Shown: positions 1-64,000 of the stretch, piece after piece
Layout: each line of letters begins with the position of its first letter
Position numbering within the stretch: the first letter of the stretch is position 1
Assembly: GCA_011634665.1 (NCBI GenBank)
Contig: WAEK01000017.1
Location: 1,140,300 to 1,204,299 of the forward strand
Source: Mortierella sp. BCC40632
Lineage: Eukaryota > Mortierellomycota > Mortierellomycetes > Mortierellales > Mortierellaceae
Direction of reading: 5' to 3'
Length of the DNA stretch: 64,000 nt
The notes under the pieces: generated by a model
What the model was told of the DNA's origin: nothing
Seen by the model: the letters and a program-made list of their open reading frames with translations, nothing else
Databases searched by the model: none
Made by a program: the position numbers and the translations under genes

Positions 1-693
1 GGCTGTAGCAGAAAAAATATTCAGGGTGTAAGGACTAAGGAGTTGATAAAGATCCTTTGCTATTATTTAACAGGAAAGGAGGTTGAGAATGAACTCCTCT
101 TGATTAGGAGGTTGGAGGCGAATCTATACTATTGCACAGACGATCACACGAAACCATCGTGGTAAATTATAGACGTCTGCTTCCATTCCATCATTCACTT
201 CTTCTCTCAATTACCTCTTTCATAGTTGCTATTACCGCATTCATCTCCCTCTCGGTCTGTCTTTTTTTTTTTTTTTTTTGAGACCAATCCACGCCGGCCA
301 GCTTGACTCGACACGCCTGTGAAAAAAAAGCTACGGCTACACGAGAAAACTTAGATCAGTACAAGTCTTCAGGGACAAACTTTTCTTTTACTTGGTAAGC
401 CACATTCTTACTTTTGAGAATCGAATCTCCACTTGCGCCTCCATTTTAGGCTTTCTTCACCTTTTCCAATATTTTCAATCTACAACCCAATCCCTTTATC
501 TTTTACTGCTATTTACTCCAACGCAAAGAAAGCCATCTTCACACCTCTTGGAGTCATGTCGAACAAACCTTATGTAAATTCTCTGAATACTTTCTTACTC
601 TGCCTCATAACAACTACCAAGTACACTTTTAGTGGGACTGATCAGTGTAGCTTTGTTAAATTGTAGGGAGAATTCATTTTAACTTCGGGTAGA
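1..693. other. No gene recognised upstream of the first CDS
   Basis: No convincing coding sequence or repeat is visible. A run of 18 T lies at 262-279. The short open frames here have no recognisable protein features. The segment may carry the promoter and leader of the gene starting at 694, but no clear TATA element was identified. Confidence 0.5.
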
Positions 694-2070
694 ATGGATT
701 ACGTTTTCCCTATCCTGAAAGACGCGAATGGGAAAGCAACCACAAAATGCCCAGTATGCTTTAAAAGCATGCTTCAAGCTTCTGCGAGGCGACATTTTGA
801 TGTCGTCCACGCAGACTTGAACGATATCCAAATCAGGGAAGACTCCGAGGAGGATATCTGCGTGAAATCCAGCCCCTCTTCTACAAGTTCGGACCAAGAG
901 ATCCTTAGCAACAACGATTCAGGCCAAGACCGAGTTGTCTTATCTCCTACCTTGATTCCTTCATCCGAAGACCTTTCCGAAATCTGCCAAGGAATCCCGT
1001 TGAAGCTGGTGGATATGTTCCTTCATACGCTACGACGTTCCGTTTTTCAAGTCTCGCGGGAAGATGAGGACAACACGGAAGAATCCTCATTTTGCGTATT
1101 CGCTTCACAAAACGAAGAATCAAAGCTAACTGTGGCATTGAGGCCTGAGTATTCCCTATCGAAATTATGCTTGGACTCTTCGCCAAGATCGATAACTTTG
1201 AGCCTTGACCTATCTCAGTACCAGGAAATTTTCTCAGACCGGCCATTTTCACCAATTGAGCAAGGTGGTTCTGCAGGCTTACAGGAGTTAGTTGGCGGTG
1301 TCATTGCTACCGACGAATGCTGGCTCATAATATACTGCGCCGAAGTCTACAATAGAAACTGCATGGAAGACCCGCATGCCGAATCTCCACGGCAGCGGCC
1401 ATCAAGTGTCCCTAGCACAGGGAAGACAACACAGTATCCAGGGAAAGTGAAAATTGCAACATTGAGCGACCGATACGGCAACCTGAGACTTGTCATAGGG
1501 CTAGAGCAAGTAAACTACCTTGTCGTTTCTGGAAAGTACAACGATAAGGTAGTCGTGGGCCCGAGCCAATGCGGGAAATTCCCTGTAACCGAAAAGACGA
1601 CACTTTCCATATTGGCTTCAAAACCTCTCCACCAAAACTTGACGCCAAATGTTCTACACCTTGCCCAAGTGCGATCAAACTTTGGCCACCCGGCCACATA
1701 CTCAGAAAGACGCCTTGGGCAACAAGGATTTGGGTCTTTGGCCCAAATGCCGGTGACTATATTCACACTGGCATTATGGGGTGTGAAAAACGCCTCCATT
1801 TTTTATCAACTTTGGGTCCGGGCTAGGGAAGCCAGGCCAGGCTGTGGGCCAACACTGCTTTTAGAGGATATTGATATCGCTTTTTGCACAGGTTCAAAGC
1901 AAGGAAAACTGCTTAGCTCTTTGCGGCAGCTTATGGAGCCAGCGCAACAACTAGATATTGCTGGAAATCCTGAGGCGGAGATCTTGCTTTCGAAACTTGC
2001 GTCATCATTTTCAACCATTATTAGCGAAAAGAACAAATTAGTTTGGGAAACTCTTTCTTTAGACTACTGA
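694..2070 (+). CDS. Hypothetical protein with N-terminal C2H2-like zinc finger
   Basis: A 458-codon uninterrupted frame runs from ATG 694 to TGA 2068-2070. Residues 19-39 have the spacing C-x2-C-x11-H-x4-H (CPVC at 19-22, H34, H39), a C2H2 or BED-like zinc finger that could bind nucleic acid or protein. Residues 45-95 are acidic and Ser-rich, so probably disordered. The rest has mixed composition with no family I recognise. It is the only long intact gene in the window that does not look transposon-encoded, although a transposon-derived origin cannot be excluded. It lies about 110 bp left of a Tc1/mariner element. An intron is possible but not required, since the frame is open throughout. Function is unknown. 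The start is the first ATG of the frame and lies just before the finger. Confidence 0.65.
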   Translation: MDYVFPILKDANGKATTKCPVCFKSMLQASARRHFDVVHADLNDIQIREDSEEDICVKSSPSSTSSDQEILSNNDSGQDRVVLSPTLIPSSEDLSEICQGIPLKLVDMFLHTLRRSVFQVSREDEDNTEESSFCVFASQNEESKLTVALRPEYSLSKLCLDSSPRSITLSLDLSQYQEIFSDRPFSPIEQGGSAGLQELVGGVIATDECWLIIYCAEVYNRNCMEDPHAESPRQRPSSVPSTGKTTQYPGKVKIATLSDRYGNLRLVIGLEQVNYLVVSGKYNDKVVVGPSQCGKFPVTEKTTLSILASKPLHQNLTPNVLHLAQVRSNFGHPATYSERRLGQQGFGSLAQMPVTIFTLALWGVKNASIFYQLWVRAREARPGCGPTLLLEDIDIAFCTGSKQGKLLSSLRQLMEPAQQLDIAGNPEAEILLSKLASSFSTIISEKNKLVWETLSLDY

Positions 2071-2179
2071 AAGAGGAAGCAACTTTCACTATAAATCGTT
2101 TGCGCATATCTTGCTTACTTCCTCATGACAGAACACAATGGTTCGGGTTCACAGTGTTCGGGAATAATCATCTGAGGTA

Positions 2180-3796
2180 AAGACCTCCAAAAATGTGTTC
2201 GCATAAATTTTGTATTTTGATAAGCGTATCTGCTTTATATCCAAATGATATCTAAAAGAGCTACTCTTTAAATCGTAGATTGCCACTTCAATGGAGTAGC
2301 TGTCAGTCAACTTGTTTTGCTTATTCTTTCATTATTGGTCATGAGACTAATATTTTCTTAGACACCATCCTATTGGAACACATTTTTGGAAACAAGGATT
2401 GTACTATCAACAGATTTTTAGAAAGGTCGGATCAAATCTGAAGTTAGTTTATTTGAGCTCCCTTTAACTGGATCACCTTGTGCATTCGGCCAGGGAGACT
2501 CTCGTAAATAGAATGAATGAAGTCAATAGGAAACGATGCCCAGATATCTTCTACCCTACTCCACAGCTCTTGCAAATCTTTAGGACTTGTTTGGTACTGA
2601 TCCAAGGCCCTTTTGATGTACGCCCACACATGTTCGATGATGTTGAGGTCTGCTGAGTTCACAGGCCACTCCAGTCTTTTGATTCGTCTAGAGCGGAAGA
2701 AATGGTTGATAATACGAGCAGTATGTACTCGAGCATTGTCTTGTTGGAAAAGAAACTTTCCACGATCCATTCCACGATAATCCCGGGAAGCGAGTACATA
2801 TGTAGCTGTTGAGTATATCCAAATACACTTGCGAATTTATCCTCTCTTTGATCCAACTAGCATCGCCCATTCCAAAAAATGTAATGCAACCCCATATCAT
2901 GATCTTGCCTCCTCCTCCTTGTGGAACTCCTTTCGAGTGATGTTCTCTTTTTCCTTTGTTTTCTGGTTTTGAATAAAAGACTTTCCTTCCATAGGTCCCC
3001 ATCTTGCTAATGATGGTCTCGTCGGAGAACAACACATTCTTCCGGTCTTCCACTGTCCAGTGAAGATGCTCCCTTGCAAACTGCACTCGAGCCTTCTTTT
3101 GAATCTTCGTCAGATAAAGCCGTTTACGTTGGATGTAAGAGTTGAGGCCTCCATGGTTCACATAGTTCCTGACCGTCTCTACATGAACCTGTATTCCATC
3201 CGTCGCCTGAACAAATCTTTGACCTTCTCGAAGAGTTAAAAGTTGACCAGTGTCTACTTGACGAACAAGCATCCGTATTGTCGCATCGCAAACTTTCTTC
3301 GGCCTACCCATTTTAGGATCGGGTATGTTCTCTTTGTCAGTCTTTCTGATCCTATCAATGGCCGCAAGGGAGATATGTAGCTCGGCTGACACTTGGCGGA
3401 CTGATCTTCCGGATCGGAGTAATGTCTTGATATCATCGACCTTGGCTTGGGAGAGCTGCCTCATCGTGGAATGACGAAATGTACAGAGAGTATACTGAGG
3501 GAGAGCGGCCAGTGTAAGTGAAGAGTAGGGTGCTATGTAGAAAGAAGCTGAGGAAAAAAGGCGCTAGAAAGAAATAGAGGTGGGTTTTCAAAAAAGTGTA
3601 TCAATGTACCGCACATTTTTAAGGCAAACTTACAGGCGGAAGATAAGTTTTTTAGAAATAAGGTGAGACCAGGATGGAGCCCATTGGCAATACTTTCTAC
3701 CAAAGTACCCACGAGAGCATTATGTCTTGGTGTAATATGGAATCAAAAAAAAGAGTTGAAATACTAGATTTATGCGAACACTTTTTTTGAGGTCTT
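2180..3796 (-). mobile_element. Tc1/mariner DNA transposon (Tc1-A)
   Basis: A 1617-bp element flanked by TA target duplications at 2178-2179 and 3797-3798. Its terminal inverted repeats start AAGACCTC at both ends and share GTGTTCGCATAAAT after a short A-rich stretch. One transposase gene lies on the minus strand. Tc1-D at 41842-43449 is a diverged relative: the termini share GTGTTCGCAT and the transposases align along their length. The element is probably no longer autonomous, because its transposase carries a frameshift. Confidence 0.9.
2444..3464 (-). pseudogene. Tc1/mariner transposase, one frameshift
   Basis: DDE transposase that would cut and paste its own element at TA sites. ATG is at 3464-3462. 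The N-terminal ~100 residues form the paired helix-turn-helix DNA-binding region (SVRQVSAELHISLAAIDRIR, then GRPKKV). The catalytic domain shows FSDE (first Asp), FQQDNARVH (second Asp) and DLNIIEHVW (third acidic position), followed by a C-terminus of typical length. A one-nucleotide frameshift near 2800, just before the second catalytic Asp, splits it into a 258-codon N-terminal frame and a 108-codon C-terminal frame. Total length (~340 aa) is normal for the family. Real decay and a sequencing indel cannot be told apart here. Confidence 0.85.
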
Positions 3797-3798
3797 TA

Positions 3799-4294
3799 GT
3801 ATTGGATCGCATTGACAACTCGATTGCTAATGTTTAGAAACAAGAAATATATCCCAACTAGTGTTTCCCATGAGTCGAGTTAAATTGGTTGGTGCAAAAT
3901 AGTGCCTAAATATCACGACTCTAATCAATATCTGTTTTTCCCTATAATAGACCTCAGAGATGCAAATAGGATGGACTAACTTACGAGAACAGGGAAAGGT
4001 AACTTCTGAACGAATGGAGGTTGTCCAGGAATAAGAAAAGAAGGTCTGATATTCTTTCTAACTAATAAGAGAACAGTAGAATGGGGAGTGGCTATCAATA
4101 AAATGGGGTCTTGCGGTCATAATCCATAGCGGACCAAAGTGGGATAGGTCCTTGAAGTCCATGCATCATGGCCGGGAGGACAATGAAGCAAACGATGATC
4201 TGGGGACCATCTTTTGGGAGCCTTTCTGGATGCAAACACCCCCAAACCGAGTCTCATACGTACCGAAATGCAGTCGTTACTTCGATCTGTTACC
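3799..4294. other. No feature recognised
   Basis: AT-rich sequence between Tc1-A and the MITE cluster. No protein-like frame, repeat or RNA gene was recognised. Confidence 0.4.
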
Positions 4295-4839
4295 TAGTGA
4301 TTCTCACGGGTGAGCAGTGTTTCTTATCGAACAGAAAAAGTCAAGATTTCATCTCGTTAAGCCGCGGACTCGTTTCGTTAAGCCCGTACTAATTTCCTGT
4401 AAATGGCCGTTATCGAAACGAAACGTTAACGAAACGAAACGAGTTATCGAACGAAATCCGTCTCGTTGAGAAACACTGCGGGTGAGTCGAGTCGAGCTCT
4501 GGGTTTGGCTCGACTCGGCTCGAAATATTTTCACCGAGCCAGCTTGTGAACCGACTCGGCTCGACTCGAAATTGGCTCAACTTGGCCCGAGTTGGCCCGA
4601 GCTGGCTAGTACGTATTATGTCTACCATGTTTTCTTTCTGAGTGAAATTTATCTCTAGACAACTCGGGCCAGCTCGAGACAAATTCGAGCCAAATTCGGG
4701 CCGAGCCAGAAAAAATCTGGCCCGAGTTTTAACCGACATCTCGAGTCGAGCCAGGGGGTCAGCTCGACCCGAAAAAGCTCAAAAAGCCCAAGCCAGTTCG
4801 AGCTGGCTCGATTTGCTCGGTTAATTTTGAGAAACACTA
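4295..4839. mobile_element. Possible larger hAT-type element enclosing a MITE
   Basis: The left end reads TAGTGATTCTCA and the right end ...TGAGAAACACTA, an inverted pair of the hAT-like terminal type seen in the neighbouring MITEs. The interior (4479-4830) is full of degenerate TCGAGC and GGCTCGA motifs in both orientations and could fold on itself. The flanking 8-mers (CTGTTACC and GCGTGAAC) do not match, so the two ends may belong to different insertions. No coding sequence is present. Confidence 0.4.
4315..4478. mobile_element. hAT-type MITE, 164 bp
   Basis: Non-coding element with ends CAGTGTTTCT... and ...GAGAAACACTG. It is flanked by perfect 8-bp target duplications CGGGTGAG at 4307-4314 and 4479-4486. 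The 8-bp duplication and CAGTG terminus are typical of the hAT superfamily. The element at 6104-6267 is the same length and family in the opposite orientation. Mobilisation would depend on a hAT transposase elsewhere in the genome; none is seen in this window. Confidence 0.88.
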
Positions 4840-4841
4840 GC

Positions 4842-5480
4842 GTGAACTCAATTTTTTTTCCGACCACATAGTAAATCAAGCCATCGTGAACAATGAAGCA
4901 TTCAATGCGTTCACGTTTGCGCACAAGAGAGTGTGGGAAGTCCCCCTTTGCGCTGGCAATTTTTTTTCCGACCGCATTTTATAGCAGGCCATGTGTAAAA
5001 AAAGCTTACAATGCGTTCACGTTTGCGCGCAAGAGAGAGCGGGGAGTCCCCCTTTGCGCTGGCGTGAACGCAATTTTTTTTTCCGACCGCATTTTATAGC
5101 AGGCCATGTAAAAAAAAAAAGCTTACAATGCGTTCACGTTTGCGCGCAAGAGAGAGCGGGGAGTCCCCCTTTGCGCTGGCGTGAACGCAATTTTTTTTTC
5201 CGACCGCATTTTATAGCAGGCCATGTGTAAAAAAAGCTTACAATGCGTTCACGTTTGCGCGCGAGAGAGTGTGGGGAGTCTACCTTTGCGCTGGCGTGAA
5301 CGCACAATTTTTTTCAGACCGCATTTTTAGTCTGGCCGTCGTGTATAGTGTTCTTCGTGAGTTGGAAATCTTGAACGCTGATTGGCTAGATTTAGAGTTT
5401 CAGCCAATCAGCTTCCAAGATTTCGAACTCATGAAGAACACTAGTCGTGAATACGAAGCTTATTATGCGTTCAAGTTTGC
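4842..5480. repeat. Five-copy ~115-bp tandem repeat
   Basis: GCGTTCACGTTTGCGC or a close variant recurs near 4907, 5013, 5130, 5245 and 5467. Each is followed by GAGAG, a CCCTTTGCGCTGG block, a T-run, and (in the early copies) TATAGCAGGCCATG and AAGCTTACAAT. Spacings are 106, 117 and 115 bp. The last is 222 bp because a MITE with its duplication sits inside it, so the original unit was ~116 bp. Open frames through the array follow from its periodicity and are not taken as genes. Confidence 0.85.
5346..5443. mobile_element. hAT-type MITE, 98 bp, inside the tandem repeat
   Basis: Ends TAGTGTTCTTC... and ...GAAGAACACTA, with inverted arms extending ~40 bp inward (ATTGGCT/AGCCAAT near the centre). 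Flanks are GTCGTGTA (5338-5345) and GTCGTGAA (5444-5451), an 8-bp target duplication with one mismatch. It interrupts the fifth unit of the surrounding repeat. Confidence 0.8.
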
Positions 5481-5980
5481 GCGTGACATGTACTACCTAC
5501 CTCTCCTCCTGCTACAGGATCGCGGGCAAGTATCCTCTATCGGCAGATAGAGTTAAAAGATTGGGTAATGCCTTCCGAAATACACGCGCAGTTGGAAAGG
5601 ATGAAGTATATTCTTACGAGCAAGACAAAAATTTAGTATAAAAGGGTGCGATAGGCGCACCTTCTTTCTCGTCAGCCTGCAATAAATAAAAGAAGAGACA
5701 TGTATTTGTTCATGACAGAGCAGAAAAGACTGTAGAAGTCCTCGCTATGCGATAACGTGAATGATAATAAATTTCCAAGCGTATTTGCAAGACGTGATCC
5801 TCTATTGGGGAAAGCCTTGACCAAAGGGCTCAATAAAAGCCAAAATAAAGACAAGAATTCCACCTTATAAAGAGAGGTATCACCTCGTAGACACATCCTT
5901 AGAAGACTAACATACCTGCACAGCTCCGCTAGCTCTCGAGAGGGTATCGTAAAGAAATGGAAACTAAAACCAGACTTTAT
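5481..5980. other. No gene recognised; small hairpin
   Basis: No convincing coding sequence. A 6-bp stem (GGTGCG/CGCACC, loop ATAGG) lies at 5645-5661, and an AATAAATAAA stretch follows near 5683. These could be the 3' end of an unrecognised transcript, but nothing upstream looks like a gene. Confidence 0.35.
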
Positions 5981-5988
5981 GTCAGGAG

Positions 5989-6095
5989 TAGTGATTCCAA
6001 ACTCAGGCAAATCTCCAGCCTGCGCGAGCGTTAAAAACTCATGCAATTGGGCACGGACCTCTCATGCGGACCCAGCCAAAATTTGAGAAACACTA
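5989..6095. mobile_element. hAT-type MITE, 107 bp
   Basis: Ends TAGTGATTC... and ...TTTGAGAAACACTA. Flanked by perfect 8-bp duplications GTCAGGAG at 5981-5988 and 6096-6103. The right duplication is also the left duplication of the next MITE, so two elements used the same target octamer in succession. Confidence 0.82.
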
Positions 6096-6103
6096 GTCAG
6101 GAG

Positions 6104-6267
6104 TCGTGATTCTCAACGAGACGAATTTAGTTTGATCACTCTAATCATTTCTTTAACATTGCGTTTTGATAGCGGCCATTTACAGGGAATTAGTACGGAC
6201 ATAACAAAACGAGTACGCGGCTGAACAAGAAGGGATCTTGAATTTTTCTGTTCGATGAGTAACACTG
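6104..6267. mobile_element. hAT-type MITE, 164 bp, same family as 4315-4478
   Basis: Its reverse complement aligns end to end with the MITE at 4315-4478 at roughly three-quarters identity and equal length. Flanks are GTCAGGAG (6096-6103) and GACAGGAG (6268-6275), 7 of 8 matching. The terminus ...AACACTG is intact; the other end reads TCGTGATTCTCA, a decayed form of the family end. The right flank continues as satellite (GGAGTGCCA...), so the insertion hit the left edge of the 371-bp array. Confidence 0.82.
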
Positions 6268-6404
6268 GACAGGAGTGCCAAAATGCAGCCTAGACCCCCA
6301 ATTTTTTTTTGCGCCCTGGCAAGAGCAAGGTAAAAGGACTCTGTGGCCTTTTTTTCAGAGCTGTGGGCCGACCCTGAGACGAGAAATCAGAGAGGAAAGC
6401 ATTT

Positions 6405-6611
6405 TCATAGCATGTCCACAAAGGTCACATCACACAGCTGCGCCAACGCCAGAGGCCCCAGCCGGTCAGATTGAAGTCTCGACACCTGGAATTCCTTAAG
6501 AAATCCAAGGAACACCACTCTGGCTTCATGCTTGTTTAATGCCAAGGTGAGGGCATGGCCAGGGAGCTCTAGGTCGACATTGCCTATTTTGACTTGTCCA
6601 AGATTTGGCAA
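6405..6611 (-). other. 68-codon frame repeated in A-type satellite units (doubtful gene)
   Basis: Reads from ATG 6611 to a stop at 6405-6407, with a protein-like composition (begins MPNLGQVKIG, contains VVFLGFLKEF). The same frame is intact in at least ten A units (for example 6775-6981, 8639-8845, 9391-9597, 12364-12570) and broken in others by one-base G-run changes. B halves carry an in-frame TAG. Because the units are nearly identical, repetition alone is no evidence of selection. It may descend from a coding exon captured by the satellite. Confidence 0.2.
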
Positions 6612-7990
6612 AGGTGATTTGTCAAGTGATCACCAGGAGCCAGGAAAGCCAAAATGCAGCCTAGACCCCCAATTTTTTTTGCGCCCTGGCAAGAGCAAGG
6701 TAAAAGGACTCTGTGGCCTTTTTTCAGAGCTGTGGGCCGACCCTGAGACGAGAAATCAGAGAGGAAAAGCATTTTCATAGCATGTCCACAAAGGTCACAT
6801 CACACAGCTGCGCCAACGCCAGAGGCCCCAGCCGGTCAGATTGAAGTCTCGACACCTGGAATTCCTTAAGAAATCCAAGGAACACCACTCTGGCTTCATG
6901 CTTGTTTAATGCCAAGGTGAGGGCATGGCCAGGGAGCTCTAGGTCGACATTGCCTATTTTGACTTGTCCAAGATTTGGCAAAGGTGATTTGTCAAGTGAT
7001 CACCAGGAGCCAGGAAAGCCAAAATGCAGCCTAGACCCCCATTTTTTTTTTTTTTTTGCGCCCTGGCAAGAGCAAGGTAAAAGGACTCTGTGGCCTTTTT
7101 TTTTTCAGAGCTGTGGGCCGACCCTGAGACGAGAAATCAGAGAGGAAAGCATTTTCATAGCATGTCCACAAAGGTCACATCACACAGCTGCGCCAACGCC
7201 AGAGGCCCCAGCCGGTCAGATTGAAGTCTCGACACCTGGAATTCCTTAAGAAATCCAAGGAACACCACTCTGGCTTCATGCTTGTTTAATGCCAAGGTGA
7301 GGGCATGGCCAGGGAGCTCTAGGTCGACATTGCCTATTTTGACTTGTCCAAGATTTGGCAAAGGTGATTTGTCAAGTGATCACCAGGAGCCAGGAAAGCC
7401 AAAATGCAGCCTAGACCCCCAATTTTTTTTTGCGCCCTGGCAAGAGCAAGGTAAAAGGACTCTGTGGCCTTTTTTTCAGAGCTGTGGGCCGACCCTGAGA
7501 CGAGAAATCAGAGAGGAAAGCATTTTCATAGCATGTCCACAAAAGGTCACATCACACAGCTGCGCCAACGCCAGAGGCCCCAGCCGGTCAGATTGAAGTC
7601 TCGACACCTGGAATTCCTTAAGAAATCCAAGGAACACCACTCTGGCTTCATGCTTGTTTAATGCCAAGGTGAGGGCATGGCCAGGGAGCTCTAGGTCGAC
7701 ATTGCCTATTTTGACTTGTCCAAGATTTGGCAAAGGTGATTTGTCAAGTGATCACCAGGAGCCAGGAAAGCCAAAATGCAGCCTAGACCCCAATTTTTTT
7801 TTTGCGCCCTGGCAAGAGCAAGGTAAAAGGACTCTGTGGCTTTTTTTTTTCAGAGCTGTGGGCCGACCCTGAGACGAGAAATCAGAGAGGAAAGCATTTT
7901 CATAGCATGTCCACAAAGGTCACATCACACAGCTGCGCCAACGCCAGAGGCCCCAGCCGGTCAGATCGAAGTCTCGACACCTGGAATTCC

Positions 7991-8162
7991 TTAAGAAATA
8001 CAAGGAACATCACCTTGGCCACATGCTAGTTCAACGACAAGGTGCGGTCCTGGTTATGAAGCTCAGAATTCCAATGGTCAACATTATTTTCACAGAGATT
8101 TTTACATGCCATCGGACCAGTGATCACTTGGAGTCAGGAGTGCCACACTGCAGCCTTGACCC
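7991..8162. repeat. Type-B half-unit, first copy
   Basis: Variant half following constant block 5. It is homologous to the A half but strongly diverged. On the minus strand the frame that is open in A halves meets a TAG here. Confidence 0.85.
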
Positions 8163-11100
8163 CCAATTTTTGCGCCCTGGCAAGAGCAAGGTAAAAGGAC
8201 TCTGTGGCCTTTTTTTTTCAGAGCTGTGGGCCGACCCTGAGACGAGAAATCAGAGAGGAAAGCATTTTCATAGCATGTCCACAAAGGTCACATCACACAG
8301 CTGCGCCAACGCCAGAGGCCCCAGCCGGTCAGATTGAAGTCTCGACACCTGGAATTCCTTAAGAAATCCAAGGAACACCACTCTGGCTTCATGCTTGTTT
8401 AATGCCAAGGTGAGGGGCATGGCCAGGGAGCTCTAGGTCGACATTGCCTATTTTGACTTGTCCAAGATTTGGCAAAGGTGATTTGTCAAGTGATCACCAG
8501 GAGCCAGGAAAGCCAAAATGCAGCCTAGACCCCCAATTTTTTTTGCGCCCTGGCAAGAGCAAGGTAAAAGGACTCTGTGGCCTTTTTTTCAGAGCTGTGG
8601 GCCGACCCTGAGACGAGAAATCAGAGAGGAAAGCATTTTCATAGCATGTCCACAAAGGTCACATCACACAGCTGCGCCAACGCCAGAGGCCCCAGCCGGT
8701 CAGATTGAAGTCTCGACACCTGGAATTCCTTAAGAAATCCAAGGAACACCACTCTGGCTTCATGCTTGTTTAATGCCAAGGTGAGGGCATGGCCAGGGAG
8801 CTCTAGGTCGACATTGCCTATTTTGACTTGTCCAAGATTTGGCAAAGGTGATTTGTCAAGTGATCACCAGGAGCCAGGAAAGCCAAAATGCAGCCTAGAT
8901 TTTTTTTTTTTTTTTGCGCCCTGGCAAGAGCAAGGTAAAAAGGACTCTGTGGTGGCCTTTTTTTTTTCAGAGCTGTGGGCCGACCCTGAGACGAGAAATC
9001 AGAGAGGAAAGCATTTTCATAGCATGTCCACAAAGGTCACATCACACAGCTGCGCCAACGCCAGAGGCCCCAGCCGGTCAGATTGAAGTCTCGACACCTG
9101 GAATTCCTTAAGAAATCCAAGGAACACCACTCTGGCTTCATGCTTGTTTAATGCCAAGGTGAGGGCATGGCCAGGGGAGCTCTAGGTCGACATTGCCTAT
9201 TTTGACTTGTCCAAGATTTGGCAAAGGTGATTTGTCAAGTGATCACCAGGAGCCAGGAAAGCCAAAATGCAGCCTAGACCCCCAATTTTTTTTTTGCGCC
9301 CTGGCAAGAGCAAGGTAAAAAGGACTCTGTGGCCTTTTTTCAGAGCTGCTGGGCCGACCCTGAGACGAGAAATCAGAGAGGAAAGCATTTTCATAGCATG
9401 TCCACAAAGGTCACATCACACAGCTGCGCCAACGCCAGAGGCCCCAGCCGGTCAGATTGAAGTCTCGACACCTGGAATTCCTTAAGAAATCCAAGGAACA
9501 CCACTCTGGCTTCATGCTTGTTTAATGCCAAGGTGAGGGCATGGCCAGGGAGCTCTAGGTCGACATTGCCTATTTTGACTTGTCCAAGATTTGGCAAAGG
9601 TGATTTGTCAAGTGATCACCAGGAGCCAGGAAAGCCAAAATGCAGCCTAGACCCCCAATTTTTTTGCGCCCTGGCAAGAGCAAGGTAAAAGGACTCTGTG
9701 GCCTTTTTTTCAGAGCTGTGGGCCGACCCTGAGACGAGAAATCAGAGAGGAAAGCATTTTCATAGCATGTCCACAAAGGTCACATCACACAGCTGCGCCA
9801 ACGCCAGAGGCCCCAGCCGGTCAGATTGAAGTCTCGACACCTGGAATTCCTTAAGAAATCCAAGGAACACCACTCTGGCTTCATGCTTGTTTAATGCCAA
9901 GGTGAGGGCATGGCCAGGGAGCTCTAGGTCGACATTGCCTATTTTGACTTGTCCAAGATTTGGCAAAGGTGATTTGTCAAGTGATCACCAGGAGCCAGGA
10001 AAGCCAAAATGCAGCCTAGACCCCCAATTTTTTTTTGCGCCCTGGCAAGAGCAAGGTAAAAAGGACTCTGTGGCCTTTTTTCAGAGCTGTGGGCCGACCC
10101 TGAGACGAGAAATCAGAGAGGAAAGCATTTTCATAGCATGTCCACAAAGGTCACATCACACAGCTGCGCCAACGCCAGAGGCCCCAGCCGGTCAGATTGA
10201 AGTCTCGACACCTGGAATTCCTTAAGAAATCCAAGGAACACCACTCTGGCTTCATGCTTGTTTAATGCCAAGGTGAGGGGGCATGGCCAGGGAGCTCTAG
10301 GTCGACATTGCCTATTTTGACTTGTCCAAGATTTGGCAAAGGTGATTTGTCAAGTGATCACCAGGAGCCAGGAAAGCCAAAATGCAGCCTAGAATTTTTT
10401 TTTTTTGCGCCCTGGCAAGAGCAAGGTAAAAGGACTCTGTGGCCTTTTTTTCAGAGCTGTGGGCCGACCCTGAGACGAGAAATCAGAGAGGAAAGCATTT
10501 TCATAGCATGTCCACAAAGGTCACATCACACAGCTGCGCCAACGCCAGAGGCCCCAGCCGGTCAGATTGAAGTCTCGACACCTGGAATTCCTTAAGAAAT
10601 CCAAGGAACACCACTCTGGCTTCATGCTTGTTTAATGCCAAGGTGAGGGCATGGCCAGGGAGCTCTAGGTCGACATTGCCTATTTTGACTTGTCCAAGAT
10701 TTGGCAAAGGTGATTTGTCAAGTGATCACCAGGAGCCAGGAAAGCCAAAATGCAGCCTAGACCCCCAATTTTTTTTTTTTTGCGCCCTGGCAAGAGCAAG
10801 GTAAAAAGGACTCTGTGGCCTTTTTTCAGAGCTGTGGGCCGACCCTGAGACGAGAAATCAGAGAGGAAAGCATTTTCATAGCATGTCCACAAAGGTCACA
10901 TCACACAGCTGCGCCAACGCCAGAGGCCCCAGCCGGTCAGATTGAAGTCTCGACACCTGGAATTCCTTAAGAAATCCAAGGAACACCACTCTGGCTTCAT
11001 GCTTGTTTAATGCCAAGGTGAGGGCATGGCCAGGGAGCTCTAGGTCGACATTGCCTATTTTGACTTGTCCAAGATTTGGCAAAGGTGATTTGTCAAGTGA

Positions 11101-11711
11101 TCACCAGGAGCCAGGAAAGCCAAAATGCAGCCTAGACCCCCAATTTTTTTTTGCGCCCTGGCAAGAGCAAGGTAAAAGGACTCTGTGGCCTTTTTTTCAG
11201 AGCTGTGGGCCGACCCTGAGACGAGAAATCAGAGAGGAAAGCATTTTCATAGCATGTCCACAAAGGTCACATCACACAGCTGCGCCAACGCCAGAGGCCC
11301 CAGCCGGTCAGATTGAAGTCTCGACACCTGGAATTCCTTAAGAAATCCAAGGAACACCACTCTGGCTTCATGCTTGTTTAATGCCAAGGTGAGGGGCATG
11401 GCCAGGGAGCTCTAGGTCGACATTGCCTATTTTGACTTGTCCAAGATTTGGCAAAGGTGATTTGTCAAGTGATCACCAGGAGCCAGGAAAGCCAAAATGC
11501 AGCCTAGACCCCAATTTTTTTTTTTTGCGCCCTGGCAAGAGCAAGGTAAAAGGACTCTGTGGCCTTTTTTTCAGAGCTGTGGGCCGACCCTGAGACGAGA
11601 AATCAGAGAGGAAAGCATTTTCATAGCATGTCCACAAAGGTCACATCACACAGCTGCGCCAACGCCAGAGGCCCCAGCCGGTCAGATCGAAGTCTCGACA
11701 CCTGGAATTCC

Positions 11712-11888
11712 TTAAGAAATACAAGGAACATCACCTTGGCCACATGCTAGTTCAACGACAAGGTGCGGTCCTGGTTATGAAGCTCAGAATTCCAATGGTC
11801 AACATTATTTTCACAGAGATTTTTTACATGCCATCGGACCAGTGATCACTTGGAGTCAGGAGTGCCACACTGCAGCCTTGACCCCCAA
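11712..11888. repeat. Type-B half-unit, second copy
   Basis: Variant half following constant block 15, almost identical to the B half at 7991 while its A-type neighbours are diverged from it. This argues for exchange of whole halves rather than point mutation. Confidence 0.85.
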
Positions 11889-13959
11889 TTTTTTTTGCGC
11901 CCTGGCAAGAGCAAGGTAAAAGGACTCTGTGGCCTTTTTTTCAGAGCTGTGGGCCGACCCTGAGACGAGAAATCAGAGAGGAAAGCATTTTCATAGCATG
12001 TCCACAAAGGTCACATCACACAGCTGCGCCAACGCCAGAGGCCCCAGCCGGTCAGATTGAAGTCTCGACACCTGGAATTCCTTAAGAAATCCAAGGAACA
12101 CCACTCTGGCTTCATGCTTGTTTAATGCCAAGGTGAGGGCATGGCCAGGGAGCTCTAGGTCGACATTGCCTATTTTGACTTGTCCAAGATTTGGCAAAGG
12201 TGATTTGTCAAGTGATCACCAGGAGCCAGGAAAGCCAAAATGCAGCCTAGACCCCCAATTTTTTTTTGCGCCCTGGCAAGAGCAAGGTAAAAAGGACTCT
12301 GTGGCTTTTTTTTTCAGAGCTGTGGGCCGACCCTGAGACGAGAAATCAGAGAGGAAAGCATTTTCATAGCATGTCCACAAAGGTCACATCACACAGCTGC
12401 GCCAACGCCAGAGGCCCCAGCCGGTCAGATTGAAGTCTCGACACCTGGAATTCCTTAAGAAATCCAAGGAACACCACTCTGGCTTCATGCTTGTTTAATG
12501 CCAAGGTGAGGGCATGGCCAGGGAGCTCTAGGTCGACATTGCCTATTTTGACTTGTCCAAGATTTGGCAAAGGTGATTTGTCAAGTGATCACCAGGAGCC
12601 AGGAAAGCCAAAATGCAGCCTAGACCCTTTTTTTTTTTTTTGCGCCCTGGCAAGAGCAAGGTAAAAAGGACTCTGTGGCCTTTTTTCAGAGCTGTGGGCC
12701 GACCCTGAGACGAGAAATCAGAGAGGAAAGCATTTTCATAGCATGTCCACAAAAGGTCACATCACACAGCTGCGCCAACGCCAGAGGCCCCAGCCGGTCA
12801 GATTGAAGTCTCGACACCTGGAATTCCTTAAAATCCAAGGAACACCACTCTGGCTTCATGCTTGTTTAATGCCAAGGTGAGGGCATGGCCAGGGAGCTCT
12901 AGGTCGACATTGCCTATTTTGACTTGTCCAAGATTTGGCAAAGGTGATTTGTCAAGTGATCACCAGGAGCCAGGAAAGCCAAAATGCAGCCTAGACCCCC
13001 AATTTTTTTTTTTTGCGCCCTGGCAAGAGCAAGGTAAAAGGACTCTGTGGCTTTTTTTTTTTCAGAGCTGTGGGCCGACCCTGAGACGAGAAATCAGAGA
13101 GGAAAGCATTTTCATAGCATGTCCACAAAGGTCACATCACACAGCTGCGCCAACGCCAGAGGCCCCAGCCGGTCAGATTGAAGTCTCGACACCTGGAATT
13201 CCTTAAGAAATCCAAGGAACACCACCTCTGGCTTCATGCTTGTTTAATGCCAAGGTGAGGGGCATGGCCAGGGGAGCTCTAGGTCGACATTGCCTATTTT
13301 GACTTGTCCAAGATTTGGCAAAGGTGATTTGTCAAGTGATCACCAGGAGCCAGGAAAGCCAAAATGCAGCCTAGACCCCCAATTTTTTTTTTTTTTGCGC
13401 CCTGGCAAGAGCAAGGTAAAAGGACTCTGTGGCCTTTTTTTTCAGAGCTGTGGGCCGACCCTGAGACGAGAAATCAGAGAGGAAAGCATTTTCATAGCAT
13501 GTCCACAAAGGTCACATCACACAGCTGCGCCAACGCCAGAGGCCCCAGCCGGTCAGATTGAAGTCTCGACACCTGGAATTCCTTAAGAAATCCAAGGAAC
13601 ACCACTCTGGCTTCATGCTTGTTTAATGCCAAGGTGAGGGGCATGGCCAGGGGAGCTCTAGGTCGACATTGCCTATTTTGACTTGTCCAAGATTTGGCAA
13701 AGGTGATTTGTCAAGTGATCACCAGGAGCCAGGAAAGCCAAAATGCAGCCTAGACCCCCAATTTTTTTTTTTGCGCCCTGGCAAGAGCAAGGTAAAAAGG
13801 ACTCTGTGGCCTTTTTTTTCAGAGCTGTGGGCCGACCCTGAGACGAGAAATCAGAGAGGAAAGCATTTTCATAGCATGTCCACAAAGGTCACATCACACA
13901 GCTGCGCCAACGCCAGAGGCCCCAGCCGGTCAGATTGAAGTCTCGACACCTGGAATTCC

Positions 13960-14880
13960 TTAAGAAATACAAGGAACATCACCTTGGCCACATGCTAGTT
14001 CAACGACAAGGTGCGGTCCTGGTTATGAAGCTCAGAATTCCAATGGTCAACATTATTTTCACAGAGATTTTTTACATGCCATCGGACCAGTGATCACTTG
14101 GAGTCAGGAGTGCCACACTGCAGCCTTGACCCCCACTTTTTTTTTTGCGCCCTGGCAAGAGCAAGGTAAAAAGGACTCTGTGGCCTTTTTTCAGAGCTGT
14201 GGGCCGACCCTGAGACGAGAAATCAGAGAGGAAAGCATTTTCATAGCATGTCCACAAAGGTCACATCACACAGCTGCGCCAACGCCAGAGGCCCCAGCCG
14301 GTCAGATCGAAGTCTCGACACCTGGAATTCCTTAAGAAATACAAGGAACATCACCTTGGCCACATGCTAGTTCAACGACAAGGTGCGGTCCTGGTTATGA
14401 AGCTCAGAATTCCAATGGTCAACATTATTTTCACAGAGATTTTTACATGCCATCGGACCAGTGATCACTTGGAGTCAGGAGTGCCACACTGCAGCCTTGA
14501 CCCCCAATTTTTTGCGCCCTGGCAAGAGCAAGGTAAAAGGACTCTGTGGCTTTTTTTTTTTTCAGAGCTGTGGGCCGACCCTGAGACGAGAAATCAGAGA
14601 GGAAAGCATTTTCATAGCATGTCCACAAAGGTCACATCACACAGCTGCGCCAACGCCAGAGGCCCCAGCCGGTCAGATTGAAGTCTCGACACCTGGAATT
14701 CCTTAAGAAATACAAGGAACATCACCTTGGCCACATGCTAGTTCAACGACAAGGTGCGGTCCTGGTTATGAAGCTCAGAATTCCAATGGTCAACATTATT
14801 TTCACAGAGATTTTTTACATGCCATCGGACCAGTGATCACTTGGAGTCAGGAGTGCCACACTGCAGCCTTGACCCCCAAT
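13960..14880. repeat. Three consecutive units with type-B halves
   Basis: B halves start near 13960, 14332 and 14703, alternating with constant blocks 22 and 23. This is the only place where B units are tandem. It lies near the right edge of the array. Confidence 0.85.
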
Positions 14881-15310
14881 TTTTTTTGCGCCCTGGCAAG
14901 AGCAAGGTAAAAGGACTCTGTGGCCTTTTTTTCAGAGCTGTGGGCCGACCCTGAGACGAGAAATCAGAGAGGAAAGCATTTTCATAGCATGTCCACAAAG
15001 GTCACATCACACAGCTGCGCCAACGCCAGAGGCCCCAGCCGGTCAGATCGAAGTCTCGACACCTGGAATTCCTTAAGTAATCCAAGGAACACCACTCTGG
15101 CTTCATGCTTGTTTAATGCCAAGGTGTGGGCATGGCCAGGGAGTGCAACAGTCAGAGGCCAGGGAGTCTTTGGTTTGGGCAGTTTATTGCTAAAGATTAA
15201 TGTAACTAAAGGGTTGACTATTTATACAAGTATTTTGGAGGCAATGTGGAGGGGGCGCGGTGGTGGTGGCAACTGGACAGTCACAAATAGTGGCAAAGAG
15301 CGCAGCTTGA

Positions 15311-15748
15311 AGAGGACACTGTCGCACAGGCCTACAGAGAACTAACCATGCCAACAACGACTGGAGAAATAGGATCTGGTCTGTCACAAGAGCGAACATA
15401 ACCGAGAAGCTGGAAGAATATAATCATTTTCTCAAACTCGAGACGCAAGACGAAGAGTTCCAACTAAAGGAAATCGTTCGCCTGTTTCCTGACGACCCCA
15501 TCTCTAAATTCCAAATCGCTGAACAGCAAAACAAGCGGAAGCAAGAAGAAGACGAACGGATCACGGTAGCAACAGAGAACGCTAAACGGACCTGCGTCTT
15601 ATTCGAGAAGACTCTTGTTTCTGCAACGAAGTGCGAAGAGATGATGAGAGCTCAACAGAAGATGATCCGCTCCAATCAGAGGATGATACACAACTGCCAA
15701 AGAGCTCTAGAGAAGCAATCTAAGTTCAACGAGGAGCTTTTGGCAGCA
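15311..15748 (+). pseudogene. Coiled-coil protein gene, 5' fragment, split by Gypsy-1A
   Basis: An open frame with no ATG at its left edge runs from after a TGA at 15308-15310 to the Gypsy-1A insertion point. The 146 codons are rich in Glu, Lys, Gln and Arg with long predicted helices (for example EKLEEYNHFLKLE, then repeated MRAQQKMIR-type heptads). With one CAGCA copy removed, the frame continues exactly at 20987 and ends at TAA 21041-21043. That gives a 164-residue C-terminal portion and shows the gene was open when the retrotransposon arrived. The left boundary may be a splice acceptor (CTACAG at 15332-15337). Family unknown: it could be a host gene or the gag-like gene of the copia-like remnant that follows it. 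Confidence 0.6.
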
Positions 15749-16015
15749 TGTCAAAGAGTATGCTACCTTGGTGCGTCTCTTTGAGAATGTCCTTGCTGGA
15801 ATGTTTCGATCTGTACGGACGGACACGAATTTTCTTCCCCCATTGCCGCGCTCCATGGAAAGGGTTCACCCCTTTTTCTACATATCTTCTCTAGTATTTA
15901 TTTCCTCTCTTTCTTTCTCAATAAACGTCAGTTAGTAACTCACTTCTTGTCCCTAGCCTTTGTCCTAGTCCCTGTCCTTGTTCTTCTCCTTCCCTATTCC
16001 TCTTGCCTTGTTACA
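15749..16015 (+). repeat. 5' LTR of Gypsy-1A
   Basis: 267 bp, starts TGTCAAAG and ends TTACA. Contains AATAAA near its 3' third, a likely polyadenylation signal. Sequence-identical to the LTR at 20715-20981. Confidence 0.95.
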
Positions 16016-16026
16016 TGGTAGCAAAG
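16016..16026 (+). other. Primer binding site of Gypsy-1A
   Basis: TGGTAGCAAAG follows the LTR directly. It resembles the 3' end complement of initiator tRNA-Met used by many Ty3 elements. Gypsy-3 has the same sequence at 45758-45768. Confidence 0.7.
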
Positions 16027-16051
16027 GAAGTTCCCTTCCACCACCTCCATT

Positions 16052-16804
16052 ATGCCTAACCACTTCGATACCTTTGTTAAAAATGTCCATCTCCATGAAT
16101 TCAAAGGCCTTCCAAACAAAAACGTTTCCAACTGGATCAAGGATATTGAAGAGTATAGCGATGCTCTCAGTCTCAACGCGAGTCAACGGATCCAAGGGTG
16201 CCGTCTTCTTCTCCAAGGCAACGCGCGCAACTGGGTCCGGACCCTTACGTTTCCAGCTGTCCTCAATGATAACGATTGGATCAGTTTCAAGGCTGCGTTG
16301 GAAAAACGCTACTCGAGCCCCAACACCAAATTGTTCGCTCGTAGCAAATTGTACAACCTAAAACAGAAAGGGTCTGTCACGGATTACATCAATGAGTTCG
16401 AAACCCTACGCTCTGTCCTCACTGACATGAGTGAGGCAGAAGCGATCCAGGTCTTCCTCCAAGGGCTTGGACAAAGACTTCAAGAACATTTCGCCGGTAA
16501 TCCAAGCCTTCGACAAGACCTGTACACGATTGTTCAAGTGTCTGAGAGCCTCGACCGAGTGTACCAACGTGGGAAGCAACATTCTTGGGAACCACAACCC
16601 AAACATGAACCAGCAAGGCCTGAGTCCTCGAATAGCCAAGCAGAACCGATGGAGCTAGACGCTATGAACATGCACAAGATGAGTCCTCAAAAACAAGCGG
16701 ACTGGAAAAATCGTGCATGCTTCTATTGTCACCAACCTGGCCATCAAGCCAAGAACTGTGAGGCAAAGAAAAAGAATGCGTCGGGAAAAGCCCCGTCCCA
16801 ATAA
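16052..16804 (+). CDS. Gag of Gypsy-1A
   Basis: A 250-residue capsid/nucleocapsid protein that would form the virus-like particle in which the element is reverse-transcribed. It starts at ATG 16052, 37 bp after the LTR. The N-terminal ~170 residues look like a retrotransposon gag capsid domain (WIKDIEEYSDAL, LLLQGNARNWV). The C-terminus has a CCHC zinc knuckle CFYCHQPGHQAKNC at residues 223-236, for RNA binding. The stop TAA 16802-16804 is preceded by a possible -1 slippery heptamer leading into pol. The frame is intact. The homologue in Gypsy-1B is the same length. Confidence 0.93.
   Translation: MPNHFDTFVKNVHLHEFKGLPNKNVSNWIKDIEEYSDALSLNASQRIQGCRLLLQGNARNWVRTLTFPAVLNDNDWISFKAALEKRYSSPNTKLFARSKLYNLKQKGSVTDYINEFETLRSVLTDMSEAEAIQVFLQGLGQRLQEHFAGNPSLRQDLYTIVQVSESLDRVYQRGKQHSWEPQPKHEPARPESSNSQAEPMELDAMNMHKMSPQKQADWKNRACFYCHQPGHQAKNCEAKKKNASGKAPSQ
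16783..16789 (+). promoter_or_regulatory. Candidate -1 frameshift site between gag and pol
   Basis: GGGAAAA sits in the gag frame as G GGA AAA, matching the X XXY YYZ slippery pattern, 12 nt before the gag stop. A -1 shift here enters the pol frame, which is open past the gag stop. Gypsy-1B has five A at this place, so the site is not perfectly conserved or one copy contains an indel error. Confidence 0.4.
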
Positions 16805-19800
16805 AGAATTCTGGATCTTTATATGGGACTACGGTCGTAAATGTTATTGGTGATTGTCCAGAAGGAGTGTTCCCTAAACCCACAAATTGTCCAGAAACGT
16901 CGAGTGACATTTCTAAACAATCAGAATCATGTCCCTCCAGCTCAAGTGAGCTTCGTATCTCCTCCCAGCCTAAAATTGTCGATCCAAGTGGGTTAACAAT
17001 TGATCCCAGTTCCGAGACCAAAGTTGGTTTCCGGTTCTCAGCGAGTGCCATTCCCAGTCCAACCCCGTTAAATGTCGTCGGTTCGTGAGCCGCTGCCTGT
17101 TCAAGATACCAATAGTAGCCTTGGCCCCGAGTTCCCTGCAAGTGCAGAATGTAGTGCCGTGTCCCGTGAATCCAGTAGTGAGTCAGACGACTCAACCTTC
17201 ACTCCCAGTCCCCAGAATAAGTTTTCTGCTAGTCCATGTCCAGATTCCAACAGTCAGGGAAGTTAACCCTGAATTACCAGAAGAAATCGAAGACGAACCT
17301 CTCATGTATGTGGCCGGTCGTTTCAAGGATCATACTATCGACATTATGGTAGATAGCGGCGCATCCGCAAGTTACATTAATTACGAGGTAGTCAAGCGCC
17401 TTCATATCGCAACGTCAAAAAAGCGAAATCCAACAACAGTTGCGTTTGGCAATGGCCAACCAACACTTTGTACCCAATATTGCCACATCCGACTCCGACT
17501 TGCCGACAATTTTTGCCCAGTAATCCAATTCAATGTTGTCGACATGAAATTCGAAGCAATCCTGGGCAAACGTTGGCTGGCACATAGTAAAACCGCAACC
17601 AATATTAGACCTTGCCAACCACGTCATCCGAGTCGAACCTGACATTGTAATCCAAGGATACACCCGACCGACACACCAACCAGTATTGTCCGCAATGCAA
17701 TTCAAACGTTCCCTTGGAAAACACCAAGCCTACTTGTGCATTGTGCGATCGAACGAGGAGGATAACAAGAAAAGCGAAAGTCGGCCACCGGAGGTAGAAG
17801 TTCTCCTAGAAAAATACAGCGATGTATTTCCAGAGGAACTCCCGAAAGAACTACCTCCTGAGCGTTCAGTAGACCATCACATTGACCTGATTCCTGGATC
17901 GACGCCGCCCTCTAGGCCTACCTATCAACTTTCCTTGGCCGAAATGGACGAGCTCAAAAAACAAATTGATGACCTGCTACGACACGGGTTCATTAGACCT
18001 AGTCAATCCCCTTACGGTGCTCCTGTATTGTTTGTGCGGAAAAAAGAAGGCGACTTGAGAATGTGCATTGACTACAGAGCATTGAACAAACAAACAATCA
18101 GGAATACTTATCCGTTACCAAGAATTGATGAGTTGCTTGATCGACTGAACGGCGCAGAAGTGTTTAGCAAAATGGATTTACGAACAGGTTATCACCAAGT
18201 TCGAATTCACGAAAACGACGTACACAAGACTTTTTTTCGCACAAGATACGGCCTATATGAGTTCCTTTTGTGCTGCCATTCGGATTGACCAATGCTCCTG
18301 CCACCTTCATGACATTAATGAACGAAGTTTTCCGAACCGAACTGGATGGTTGTGTGATCATATACCTCGACGATCTATTGATATTCAGCAAGAACATGGA
18401 ACAACATTTAGTTCATTTGGAAATTATCTTGCGCAAATTACGAGAACATCGACTGTATGCCAAGCTGTCCAAGTGCGAATTTGCCAAGAGCGAAGTTGGC
18501 TTCCTAGGACACATCGTGTCCAGCAAGGGCGTATCGGTCGACCCCTCCAAAGTCCAGGCAATAGCCGAGTGGCCAGCCTTGCGCTGTGTCCTAGATATCC
18601 AATCGTTTCTAGGACTTGTCAACTACTACCGACGCTTCATTCACAAGCTCGCCAAGATTGCCGCTCCCCTCACTGAACTACTGAAAAAGATGTGACCTTC
18701 CGATGGTTGAAAGAACAAAAACGTGCGTTCAAAAATTGAAAAAGGCAATTATGAACGCCCCAGTCCTGGCTGTCTTCAATCCCGAACTCCCTGTTGAAGT
18801 CCATGTCGACTCCTCGAAATATGCTATTGGTGCAGCGTTAATGCAGAACGGTCGACCAGTCGCGTTCGAATCAAGGAAACTGTCCGCTGCAGAGATTAAT
18901 TACCCAATCCATGAAAAGAACAACTTGCCGCCGTCCATGCACTCCAAAAAATGGGCGAGTATATCTGCATTCGACAGCCGAGCCCTTTATTGTTTTCACC
19001 GATCATGAATCACTAAAATATCTGGATAAAAAGAACACGCTCAGTCCTCGCCAAATTCGCTGGATGGAAAAACTAGCAGAGTATAATTTTGTGATACGAT
19101 ACAAAAAGGACCACTCAATGTTGTACCTGATGCTCTTTCAAGAAGGCCGGACTACCAAGATGCAGCCAGTATGGAGTCAAAACCAGTAATCGGATCCACA
19201 ATCTTGGAAGCTTGCAGAGAGGCCTACGAGGAGGATGAAGATTTTGGCGATTGGTTGAAACGAGTTAGAGCAGTTCAAGGAAAGAATAACCCGTACGAGT
19301 TCACGCTCCATGACAACCTCCTCTACCTTAAGAAAGACATGCGATTATGTGTACCCAACCTACCAGAGGAAAAGTCTACGATCATGAAGGAAATCCATGA
19401 CTCGTCGTTAGCAGGACACCTTGGTGTTGACAAGACATACGTCCGGCTATCTGAAGGATACTATTGGCCGGGCATGTGGCAATCCGTCAAAAATTATGTT
19501 AGCTCGTGCCACGAGTGTCGACTTAGCAAGCACAGAACGACAAAAGAACTGGGGCTATTGCAGCCATTACCCATTCCAGAGAAACCTTGGACGCACATTG
19601 CAATGGACCTGGTGACACATCTACCTAAAACGAAAGCAGGACATGATGCAATAGTAGTATTTGTGGACAGGTTTAGTAAAGCCGCTGTGTTTGTCGCCAC
19701 AAAAACCAGTTGCACCGCCAAGGATGTTGCCAACATATTTTTCCAGCAAGTGTTCCGACATTATGGAGTTCCCAAGTCAATCGTGTCGGACCGAGACACC

Positions 19801-20705
19801 AGATTCACCAGTACATTCTGGAAGAGCCTTTTCGAGCATCTTGGAACGAGTCTAGACATGTCAACCGCTAGACATCAACAATCAAACGGACAAGCAGAGC
19901 GAATCATCCAGTCCTTGGAACAGTATCTGCGCTTATACACGAATGAGGCTCACGATGATTGGGACGAATTCCTCATCCATGCCGAGTCTGCGCATAATTC
20001 TGCCAAGTCATCCGCTACAGGACTTAGCCCATTCGAAGTGATGTATGGACACGTACCGTTAACACCAGCGACACTCTTGACGGAAAAAGCTCATGTGGTC
20101 AAACAACCTAATGTGAAAGAAGAGATGGAGAAACACCAAGCGAGATTCCGAATTGTTTATGACGCTATCCAAGACAGTCACAAAAGTACTCTGACCAGTA
20201 CGATGCCCACAGACGCGAGGCCATATTTGAAATAGACGATCTTGTCTATATCGACGCAACCGATATCAAAACCGCCACGGAAAATGCGACAAAGAAGGTC
20301 AACAAACTGAGGAGACCATTCCTAGGACCTTACAAAATTATTGCTCAACCAAGTCCCTTGAACTACAAGTTGCAGTTACCTCCTAGAAGTCGACTGCATC
20401 CTGTGTTCCACGTCTCCAAGCTCAGGGCTACTACTCGTAGGAGTGACGAGTTTGCGGATAATGAAGAGCTGAGGCCTGACAAGGAACCTCTCATTGACGA
20501 TAGCGATGAGTACTATGAACAGCCCTATGAGGTGGAGCGAATCGTCAAGCACAAGAAGACAAAGGAAGGTCTAATTAAATTCTTAGTCAAATGGGTTGGT
20601 TTCCCGGTAAAAGATAGCACTTGGCAGACGCTCGAAGACCTCGAGAACGCACAGGATGTTATTCAAGATTACCGAGATACTCTCAAGGAGAAGGACCTCT
20701 TTTAA
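16790..20705 (+). pseudogene. Pol of Gypsy-1A: PR, RT, RNase H, IN, chromodomain (frameshifted)
   Basis: Polyprotein copying element RNA to DNA and integrating it. In order: aspartic protease with VDSGAS near 17350; reverse transcriptase with [14 protein letters not shown] and the YLDD active site at 18365-18376; RNase H (VHVDSSKYAIGAAL); integrase with an HHCC finger (HLGVDKTYV...CHECR), then MDLVTHL, VSDRDTRF and NGQAERI carrying the D,D,E residues; last a chromodomain (YEVERIVKHKK...FLVKWVGFPV...STWQ) ending at 20705. Chromodomains of such elements usually steer integration to methylated histone H3. Frameshifts lie near 17086, 17610, 18235-18270, 18690, 18940, 19120 and 20230, several in homopolymers. 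Comparison with Gypsy-1B shows extra T in 18230-18240. Not translatable as written. Confidence 0.9.
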
Positions 20706-20714
20706 GAGGGGGAG
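20704..20714 (+). other. Polypurine tract of Gypsy-1A
   Basis: AAGAGGGGGAG lies directly before the 3' LTR, the expected plus-strand DNA primer position. It overlaps the last bases of pol. Confidence 0.85.
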
Positions 20715-20981
20715 TGTCAAAGAGTATGCTACCTTGGTGCGTCTCTTTGAGAATGTCCTTGCTGGAATGTTTCGATCTGTACGGACGGACACGAATTTTC
20801 TTCCCCCATTGCCGCGCTCCATGGAAAGGGTTCACCCCTTTTTCTACATATCTTCTCTAGTATTTATTTCCTCTCTTTCTTTCTCAATAAACGTCAGTTA
20901 GTAACTCACTTCTTGTCCCTAGCCTTTGTCCTAGTCCCTGTCCTTGTTCTTCTCCTTCCCTATTCCTCTTGCCTTGTTACA
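20715..20981 (+). repeat. 3' LTR of Gypsy-1A
   Basis: 267 bp, identical to the 5' LTR. Followed by the target duplication CAGCA. Confidence 0.95.
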
Positions 20982-20986
20982 CAGCA

Positions 20987-21043
20987 GTAAAAAAGCATCA
21001 GAGAGAAGATGCTACTCTGCTAGATATACTGAAAAAGAAGTAA
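20987..21043 (+). pseudogene. Coiled-coil protein gene, 3' fragment
   Basis: Eighteen Lys/Glu-rich codons and a TAA. They continue in frame the fragment ending at 15748 once Gypsy-1A and one CAGCA copy are taken out. Too short to be found on its own. Confidence 0.6.
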
Positions 21044-21366
21044 TAAATACTTTAATACTCATGGACTCAAAAGAGGTTTTTATGACAACAATGTCTTTTT
21101 CCCTCATACATTCATGCTATCTAGGAGGTTTTGACCATGATGTCTTTTCCCTTCAACTATATTTTCAGGTTTTGACAATAATGTCTTTTTCCTACCATTC
21201 ATGATCAAAAGAGGTTTTAGGACTCGTTCCTTTTTCTCCTCAATAATTCTACAGAGGTTTTCCAATTTTCCTCTACGCCACCCTGAGGTTTTGCTGATAT
21301 ATTTTCCTCAGATGCATAAGACGAGAGCTACGGAATAGCACTACCCGGAGCCAACGTCTGGAGGGG
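21044..21366 (+). other. Copia-like 3' untranslated region and polypurine tract
   Basis: No coding sequence. The motif AGAGGTTTT or AGGTTTTGAC followed by ATGTCTTTTTCC recurs five or more times at irregular spacing, and the segment ends in CTGGAGGGGGGAG. This layout, with an LTR starting TGTTGTGG just beyond (31518, after Gypsy-2A is removed), resembles the 3' end of Ty1/copia elements. The assignment rests on these features only; no copia pol is present. Confidence 0.45.
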
Positions 21367-21370
21367 GGAG

Positions 21371-22079
21371 TGCAGTGTAGCATTTACGATCCCTAGTCTT
21401 CCAGGCTAGGGATATAAAAGTAGCCTTCCCCTCCCCCCTGTAATAAAGTCAGCTTTCTTTCCTCTGTCCCTCAAGTCCATTTGCTTTAGCAACTGTCCCT
21501 GTCGCGCTGTCCCCAAGGTATTGACCGAGCCCAAGACCTCGATCAAGATCATGATCTATTATCTTTTCACTCTCCCATACTAAATCAGTCCTCATCTCCA
21601 GCTACCCTGAACAGATCTGCAGTATTGACTCCTCGATTCCTTTTGAAAGAAAAGGCAGGACTCAAGAGCCATTTCCCATTAACGGTGCTATCCCAGCTGT
21701 AAGTATGAGACTCGGTGAAAAGTAAAAGATCGGACGAAGACTGCTCCCTGAATGGCTCTCCTTCGGTGGCCATTCTTGCAAGATTCCTTTGATCAACATG
21801 CGAGGACTTTACGGACCCATCCAGTTTGATCCGCATTGGATTCATGCCTCAAGATCCCGTTTATTGATAGCTATCTCCGTCCTCCCTTTATGCATTCATA
21901 GAATAGTTAGAGTCGAAGGCGATCCCCTCATAGTTGTCGCTGTCTCCCAGTCCCTACTGTAGTCTTCCGTACCTGTCCTTTGTAAGTCTTCAGTACATCT
22001 TCACTTGGTCCGTATTTCTATGATAGAAAAGAAGAGTAGTTATTGATTAGAAGCATCTGTCCTTAGACTCTACGCGGCA
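21371..22079 (+). repeat. 5' LTR of Gypsy-2A
   Basis: 709 bp. Near its start GATATAAAAG follows CTAGTCTTCCAGGCTAG, a plausible TATA promoter; TAATAAAG follows about 40 bp later. Ends TACGCGGCA. Confidence 0.92.
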
Positions 22080-22166
22080 CCACTTCGTTGGTGGAGAACC
22101 TGGGCACTCGTAAATCGTCCATCATAAAAAAAAAAATCAAGGAAACAATCTTTTTTGTCCCCACCG

Positions 22167-23651
22167 ATGAACCCCATGCAACCCCACGTGCCTGAGCCGG
22201 AATCGGCAGAAACTCGAATGCTTGCCATGTTGGAGCAGATTCGACAATCGCAAGAAGACAGTAATAGAAGAATGGATCGATTGGAGTCTGATCTTTCTTC
22301 CCTTCGTAAAGGCCCTAGCGGTGATTTTCAACAATGGCGTGAGAAACCGCAGAGCTCGACTGAATCGCATGAGACTAGTGGAGATGAGTCATCGTTGAGC
22401 AACATGTCAAGGACCTCCCGACTTGGCGCCACGCCGCGCCCACCCGCGGAGTTAGGAGCCACTACGCCTCAAATGGTAACCGAGGCAAACAAAAGAATCT
22501 TCCATGGTCGGAAGTTCGATCCCAAGGCCGACAACATAGACGAATGGGTAGATTATTTCAGAGCCTATCTGGAGTCCAACATTTGGGATTTGCCAGTGAA
22601 CTTGCGCAACATCATTGCCATGAGGATGCTGGGGCAGGCTCTCGTCGGTACCACTGAACAATACTGGTTTGCGGAGATTCGGAAGGTGAAAAGCGATTGC
22701 ATGGAAGTGTTGGACGAGCTTGAAGAGAATTTTATGCCGGATCACATCCGTTACCGCGTAGGTACTATCGAAGACGTACGTGCATGCAAGCAAGAAGGCG
22801 ACGAGACCACTAGAGTATACCTACTCCGATTCGGGCGTGCAATCGCCCGCCATCGAAGAGCCATGAAGAAGAAGAGACATGTCGTTGATGAGCAACAATT
22901 GATCCAGGCCCTGTATGCGGGCATCAAATCGAAAGATATCGCAAAGCAGGTGAAGTCCACCAAGACCATTGACCAGGCTCTCAATGAAGCTAGGAAAGCT
23001 GCTCAAGTCGAGAGCCATTGGGCTTGTCTAAGGGAGGACGATGGAAGTGTACGAGCCCCTGCCGAAAAAAATCCAGCCATGTCGCCTAGGGTCTCCAGGG
23101 CAGCCAAGGTCGAAGAGGAGTCGTCTCCGATCCCTGAAGTAAAGAATAGCGAACTGGATAGTTTAACCAAGGCCGTGAATGAACTCCGGATCATGATCAA
23201 CAGGCAACAGCCTCCCAACAATCAGCCTCGAGCTCCAGGACCTTCCCGCATGCGTCCAAAACGTCCCTTGAGCGAGATCGAGTGTTTCAATTGCCGTCAA
23301 ATGGGACACTATTCGAATGACTGCCCTGAACCTCGAAGCAGGCGAACCATGTTGGCACAGATGGAATATTTCAACGAAGAAGACGTTCCGTATGACGAGT
23401 CGCTTGTCGGTAGCGTATTCTTGACCGAAGAAGAGTTCCGTGAATACTCCTACGAGCAAGATAAACGGGAGCAGGATTTTTCCCATGGGATGGTGAGCCA
23501 CGGTCAGCCTCACTATCCGAATGAAAACCGACCGCCAGATCAACGATACACTTTCGCCACAGTAAAGCCGAGTGCCGGAAGAATACAGAAACGCCTCGAA
23601 GTGCCATCCCCGAGGAAGAAAAAATGTTGCCGTTCACATCGGCAGCATTGA
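22167..23651 (+). CDS. Gag region of Gypsy-2A
   Basis: About 494 residues from ATG 22167. It opens with a short coiled-coil (MLAMLEQIRQSQEDSNRRMD), then a capsid-like domain (WVDYFRAYLESNIW, VYLLRFGRAIARHR), then a CCHC zinc knuckle CFNCRQMGHYSNDC encoded near 23282-23323. The end (KKKCCRSH, stop at 23651) is probably a frameshift artefact. In the next frame the sequence continues into the protease region, with A-runs at 23617-23622 and 23752-23762 as likely sites. The product would be gag joined to pol in one polyprotein or by frameshifting; the sequence does not settle which. Confidence 0.85.
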   Translation: MNPMQPHVPEPESAETRMLAMLEQIRQSQEDSNRRMDRLESDLSSLRKGPSGDFQQWREKPQSSTESHETSGDESSLSNMSRTSRLGATPRPPAELGATTPQMVTEANKRIFHGRKFDPKADNIDEWVDYFRAYLESNIWDLPVNLRNIIAMRMLGQALVGTTEQYWFAEIRKVKSDCMEVLDELEENFMPDHIRYRVGTIEDVRACKQEGDETTRVYLLRFGRAIARHRRAMKKKRHVVDEQQLIQALYAGIKSKDIAKQVKSTKTIDQALNEARKAAQVESHWACLREDDGSVRAPAEKNPAMSPRVSRAAKVEEESSPIPEVKNSELDSLTKAVNELRIMINRQQPPNNQPRAPGPSRMRPKRPLSEIECFNCRQMGHYSNDCPEPRSRRTMLAQMEYFNEEDVPYDESLVGSVFLTEEEFREYSYEQDKREQDFSHGMVSHGQPHYPNENRPPDQRYTFATVKPSAGRIQKRLEVPSPRKKKCCRSHRQH

Positions 23652-25786
23652 GGCAAGACCAGGTGTCTCGACTAGGCAGAGCAGCATCGCAAAATCCATT
23701 GGGACCATCAAAGGATGCTCCTCCAAAAAAAGGTGTCCCCACTCCATCCTTGAAAAAAAAAACCCTCATTCGTCGGGGCAGCAGCCCCTCCTATTACAGT
23801 GGATCCTTCGCTTGTCGGGACTATGGCTCAGCCAGCAACGATGGATCCGAACATTGTCGAGGATATTGTGAGGCGATCTTACGATAAAGACGATGTTGAG
23901 ATGGATTCGGCGGAAGAGGAGGTTGCCAGCGAACATCCTCGAAGCAGGGTGAAGTTCGTAGAAGTGCCTACAGCGCGGCCTATTGCCAAACGTCGAAGCG
24001 CCCGCCTGCACAAGGGAGTTGCAACAAGCACAAATAAGACCGAGGAAAAGAAGAAGCCGATCCAGGGTCTTAGAAAAAAATCCGAACCTGCCCCTGTAGC
24101 GATCGTTCCAAGGCCAGGAGAAAAAGCCACGTCCCAGAGCGCTGTCGAAGCAAAAGCAAGAATACGGTCCCTCCCAGCCCCAGTGAAACTGACGCTAGGA
24201 CGTACTCCCTTCGACATTGAAGCTTGCCTCCAGGCCACGATGGTCGAAAACCTGTCTATTGCAGACTTGATCGGCATCAGCCCTCATATTCGTCGTATGT
24301 TGGGAAAGTCTTTGAAAACAATCCCGCAAGAAAAACGATCGTACCTAATCCGTCAGCATCCTTCGCTGCGGCTCACCCTTGAAGAGGAAGATTATCGCAC
24401 TTTTCTAGTAAAGAGCGAAGTGTCGGATTTCAACACCCATTGTTTCCCTGCATCGGTGTTAAATGAGCCAGTCAAACCATTGCTTGACGGGGGATCCTGC
24501 GTGAATGTGATAAGTCGGAAGTTCCTGGAGAAAGCGGGCGTCTCAAATGTATCGCCCCATTCATCCATCTCGATCAAGGGCATTAGTGGAAGGGCCCTAG
24601 TGAGAGGCGAAGTATCAGATGTCCCGCTGAATGTCGAAGGAATACTGATTCCGATTGGATGTGTTATCATGGACGACCCACCGTTTGACATACTCCTAGG
24701 AAGAGCCTTCATGGAAAAATGCGAGGCACCACCGATTGGACTACTGGGAAGTATATCTTCCATATGCATAATCGCCGGATCGAGGTTGACGCAGTTAGTG
24801 GATCCTCCCTCGGATTGTCAAGATAGGAGCGACAGCAGAAGACGAGAGTGTCGAAGAAATTGACACTGATGAGAGCGACTTCTCAGATAGTGTCTTGTCA
24901 GATACGACGGACGAAGGCGAGGACTCTGAAAGTGATGGGGAAGAGAACCCGCAAGTGCTCCTAATGAACGCCCTCCTGGACGAAGAATATCCTGATCTCC
25001 AAGAAATCACCATGCAGGAATTGGTTCAAGAGGATATTCAGGGGAATGTTGCATCGGTATTCTTGATGGTACGAGTACCTGTCACCCCCGACCTGCCGGA
25101 CGTGCTCTTAGCCAGTCAGACAGAGGATGCCAAGGATCTGTTTCAGCCCGACTTTTGTGAATAATCAGTATGGGTTCTGCCTGGAAGCTCCAAAATGCCG
25201 AAATATTTTGTCTGATACTCCTGTCAAATTACTGCCTGGTTTGGAGGAACGAAAAGTATATGTCGGGGACCTTCCTGAAGTCGACAAGCATATCCCAAGG
25301 ATTACTGAAATATTCCAACGGCACGGCATAAGGAATGCTTTCCTCTGCCGGGCGAAATGTCTCGTACGTTGAGGGTGGACAAATTGCACTCACCAGCAGA
25401 GTTTCACATTGATCCGGAGGTGCCACTCCCCAAGGCATACGCAAAGAAGTATTCACCAGAGCAGGTACGCGTCTTGAACGAATATGTCGAGACGATGGTC
25501 AAGGCTGATAAAATGCGGAAGTCGAATAGTCCAGTCTCTTGCAACCCATTGCTGGTAAGCAAGAAAGATGGGTCTTATCGGGTTTGCGTGAATTTTATAC
25601 CCGTCAACAAGATGATCCGACCAATGGCCTGGCCCATCCCCGACCCCATGACGGAGATATACAAGTTGCAGGGATGCGATTGGCTATCGTTCTGGGATTG
25701 CAAAGACGGCTACCTTCAATCACCTATCGCCGAAAAGTGTCGTTATCTCACGGCAGTCGCATTCCCCCAAGGCCTCTGGGAATATA
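23652..25786 (+). pseudogene. Pol of Gypsy-2A, protease and N-terminal RT (frameshifted)
   Basis: The protease region is open at 23799-24863, with LLDGGSCVNVIS as the likely active-site loop (D-G-G instead of D-S/T-G) and FDILLGRAF downstream. An acidic linker follows (24895-25164). RT starts near 25357 and reaches SFWDCKDGYLQ and the sequence just before the catalytic loop, where Tc1-B entered at a TA (25785-25786). Rejoining to 28224 with one TA keeps the frame through WEYKVLPMGL. Frameshifts occur near 23617, 23755, 24830 and 25165. Confidence 0.85.
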
Positions 25787-25940
25787 CAGTTGGCGCCAAA
25801 ATGGTTTCAATGTTTTCAGAAATTTCGCTTTTTCTAATTTTCTCGTTTATTCTTTCTTTCTCTTTCATATTCAATTCTAATAGAAAGGAAAGTCTTATCA
25901 ATGGTGGACCCGAGAAATAAGAAAGCGGGCCTTTATCACT

Positions 25941-26357
25941 TCACATGAGCGAGCTATGCCGCCTCCAATGTTGTCGTCTCATAGAAACCATTTTGCCACT
26001 AGTCCGGGAAAATTCTTCAATACCTCGTATTCCCCCTTTTTCGCTTTTCAACACGGCCTCTACTCTTCGTGGCATCGACTCATAGAGCTTGTCAATCATA
26101 TCCTGTGGTATCAGCTCCCATTCCTCCAGCACCATATCCCACAATTCATGAACACTCGTAGGCCGCTTCTCTCGTTGACCAATCTGAACCTTCAGCTTGT
26201 CCCAAACATGCTCGATTGGATTTAAATCTGCTGATTGTGCAGGCCATCGAAGAACCTCAATATCCTGATCCTCCAGGTACTTGGTTGTTGCTTTGGCTTT
26301 GTGTTTGGGGTCGTTGTCGTGCTGAAAAATGAAGTCATTTTTTCCGAGATCATAATA
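25941..26357 (-). pseudogene. Tc1-B transposase, C-terminal part
   Basis: Continues in frame from the N-terminal part once the foldback element is removed: ...LKESLE joins YYDLGKNDFIFQHDN. Second catalytic Asp in FQHDNDPKH and the acidic DLNPIEHVW motif are present. The last ~25 residues, after LKSEKGG, look shifted out of the family frame by a G-run near 26033. Confidence 0.85.
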
Positions 26358-27162
26358 AAGTGCATCCAAAATTCGATCAATGATTTTTTTAGATGGAATC
26401 ATTCCGCATTTACTCCTCAGTTCATGAGTCATTCCTCATGTTGATTCGTAGAGAAGATCTACTTTGCGTACTTATGTGGTTCCGGCTACAAAGGTCTACT
26501 CCAGGTATTGTAGCCATTCTCCAATCGAGCAACATAGTCAAAAGTACTAACAAAATTTTACACGGGTTTAGTACAGGGTTTTTAGTCTTTGTTCATGGGC
26601 TGATAGTTTCGAATCCACTGACGTTGGGAAAAAACCTTAGATACACAGAGTACGTCAGTCAATAGACATCACAATCTATCATTAGAACTATTACAGTATG
26701 TCTTTTTGGCGGTCAAATCAATGACTATGGCCAGGCACCTTTTTTTCACAAATAGGCTAAAAGTTGCAAAAATTCTCAAAGTGGACGTTCTTCAGAGCAA
26801 GAGAAATCGTGACAGATATCCACACAGCCATTGAAATTTATGCACGCTGTAATCATTGCTTGGACAACTCCTTCTACATACCCAGCCGGGACAAGGTTGT
26901 TCGTTCGTTCGAACTATCAGCCCATGAACAAAGACAAAAAACCCTGTACTAAACCCATGTAAAATTTTGTTAGTACTTTTGACTATGTTGCTCGATTGGA
27001 GAATGGCTACAATACCTGGAGTAGACCTTTGTAGCCGGAACCACATAAGTACGCAAAGTAGATCTTCTCTACGAATCAACATGAGGAATGACTCATGAAC
27101 TGAGGAGTAAATGCGGAATGATTCCATCTAAAAAAATCATTGATCGAATTTTGGATGCACTT
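26358..27162. mobile_element. 805-bp foldback element with 251-bp inverted repeats
   Basis: Arms 26358-26608 and 26912-27162 are inverted copies differing at about two positions. The ends begin AAGTGCATCC. TA duplications lie at 26356-26357 and 27163-27164. The ~300-bp core has no protein-like frame. TA target choice suggests mobilisation by a Tc1/mariner transposase. It inserted between the first and second catalytic Asp codons of the Tc1-B transposase. Confidence 0.88.
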
Positions 27163-27164
27163 TA

Positions 27165-27842
27165 CTCGAGACTTTCTTTCAATGTTGTGTCGAGAATATT
27201 GATGTAATCCTCCTTTTTCATAGTTCCTTCATAGATCTGACAGCCATAGCCAAGTCCCTTGGACGTCATACAGCCCCAGAACATCAAGGATCCACCTCCA
27301 TGCTTGACAGTAGGTTGAAGATGAAATGGTTGAACCGGATCGCCTGGCTTAGCCCAGTAATATTGTATCCCGTCCGAGTTCCAGATGTTTATCTTTGTTT
27401 CATCTGAGAATACCACTCGCTTCCAGTCATCGATGGTCCAATTTTTATGACCTCTTGCCCACTCCAACCGCGCTTGCTTGTGTCGCTTACTAAGGAAAGG
27501 CTTTTTGACTTTTTTCTTCGCTTGAAAGCCGATCTCCCTGAGGTTGCGAAGGACTGATCTGTACGAGATAACAGTCCCTTCACCATTGAGGCTCTTGTGG
27601 ACCTGCTTGCCAGTCTTCAACATGCCGGAAAGTAACTTTCTGTTGAGATCATTCTTGGAGCGAGCCGAGAGAATTCTTGGTCTTCCTGTTGGTTGCCTTT
27701 GTAGAGTAGGTAAATGCTTGGTTCGGATCCTTGAAACAGAAGCAGGGCTGACTGATAATCGTCTAGCGACATTCTTGACGGAGTAGCCTGCTTTTAGCTG
27801 GCTTATGATAGAGTTTTGAGTGTCTTCTTTCGTTTTTTTCAT
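27165..27842 (-). pseudogene. Tc1-B transposase, N-terminal part
   Basis: ATG 27842 begins MKKTKEDTQNS, the more likely start of a frame that is open further upstream. Helix-turn-helix region: AGYSVKNVARRLSVSPASVS, then TGRPRIL. First catalytic Asp in VFSDETKINIW, then HGGGSLMFWGCM. It ends at ...TTLKESLE where a TA (27163-27164) received the foldback element. The frame itself shows no defect up to that point. Confidence 0.88.
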
Positions 27843-28221
27843 GATGGAGGAATATCGACCATTTTCGAGCGATTGCACCCGTATTTTATATCAAACTTGT
27901 CAAGATCTATTCATCTTCTTTTAATCTCTCTGACTGACTGTAGATATAAGACAAACGATTGTGAAAAAAGAGATGAAATAGCAATAAATATAAATGGCGT
28001 GCCCAAGTGGCGAAATGGTTCCAATATCTAGCTTCAACAATTTACCTCATAGCACGCCTTTCTGACAACATATTGAAAATCTGTTTACACTGTCGTGAAC
28101 AAGGCATTCTGGGTATTGTTTTCAATCTAAGCAACAAGGTGCATTTACATATTCTCGATGGGTAGAAAATTGCTAAAATATGAAAATTTGAGAATTATTG
28201 AAACCATTTTGGCGCCCACTG

Positions 28222-30529
28222 TAAAGTGTTGCCTATGGGATTGTCTGATTCCATGCAATGGTATATCCGGCATATGTACGAGGTGTTCGACACGCCGATT
28301 TTGAAGGAGAATTTAGCCACCTTTGTAGACGACATGGCTTTAGGCACCCTAGGCATCGACAATCATTTGGACAGTTTGGAACAGGCACTCTCCCGGATGG
28401 AAGAGTACAATGGATCATTCTCGGGAGCTAAGTCGGGTTTTTTGGTGAAGCAAAGGGAATTCCTAGGCAGAGTCGTCAATGGAAATACCATCAGCGCCGA
28501 TCCGAAGAAACTGGCAAAGATACAATACTGGCCAACCCCACGAAATGTGAAGGACCTCCGAGGTTTCATTGGCTTCGCATTGTTCATGGGTGATTTCGTT
28601 TCCTGCTTCGCTGAGAAAGCCCTCCCGCTATTTGAGTTGTATCGCTTCGACAAGAAACCACTCAAATTCGTTCAAGCCTGGAACGCGGATAGGAAGTATG
28701 CTCGATCGTTCGAAGAAGTACAACAAGCTCTGTTGCACTCGCCGATCCTGATCATGATAGATCACCGTAGGCCAGTGATCGCCTCAGCCGACACCTCCGG
28801 ATATGCAACGGGATATGTCCTGGCCCATGCCGCGGATCTGCTAGATGATGACAACATCTCGATCAAGACCCGATACCGGCCCATAGTGTTTGGGAGTCGG
28901 AAGTTGTCGAGCCCGGAGACGCGCTACTCAGCCACGGAGAGAGAACTTCTAGGGTTGGCATACTGTTTGAAAAAAAATGAACATCTGTTGTCCGGCAAAC
29001 GAATCCATGTCTTTATCGATCACAGGGCATTATTGTATCTGCATAATTTGCAGCACCGCAATGGACGCCTTACCCGTTGGAGTTTGCTAGTTGCAGAATT
29101 CAATATCGTAGTGCACCACCGGCCCGGAAGGGACATGAAGGATTCGGATCCTCTTTCCAGGATCCGATCTCAGTTGGTGAAAGGATCGGAGGACATCGGT
29201 TTGGATGACGAGATACATGACATGGACAGTGGTCGAGAAATGGCCAAGCGCGTCTTGCTTCTCTCTGGGGGACAGGAACCGTATGAATCCCTAATAGAGC
29301 ATCTGACTGGAGGCGGCGACCTAGGACATCTGAGCAAGGGCATGAAAGAAAATATTGTCCAGCGAGCTGTGGATTATTTCATGTTAGGAGGAAAACTTTG
29401 GAGAAGATACACAGGTGGAAGATCCAAACAGTATGTTCCTCCCAGCGAAGTACGAGGCGTATTGGATAAATGTCATGGTTCCTCTATTGTCGGCCATTTG
29501 GGGATCCAAGGCACTTACCAGTTGGTAAACATAGGATACTTCTGGCCAGGGCAATATCAGGACGTCAAACGATTGGTAGAGTCTTGCGATACGTGTCAAC
29601 GGTTCCAAAGAAAGGCATCCTCAAGATACCGCCTACATCGAATCCCCCCTCCCCCGACAATCTTCACAGTGGTTGGGGTGGACACTGTAGGGCCGCTACC
29701 CGAGTCGAATGGGAAGCGACATGTCCTGAATGTCATTTGTTATCTGTCCGGATGGGTCGAGTCTATTGCTTTAGCCAATCTCGAAGGCAAAAACATTCGC
29801 CGGGCATTCCACCGCTACTGGCTGTGTCGATACGGTCCTCCAGAAACCATCATCACGGACAACGGCTCTTCCTTGAGCGCGGGAGTCTTCCGAAAATACT
29901 GTGAGGACTACCAGATCACTGTCATCACTGCGTCGGCATACCATCCACGGACTAATGGAAAGGTAGAAAATTACAACAAGTTCATGAACAGGCAGCTCGC
30001 GAGATGCTTGGAAGACAATCAATATTCAGTTGATCGCTGGACGGACTGTTTGGACCACGTTACCTGGACATGGAGAATCCATCAACCACCGATAGGGGGA
30101 GCGCCTCCTTATGAATTGGTATTCGGCCAACAACCCGCAATGCCTTTTGGATATGACCGTCAGTCGACACTGCTGAACGAAGAAGATGCGGAGCAAATCA
30201 GTCAGGAACGACAGGCTTTCGCTTGTTCCCTACGAGGAGAATTCAGAGAAAGGATTATCAAACAGCATGAGTTACTCGCTCGTTTCAGCAGAGATATCCC
30301 TCCCGTTAAATACAAAGTGGGTCAACCGGTTTTGCTCTACGACCATAAAGTAGCACAAGGACGATCGAACAAGTTGAAACCCAAGTGGAAAGGGCCATAC
30401 TGGATACAGGCTTGTCTTCCAGGAGGGGCCTATCGATTATGTGGAATGCAAGATGGACAGCTAATGCCTTACCGAGAGGGGCGATCAGTCAACCATCGCA
30501 GCATCACTCACTATTTGCATCAGGAGTAA
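28222..30529 (+). CDS. Pol of Gypsy-2A, C-terminal RT, RNase H and integrase
   Basis: A 2.3-kb frame without interruption. RT resumes with VLPMGLSDSMQWY and the active-site motif FVDDM (variant of YVDD), followed by thumb residues DLRGFIGFALFMGDFV. RNase H: VIASADTSGYATGYVL and ATERELLGLAYCLK. Integrase: zinc finger (HLGIQGTYQL...CDTCQRF), then GVDTVGPLP, ITDNGSSL and NGKVENYNKF with the D,D,E residues. A GPY-type segment (PKWKGPYWIQACLPGGAYRL) is near the end. It stops at 30527-30529 without a chromodomain. Not independently translatable because of the Tc1-B split. Confidence 0.9.
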
Positions 30530-30798
30530 TGGACAACAGCAGGAACGAGACATCAGAAGAAATGGAGATAAAAAAAAGTGGGAGACGGGATGGAAATGAA
30601 CAAGAGATGCGGGGTGAAAATGAACAAGGGGGATGAAAAAAATGAAAAAAAAAAAAAAAAAAAAAAAAAAATAGTGTGCGGACGCGTCATCATAAAAAGG
30701 TTCAGTTTGGTTTTCATTTAAGAGAGGTAGAGCGACTCACTTGGCAACTGGTCGATAGCCAGTTGAATCGAATCGAAGAGGCACGGGGATCAGAGAGG
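30530..30798 (+). other. Gypsy-2A 3' untranslated segment
   Basis: Purine-rich, no gene. A run of 27 A lies at 30645-30671. A purine-rich stretch (GATCAGAGAGG) precedes the LTR and may serve as polypurine tract. Confidence 0.6.
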
Positions 30799-31510
30799 TG
30801 CAGTGTAGCATTTACGATCCCTAGTCTTCCAGGCTAGGGATATAAAAGTAGCCTTCCCCTTCCCCCTGTAATAAAGTCAGCTTTCTTTCCTCTGTCCCTC
30901 AAGTCCATTTGCTTTAGCAACTGTCCCTGTCGCGCTGTCCCCAAGGTATTGACCGAGCCCAAGACCTCGATCAAGATCATGATCTATTATCTTTTCACTC
31001 TCCCATACTAAATCAGTCATCATCTCCAGCTACCCTGAACACATCTGCAGTATTGACTCCTCGATTCCTTTTTTGAAAGAAAAGGCAGGACTCAAGAGCC
31101 ATTTCCCATTAACGGTGCTATCCCAGCTGTAAGTATGAGACTCGGTGAAAAGTAAAAGATCGGACGAAGACTGCTCCCTGAATGGCTCTCCTTCGGTGGC
31201 CATTCTTGCAAGATTCCTTTGATCAACATGCGAGGACTTTACGGACCCATCCCAGTTTGATCCGCATTGGATTCATGCCTCAAGATCCCGTTTATTGATA
31301 GCTATCTCCGTCCTCCCTTTATGCATTCATAGAATAGTTAGAGTCGAAGGCGATCCCCTCATAGTTGTCGCTGTCTCCCAGTCCCTACTGTAGTCTTCCG
31401 TACCTGTCCTTTGTAAGTCTTCAGTACATCTTCACTTGGTCCGTATTTCTATGATAGAAAAGAAGAGTAGTTATTGATTAGAAGCATCTGTCCTTAGACT
31501 CTACGCGGCA
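30799..31510 (+). repeat. 3' LTR of Gypsy-2A
   Basis: 712 bp, nearly identical to the LTR at 21371-22079, differing by a few bases and short homopolymer indels. Followed by GGAG. Confidence 0.92.
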
Positions 31511-31517
31511 GGAGCCG

Positions 31518-31677
31518 TGTTGTGGATCGCTCTCCTCCCACAGGTTTTTATCTAGTCAGGTGATAGATCTGACTAGAGGCTTTTTACCTTTTTATTTAAC
31601 CAAGGAAGTTGTAATAAAGAACATCACCTTTCTCACTTGTTAATACCTCGCCGCTGATATTACACTTACCCTACACA
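31518..31677 (+). repeat. Copia-like LTR
   Basis: 160 bp starting TGTTGTGG and ending CTACACA. Includes a small inverted repeat (TCTAGTCAGG.../...CTGACTAGA) and AATAAAG. With Gypsy-2A removed it directly follows the polypurine tract at 21358-21370, so it is probably the 3' LTR of the remnant described at 21044-21366. Confidence 0.5.
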
Positions 31678-31799
31678 ACCCACACAATAGAACTGAGGTA
31701 AAGCAGGGTTCGGAGATTGCTGATGATGGGGATGAACTGAATGCAGGGTAGGTGTTATCGTCCAATCCTGTCTCAGGTTGAGTAGGCAAGGGGAGAGTA
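31678..31799 (-). pseudogene. Gypsy-3 gag-pol fragment beyond Tc1-C
   Basis: On the minus strand a Ser/Pro/Thr-rich frame crosses the Tc1-C junction. The stretch left of 44333 (STAYDY...) continues in frame into LPLPTQPETGLDD here when Tc1-C and one TA are removed. It is the likely gag-protease linker of Gypsy-3. It is cut off at the copia-like LTR (31677). Confidence 0.5.
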
Positions 31800-32131
31800 T
31801 ACAATGCCGGCCAAAACTGTTACAATGTTTTTTACTTTTCATCTGAATTCCTACTTACATGCTGCATAAGTTATCAAATGGCCTGATAATATGACTGAAG
31901 CATCATTAATCAATGGAGAATATGTCCTTAAAGTTTCAACTGGATAACGGCAATAGTTGAAGAGTTATTGACAGACAAAGGGTCCGATATCATTGTAACA
32001 GTTTTGACCGTCCATGTAACAAATACGATAAAAAAATTCTTTTTCGTCAATTTTTCATTGTTTTGATTCTAAAACATCCCGATTTTTTCCAAAAATCACT
32101 GTTCTACCTTTTTTCATCTCATGTGCCAACT

Positions 32132-33278
32132 ATGAAGCCAACACCGCCACGAACCATCAAGGAAGCATTGAAGCTTTTGCAGGAAGGAACATCCACCAGA
32201 GAGACAGCCAAGAAGCTGAATATTTCTAATGCAACTGTCCACAGGATTGCTGTAAGCAATGATTTGGATCTGTCCAAGTTCAAAGGAGGTCGACCAAGGA
32301 AAATTTTAGCCTCGACAGTTGAACATATCAAGCTCAATCTGAAACGTGGTCTAATCAAGTCAGCATCTGATGGACTTGATCAGGCCAATGAAATCAATCC
32401 CGCACCAATATCGATTACCACTCTCAAGAGAAGACTTCGAGAGGCTGGACTAATCGCCAAACGAGTTGTGAAACGACCTGCGTTGAAAAGAAATCACATT
32501 CGTGGCCGATTACAGTTTGTCAACAAGTACAAGGAATGGACTGAGGACGACTGGGCTTCAGTTGTCTGGTCTGACGAGTCCAAGATCAACCAAATTTGTT
32601 CCGACGGCATGCAGTGTGTGTGGGATGAACAGGAAGGGGCAATAACAAGCCGAACAGTACAAGGAACAGTCAAATTTGGTGGGGGTAGTGTGATGGTCTG
32701 GTCATGCATGTCATGGAACGGACCAGGTTATATTGCTAAGATCGATGAAACCATGGACTCCTACTTGTATATCCAGATTCTCCGAGAGGATCTGCATATG
32801 TCTGTTGAGCAGTGTTTCTCAAAAGTCGGATGATATCCGATCCGACTTTTTTTCCTGTGTTATCTCCGTCCCGAAAAAAGTCGGATCGGATATCATCCGA
32901 CTTTTGAGAAACACTGCTGTTGAGGAATGGGGCATGACTCAAGAAGAATTCATCTTTCAGGACGACAACGATCCCAAGCATACAGCCAAGGTTACCAAGG
33001 CGTACCTCGAGTCGATTGGGGTGACAGAGACCGATGATAGGCTTTTATTCTGGCCTGCACTATCCCCTGACTTGAATCCAATCGAAAATATGTGGGCATA
33101 CTTGAAGAAAAGACTGGCAAAGTATCCAACGCGTCCTAAAAGCTGTCGCGAGTTATGGGACCGAATCTCCACAGAATGGTACAAGATTCCTGTAGAATAC
33201 TGCCGCAGCCTGATTAGGAGCATGCTAAAGAGACTCAGGGCTGTCCATAGAGCCAAAGGGAGGCAAACAAAGTACTGA
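32132..33278 (+). pseudogene. Tc1-C transposase, interrupted by a MITE
   Basis: ATG 32132 (MKPTPPRTIKEA). Helix-turn-helix: STRETAKKLNISNATVHRI, then GGRPRKI. First Asp in VVWSDESKIN; GGGSVMVWSCM; second Asp in FQDDNDPKH; third acidic position in DLNPIENMW; stop TGA 33276-33278. A 107-bp MITE plus 8-bp duplication interrupts it between the first and second catalytic Asp. Removing the MITE and one CTGTTGAG restores a continuous frame of ~340 codons, so the gene was intact when hit. Confidence 0.9.
32810..32916. mobile_element. hAT-type MITE, 107 bp, nearly perfect palindrome
   Basis: Starts CAGTGTTTCTCAAAAGTCGG and ends with its inverse. The arms are a perfect ~43-bp inverted repeat around a ~20-bp loop. 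The target duplication CTGTTGAG is perfect (32802-32809 and 32917-32924). The transcript would fold into one long hairpin. No coding capacity. Confidence 0.95.
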
Positions 33279-33522
33279 TCCAGCGAGATATAGCTCGTTG
33301 AAGACAAAAATCACGGAAATTTTTCATGTCGGTCAAAACTGTTACAATGACCAGTAGGGTATTCATCGTCACAATTTTCGAAAATGCGAAACCCGAATTA
33401 GGAAAGTAAAAAAATGTGACTTTCAAAAGTATGCCTCGCATTTCTTTTTTGTTCCCACATTGCTACACCCCGCTCCATATTCCCTCACATTCATCACTTT
33501 TTACCCCACATTGCTTTAACAA

Positions 33523-33641
33523 ATGCCAAGAACATCTCTGCGTTCTGACCAACTGGACACAGCGCTGACTCTGTTTGCGCTGGCAGTCGTTTCTACTGTG
33601 CTCTATGCACTAAGAGGCCGGGATCCCAATCCTATGTTGAC
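33523..33641 (+). pseudogene. Harbinger transposase, 5' coding part
   Basis: ATG 33523 opens MPRTSLRSDQLDTALTLFAL and is open to the LTR insertion. With the insertion and one TGAC removed, codon 40 (AC|A) joins 39609 in frame. The ATG at 39604 is therefore an artefact made by the last base of the LTR plus TGA, and the true N-terminus lies here. Confidence 0.72.
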
Positions 33642-33704
33642 TGCAGTGTAGCATTTACGATCCCTAGTCTTCCAGGCTAGGGATATAAAAGTAGCCTTCC
33701 CCTC

Positions 33705-33971
33705 TGTAACAAGGCAAGAGGAATAGGGAAGGAGAAGAACAAGGACAGGGACTAGGACAAAGGCTAGGGACAAGAAGTGAGTTACTAACTGACGTTTATT
33801 GAGAAAGAAAGAGAGGAAATAAATACTAGAGAAGATATGTAGAAAAAGGGGTGAACCCTTTCCATGGAGCGCGGCAATGGGGGAAGAAAATTCGTGTCCG
33901 TCCGTACAGATCGAAACATTCCAGCAAGGACATTCTCAAAGAGACGCACCAAGGTAGCATACTCTTTGACA
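33705..33971 (-). repeat. 3' LTR of Gypsy-1B
   Basis: 267 bp. The polypurine tract (minus strand TAGAGGGGGGAG) is at 33972-33983. Confidence 0.94.
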
Positions 33972-33980
33972 CTCCCCCCT

Positions 33981-36900
33981 CTAAAAAAGAGGTCCTTCTC
34001 CTTGAGAGTATCTCGGTAATCTTGAATAACATCCTGTGCGTTCTCGAGGTCTTCGAGCGTCTGCCAAGTGCTATCTTTTACCGGGAAACCAACCCATTTG
34101 ACTAAGAATTTAATTAGACCTTCCTTTGTCTTCTTGTGCTTGACGATTCGCTCCACCTCATAGGGCTGTTCATAGTACTCATCGCTATCGTCAATGAGAG
34201 GGTTCCTTGTCAGGCCTCAGCTCTTCATTATCCGCAAACTCGTCACTCCTACGAGTAGTAGCCCTGAGCTTTGGAGACGTGGAACACAGGATGCAGTCGA
34301 CTTCTAGGAGGTAACTGCAACTTGTAGTTCAAGGGACTTGGTTGAGCAATAATTTTGTAAGGTCCTAGGAATGGTCTCCTCAGTTTGTTGACCTTCTTTG
34401 TCGCATTTTCCGTGGCGGTTTTGATATCGGTTGCGTCGATATAGACAAGATCGTCTATTTCAAATATGGGCCTCGCGTCTGTGGGCATCGTACTGGTCAG
34501 AGTACTTTTTTGTGACTGTCTTGGATAGCGTCATAAACAATTCGGAATCTCGCTTGGTGTTTCTCCATCTCTTCTTTCACATTAGGTTGTTTGACCACAT
34601 GAGCTTTTTTTCCGTCAAGAGTGTCGCTGGTGTTAACGGTACGTGTCCATACATCACTTCGAATGGGCTAAGTCCTGTAGCGGATGACTTGGCAGAATTA
34701 TGCGCAGACTCGGCATGGATGAGGAATTCGTCCCAATCATCGTGAGCCTCATTCGTGTATAAGCGCAGATACTGTTCCAAGGACTGGATGATTCGCTCTG
34801 CTTGTCCGTTTGATTGTTGATGTCTAGCGGTTGACATGTCCAGACTCGTTCCAAGATGCTCGAAAAGGCTCTTCCAGAATGTACTGGTGAATCTGGTGTC
34901 TCGGTCCGACACGATTGACTTGGGAACTCCATAATGTCGGAACACTTGCTGGAAAAATATGTTGGCAACATCCTTGGCGGTGCAACTGGTTTTGTGGCGA
35001 CAAACACAGCGGCTTTTACTAAACCCTGTCCACAAATACTACTATTGCATCATGTCCTGCTTTCGTTTTAGGTAGATGTGTCACCAGGTCCATTGCAATG
35101 TGCGTCCAAGGTTTCTCTGGAATGGGTAATGGCTGCAATAGCCCCAGTTCTTTTGTCGTTCTGTGCTTGCTAAGTCGACACTCGTGGCACGAGCTAACAT
35201 AATTTTTGACGGATTGCCACATGCCCGGCCAATAGTATCCTTCAGATAGCCGGACGTATGTCTTGTCAACACCAAAGGTGTCCTGCTAACGACGAGTCAT
35301 GGATTTCCTTCATGATCGTAGACTTTTCCTCTGGTAGGTTGGGTACACATAATCGCATGTCTTTCTTAAGGTAGAGGAGGTTGTCATGGAGCGTGAACTC
35401 GTACGGGTTATTCTTTTTCCTTGAACTGCTCTAACTCGTTTCAACCAATCGCCAAAATCTTCATCCTCCCTCGTAGGCCTCTCTGCAAGCTTCCAAGATT
35501 GTGGATCCGATTACTGGTTTTGACTCCATACTGGCTGCATCTTGGTAGTCCGGCCTTCTTGAAAGAGCATCAGGTACAACATTGAGTGGTCCTTTTTGTA
35601 TCGTATCACAAAAATTATACTCTGCTAGTTTTTCCATCCAGCGAATTTGGCGAGGACTGAGCGTGTTTTTTGTATCCAGATATTTTAGTGATTCATGATC
35701 GGTGAAAACAATAAAGGGCTCGGCTGTCGAATGCAGATATACTCGCCATTTTTTGGAGTGCATGGACGGCGGCAAGTTGTTCTTTTTCATGGATTGGGTA
35801 ATTAATCTCTGCAGCGGACAGTTTCCTTGATTCGAACGCGACTGGTCGACCGTTCTGCATTAACGCTGCACCAATAGCATATTTCGAGGAGTCGACATGG
35901 ACTTCAACAGGGAGTTCGGGATTGAAGACAGCCAGGACTGGGGCGTTCATAATTGCCTTTTTCAATTTTTGAACGCACGTTTTGTTCTTTCAACCATCGG
36001 AAGGTCACATCTTTTTTCAGTAGTTCAGTGAGGGGAGCGGCAATCTTGGCGAGCTTGTGAATGAAGCGTCGGTAGTAGTTGACAAGTCCTAGAAACGATT
36101 GGATATCTAGGACACAGCGCAAGGCTGGCCACTCGGCTATTGCCTGGACTTTGGAGGGGTCGACCGATACGCCCTTGCTGGACACGATGTGTCCTAGGAA
36201 GCCAACTTCGCTCTTGGCAAATTCGCACTTGGACAGCTTGGCATACAGTCGATGTTCTCGTAATTTGCGCAAGATAATTTCCAAATGAACTAAATGTTGT
36301 TCCATGTTCTTGCTGAATATCAATAGATCGTCGAGGTATATGATCACACAACCATCCAGTTCGGTTCGGAAAACTTCGTTCATTAATGTCATGAAGGTGG
36401 CAGGAGCATTGGTCAATCCGAATGGCAGCACAAGGAACTCATATAGGCCGTATCTTGTGCGAAAAGCGGTCTTGTGTACGTCGTTTTCGTGAATTCGAAC
36501 TTGGTGATAACCTGTTCGTAAATCCATTTTGCTAAACACTTCTGCGCCGTTCAGTCGATCAAGCAACTCATCAATTCTTGGTAACGGATAAGTATTCCTG
36601 ATTGTTTGTTTGTTCAATGCTCTGTAGTCAATGCACATTCTCAAGTCGCCTTCTTTTTTCCGCACAAACAATACAGGAGCACCGTAAGGGGATTGACTAG
36701 GTCTAATGAACCCGTGTCGTAGCAGGTCATCAATTTGTTTTTTGAGCTCGTCCATTTCGGCCAAGGAAAGTTGATAGGTAGGCCTAGAGGGCGGCGTCGA
36801 TCCAGGAATCAGGTCAATGTGATGGTCTACTGAACGCTCAGGAGGTAGTTCTTTTCGGGAGTTCCTCTGGAAATACATCGCTGTATTTTTCTAGGGAGAA

Positions 36901-37887
36901 CTTCTACCTCCGGTGGCCGACTTTCGCTTTTCTTGTTATCCTCCTCGTTCGATCGCACAATGCACAAGTAGGCTTGGTGTTTTCCAAGGGAACGTTTGAA
37001 TTGCATTGCGGACAATACTGGTTGGTGTGTCGGTCGGGTGTATCCTTGGATTACAATGTCAGGTTCGACTCGGATGACGTGGTTGGCAAGGTCTAATATT
37101 GGTTGCGGTTTACTATGTGCCAGCCAACGTTTGCCCAGGATTGCTTCGAATTTCATGTCGACAACATTGAATTGGATTACTGGGCAAAAATTGTCGGCAA
37201 GTCGGAGTCGGATGTGGCAATATTGGGTACAAAGTGTTGGTTGGCCATTGCCAAACGCAACTGTTGTTGGATTTCGCTTTTTGACGTTGCGATATGAAGG
37301 CGCTTGACTACCTCGTAATTAATGTAACTTGCGGATGCGCCGCTATCTACCATAATGTCGATAGTATGATCCTTGAAACGACCGGCCACATACATGAGAG
37401 GTTCGTCTTCGATTTCTTCTGGTAATTCAGGGTTAACTTCCTGACTGTTGGAATCTGGACATGGACTAGCAGAAAACTTATTCTGGGGACTGGGAGTGAA
37501 GGTTGAGTCGTCTGACTCACTACTGGATTCACGGGACACGGCACTACATTCTGCACTTGCAGGGAACTCGGGGCCAAGGCTACTATTGGTATCTTGAACA
37601 GGCAGCGGCCCACGTGAACCGACGACATTTAACGGGGTTGGACTGGGAATGGCACTCGCTGAGAACCGGAAACCAACTTTGGTCTCGGAACTGGGATCAA
37701 TTGTTAACCCACTTGGATCGACAATTTTAGGCTGGGAGGAGATACGAAGCTCACTTGAGCTGGAGGGACATGATTCTGATTGTTTAGAAATGTCACTCGA
37801 CGTTTCTGGACAATTTGTGGGTTTAGGGAACACTCCTTCTGGACAATCACCAATAACATTTACGACCGTAGTCCCATATAAAGATCC
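33981..37887 (-). pseudogene. Pol of Gypsy-1B (frameshifted)
   Basis: Same domain order as Gypsy-1A pol. Protease (MVDSGASASYINYE) lies in a 218-codon frame at 37177-37833. RT and the start of RNase H are uninterrupted at 35904-36878, including the segment where Gypsy-1A is frameshifted. Integrase fragments are at 34577-35275 and the chromodomain at 33981-34156. Breaks near 37180, 36860, 35780, 35280, 35020, 34600 and 34270 differ from those of Gypsy-1A, so the two copies together show what an intact parent would have had. Copy-specific indels in homopolymers suggest either recent decay or sequencing error. Confidence 0.88.
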
Positions 37888-37897
37888 AGAATTCTTT

Positions 37898-38650
37898 TTA
37901 TTGGGACGGGGCTTTTTCCCGACGCATTTTTTTTTTTTGCCTCACAGTTCTTGGCTTGATGGCCAGGTTGGTGACAATAGAAGCATGCACGATTTTTCCA
38001 GTCCGCTTGTTTTGAGGACTCATCTTGTGCATGTTCATAGCGTCTAGCTCCATCGGTTCTGCTTGGCTATTCGAGGACTCAGGCCTTGCTGGTTCATGTT
38101 TGGGTTGTGGTTCCCAAGAATGTTGCTTCCCACGTTGGTACACTCGGTCGAGGCTCTCAGACACTTGAACAATCGTGTACAGGTCTTGTCGAAGGCTTGG
38201 ATTACCGGCGAAATGTTCTTGAAGTCTTTGTCCAAGCCCTTGGAGGAAGACCTGGATCGCTTCTGCCTCACTCATGTCAGTGAGGACAGAGCGTAGGGTT
38301 TCGAACTCATTGATGTAATCCGTGACAGACCCTTTCTGTTTTAGGTTGTACAATTTGCTACGAGCGAACAATTTGGTGTTGGGGCTCGAGTAGCGTTTTT
38401 CCAACGCAGCCTTGAAACTGATCCAATCGTTATCATTGAGGACAGCTGGAAACGTAAGGGTCCGGACCCAGTTGCGCGCGTTGCCTTGGAGAAGAAGACG
38501 GCACCCTTGGATCCGTTGACTCGCGTTGAGACTGAGAGCATCGCTATACTCTTCAATATCCTTGATCCAGTTGGAAACGTTTTTGTTTGGAAGGCCTTTG
38601 AATTCATGGAGATGGACATTTTTAACAAAGGTATCGAAGTGGTTAGGCAT
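37898..38650 (-). CDS. Gag of Gypsy-1B
   Basis: 250 codons from ATG 38650, same length and nearly the same sequence as Gypsy-1A gag over the capsid region (MPNHFDTFVKNVHLHEFKG). A frameshift near 37980-37990 garbles the zinc knuckle (first Cys pair lost: MSPQNKRTGKIVHASI) and an A-run near 37930 shifts back close to the end. The capsid part is intact; nucleic-acid binding would be lost if the shift is real. Confidence 0.85.
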   Translation of the reverse strand: MPNHFDTFVKNVHLHEFKGLPNKNVSNWIKDIEEYSDALSLNASQRIQGCRLLLQGNARNWVRTLTFPAVLNDNDWISFKAALEKRYSSPNTKLFARSKLYNLKQKGSVTDYINEFETLRSVLTDMSEAEAIQVFLQGLGQRLQEHFAGNPSLRQDLYTIVQVSESLDRVYQRGKQHSWEPQPKHEPARPESSNSQAEPMELDAMNMHKMSPQNKRTGKIVHASIVTNLAIKPRTVRQKKKMRREKAPSQ

Positions 38651-38686
38651 AATGGAGGTGGTGGAAGGGAACTTCCTTTGCTACCA

Positions 38687-38952
38687 TGTAACAAGGCAAG
38701 AGGAATAGGGAAGGAGAAGAACAAGGACAGGGACTAGGACAAAGGCTAGGGACAAGAAGTGAGTTACTAACTGACGTTTATTGAGAAAGAAGAGAGGAAA
38801 TAAATACTAGAGAAGATATGTAGAAAAAGGGGTGAACCCTTTCCATGGAGCGCGGCAATGGGGGAAGAAAATTCGTGTCCGTCCGTACAGATCGAAACAT
38901 TCCAGCAAGGACATTCTCAAAGAGACGCACCAAGGTAGCATACTCTTTGACA
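38687..38952 (-). repeat. 5' LTR of Gypsy-1B
   Basis: 266 bp. The primer binding site TGGTAGCAAAG follows on the minus strand at 38676-38686. Confidence 0.93.
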
Positions 38953-39608
38953 CCCTCCCCCCTGTAATAAAGTCAGCTTTCTTTCCTCTGTCCCTCAAGT
39001 CCATTTGCTTTAGCAACTGTCCCTGTCGCGCTGTCCCCAAGGTATTGACCGAGCCCAAGACCTCGATCAAGATCATGATCTATTATCTTTTCACTCTCCC
39101 ATACTAAATCAGTCCTCATCTCCAGCTACCCTGAACAGATCTGCAGTATTGACTCCTCGATTCTTTGAAAAAGAAAAGGCAGGACTCAAGAGCCATTTCC
39201 CATTAACGGTGCTATCCCAGCTGTAAGTATGAGACTCGGTGAAAAGTAAAAGATCGGACGAAGACTGCTCCCTGAATGGCTCTCCTTCGGTGGCCATTCT
39301 TGCAAGATTCCTTTGATCAACATGCGAGGACTTTACGGACCCATCCCAGTTTGATCCGCATTGGATTCATGCCTCAAGATCCCGTTCATTGATAGCTATC
39401 TCCGTCCTCCCTTTATGCATTCATAGAATAGTTAGAGTCGAAGGCGATCCCCTCATAGTTGTCCCTGTCTCTCAGTCCCTACTGTAGTCTTCCGTACCTG
39501 TCCTTTGTAAGTCTTCAGTACATCTTCACTTGGTCCGTATTTCTATGATAGAAAAGAAGAGTAGTTATTGATTAGAAGCATCTGTCCTTAGACTCTACGC
39601 GGCATGAC

Positions 39609-41139
39609 ACTGACAGAAAATCTGGGTCGAGCGTATGAGGATGCTGCCAGTGCTCGGTACTTGGAGCCTCGCACCCGTATTCCTGTTTCTACAGATTGGA
39701 GACTTCGGGTGCTTGAAGAGTACAGAGATCAAGAATTTCTTGTTTTCATGCGCATGACAAAGGCCCAATTCAACACCTTGATAGATCTTATCAAGGACCA
39801 TCCTGTCTTTGTCTCGAAAGGAAACAAGCCTCAAGAACCTGTTCGCGATCAGCTGAAAACATGCCTTTATCGTCTCGGAGCAAAGGCAGAATCTATTGAC
39901 CGCACAGCTGCCGCGATGGGTATCTCCAAAGGGTCAGCACAAAACTATTTCTGGAGGTGCATCGAGGCCATTGGCTCCCTTGCCCCAAGGTTCATCCAGT
40001 GGCCAGATGCCAACAGACGACGAGAGATCAAAGCATGGACCGAAGAGGCATATGGTCTTCCACAAGCTATTGGCGCTATTGACGGAGTTCACTTTCCATA
40101 CGACAAAGCTCCAAACCTCGAGCCCGCTGCGTGGAATACATACAAGTGTCGGTACGCTGTGAGTGCCACTGCAGTCTGCGATCACGAAAAGTTCTTTACA
40201 TTTTTTGACGCAGGGTTTGTCGGATCAATGCACGACTCACCAGCATTCAAATGGACGCTTTTGTATCAACGGAGCAATATCTTCTTCAGGGGAGACGAGT
40301 ATTTGTTGGCGGACAGTGGGTATGCATTACTCCCAGTAACTATCACACCATTTCGAGAAAAAAAGCAGAATACCAGAGAGCGCCGAACCTTCAACAGCCG
40401 GCATAAGTCAGCTCGGAGTGTGATAGAATATGCTTTTGGAATGCTCAAAAGCAAATTTAGATCTCTCGAATGTATGGCTGTCGATGTTGAGAAGGAGACG
40501 GATAGAAAGGACGTGAACAACTGGATTTTAGCTTGCGCTACACTCCACAACTTTCTCCTGATGCATCCAGGAAAGTGTCTCGAGGAGAGACCGAAAAGTA
40601 CTTTTAATCGGACCTATTTGAGACGAGCTTCTGTTGAGCTTCCGGTGGATCACAACGAGAAGCGAGATAGATGTGATGGAGATGCAAAGCGCGAGAAGCT
40701 TGTACAATGTGTTGCGAGATACACCCCATACAAAAAGAGAGTCTTATTCATGAACTACAAGTTTGTCTGTTGCATTTTGCTCTTGAGAAGCTCATTTTGT
40801 AACCTCAAGTCGAAATTCGCTTGTGTTAATTGTTCTATCTTCTTCTCCAGTCTGTCAGTCTTCTCCTCCATCCTGTCAATGGTCCCTTCCAATCTGCCGA
40901 TAGTGCTTTTTACGATCTCAACAATAATATTCATCTGGTCAACGTTCCCCGTACCAAGCGTTCTCAGAGCATCAGCTAGATTTGATACTACGGCGCCGGT
41001 TACCCCTTGTGCGTCCATTTTCCTGGACTGCGAAGTAGGCGAAGTAGGAGAACTCATCCTTGCGCTTACTTCCATGTCGTCTTCAGGAGGTACACTTATC
41101 AGGGAGTCCGCTTCACAGCCTAAGTCTATTTGTTACTGA
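39609..41139 (+). CDS. Harbinger transposase, main part (DDE_Tnp_4 type)
   Basis: Nuclease-like transposase. It begins at TENLGRAYEDAAS, with a helical N-terminal region (QFNTLIDLIKDHPVF, AAAMGISKGSAQNYF). The catalytic residues lie in GAIDGVHFP (first Asp), LADSGYALL (second Asp) and RSVIEYAFGMLKSKF (Glu), followed by CATLHNFLL, all typical of PIF/Harbinger. After about 40740 the frame runs 385 nt antisense to the last exon of the companion gene, giving an unlikely Ser/Leu/Phe-rich tail to a stop at 41137-41139. The real protein may end earlier through an unseen splice or indel. It lacks its first 39 codons, displaced to 33523-33641. Confidence 0.85.
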
Positions 41140-41839
41140 AAAAATGTAACTAACACAGACAGATTAACCAAAATAGCGACATTTGATATGAGCAAGATGA
41201 TATTACCTTCGGAAGCATCATCTAGTAGTGTATCCACTGTTTCTAAGGCGCGAGCATTCCATTCTCCCTGATATCGACACTTAGAACCGTTTCCCACATA
41301 CTTCCACAGCCTGTCATAAAACGGACATATTTTCTCCGCCTGGTTCTTGAGGCTCAGCCCATCTTTTTGAGCCAGATCCTGTCATTGAGATTGCTCCATG
41401 AGCTTGCCGAACTTTTTTTGTTTAATATACTCTATTGCCCTTCGTGCGTTTTTGCTGGTGTAAGAGTGTTTGTCCTGAGAGCCTAACTCTTTCCTAACAT
41501 ACTCGGCAGCCTCACAATATACGGCGTCAATTCCGCCACTAGATCTTGCGAGCGTGGTATCAGATGAACGAGCAACGTTATCACCAGTAGCCATCCATGC
41601 AACGAGGGCTAGGGTAGAAGGTTTTTTCCAAACTCCTGAAAGACCTTCTGGTTCAACAGATGCGGACAAACCCCTCGATTGTTCGAAAGATCCTTCTGGC
41701 TCAATCGATGCCCGGATACCTCGTAGTCGCGCTTGCAGCTCTAAGTTGTAGCTTGTTGGTTTAGGGCTTGAAGCGACATGGAGTTGTGTTCCATCTGGTT
41801 GCTGATCAACTTCTTGCATCGGTGGTTTGTTCTGCTCCC
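40755..41839 (-). pseudogene. Harbinger companion gene, remaining coding sequence with one intron
   Basis: Coding 41839-41207, then an 81-nt intron 41206-41126 (donor GTAATATC, acceptor AAATAG), then 41125-40755 ending in TAG. Together with exon 1 this makes 1389 nt, exactly 463 codons, phase kept throughout. The middle part (YVRKELGSQDKH...ARRAIEYIKQKKFGKLM) and the segment after it (ICPFYDRLWKYVG) resemble the DNA-binding accessory protein of PIF/Harbinger elements, often Myb/SANT-like. The last 80 residues form a clear coiled-coil (IGRLEGTIDRMEEKTDRLEK). It overlaps the transposase frame antisense by 385 nt. In known systems this partner helps import the transposase and bind the ends; that role here is inferred. 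Confidence 0.7.
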
Positions 41840-41841
41840 TA

Positions 41842-43449
41842 AAGTGGTCAGCGAAAGTGTTCGCATAATTTTGAAATTGCAGCACTTTTGTGATTACTCC
41901 CTGTTCCAAGACACAGTGCTATCGCAATTGAAAGAAAGGGTTGTCTGGCCGTTGGGTTTCATTCCGGTTTCATCTGTGACAGGAATCTGCTCAGCATGAT
42001 ATCAAACCATGATTTCAAAAATATCCAGTCCATTCATACACTTTGTTTGAAATAGCATTCTTTTCACCTCCGCTTCTCTTTCTCAACCAACTCTTTATCT
42101 TTCAGCACGGCTCCTCAGCACTGAATTCTCCTCTCCTGCTGTTTCAATCATTAACAGAACACCAATCCAAAATGAGACGGCTCTCCCAAGAAAAGATCAA
42201 CAATGTCAAACTCTTCTTCGACACGGAAGGTCGATCCGTCAGGTGGCAAATGAGCTTCATATCTCCCTTGCAGCTATCGATGATAAGATCAGGAACGAGG
42301 ACAAGGAGAATATTCCTGATCCGATAATAGGTCGTCCTAAGAAAGTTTGCGATGCCACTAGGAGGATGCTTATTCGCCAAGTGAACAGTGGTCAAATTTC
42401 AACTGTTCTCGAGGGAAAGCAGCTCGTTCTTGGAACAGACGGAGTTGACGTTCACATAGAGACAATCAGGAAGTATCTGAAAAAAGATAGTCTCTATTCG
42501 TATGTCAAGCGCAAGGAACTTTATCTGACGAAGAAGCACAAGCAAGATCGAGTCCGGTTTGCCAAGGATCACTTGCACTGGACGGTGGAGGACTGGAAGA
42601 ACGTTATGTTCTCCGACGAGACTGTAGTTAGTAGGATGGGGTCCTACGGAAGGAAGCACTATTACTCTCGAAAACGAAACAAAGGCAAGCGAGAACATCA
42701 CAAGATAGGAGTTCCACAGGGTGGAGGAGGGAAAATTATGATGTGGGGTTGCATTACATTTTTTGGCGTAGGGGACTCCAAGTGGATCAAGGATAGGATC
42801 AATTCGCAAGTGTATCTGGAGATACTCGATGACTATGTAATCGCTTCTCGCAACTGGTGGCAAATGGACGCTGCAAGTTTTCTTTTTCAACAGGACAACG
42901 CCAAAGTTCATACTGCACGTATTATCCAAGACTTCTTCAGACGCAGAAGAATTCGACGACTTGAGTGGCCTGCAAACTCTGCCGACCTCAACATCATTGA
43001 GCATGTATGGGCATACATCAAAAAGGGCTCTGGATAGATACGAAAAACGACTGCACCAAATCTACAGACCTTGTGGGAAAGAATCGATCATATCTGGGGA
43101 TCGATCCCAGATGATTTCCTCCATTCATTGTATGAGAGTCTTCTTCCTAGTCGAATGGAGAAAGTGATACGACTGAAAGGGTGCCAAATAAATTGAAACT
43201 AGAATTGGTCCGACTCCATCAAACAAAAAGTGTAGTGATTCAAATAAAGTGTTCGAATGGAGTGAAGAAATAGAGGGTGTTTATATCTTGACCAAATCTT
43301 TTTCAAATCGATTGACATACAGCCAAAATAGAGACCATCAGCCAAGCAATCTACCATTTAAAAAAGAGAATCGCATAAGTTAAAATGAGCGAGGGAGGAA
43401 AACTGATATAGCAAAACAGAAAACATGCGAACACTTTCGCTGACCACTA
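41842..43449 (+). mobile_element. Tc1/mariner element (Tc1-D) inside Harbinger
   Basis: 1608 bp with ends AAGTGGTCAGCGAAAGTG... and the inverse ending ...CGCTGACCACTA. TA duplications at 41840-41841 and 43450-43451. Same family as Tc1-A (2180-3796). Interrupts the Harbinger companion gene. Confidence 0.9.
42172..43196 (+). pseudogene. Tc1-D transposase, two frameshifts
   Basis: ATG 42172 opens MRRLSQEKINNVKLFF, matching Tc1-A transposase. A frameshift near 42238, within the helix-turn-helix, and another near 43025 after DLNIIEHVWAYIK leave a central 264-codon frame. Catalytic motifs FSDE, FQQDNAKVH and DLNIIEHVW are all present. The end (…KGCQIN) aligns with Tc1-A. Probably inactive as written. 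Confidence 0.87.
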
Positions 43450-43834
43450 TAGATTGAGAGAGCCTGAAGATGCGAACTCCAGGAATTGGTGGCGTGCGGG
43501 ATTTGGCTACCGAGTTTGTCGATGTTGATGTGCCTGAAGCGAGCAGTGACATGGACAAATCAGATGTGCGTGATCGTTTGCGGGCAAGTGGTTCATCCTC
43601 TTGTCCATCCTCTTGTCCATCCTCTTGTCCATCCTCTTGTCCATCCTCTTGTCCCTTCATTGGTGACATGGAGCCATGCTCTCCGTCATTCGTGTAATGA
43701 GGCTGCTCAGTCCGCGTCCTAACTCTTGCTCGCGACTGAGTTCGAGAAGGAGTAGCATCAGTAACAACAGGGTTGGTAGGATGAACGACTTTTCCGCTTC
43801 GTAAAGTGAGTGAGTATTTAGATCTGGGTGCCAT
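43450..43834 (-). pseudogene. Harbinger companion gene, exon 1 5' part
   Basis: ATG 43834 starts MAPRSKYSLTLRSGKVV. The N-terminal ~125 residues are basic and Ser-rich, with five tandem GQED repeats encoded by a 12-bp minisatellite and a KRSR cluster, a possible nuclear signal. The frame runs to the Tc1-D insertion. Removing Tc1-D with one TA joins it in frame to 41839 (…RLSQS-REQNKPPMQE). Confidence 0.75.
43594..43653. repeat. 12-bp minisatellite, five copies, in coding sequence
   Basis: CATCCTCTTGTC repeated five times. On the minus strand it encodes GQED repeats in the companion protein. Its length is a multiple of three, so copy-number change would keep frame. Confidence 0.9.
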
Positions 43835-44405
43835 GGTGAAAGAAGGTAATAGGAATGCAAACGGTGGGGGATTAGGTCGAGAAAATACTAAATACAGAAG
43901 TTTTTTTTTGTCAGAGTAAACACTTTTTTTTCGTTCCGGTTGTACGAAAAAATGATTGGACCACATTGATTTTGGGACTGTGGGATCCCAAAATCCCAAA
44001 ATCAAAACTCTCTAAAATTGGCAAGCGTGCTCCAAAATGGTTGGCTAGGATTTTGTTTGTCACTTTGTTGTTTTGGGATTCGTATTTGACTACCCCTCAG
44101 GCCTTATTAGAGACCAAAAATCTCAACAGCCAATTGAAGTACCTCTTTAAAACTTTGAGAATATATTTATCATCAATAAATGAATGTTCATTCCAATTTT
44201 CAGTCGATTCCAACCATTGGAGGGCGAGTATCCCAAGATTAAAAAAAAATTGAAAACATTGTAACAATTATGGCCGGCACTGTAGTCATAGGCGGTGGAG
44301 TAAGGTAAATGATTTTGAGAAGGGGAACATGATGATGGAGAAGTTGTATTTAATCTGAAATAGCGATCGGTTTATTGGAAAGGACAGAAAACTTTTCAGA
44401 GGAAA

Positions 44406-45496
44406 TTATATTTCTCCCATGGTCCAGAAGATCGGAGGAGGGAGTAGCAGCAACAAGAGTCCGGACCTTTTCTTGTTGCTGTTGGCTTTTCCCGACAGGG
44501 GTGGGGAAGGGGGAGTGGCTGTTTGCTGCGCCTGGGGGAGGGGAGTGGTTTCAATGTTGTTGAATTGTCGGGAGGGTTTCGCGGAAGGGGGAAAGGTGCG
44601 GCATTTGTCCGCCATGTGGCCTATTTTGCGACATTTGAAGCATCCCCTGTTCGCCTTGAGGTATTCGCGTTCCTCGTTGGTGAGCTTAGCTGGGCGAGGG
44701 ACGCTGCCTCGGTTATTCGAAAGGTTTGACAAATAATTGACTTGGGCAGAGAGATCATTGATCATCATCTGCATAGAGTCAATGTCCATGGCGTTAGGGT
44801 CCTTGACAGGGGTGGTCTTGGAGGTAAGGCCCTCAGGGAAGAGGATGGCATGCACGTTTGTAGCCTGTTGGATGGCCACATCCAAAGATTTGGGCTCACG
44901 AAGGCGAACCTCTTTACTAGTATCATAGTGTAGGCCTTTCATGTACCAGTGTAAGGCAGTTTCGTCGTCGAGTGTAGGGACGCGTCGTCTCAAGCGGCGG
45001 AATTCGTGAGTGTAGGCAGCAATGGTTCGTTTGCCTTGTTTCAGACCTTCGAGGACCTCACGAGCGGCGGTCTTTGCATTAGGAGGAGTGTAGAAATCAA
45101 GGAATGCCTCTCGAAATTTTATCCATGGGCAGGTGATGTTGAGACCGCATGTTCTCCACCAGGATTTAGCGTCTCCAGTAAGGTTTAAGGCTGTATACTG
45201 CACCCAGTCGCATTCGTTGAGGTTGACGACCTGGTAATACTCCTCCTGGTTGTCGGTGAAGTTGTTGCAGGCGTCCGCGTCGATGTCGATGTCCCCAGAG
45301 TAGGGGGGGGGTTTGAGGTTTGAGGATTTTATGCAAGGTACGCGCAACGTCGCGGTGAGCAGCCTCAATTTCAAGCTGGGATGGGGGGGGGGATCAGGGG
45401 GGGGTGGTGATGGACGAGAGCAGAGAGCTGATCCTGTTTCTTTCCTTGGGATCCTGGGGAGGCGACGATGCTGAGGATTTCGTGCTGGGCCGACAT
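44406..45496 (-). pseudogene. Gag of Gypsy-3 (frameshifted)
   Basis: Likely ATG 45496 (MSAQHEILSIVASPG). A shift in the G-runs at 45381-45408 leads into the main frame, which carries the capsid (NLTGDAKSWWRTCGLNITCPW, FLDFYTPPNAKTAAREVLEG, RRRVPTLDDETALHWYMKGL) and the CCHC knuckle CFKCRKIGHMADKC. The C-terminus is Pro/Thr/Ser-rich. The family relation to Gypsy-1 and -2 gag is only general. Confidence 0.82.
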
Positions 45497-45768
45497 GTTG
45501 GAAATAGGGGAAACAGAATAGGATTTTGAGAGAAGAGAGAGGAAAAAAAAAAAGGGGGAGGGCGGGAGCATGGGAGGGGAAGGGGGTGGGGGAAAAAAAG
45601 AAAAGAGAGGGAGGGTTTAGGAACCGAGTGGAAAGGAAATAGAGGGGAAGAGTGAAAGTGAAGTGAATAAAAAATGATTGCAACTGGGGAGAGCCTAACG
45701 AGGGGTGGAGGGAAAAAGATAATAGTCAGGAAAAGAAGAGGCAGTGAATTAAGGTAACTTTGCTACCA

Positions 45769-45963
45769 TCCAACGAAGAAGGGAGAGGCAGGGAAAGATG
45801 ATCTTTATTGGTGGTAGGTGAAGTGACTATTTAAACATGTGAGTGTGGTGGACCTTTTAAGTTATAGGGGTGGGAGTAGACATGACCTCAAAGGTTAAAG
45901 GGGTGGGAGTGGACACGACCTCAAAGGTAGAAGTGGTGGGTGCTGATGGTCGATACTGTGACA
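45769..45963 (-). repeat. Candidate 5' LTR of Gypsy-3
   Basis: On the minus strand it starts TGTCACAG and ends next to TGGTAGCAAAG (45758-45768), the primer binding site also found in Gypsy-1. Holds a 33-bp direct repeat (GGGGTGGGAGT...CCTCAAAGGT, 45869-45930). It does not end in the usual CA, so the exact inner edge is uncertain. Confidence 0.6.
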
Positions 45964-45976
45964 CCGACACTATGAA

Positions 45977-46225
45977 GTGTCACCGGAATCTCTCGGCCCT
46001 AGGACAACAGTTCATTCGGAAACAGAGCCTGAAATCATCGATGGAGAAGAAGAGTTTGAAGTAGACAGTATTCTGGACTATCGAATCTACCGATGGCAAC
46101 ATCAGTTCCTTATTTTGTGGAAGGGCTACTCTCGAGACGAGGCAACATGGGAAAAAGGTAAGGATCTTTCACATTGCCAGGAAACCGTGGACGAGTGTAA
46201 GCAGAAACACGACCTAAATTTTTAA
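45977..46225 (+). pseudogene. Ty3 integrase C-terminus with chromodomain (truncated)
   Basis: An open frame without a true start, cut by Gypsy-3 at its left. It encodes a chromodomain (FEVDSILDYRIYRWQ, FLILWKGYSRDEATWE) and stops at 46223-46225. AAAAGGGGAAGG after the stop is a polypurine tract, and TGCGACAGTG would be the start of an LTR. After ~60 bp the LTR gives way to telomere-like sequence (46294), so the element was broken there. Confidence 0.8.
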
Positions 46226-46293
46226 AAGGGGAAGGTGCGACAGTGTTCTCTTCAAGATGGGCCCTGTTGAGGTTCTTTGTATAGTAATATCAC

Positions 46294-46332
46294 GATTTTA
46301 GGGTTTTTAATTAAGGTTTTAGGGTTTTTTAG
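46294..46332 (+). repeat. Internal telomere-like repeat at the proximal edge of the LINE array
   Basis: Degenerate TTTTAGGG units (TTTTAGGGTTTTTAATTAAGG, then TTTTAGGGTTTTTTA) between the broken Ty3 LTR and the 3' end of LINE copy 1. Same polarity as the terminal repeat: the G-rich strand runs rightward. Confidence 0.8.
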
Positions 46333-46456
46333 GCTTTAAGTTCTTTTAATAGTGTGGCCAGAAGGCAATCTAAGAGTAGGGAAGGCTATGGAAGTGATAT
46401 GGCGAAGGGAGAGTCGAAAAAATCAATGTTGAAAAAAAAGTCAAGTCGAAAATATT

Positions 46457-49400
46457 CTAAGTCAAAAGAGTAGGGTGTGTGATGCGGGAGGGGAACCAGT
46501 CAGAGCGTCTAAGTCGGCTTCCGTCAGGGTGGAATGGCCAGGGAGGGGGATCAGTGTTGTAGTTTTGACGAGGCCTCTGCCAGAACTCGAGATAGCCAAA
46601 GGCTGTCGCAAGAGCAGAAAACTTCTTCGTGCGGAGGAGGTAATCTATCACATTAAAGTGCAAGATCAGCCCCGGAGGAGGATTGTGGAGGAAAGCTTGG
46701 TACGCATCAACACAACCACGAGGAAGATATCCACAGAGGTCAGCGTCGAAGCACTCCTTGACATGGCGACGAGAGAATCTCTGCTCACACTTGGAGCAAT
46801 CTGAGCCAGCAGCAAAGTGATTCAGACTCCAAGCGATAGCATTCTTGCGGAGACGAAGAGAATTTAAAAAGACAAAGTAGCAACTGCCACTAAGTCGCTT
46901 TCGCATCTCTGGGACAAACTGGCGGGGCATGACAAGATTCAGAGAACCAACGTCAGCATAAAACTTGTTCCTCAGGAATAACCGGAGAGGGTACCCTGTA
47001 CTCTCATGGGTCAATCCAGGCGGCAATGGGTCCAAAGTGCGCGACTCGATGCTTCTTTTGACACTCAACCACTGGGAATAATCCGGGTGACGAGTGACAT
47101 GGGGCAAGATGCGATCGTGAGGGCGACGAGTGAACCAAATGCGGCCACGGATGTGTGCAGAGGATTAGAGTGGTGCATTTTCTGGAAGTGGCGAGTCAAA
47201 AGACAGGCCAAGTCCGAAAAGCGACGCGTTACAACAGGAATAGCCAGCATGGAGTGCATGGCGACAAGTCCAATGTTGTGCTCTGTGATCCAGCAAAGTG
47301 CACGATCTTGTACAGCCTGGACCGGGAGGAGATACTGGAACCGCGAAGTATCATTCTTGTGGACAAAGGGGAACGGGGCCGGAGTGCTAGCATTGCGACC
47401 AGGCGAGTTCATGAGCCAACGATAGACCAAGCCAGCACCATAGTCCATTTGAGAACGAACAAAGGTGCGATAAAAAAGGCAAGGCGAAGACCAGCAGGCC
47501 AAAGACTTCCACGACGAACACAAATGTCCAAAGTCGAGGTAGCCTTTTGCAACAGTAGACTCGAGGTGAGCCTCCCAGTTGATGCCTAACTTCTCGAATG
47601 GGAATCCAAGATATGTATAGCGGTCAACACGGGGAATCTCTCCATGACCAGGAATGATCGGAGTGGGTTCATGAGGGCCAAAGCCAACAGCACCACACTT
47701 GGAGAGATTCAACTGCATGCCATTGTCGTGAGACCAGGCAGCAAGCTTGTTGGTCGAAACCTGTAAGTCAGACGGAAACTCGGACGAGGCCGTGATATCG
47801 TCAGCAAACAGAAGCGATCGCGGGAGGCAGCTATTTGGCACTGTATCTTGATGCAAGAGGGAGGCAAGGTCGTCAATAAAGACGTCGAACAGCAGAGGAG
47901 ACAAGAGAGACCCTTGGAAAAGACCACGGGTCAAGTCTATCGATCTCGTCTGCCGCCCATTCACCACGATCTTGGAAGAAGTCCCCAGGAAGAGGGAATC
48001 AACCAAAGCTAGAATCTGGGTCGAAGCACCCCTGGACTCGAGCTTGGAAAGCAAGAGTGGGACAGGGACAGTGTCATACGCCTGAGCAAAGTCGTAAAAC
48101 ACCCTACAACGGTGACCGAGAATGGCAGCTTCGTGGGCCGTCAGAGCGTGCGTCAACGTGGAGAACCCACGTCGAAAGCCAGCCTGAGTCGAATGCAAGC
48201 GGAACGCTGGGGAGCGTTCGAAGAACCGAATCAACAACCTCTCAAAGGACCGACGCATCATCACAGTAAGTGAAATGGGTCTGAACTTGTTGATAGTTGT
48301 CTCCTCACCCTTGGGGATGGGGAAGATTACCGAGCGGTTCCATGAGGCAGGTGTCACACCGAGTAGACAACACAACCGGAACAACTCAATAGTCCGAAAC
48401 GGAAGACTAGAACCAATAAGGGCTCGAAGAAGGCGAATATGAACACCATCCTCTCCCCCTGCAACATGAGCTCGATACTTTCTCCAAAACCGAATCAAAG
48501 TCGTCAGACCAAAGTCGTCAGACCACAGGATCTCATTTGTGAATGAGACTCCACGATAAGGTGAGACAGGAGGGGGAAGCAACTCGTCGCGAGTCTGCCG
48601 AAACACACCAGAAAAGTGGTTCACAGCATCCTCAGCAGGAGTGATCGAAGGATCTCGAGACGTCAGGGTAACAGTCTTTGTGCGGCAAGCTCGTTTGAAA
48701 GTACGGACAGCGTCAGCCAACGAAGGAGCATCTGAGATATCATCCCAGAGTCGATCAGCCGAAGCGCGCATCACGGACGGAACATACGAACCACACACCT
48801 CCTCGGCGGCAACATGAATGGCACTAACAATAGATTCATCCAAGTCGTCGACCAAGCGCTGGCGATCAACCAAAGAAATAACATCAAGCCCACCAGCCGT
48901 AGACAGTTCCTCAACGCGGTGAAGAACTTGACTACTGTAATCGGCAAAGTCCTCAGCGCAAGCATCAAAGCTGTTGCATAGGTCTGAGCGAACACGGGCG
49001 TGCACGAGATATTTCAGGTTGAACCTGCGGGCCTCTTGAGTCGGGGACACATCCATAGGAGCACGAAGCTCTAGGACGCAGTCCATCATCTTGTGGTCAG
49101 ACGTGGTATATGGAGACGAATCAACATAAGACCAACGGAAGTCTTGACGGCAGCGGACCAGTGCGTGATGATTCTTGGCGGTGCCAGGAGAAGGGAGGTT
49201 AAGGAAATAACAACCAGATCTCATGACCCTCGACACACACTCAACTCGATCTGAAGGGCCTCCACGAGAACCACGACCAGACAAAGAGTCGAGACGCACA
49301 TTGAGGTCGCCAAGAATAACATCAGGAAGACCAGGGGAAGAAGTAGAACAAGAGATGTGGCGGATGAAAAAGGATTCAAAGTCGGCGATGGGAAGAGAAG

Positions 49401-49729
49401 GTGGCAGATAGAGGGAACGGAAGGTGGAACCAAGGAGGGAAAGATCAATGGAATGGGACGTAACAGAAAAGGATATGTGGCGACGAACAGGGGGTGACAC
49501 AATGCAGAGGAGACCACCATGGCGGCGACCAGCTGCAGTGGCCTGAGGGAGGGGGGAGGAACAAAGGAAGAGGGGATGAGAAGAGTACAAGGACTGATCC
49601 AAGTACCAAGTCTCGGAGCAAATGAAGATATCAAACTGGGAAGGAAAAAAAAGAACAAATACGCTCAAAGTCAAGACCCGGAAGTCCACGACAATTGAGG
49701 TAGGCAATACGAACAAACTTACTATTCAT
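46457..49729 (-). CDS. LINE copy 1 ORF2: APE endonuclease, reverse transcriptase, CCHC
   Basis: Starts at ATG 49729 overlapping the ORF1 stop. An A-run difference near 49650 shifts the first ~25 codons out of frame. From there an 883-codon frame runs to 47065, then a last frame to 46457. Endonuclease motifs: CSETWYLDQ, GDLNVRLDS and SDHKMMD. RT motifs: FPIPKGEETTINKFRPISL, GFRRGFSTL, FYDFAQAYDTVP, GLFQGSLLSPLLF and LLFADDIT (near 47798-47818). A CCHC finger (CSKCEQRFSRRHVKEC) lies near 46750-46800. This organisation is that of APE-type non-LTR elements: nick the target, prime cDNA from it. It is the least interrupted ORF2 of the three. Confidence 0.9.
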
Positions 49730-49731
49730 TA
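49727..49731 (-). promoter_or_regulatory. TAATG stop/start overlap, copy 1
   Basis: ORF1 stop TAA and ORF2 start ATG share one A on the minus strand, suggesting ORF2 is translated by termination-reinitiation. Confidence 0.75.
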
Positions 49732-51896
49732 AAGTTCTTCCCCAGAGTCTTCAGCGACTGGATCGGCGGCAGGGGCAGGGACAACAGGTGTATCGCAGTT
49801 CATCTCAACATCAACAGCAACTGCAGGTGCAGAAGTGGCAATAGGGAGAGGCACAGGGATAGTCTTGTCAGGTAGATCCTCAGGAATCGGCAAGTTTCCG
49901 GTGCGGAGCAAATTCAAAAAGTGCTCGCGGACAACAGGGAGGGTGGTGGAGCCAACCGTCTTAGTAAGACGATCGCTGTAGGCCTTTTTGACTCTAGCAC
50001 GAACCTCAGGAGTCGCAGTGGCGTCACCTGGGACAGAAGGATCATATGTGGGAAGGTGGCGGAAAGAAAAAGCAGCAAGTGTTGAGACCAAGTTGTCCTT
50101 GTAAGAGGACTCCACGAGGAGCTCCAAAATAGAACGACCAACGAAGGCAAAGTTATGAATAGCCGAGGTGCGTACGCGCAGGGCTCGGAACTTTGTCTTT
50201 AGTTGTCCAAGTGGGCAAGACTCAATGCCACCAAAGTAGACTCGAACAACAGGGGTGGAAGGAGGTGAGGGGTGACGACGTGATTGAAAGGGTCGAGGGG
50301 AAGGCTTTAGTGAATTGATAATCTTACGCTGTTCATCAGAGAGATTGGCTCTAAGAGAGTCAGCGTAAGAACGAGGGGGAGCGTGGTGAGAAGACGATGG
50401 AGAGGCTGTGGAGGGAGTAGAGGTAACAGGAGTGTGGGGGGGTGACGACGAGTGGAGGATGGGGGGGGGCAGGAAGTGAAGGGAAAGCGAGGGAAGCAGT
50501 TGTTGTCGAAGTCATGGCAGCTTCTAGTCGGTCGGCAAAGGGAGTCCAATCTGTCAAAGTTAGAATTCAACTTTTCAAAAAAGAGGATTCAGTCTTGTCG
50601 ACTCGAGAAGAAATGACAGACAGACACTTTCTTCGACAACTCTGCAACTTGTGAGCTCAAAAGGTCAAACTGAGGGGCGAGGAACGATGTGGGGCGTTGT
50701 CGCAGGGAGCCAAGTTCATTCTGGACAGATTGCAACATGTTTTTCAAAGACTGGTGTTCTTTAAGGAGACGATCCTGGGTAACGGATAAATCTTCAAAAA
50801 GAACAGGGTCCAACTTGCGTAACTTCTCCCATCGGGGACCAAAGGAAGTAGAATTACGAAGGGCGGCAGCGGAAGATGATTCAGGGGCATCGGGAAGGGT
50901 GTCGTCGGAGTCGGATTCCACAATCGTGTGAATTCTTTTGCGTGCGGGCTTGGGGGTGATAGGCTTGGGTGGAATGGGTGTACCATGGGGGACAGGGGCG
51001 CCAAAAGAACGAATGGTGGAAACAACGGCAGGATCAGGGACAGGTGAAGGAGCAGGAGACATAGAAGCTGGGATAGTTTGGTAGGGTTGGAAGGTGAAGG
51101 GGGAATTGGGGAAATCAGAAGAACAAGAAACCGGAGGCAAGGAAGGCAACAGAGAGGAACTAGGGGTAGGGTCGGAACAGGATTCGGTGGAGTCCATGAC
51201 TTCATCAAGATCATCAGTCCCGATACCGCTGAAGGGAATAACGGAAGAATCGGTGCTCTCGGCAAATTGCGACATAGAGGAGATATTCTCCAAGTCCATG
51301 GTAGAGAGGTCTTCATCAACCGGGGCAGAAGCACTTGCAGGGAAAGAGAGGATAGGGTCGTCCATGGGGTCAAGGTTTGGAGGAAACGCGGTAGAAGCAG
51401 AAGGGAGATCAACAGAGGTAGGTGCGGAGGAACCAAAATGAACAACAGGGGCAGAAGAGGAAGCAGAGATAGGTGCAGACTGAATGGAATCGGATGAGGC
51501 AGTGGAAGTTGAAGGAGGGGGAACAAAGATCGGATTGGGAGAAGAGAGGATGAAAGAGGAAGAAGAAAGGGGTTGGGTGATAGGAGAGGCGGTACAGCCC
51601 AAACCACCATCCAGGGGAAGTAAAACTTCAATCACCTGGCGAGCGGTGAACTGCTCATGCTTACAGGAGCGGCGATAAGTTCTGACAAACATGGAATTTG
51701 TCGACTTGACTTGATTCTTGTAAAAGACAGGGTCGGCCTTGCAGTCCTTGTTGGGGCATGGCTTCGGCCACTGGCTGGAGTAAAGGCGAAGAAGGCGTTC
51801 GGCCTCAATACGATCCTCAGGGAAGCAAGAGAACTTGTCCTTGATTGCAACTGGATCAGATTACTGCGGGGGGGTTATGGTTTGGGGGGTCCCCAT
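49729..51896 (-). pseudogene. LINE copy 1 ORF1 (RNA-binding/telomere-targeting protein candidate), frameshifted
   Basis: About 720 codons from ATG 51896. Order: a Cys/His motif near the start (KPCPNKDCKAD...RSCKHEQF, possible zinc finger), a long Ser/Pro-rich region, a coiled-coil (LSVTQDRLLKEHQSLKNML, QVAELSKKV), a second Ser/Pro stretch, then a compact C-terminal domain (VVRVYFGGIESCPLGQLKTK, IHNFAFVGRSILELLVE) and an acidic end (…AEDSGEEL). Main uninterrupted part 50589-51692. ORF1 proteins of such elements coat the RNA, and in telomeric LINEs they help locate telomeres; that is inference here. Confidence 0.75.
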
Positions 51897-51931
51897 GATG
51901 AAGGAGATGCAACGAACCTGGCGGAAGGGGG

Positions 51932-51940
51932 ATTATATAA
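51932..51940 (-). promoter_or_regulatory. TATA box, LINE copy 1
   Basis: Minus strand TTATATAAT, about 36 nt upstream of the ORF1 ATG and ~175 bp inside the element's 5' end. Conserved in copies 2 and 3. Confidence 0.5.
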
Positions 51941-52113
51941 GAAAATGATCCCGGGAGAGTGCGGAAAAAAAAAATGGAAGGAATAGGGTGAGTCAGAGTG
52001 ACCAAAAAGATGGCGTGATTACTGCGGGTGGCTTTTGTTATGGTTTGAGTGGCAGTGCAGGGGGGCCAGAAGGATCTGGCGTGGGAAAGTGGAGGGGGCA
52101 ACGTTTAGCCAGG

Positions 52114-52150
52114 ATTTAGGGCTTAGTTAGGGATTTTTTAGGGTTTTTTA
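52114..52150 (+). repeat. Telomere-like linker between LINE copies 1 and 2
   Basis: Degenerate repeat TTTAGGGCTTAGTTAGGGAT then TTTTTAGGG and T-rich sequence. It begins with the same TTTAGGGCTTAGTTAGGG as the next linker. Confidence 0.85.
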
Positions 52151-52284
52151 GGCTTTAAGTTCTTTTAATAGTGTGGCCAGAAGGCAATCTAAGAGTAGGG
52201 AAGGCTATGGAAGTGATATGGCGAGGGAGAGTCGAAAAAATCAAAGTTGAAAAAAAAAAAAAGTCAAGTCGAAAATATTCTAAG

Positions 52285-55200
52285 TCAAAAGAGTAGGGTG
52301 TGTGTGATGGGGGGGAACCAGTCAGAGCGTCTAAGTCGGCTTCCGTCAGGGTGGAATGGCCAGGGAGGGGGATCAGTGTTGTAGTTATGACGAGGCCTCT
52401 GCCAGAACTCGAGATAGCCAAAGGCTGTCGCAAGAGCAGGAAACTTCTTCGTGCGGAGGAGGTAATCTATCACATTAAAGTGCAAGATCAGCCCCGGAGG
52501 AGGATTGTGGAGGAAAGCTTGGTACGCATCAACACAACCACGAGGAAGATATCCACAGAGGTCAGCGTCGAAGCACTCCTTGACATGGCGACGAGAGAAT
52601 CTCTGCTTACACTTGGAGCAATCTGAGCCAGCAGCAAAGTGATTCAGACTCCAAGCGATAGCATTCTTGCGGAGACGAAGAGAATTTAAAAAGACAAAGT
52701 AGCAACTGCCACTAAGTCGCTTTCGCATCTCTGGGACAAACTGGCGGGGCATGACAAGATTCAGAGAACCAACGTCAGCATAAAACTTGTTCCTCAGGAA
52801 TAACCGGAGAGGGTACCCTGTACTCTCATGGGTCAATCCAGGCGGCAATGGGTCCAAAGTGCGCGACTCGATGCTTCTTTTGACACTCAACCACTGGGAA
52901 TAATCCGGGTGACGAGTGACATGGGGCAAGATGCGATCGTGGGGGCGACGAGTGAACCAAATGCGGCCACGGATGTGTGCAGCAGGATTAGAGTGGTGCA
53001 TTTTCTGGAAGTGGCGAGTCAAAAGACAGGCCAAGTCCGAAAAGCGACGCGTTACAACAGGAATAGCCAGCATGGAGTGCATGGCGACAAAGTCCAATGT
53101 TGTGCTCTGTGATCCAGCAAAGTGCACGATCTTGTACAGCCTGGACCGGGAGGAGATACTGGAACCGCGAAGTATCATTCTTGTGGACAAAGGGGAACGG
53201 GGCCGGAGTGCTAGCATTGCGACCAGGCGAGTTCATGAGCCAACGATAGACCAAGCCAGCACCATAGTCCATTTGAGAACGAACAAAGGTGCGATAAAAA
53301 AGGCAAGGCGAAGACCAGCAGGCCAAAGACTTCCACGACGAACACAAATGTCCAAAGTCGAGGTAGCCTTTGCAACAGTAGACTCGAGGTGAGCCTCCCA
53401 GTTGATGCCTAACTTCTCGAATGGGAATCCAAGATATGTATAGCGGTCAACACGGGGAATCTCTCCATGACCAGGAATGATCGGAGTGGGTTCATGGGGG
53501 CCAAAGCCAACAGCACCACACTTGAGAGATTCAACTGCATGCCATTGTCGTGAGACCAGGCAGCAAGCTTGTTGGTCGAAACCTGTAAGTTCAGACGGAA
53601 ACTCGGACGAGGCCGTGATATCGTCAGCAAACAGAAGCGATCGCGGGAGGCAGCTATTTGGCACTGTATCTTGATGCAAGAGGGAGGCAAGGTCGTCAAT
53701 AAAGACGTCGAACAGCAGAGGAGACAAGAGAGACCCTTGGAAAAGACCACGGGTCAAGTCTATCGATCTCGTCTGCCGCCCATTCACCACGATCTTGGAA
53801 GAAGTCCCCAGGAAGAGGGAATCAACCAAAGCTAGAATCTGGGTCGAAGCACCCCTGGACTCGAGCTTGGAAAGCAAGAGTGGGACAGGGACAGTGTCAT
53901 ACGCCTGAGCAAAGTCGTAAAACACCCTACAACGGTGACCGAGAATGGCAGCTTCGTGGGCCGTCAGAGCGTGCGTCAACGTGGAGAACCCACGTCGAAA
54001 GCCAGCCTGAGTCGAATGCAAGCGGAACGCTGGGGAGCGTTCGAAGAACCGAATCAACAACCCTCAAAGGACCGACGCATCATCACAGTAGTGAAATGGG
54101 TCTGAACTTGTTGATAGTTGTCTCCTCACCCTTGGGGATGGGGAAGATTACCGAGCGGTTCCATGAGGCAGGTGTCACACCGAGTAGACAACACAACCGG
54201 AACAACTCAATAGTCCGAAACGGAAGACTAGAACCAATAAGGGCTCGAAGAAGGCGAATATGAACACCATCCTCTCCCCCTGCAACATGAGCTCGATACT
54301 TTCTCCAAAACCGAATCAAAGTCGTCAGACCAAAGTCGTCAGACCACAGGATTTCATTTGTGAATGAGACTCCACGATAAGGTGAGACAGGAGGGGGAAG
54401 CAACTCGTCGCGAGTCTGCCGAAACACACCAGAAAAGTGGTTCACAGCATCCTCAGCAGGAGTGATCGAAGGATCTCGAGACGTCAGGGTAACAGTCTTT
54501 GTGCGGCAAGCTCGTTTGAAAGTACGGACAGCGTCAGCCAACGAAGGAGCATCTGAGATATCATCCCAGAGTCGATCAGCAGAAGCGCGCATCACGGACG
54601 GAACATACGAACCACACACCTCCTCGGCGGCAACATGAATGGCACTAACAATAGATTCATCCAAGTCGTCGACCAAGCGCTGGCGATCAACCAAAGAAAT
54701 AACATCAAGCCCACCAGCCGTAGACAGTTCCTCAACGCGGTGAAGAACTTGACTACTGTAATCGGCAAAGTCCTCAGCGCAAGCATCAAAGCTGTTGCAT
54801 AGGTCTGAGCGAACGCGGGCGTGCACGAGATATTTCAGGTTGAACCTGCGGGCCTCTTGAGTCGGGGACACATCCATAGGAGCACGAAGCTCTAGGACGC
54901 AGTCCATCATCTTGTGGTCAGACGTGGTATATGGAGACGAATCAACATAAGACCAACTGAAGTCTTGACGGCAGCGGACCAGTGCGTGATGATTCTTGGC
55001 GGTGCCAGGAGAAGGGAGGTTAAGGAAATAACAACCAGATCTCATGACCCTCGACACACACTCAACTCGATCTGAAGGGCCTCCACGAGAGCCACGACCA
55101 GACAAAAAGAGTCGAGACGCACATTGAGGTCGCCAAGAATAACATCAGGAAGACCAGGGGAAGAAGTAGAACAAGAGATGTGGCGGATGAAAAAGGATTC

Positions 55201-55551
55201 AAAGTCGGCGATGGGAAGAGAAGGTGGCAGATAGAGGGAACGGAAGGTGGAACCAAGGAGGGAAAGATCAATGGAATGGGACGTAACAGAAAAGGATATA
55301 TGGCGACGAACAGGGGGTGACACAATGCAGAGGAGACCACCATGGCGGCGACCAGCTGCAGTGGCCTGAGGGAGGGGGGAGGAACAAAGGAAGAGGGGAT
55401 GAGAAGAGTACAAGGACTGATCCAAGTACCAAGTCTCGGAGCAAATGAAGATATCAAACTGGGAAGGAACAAAAGAACAAATACGCTCAAAGTCAAGACC
55501 CGGAAGTCCACGACAATTGAGGTAGGCAATACGAACAAACTTACTATTCAT
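52285..55551 (-). pseudogene. LINE copy 2 ORF2 (frameshifted)
   Basis: Starts MNSKFVRIAYLNCRG at 55551, keeping the N-terminal endonuclease Asn motif that copy 1 loses by frameshift. Frames: 55042-55551, 54083-55105, 53233-54060 and 52285-53217. Shifts lie near 55105 (A-run), 54062, 53525 and 53095. FADD is near 53618-53638 and the CCHC finger near 52575-52620. Domain content as in copy 1. Confidence 0.85.
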
Positions 55552-55553
55552 TA
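55549..55553 (-). promoter_or_regulatory. TAATG stop/start overlap, copy 2
   Basis: Same one-base overlap of ORF1 stop and ORF2 start as in copies 1 and 3. Confidence 0.75.
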
Positions 55554-57751
55554 AAGTTCTTCCCCAGAGTCTTCAGCGACTGGATCGGCGCAGGGGCAGG
55601 GGCAACAGGTGTATCGCAGTTCATCTCAACATCAGCAGCAACTGCAGGAGCAGAAGTGGCAATAGGGAGAGGCACAGGGGGATAGTCTTGTCAGGTAGAT
55701 CCTCAGGAATCGGCAAGTTGCCGATGCGGAGCAAATTCAAAAAGTGCTCGCGGACAACAGGGAGGGGTGGTGGAGCCAACCGTCTTAGTAAGACGATCGC
55801 TGTAGGCCTTTTTGACTCTAGCACGAACCTCAGGAGTCGCAGTGGCGTCACCTGGGGACAGAAGGATCATATGGGAAGGTGGCGGAAGAAAAAAAAAGCA
55901 GCAAGTGTTGAGACCAAGTTGTCCTTGTAAGAGGACTCCACGAGGAGCTCAAAATAGAACGACCAACGAAGGCAAAAGTTATGAATAGCCGAGGTGCGTA
56001 CGCGCAGGGCTCGGAACTTTGTCTTTAGTTGTCCAAGTGGGCAAGACTCAATGCCACCAAAGTAGACTCGAACAACAGGGTGGAAGGAGGTGAGGGGTGA
56101 CGACGACGATTGATTGAAAGGGTCGAGGGGAAGGCTTCAGTGAATTGATAATCTTACGCTGTTCATCAGAGAGATTGGCTCTAAGAGAGTCAGCATAAGA
56201 AGAGGGGGGGGGAGGTGGTGAGAAGACGACGGAGGAGAGGGCTGTGGAGGGAGTAGAGGTAACAGGAGTGGTGGGGGTGACGACGAGTGGAGGATGGCGG
56301 GGCAGGAAGTGAAGGGAAAGCGAGGGAAGCAGTTGTTGTCGAAGTCATGGCAGCTTCTAGTCGGTCGGCAAGGGAGTCCAAATCTGTCAAAGTTAGAATT
56401 CAACTTTTCAAAAAAAGAGGATTCAGTCTTGTCGACTCGAGAAGAAAATGACAGACACTTTCTTCGACAACTCTGCAACTTGTGAGCTCAAAAGGTCAAA
56501 CTGAGGGGCGAGGAACGATGGGGGCGTTGTCGCAGGGAGCCAAGTTCATTCTGGACAGATTGCAACATGTTTTTCAAAAGACTGGTGTTCTTTTAAGGAG
56601 ACGATCCTGGGTAACGGATAAATCTTCAAAAAAAGAACAGGATCCAACTTGCGTAACTTCTCCCATCGGGGACCAAAGGAAGTAGAATTACGAGGGGGCG
56701 GCAGCGGAAGATGATTCAGGGGCATCGGGGAAGGGTGTCGTCGGAGTCGGATTCCACAATCGTGTGAATTCTTTTTGCGTGCGGGCTTGGGGGTGATAGG
56801 CTGGGGTGGAATGGGCACCACGGGGGGGGACAGGGGGTCCAAAGAACGAATTGTGGAAACAACGGCAGGATCAGGGACAGGTGAAGGAGCAGGAGACATA
56901 GAAGCTGGGATAGTTTGGTAGGGTTGGAAGGTGAGGGGGAATTGGGGAAATCAGAAGAACAAGAAAGCCGGAGGAGGAAAGGAAGGCAACAGAGAGGAAC
57001 TAGGGGGTAGGGTCGGAACAGGATTCGGTGGAGTCCATGACTTCATCAAGATCAGCCGTCCCGATACCGGTGAATGGAATGGAATGGAATAAGGAAAGAA
57101 TCGGTGCTCTCGGCAAATTGGGGGACATAGAGGAGATATTCTCCAAGTCCATGGTAGAGAGGTCTTCATCAACCGGGGCAGAAGCACTTGCAGGGGGAAA
57201 GAGAGGATAGGGTCGTCCATGGGGTCAAGGTTTGGAGGAAACACGGTAGAAGCAGAAGGGAGAACAACAGAGGTGTTGTCAAAAGTGGAGGAACCAAAAT
57301 GAACAACAGGGGCAGAAGAGAAAGGAAGCAGATATAGGTGTAGACTGAATGGAATCGGGATGAGGCAGGGGAAGTTGAAGGGGGGGAAAAAAGATCGGAT
57401 TGGGAGAAGAGGGATGACAGAGGAAGAAGAAAGGGGTTGGGTGATAGGAGAGGCGGTACAGCCCAAACCACCATCATCAGGGGAAGTAAAACTTCAATCA
57501 CCTGGGCGAGCGGTGAACTGCTCATGCTTACAGGAGCGGCGATAAGTTCTGACAAACATGGAATTTGTCGACTTGACTTGATTCTTTCTTGTAAAGACAG
57601 GGTCGGCCTTGCAGTCCTTGTTGGGGCATGGCTTCGGCCACTGGCTGGAGTAAAGGCGAAGAAGGCGTTCGGCCTCAATACGATCCTCAGGGAAGCAAGA
57701 GAACTTGTCCTTGATTGCAACTGGATCAGAGGGGGTCCCGGGGGTCCCCAT
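55551..57751 (-). pseudogene. LINE copy 2 ORF1 (heavily frameshifted)
   Basis: ATG 57751 begins MGTPGTPSDPVAIKDKFSCF and keeps the true N-terminus through the Cys/His segment (CPNKDC...RSCKHEQF). Downstream it breaks into many short frames by G- and A-run indels, although nucleotide identity to copies 1 and 3 stays high. Confidence 0.75.
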
Positions 57752-57786
57752 GATGAAGGAGATGCAACGAACCTGGCGGAAGGGGG

Positions 57787-57795
57787 ATTATATAA
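57787..57795 (-). promoter_or_regulatory. TATA box, LINE copy 2
   Basis: Minus strand TTATATAAT about 36 nt upstream of the ORF1 ATG. Confidence 0.5.
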
Positions 57796-57966
57796 GAAAA
57801 TGATCCCGGGAGAGTGCGGAAAAAAAAATGGAAGGAATAGGGTGAGTCAGAGTGACCAAAAAGATGGCGTGATTACTGCGGGTGGCTTTTGTTATGGTTT
57901 GAGTGGCAGTGCAGGGGGGCCAGAAGGATCTGGCGTGGGAAAGTGGAGGGGGCAACGTTTAGCCAG

Positions 57967-58024
57967 GATTTAGGGCTTAGTTAGGGGTTTTTTTAGGGTT
58001 TTTTAGGGTTTTTTTAGGGTTTTA
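57967..58024 (+). repeat. Telomere-like linker between LINE copies 2 and 3
   Basis: 58 bp: TTTAGGGCTTAGTTAGGGG, then three or four T-rich AGGG units. Longer than the linker at 52114 but with the same first 18 bases. Confidence 0.85.
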
Positions 58025-58224
58025 GGCTTTAAGTTCTTTTAATAGTGTGGCCAGAAGGCAATCTAAGAGTAGGGAAGGCTATGGAAGTGATATGGCGAAG
58101 GAGGGAGAGTCGAAAAAAAATCAAAGAAAAAAAAAAGTCAAGTCGAAAATATTCTAAGTCAAAAAAGAGTAGGGTGTGTGATGCGGGGGGGGGGAACCAG
58201 TCAGAGCGTCTAAGTCGGCTTCCG

Positions 58225-61200
58225 TCAGGGGTGGAATGGCCAGGGCGGGGGATCAGGGTTGTAGTTTTGACGAGGCCTCTGCCAGAACTCGAGATAGCCA
58301 AAGGCTGTCGCAAGAGCAGAAAACTTCTTCGTGCGGAGGAGGTAATCTATCACATTAAAGTGCAAGATCAGCCCCGGAGGAGGATTGTGGAGGAAAGCTT
58401 GGTACGCATCAACACAACCACGAGGAAGATATCCACAGAGGTCAGCGTCGAAGCACTCCTTGACATGGCGACGAGAGAATCTCTGCTTACACTTGGAGCA
58501 ATCTGAGCCAGCAGCAAAGTGATTCAGACTCCAAGCGATAGCATTCTTGCGGAGACGAAGAGAATTTAAAAAGACAAAGTAGCAACTGCCACTAAGTCGC
58601 TTTCGCATCTCTGGGACAAACTGGCGGGGCATGACAAGATTCAGAGAACCAACGTCTGCATAAAACTTGTTCCTCAGGAATAACCGGAGAGGGTACCCTG
58701 TACTCTCATGGGTCAATCCAGGCGGCAATGGGTCCAAAGTGCGCGACTCGATGCTTCTTTTGACACTCAACCACTGGGAATAATCCGGGTGACGAGTGAC
58801 ATGGGGCAAGATGCGATCGTGGGGGCGACGAGTGAACCAAATGCGGCCACGGATGTGTGCAGCAGGATTAGAGTGGTGCATTTTCTGGAAGTGGCGAGTC
58901 AAAAGACAGGCCAAGTCCGAAAAGCGACGCGTTACAACAGGAATAGCCAGCATGGAGTGCATGGCGACAAGTCCAATGTTGTGCTCTGTGATCCAGCAAA
59001 GTGCACGATCTTGTACAGCCTGGACCGGGAGGAGATACTGGAACCGCGAAGTATCATTCTTGTGGACAAAGGGGAACGGGGCCGGAGTGCTAGCATTACG
59101 ACCAGGCGAGTTCATGAGCCAACGATAGACCAAGCCAGCACCATAGTCCATTTGAGAACGAACAAAGGTGCGATAAAAAAAGGCAAGGCGAAGACCAGCA
59201 GGCCAAAGACTTCCACGACGAACACAAATGTCCAAAGTCGAGGTAGCCTTTGCAACAGTAGACTCGAGGTGAGCCTCCCAGTTGATGCCTAACTTCTCGA
59301 ATGGGAATCCAAGATATGTATAGCGGTCAACACGGGGAATCTCTCCATGACCAGGAATGATCGGAGTGGGTTCATGAGGGGCCAAAGCCAACAGCACCCA
59401 CTTGGGAGAGATTCAACTGCATGCCATTGTCGTGAGACCAGGCAGCAAGCTTGTTGGTCGACACCTGTAAGTCAGACGGAAACTCGGACGAGGCCGTGAT
59501 ATCGTCAGCAAACAGAAGCGATCGCGGGAGGCAGCTATTTGGCACTGTATCTTGATGCAAGAGGGAGGCAAGGTCGTCAATAAAGACGTCGACAGCAGAG
59601 GAGACAAGAGAGACCCTTGGAAAAGACCACGGGTCAAGTCTATCGATCTCGTCTGCCGCCCATTCACCACGATCTTGGAAGAAGTCCCCAGGAAGAGGGA
59701 ATCAACCAAAGCTAGAATCTGGGTCGAAGCACCCCTGGACTCGAGCTTGGAAAGCAAGAGTGGGACAGGGACAGTGTCATACGCCTGAGCAAAGTCGTAA
59801 AACACCCTACAACGGTGACCGAGAATGGCAGCTTCGTGGGCCGTCAGAGCGTGCGTCAACGTGGAGAACCCACGTCGAAAGCCAGCCTGAGTCGAATGCA
59901 AGCGGAACGCTGGGGGGAGCGTTCGAAGAACCGAATCAACAACCTCTCAAAGGACCGACGCATCATCACAGTAAGTGAAATGGGTCTGAACTTGTTGATA
60001 GTTGTCTCCTCACCCTTGGGGATGGGGAAGATTACCGAGCGGTTCCATGAGGCAGGTGTCACACCGAGTAGACAACACAACCGGAACAACTCAATAGTCC
60101 GAAACGGAAGACTAGAACCAATAAGGGCTCGAAGAAGGCGAATATGAACACCATCCTCTCCCCCTGCAACATGAGCTCGATACTTTTCTCCAAAACCGAA
60201 TCAAAGTCGTCAGACCAAAGTCGTCAGACCACAGGATTTCATTTGTGAATGAGACTCCACGATAAGGTGAGACAGGAGGGGGAAGCAACTCGTCGCGAGT
60301 CTGCCGAAACACACCAGAAAAGTGGTTCACAGCATCCTCAGCAGGAGTGATCGAAGGATCTCGAGACGTCAGGGTAACAGTCTTTGTGCGGCAAGCTCGT
60401 TTGAAAGTACGGACAGCGTCAGCCAACGAAGGAGCATCTGAGATATCATCCCAGAGTCGATCAGCAGAAGCGCGCATCACGGACGGAACATACGAACCAC
60501 ACACCTCCTCGGCGGCAACATGAATGGCACTAACAATAGATTCATCCAAGTCGTCGACCAAGCGCTGGCGATCAACCAAAGAAATAACATCAAGCCCACC
60601 AGCCGTAGACAGTTCCTCAACGCGGTGAAGAACTTGACTACTGTAATCGGCAAAGTCCTCAGCGCAAGCATCAAAGCTGTTGCATAGGTCTGAGCGAACG
60701 CGGGCGTGCACGAGATATTTCAGGTTGAACCTGCGGGCCTCTTGAGTCGGGGACACATCCATAGGAGCACGAAGCTCTAGGACGCAGTCCATCATCTTGT
60801 GGTCAGACGTGGTATATGGAGACGAATCAACATAAGACCAACTGAAGTCTTGACGGCAGCGGACCAGTGCGTGATGATTCTTGGCGGTGCCAGGAGAAGG
60901 GAGGTTAAGGAAATAACAACCAGATCTCATGACCCTCGACACACACTCAACTCGATCTGAAGGGCCTCCACGAGAACCACGACCAGACAAAGAGTCGAGA
61001 CGCACATTGAGGTCGCCGAGAATAACATCAGGAAGACCAGGGGAAGAAGTAGAACAAGAGATGTGGCGGATGAAAAAGGATTCAAAGTCGGCGATGGGAA
61101 GAGAAGGTGGCAGATAGAGGGAACGGAAGGTGGAACCAAGGAGGGAAAGATCAATGGAATGGGACGTAACAGAAAAGGATATATGGCGACGAACAAGGGG

Positions 61201-61434
61201 TGACACAATGCAGAGGAGACCACCATGGCGGCGACCAGCTGCAGTGGCCTGAGGGAGGGGGGAGGAACAAAGGAAGAGGGGATGAGAAGAGTACAAGGAC
61301 TGATCCAAGTACCAAGTCTCGGAGCAAATGAAGATATCAAACTGGGAAGGAACAAAAGAACAAATACGCTCAAAGTCAAGACCCGGAAGTCCACGACAAT
61401 TGAGGTAGGCAATACGAACAAACTTACTATTCAT
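58225..61434 (-). pseudogene. LINE copy 3 ORF2 (few frameshifts)
   Basis: ATG 61434. A 440-codon frame (60112-61434) covers the endonuclease (YLNCRGLPGLDF, CSETWYLDQ, GDLNVRLDS, SDHKMMD) and the linker. RT is split by shifts near 60186, 59912 and 59590-59400; FADD is near 59498-59518. A 390-codon frame (58225-59397) covers the thumb and the C-terminal CCHC finger. Expected full length is ~1070 aa. Confidence 0.87.
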
Positions 61435-61436
61435 TA
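61432..61436 (-). promoter_or_regulatory. TAATG stop/start overlap, copy 3
   Basis: TAA (61436-61434) and ATG (61434-61432) share one base. Identical context in all three copies. Confidence 0.75.
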
Positions 61437-63577
61437 AAGTTCTTCCCCAGAGTCTTCAGCGACTGGATCGGCGGCAGGGGCAGGGGCAACAGGTGTATCG
61501 CAGTTCATCTCAACATCAGCAGCAACTGCAGGAGCAGAAGTGGCAATAGGGAGAGGCACAGGGATAGTCTTGTCAGGTAGATCCTCAGGAATCGGCAAGT
61601 TGCCGATGCGGAGCAAATTCAAAAAGTGCTCGCGGACAACAGGGAGGGTGGTGGAGCCAACCGTCTTAGTAAGACGATCGCTGTAGGCCTTTTTGACTCT
61701 AGCACGAACCTCAGGAGTCGCAGTGGCGTCACCTGGGACAGAAGGATCATATGTTGGAAGGTGGCGGAAGGAAAAAGCAGCAAGTGTTGAGACCAAGTTG
61801 TCCTTGTAAGAGGACTCACGAGGAGGAGCTCCAAAATAGAACGACCAACGAAGGCAAAGTTATGAATAGCCGAAGTGCGTACGCGCAGGGCTCGGAACTT
61901 TGTCTTTAGTTGTCCAAGTGGGCAAGACTCAATGCCACCAAAGTAGACTCGAACAACAGGGGTGGAAGGAGGTGAGGGGTGACGACGTGATTGAAAGGGT
62001 CGAGGGGAAGGCTTCAGTGAATTGATAATCTTACGCTGTTCATCAGAGAGATTGGCTCTAAGAGAGTCAGCGTAAGAACGAGGGGGAGCGTGGTGAGAAG
62101 ACGACGGAGAGGCTGTGGAGGGAGTAGAGGTAACAGGAGTGGTGGGGTGACGACGAGTGGAGGATGGCGGGGCAGGAAGTGAAGGGAAAGCGAGGGAAGC
62201 AGTTGTTGTCGAAGTCATGGCAGCTTCTAGTCGGTCGGCAAGGGAGTCCAATCTGTCAAAGTTAGAATTCAACTTTTCAAAAAAGAGGATTCAGTCTTGT
62301 CGACTCGAGAGAAAATGACAGACACTTTCTTCGACAACTCTGCAACTTGTGAGCTCAAAAGGTCAAACTGAGGGGCGAGGAACGATGTGGGGCGTTGTCG
62401 CAGGGAGCCAAGTTCATTCTGGACAGATTGCAACATGTTTTTCAAAGACTGGTGTTCTTTAAGGAGACGATCCTGGGTAACGGATAAATCTTCAAAAAGA
62501 ACAGGATCCAACTTGCGTAACTTCTCCCATCGGGGACCAAAGGAAGTAGAATTACGAAGGGCGGCAGCGGAAGATGATTCAGGGGCATCGGGAAGGGTGT
62601 CGTCGGAGTCGGATTCCACAATCGTGTGAATTCTTTTTTGCGTGCGGGCTTGGGGGTGATAGCTGGGGGGGTGGAATGGGTGTACCACGGGGGGACAGGG
62701 GGTCAAAGAACGAATTGTGGAAACAACGGCAGGATCAGGGACAGGTGAAGGAGCAGGAGACATAGAAGCTGGGATAGTTTGGTAGGGTTGGAAGGTGAAG
62801 GGGGAATTGGGGAAATCAGAAGAACAAGAAGCCGGAGGCAAGGAAGGCAACAGAGAGGAACTAGGGGTAGGGTCGGAACAGGATTCGGTGGAGTCCATGA
62901 CTTCATCAAGATCAGCCGTCCCGATACCGGTGAATGGAATAACGGAAGAATCGGTGCTCTCGGCAAATTGGGACATAGAGGAGATATTCTCCAAGTCCAT
63001 GGTAGAGAGGTCTTCATCAACCGGGGCAGAAGCACTTGCAGGGAAAGAGAGGATAGGGTCGTCCATGGGGTCAAGGTTTGGAGGAAACACGGTAGAAGCA
63101 GAAGGGAGAACAACAGAGGTATGTGCGGAGGAACCAAAATGAACAACAGGGGCAGAAGAGGAAGCAGATATAGGTGTAGACTGAATGGAATCGGATGAGG
63201 CAGGGGAAGTTGAAGGAGGGGGAACAAAGATCGGATTGGGAGAAGAGAGGATGACAGAGGAAGAAGAAAGGGGTTGGGTGATAGGAGAGGCGGTACAGCC
63301 CAAACCACCATCCAGGGGAAGTAAAACTTCAATCACCTGGCGAGCGGTGAACTGCTCATGCTTACAGGAGCGGCGATAAGTTCTGACAAACATGGAATTT
63401 GTCGACTTGACTTGATTCTTGTAAAAGACAGGGTCGGCCTTGCAGTCCTTGTTGGGGCATGGCTTCGGCCACTGGCTGGAGTAAAGGCGAAGAAGGCGTT
63501 CGGCCTCAATACGATCCTCAGGGAAGCAAGAGAACTTGTCCTTGATTGCAACTGGATCAGAGGGGGGGGGTCCCCAT
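61434..63577 (-). pseudogene. LINE copy 3 ORF1 (few frameshifts)
   Basis: ATG 63577. A run of nine G at 63562-63570 shifts the frame right after the start; the 374-codon frame 62269-63393 then covers the Ser/Pro region and the coiled-coil. Further frames at 61619-62272 and 61434-61796 complete the C-terminal domain (TYDPSVPGDATATPEVRARV) and the acidic tail. Total about 714 codons. Confidence 0.77.
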
Positions 63578-63612
63578 GATGAAGGAGATGCAACGAACCT
63601 GGCGGAAGGGGG

Positions 63613-63621
63613 ATTATATAA
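63613..63621 (-). promoter_or_regulatory. TATA box, LINE copy 3
   Basis: Minus strand TTATATAAT 36 nt upstream of the ORF1 ATG at 63577. Confidence 0.5.
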
Positions 63622-63818
63622 GAAAATGATCCCGGGAGAGTGATTACTGCGGGAAAAAAAATGGAAGGAATAGGGGTGAGTCAGAGGGTGACCAAGTGAA
63701 AAAGATGGATTGATTACTGCGGGTGGCTTTTGTTATGGTTTGAGTGGCAGTGCAGGGGGGGGGGCCAGAAGGATCTGGCGTGGGGAAAGTGGAGGGGGGC
63801 AACGTTTTAGCCAGGGAT

Positions 63819-64000
63819 TTAGGGATTTTTTTAGGGTTTTTAGGGTTTTAGGGTTTTAGGGTTTTAGGGTTTTAGGGTTTTAGGGTTTTAGGGTTTTAGG
63901 GTTTTAGGGTTTTAGGGTTTTAGGGTTTTAGGGTTTTTTAGGGTTTTAGGGTTTTAGGGTTTTAGGGTTTTTAGGGTTTTTAGGGTTTTAGGAGTTTTAG
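63819..64000 (+). repeat. Terminal telomere repeat (TTTTAGGG)n
   Basis: About 20 AGGG units, mostly 8-mers TTTTAGGG with occasional extra T, running to the end of the window. The G-rich strand reads 5' to 3' toward the right, the polarity of a right chromosome end. Whether the chromosome truly ends here or the repeat continues beyond the window cannot be seen. Confidence 0.9.

What the first reader, a model, noticed from the sequence alone, without database searches (positions are those of the whole stretch)
46294..64000. Head-to-tail LINE array that appears to extend a chromosome end
Three ~5.8-kb LINE copies all point their 3' ends to the centromere and 5' ends to the telomere, are joined by 36-60 bp of telomere-like repeat and are capped by a TTTTAGGG tract. 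The RNA 3' end would run into CCTAAAAAACCC-type sequence complementary to the telomeric G strand. This is the geometry expected if the free 3' end of the chromosome primes reverse transcription and telomere repeats are added between rounds. Telomeric LINEs are known (SART/TRAS of silkworm, HeT-A/TART of Drosophila, MoTeR of Magnaporthe). This APE-type family next to TTTTAGGG is not one I recognise.
Basis: partly seen in the sequence, partly recalled or inferred. Interest (0 to 1): 0.9.

Follow-up and report, generated by a model that had tools for sequence, protein, structure and literature searches.

The report
Fungal retrotransposon stacked on chromosome ends
Copies of a jumping gene sit in rows at the ends of several chromosomes of what is probably a Mortierella-like soil fungus, all facing the same way and joined by bits of telomere, so it looks specialised to live on, and perhaps lengthen, chromosome ends.

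Summary
Three ~5.8-kb LINE copies (46330-63841) lie head to tail at the very end of contig C17, 3' ends inward, capped by ~21 TTTTAGGG units. In the 49.9-Mb assembly this LINE family was found on nine contigs only. Five arrays lie at contig ends, where 13 of 13 copies have the 5' end outward. The only telomere-type tracts found genome-wide lie beyond or between LINE copies (C17, C9). The internal array on C11 is flanked by the same subtelomere, so it looks like an internalised or misjoined end; a C5 fragment is unexplained.

The element has two ORFs and an APE-type endonuclease (fold matches L1-EN and TRAS1-EN). It has no poly(A): its 3' end is complementary to the telomere G strand, and its 5' terminus is itself telomere-like. 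A telomerase domain is present. Best reading: the G-strand 3' end primes reverse transcription and telomerase recaps the product; ectopic exchange then reshuffles arrays. Free-end priming versus nicking inside telomere repeats is unresolved. The geometry matches MoTeR/FoTeR, but those carry a restriction-like endonuclease. Verdict: new variant of a known kind.

The parts
46288..46329 (+). Proximal junction: chromosome-side telomere-like remnant TCACGATTTTAGGGTTTTTAATTAAGGTTTTAGGG... next to LINE 3' end; near-identical junction at C8, C9, C27 and, with small differences, C45
46330..52140 (-). LINE copy 1 (subfamily A), 3' end at 46330, 5' end at ~52133
47065..49716 (-). Copy 1 ORF2 main frame (883 aa): endonuclease + reverse transcriptase (RVT_1 match at residues 467-706); frame broken near its C-terminus
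46457..47107 (-). Copy 1 ORF2 C-terminal frame (216 aa) with a CxxC...HxxxxC knuckle (motif read by eye)
50589..51692 (-). Copy 1 ORF1 frame (367 aa), no Pfam family above cut-off
52103..52133 (+). Telomere-like 5' terminus of copy 1 (GTTTAGCCAGGATTTAGGGCTTAGTTAGGGA)
52134..52148 (+). Inter-copy telomere-like tract 1 (T6AGGG-T5)
52149..57993 (-). LINE copy 2 (subfamily A)
57987..58022 (+). Inter-copy telomere-like tract 2 (T7AGGG T6AGGG T7AGGG)
58023..63841 (-). LINE copy 3 (subfamily A), outermost; its last 5' bases are altered
60112..61434 (-). Copy 3 ORF2 N-terminal frame (440 aa) with the APE/DNase I-type endonuclease
62269..63393 (-). Copy 3 ORF1 frame (374 aa)
63829..64000 (+). Terminal telomere tract, 20.8 x TTTTAGGG, to the contig end

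Best explanation
This is a telomere-specialised, two-ORF, APE-type LINE. Its transcript lacks poly(A) and ends in a C-strand telomere-like tail (...AAAGCCUAAAAAACCC). The 3' end of a short telomeric G-strand, most likely the chromosome's own end, anneals to this tail and primes reverse transcription. The antisense LINE is thereby laid down as a continuation of the G strand, with 3' end inward and 5' end outward. The finished cDNA ends in the element's telomere-like 5' terminus (...GGATTTAGGGCTTAGTTAGGGA), which acts as a seed that telomerase recaps with T4AGGG. Repetition gives head-to-tail arrays with 0-3 repeat units between copies. Ectopic exchange between ends then reshuffles copies. Shown: location, polarity, junctions, terminal sequences, endonuclease fold, presence of a telomerase RNA-binding domain, and recombination. 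Inferred: the transcript's ends (from DNA only), priming by the free end, seeding, and that the process is active now. The core claim (telomere-specialised LINE of fixed polarity) I put at about 0.93; the full free-end mechanism at about 0.5.
For: (1) The LINE 3' kb has 21 matches (21 of 21 candidates scored), on C5, C8, C9, C11, C17, C20, C27, C43, C45 only. The RT domain has 46 matches (48 of 48 candidates scored): 39 at 64-100% identity, all on those nine contigs, and 7 at 23-33%, which are other RT families. The A-type 5' portion (19 matches, 16 of 16 candidates) and the B-type ORF1 region (19 matches, 19 of 19) stay within the nine; so do the 85 full-ORF2 matches, but there only 51 of 89 candidates were scored. 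(2) At five contig ends 13 of 13 copies point 5' outward: C8 3, C9 2, C17 3, C27 2 on plus at right ends, C20 3 on minus at the left end. (3) The gapped telomere pattern has 20 forward and 0 reverse matches, all on C17 and C9, beyond or between LINE copies; 0 of 60 other contig-end samples of 400 bp hold two or more tandem units, 4 hold one TTAGGG or CCCTAA. (4) In 16 junctions found by the LINE's first bases (4 proximal, 12 inter-copy) all have a T-run preceded by AGGG or a near form (AAGG at C9, GGGA at C43), so the same repeat phase; C45 is a 17th. (5) Three copies with a diverged 5' UTR (74-78% by blastn over the matched ~255 bp) still hold the terminal 31 nt with one inserted base; they were located by that pattern, so the result is that 3 of 3 contain it. 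(6) Of 12 inter-copy junctions 10 carry the 5' terminus whole or with one changed last base, one (C9) has its last bases altered, one (C8) is scrambled; none joins a clearly 5'-truncated copy. (7) Telomerase_RBD matches on C29, 57.8 and 39.3 bits, cut-off 25.
Against: The likely endonuclease catalytic positions (N12, E39, D141, N143, D211, H212; their roles are recalled) are invariant in the 18 sequences aligned, 17 of the 39 relatives found plus the window's; an element using only free ends would not need them. Within-array copies are not significantly closer than between-array copies (0.67% vs 0.73%, permutation p 0.14) and 82 of 136 site pairs show all four combinations, so exchange alone could have made much of the arrays. 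Proximal junctions are shared between ends, so the 13 copies are not 13 independent events. C5 and C11 copies are internal in the assembly. The outermost copies at C17 and C9 have altered 5' termini under their caps, and C9's end carries three 3'-truncated 5' UTR fragments, not expected from simple tail priming and seeding.
Confidence: 0.5

Rival explanations
1. SART/TRAS-like target-primed insertion: the APE endonuclease nicks inside the telomeric repeat array, the nicked G strand primes on the C-rich RNA tail, and the distal remnant of the telomere (plus telomerase) caps the new copy.
For: APE-type endonuclease fold with Foldseek matches to TRAS1-EN (1wdu, E 5e-8), L1-EN and R1Bm-EN; likely catalytic residues invariant in the 18 sequences aligned; SART1Bm is reported to need at least three telomeric repeats and to insert in the third (abstract of PMC7265360), which would also leave short proximal tracts.
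Against: The measured inter-copy tracts are short, 5-36 bp (0-3 full units; 11 of 12 measurable), against 172 bp at the C17 end and 135 bp at the C9 end; random nicking of such an array should sometimes leave long proximal tracts. Short tracts may instead reflect loss: in M. oryzae interstitial tracts of more than 3 units are reported prone to breakage.
Confidence: 0.38
2. Array growth is mainly recombinational (break-induced replication or unequal exchange, like yeast Y' elements or MoTeR arrays); retrotransposition seeded telomeres rarely and the LINE is now largely a passenger.
For: No significant array clustering of sequences (p 0.14), A and B copies indistinguishable in the 3' 3.15 kb (AA 0.69%, BB 0.71%, AB 0.71%; the partial C20 outer copy was labelled A without its ORF1), 82 of 136 incompatible site pairs; shared proximal junctions at C8/C9 and C17/C27/C45; break-induced growth of some MoTeR arrays is reported.
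Against: Inter-copy tracts differ in unit number between junctions; two ORF1 modules alternate within arrays; copies of one subfamily differ by only about 0.4-1.6% in substitutions, the error-rich outer C27 copy apart, and at least one ORF2 frame is uninterrupted, so recent activity is plausible.
Confidence: 0.25
3. Assembly artefact: collapsed or chimeric repeats at contig ends.
For: Outer copies at C27, C8 and C9 carry indels and scrambled stretches; the arrays lie at contig ends; C11 and C5 may be misjoins through LTR elements.
Against: The same geometry recurs on five contig ends with different inter-copy tracts, and an LTR element inserted in a C11 copy has repeated flanking bases as expected of a real insertion (read by eye).
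Confidence: 0.03

Closest known systems
MoTeR1/MoTeR2 of Magnaporthe (Pyricularia) oryzae
   Same: Head-to-tail arrays, 5' ends toward the chromosome end, copies separated by half to >20 telomere units, telomere-like sequence at the 5' end, internalised relics, LTR elements inserting into the arrays (passages of PMC7367193); host has TERT (passages of PMC8381367)
   Different: MoTeR1 has a putative restriction-like endonuclease and SLACS/CRE-like RT; here a two-ORF element with an N-terminal APE-type endonuclease
FoTeR of Fusarium oxysporum
   Same: Reported only at telomeres, 5' end toward the terminus (passages of PMC12857005)
   Different: Protein of RT plus REL domain, in a clade with MoTeR1, Cnl1, SLACS and CRE
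SART1/TRAS1 of Bombyx mori
   Same: APE-type endonuclease, telomere-repeat-targeted, host keeps telomeric repeats; EN fold match to TRAS1
   [quoted passage not shown] no poly(A) here. RT clade membership not tested
Zepp of Chlorella vulgaris
   Same: LINE in a telomeric region (named in passages of PMC10088271; original paper not held)
   Different: Details of Zepp are recalled only: poly(A) tail, nested 5'-truncated copies, TTTAGGG host, L1-type; here no poly(A) and mostly full-length copies
HeT-A/TART/TAHRE of Drosophila
   Same: Head-to-tail, 3' ends toward the centromere
   Different: Those have poly(A) toward the centromere and the host lacks telomerase; here telomere repeats and a telomerase domain exist

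Membership tests
Non-LTR retrotransposon (LINE), APE-type | RVT_1 reverse transcriptase | tested here: met
   PF00078 E 1.8e-26, above cut-off; L1 ORF2p in PDB E 3.9e-14
Non-LTR retrotransposon (LINE), APE-type | N-terminal APE/DNase I-like endonuclease | tested here: met
   No Pfam endonuclease hit, but invariant likely catalytic positions and an AlphaFold model of moderate confidence (mean pLDDT 72, pTM 0.57) matching L1-EN, TRAS1-EN, R1Bm-EN
MoTeR/FoTeR/CRE-type telomeric elements | 5' ends toward chromosome end, head-to-tail, telomere units between copies | tested here: met
   13 of 13 copies at five contig ends; junctions
MoTeR/FoTeR/CRE-type telomeric elements | C-terminal restriction-like endonuclease instead of APE | tested here: not met
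   APE-type fold at the ORF2 N-terminus and a separate ORF1; the REL motif itself was not searched with a profile
SART/TRAS (R1 clade) | APE endonuclease and placement in telomeric repeats | tested here: met
SART/TRAS (R1 clade) | RT belongs to the R1 clade | not tested
   No R1 RT reference was fetched; no clade tree was built
SART/TRAS (R1 clade) | poly(A) tail at the 3' end | tested here: not met
   In the 16 junctions the sense strand ends in AAAGCCTA (AAAGACTA in two) followed by A-runs and CCC, not poly(A); transcripts not seen
HeT-A/TART-type telomere replacement | Telomerase absent | tested here: not met
   Telomerase_RBD matches on C29 above cut-off; TTTTAGGG tract
Any telomere-specific element | Absent from non-telomeric sites | tested here: inconclusive
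   C11 array flanked by C8/C9-type subtelomere; C5 fragment at 1.16 Mb of 3.27 Mb shares its flanking minisatellite with C20; C43 and C45 are ~50-kb contigs of unknown place
Any telomere-specific element | De novo insertions observed at telomeres | not testable with these tools
   No raw reads or second isolate

The most novel reading that the evidence does not exclude
Telomere repeats come in two flavours here: T4AGGG, made by telomerase, and T5-8AGGG, copied by the LINE's own reverse transcriptase from the A6CCC tail of its RNA. The element would then add telomere-like repeats itself and act as a second, LINE-encoded repeat source beside telomerase. Support: interstitial T-runs are longer than in the C17 cap (rank test p 5e-5, units not independent); proximal junctions read T4, T4, then T6 next to the LINE in 3 of 5 (C45 reads T4, T4, T7, T6; C9 only T4, T4); the C9 cap has mostly T6-7 units inside and T4-5 at the outside.
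Probability: 0.15. Interest if true: 0.82.

Novelty: new variant of a known kind. Interest (0 to 1): 0.62.

Why it matters
The telomeric LINEs in fungi that I could read about (MoTeR, FoTeR, and Cnl1 in their clade) use a restriction-like endonuclease. An APE-type, two-ORF element with the same geometry in a probable early-diverging fungus would be an independent origin of chromosome-end residence. It carries telomere-like sequence at both ends, which suggests a simple rule: the 3' tail binds the G strand, and the 5' end reseeds telomerase. It offers a natural case of telomerase and a LINE sharing chromosome ends, and makes free-end priming by a non-Drosophila LINE directly testable.

Tried and rejected
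Assembly artefact as the whole explanation: rejected because the geometry repeats on five contig ends. Simple tandem duplication within each array: not supported. Telomerase-less host: rejected. G-quadruplex enrichment as reported for other telomeric elements: 0 motifs on either strand of copy 1. Relatives in viral contigs: 108 pattern matches, none a relative. Species identity: not settled. The best LINE relative whose source names an organism (45%) and the best such gypsy relatives (57%) are from Entomortierella parvispora; no host housekeeping gene was compared. Pfam found no endonuclease, hence the fold test. Literature: searches showed, by titles and abstract starts of the rows listed (10 of 11, 12 of 187, 15 of 53), no APE-type telomeric LINE in a Mortierella-like fungus; the library lacks most subscription papers.

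Papers: PMC7367193, PMC12857005, PMC8381367, PMC10088271, PMC11005252, PMC10100673 and PMC4700185 seen as passages; PMC7265360 as abstract and section list; others as search listings only. Zepp, Y' and endonuclease catalytic-residue details are recalled.

Rows dropped or qualified: the C27 outer copy (error-rich contig end) and the C11 innermost copy (region missing) were left out of the statistics; the scrambled C8 second junction gave no tract. P0010 was left out of the alignment because its endonuclease region looks missing. The pattern read backwards gave 0 forward and 6 reverse chance matches, against 20 and 0 of the true pattern. In one search only 51 of 89 candidates were scored, so I repeated the census with the RT domain alone (48 of 48 scored) and with a distant relative (46 of 73 scored); one search shows 7 distant RT matches (23-33%) elsewhere (C2, C4, C11, C12, C14, two on C25), so the genome is not free of other RT families. 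Of the 124 contig ends, 60 were sampled for 400 bp and seven more were seen with the arrays (window); the rest were covered only by the pattern search.
Full report
What is in the window. The last 17.7 kb of the window are three copies of one ~5.8-kb element in direct tandem, coding strand on minus, ending in 20.8 units of TTTTAGGG at the end of contig C17. Copies 2 and 3 are 96.8% and 97.5% identical to copy 1. Between copies lie 16 and 36 bp of T6-7AGGG-type sequence beyond a telomere-like 5' terminus of the element itself.

What the element is. The ORF2 frame matches RVT_1 (E 1.8e-26) and L1 ORF2p (E 3.9e-14). Pfam finds no endonuclease, but the first ~220 residues carry invariant N12, E39, D141, N143, D211 and H212 in the 18 sequences aligned (the window's and 17 of 39 relatives). 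An AlphaFold model (mean pLDDT 72, pTM 0.57) matches L1-EN, TRAS1-EN (1wdu, E 5e-8) and R1Bm-EN. The ORF2 C-terminus has a CxxC...HxxxxC knuckle, read by eye. ORF1 is a separate frame with no Pfam family above cut-off. At least one copy in the genome has an uninterrupted ORF2 frame; the copies in this window have frame breaks. The element is therefore an APE-type, two-ORF LINE. Its RT clade was not resolved.

Genome-wide census. The 3' kb of the element has 21 matches, all on nine contigs. The RT domain has 46 matches with every candidate scored: 39 at 64-100% identity on the same nine contigs, and 7 at 23-33% elsewhere, which are other RT families (C4 also matches a distant relative). The 5' portion and a second ORF1 type stay within the nine. 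Five arrays lie at contig ends: C8 (3 copies), C9 (2), C17 (3) and C27 (2) at right ends on plus, C20 (3, the innermost interrupted by an insertion and reaching to 29 kb) at the left end on minus. That is 13 of 13 copies with the 5' end outward. A diverged ORF1 fragment near the left end of C8 (5875-6963, minus) would also point outward. The only telomere-type tracts found in the assembly are at the C17 and C9 ends and one C17 inter-copy junction (20 forward, 0 reverse matches; the backwards control gave 0 forward and 6 reverse). Among 60 further contig-end samples of 400 bp none holds two tandem telomere units; 4 hold a single TTAGGG or CCCTAA. So both telomere-capped ends found in this assembly carry LINE sequence directly beneath the cap. 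The other arrays at contig ends stop in the LINE (C8, C20, C27).

Exceptions. C11 has at least three copies at 987-1012 kb of a 1.64-Mb contig, cut by LTR-type insertions. The flank on their 3' side (1020.9-1021.6 kb, minus) matches the subtelomere of C8 and C9 (82-90% over 92-381 bp), and no LINE match was found below 987 kb apart from one distant RT at 230 kb. I read this as a chromosome end that was internalised or misjoined at an LTR element. C5 has one fragment at 1.16 Mb that shares its flanking minisatellite with the C20 array. C43 and C45 are ~50-kb contigs; C45 has nearly the same proximal junction. These are the results against strict telomere specificity.

Junctions. In 16 junctions located by the LINE's first bases (4 proximal, 12 inter-copy) the LINE 3' end always follows a T-run and AGGG or a near form, so the same phase of the repeat; a 17th, C45, is proximal. 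Read in the sense direction the transcript would end ...AAAGCCUAAAAAACCC, complementary to the G strand, with no poly(A). Of the 12 inter-copy junctions 10 carry the 5' terminus whole or with one changed last base; in C9 its last bases are altered and in C8 it is scrambled. The outermost copies of C17 and C9 also have altered termini. The 31-nt terminus is present, with one inserted base, in 3 of 3 copies whose upstream 5' UTR is otherwise diverged. Measured inter-copy tracts are 5-36 bp (11 of 12), far shorter than the caps (172 and 135 bp).

How copies relate. Two ORF1 modules, A and B, alternate within arrays (C8 B-A-B; C9 and C27 B-A; C17 A-A-A). Counted from the 3' end they differ by 18-25% over positions 3250-4000 (mostly the end of ORF1), are barely alignable from 4219 to 5556, but are not distinguishable in the 3' 3.15 kb. 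In that shared part, copies of one array are not significantly closer than copies of different arrays (0.67% vs 0.73%, p 0.14; 18 copies), and 82 of 136 site pairs show all four combinations. Exchange between ends, or template switching, is therefore extensive.

Mechanism. Established here: location, polarity, the tail and the 5' terminus. A telomerase RNA-binding domain lies on C29. The simplest scheme is G-strand priming on the C-rich tail, full-length copying, and recapping by telomerase on the 5' terminus. It explains polarity, constant phase, mostly full-length 5' ends and short tracts. It does not by itself explain why endonuclease residues are kept or the three 3'-truncated 5' UTR fragments at the C9 end. 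A SART-like nick inside the repeats explains the first; SART1Bm is reported to insert in the third of three repeats (abstract). Short tracts may also be survivors, since longer interstitial tracts break in M. oryzae. I give free-end priming 0.5, nicking 0.38, and array growth mainly by recombination 0.25; these overlap.

Comparison. MoTeR and FoTeR share the architecture in detail but have a restriction-like endonuclease and CRE-like RT, so this is not a member of that group although it works like one. SART/TRAS share the endonuclease type, but SART1Bm depends on poly(A). Zepp is close in kind but was not readable here.

Host. The nearest relatives with a named organism, of both the LINE (45%) and a neighbouring gypsy element (57%), are from Entomortierella parvispora, so a Mortierella-like fungus is likely but not proven.

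A bolder reading. Interstitial units next to the LINE are mostly T5-8AGGG while the C17 cap is mostly T4AGGG (p 5e-5, not independent units). Proximal junctions run T4, T4, T6 toward the LINE in 3 of 5, and the C9 cap is mostly T6-7 inside and T4-5 outside. The long-T units might be copied from the LINE RNA tail. Homopolymer errors could also explain this.

Noticed in passing
C9:2315930-2316528 (L033:5931-6529): Three tandem ~150-240-bp fragments of the LINE 5' UTR stacked outside the last full copy, joined near the ORF1 start codon with short shared bases, then the telomere tract; possibly copies of 3'-degraded RNA or microhomology repair.
   Followed up: partly
C8, C9, C20, C27, C11, C45 arrays: A second LINE subfamily (B) with a different ORF1 but an indistinguishable 3' 3.15 kb: modular exchange of ORF1.
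   Followed up: partly
window 46330-64000: The strand running toward the telomere is purine-rich (copy 1: G 31%, A 31%, C 20%, T 18%), like the telomeric G strand, although no G-quadruplex motif was found.
   Followed up: partly
window 6270-15143: Tandem array of a ~371-bp unit, 23.8 copies, 94% matches, about 31 kb inside the LINE array.
   Followed up: no
window 15000-46000: Nest of gypsy-type LTR elements, Tc1/mariner-like and Harbinger-like transposase frames (names by eye); no clear host gene noticed.
   Followed up: no
C11:995.9-1004.8 kb (L038:939-9800): LTR element with ends identical over 162 bp inserted inside a telomeric LINE copy, with repeated flanking bases; resembles MAGGY insertions in MoTeR arrays.
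   Followed up: partly
C8:5875-6963: Diverged (81%) B-type ORF1 fragment near the left contig end, also pointing outward.
   Followed up: no
C4:1995131-1995778 and six other places (C2, C11:230551, C12, C14, two on C25): Distant RT matches (23-33%) at internal sites, possibly other LINE families, some in long open frames.
   Followed up: no
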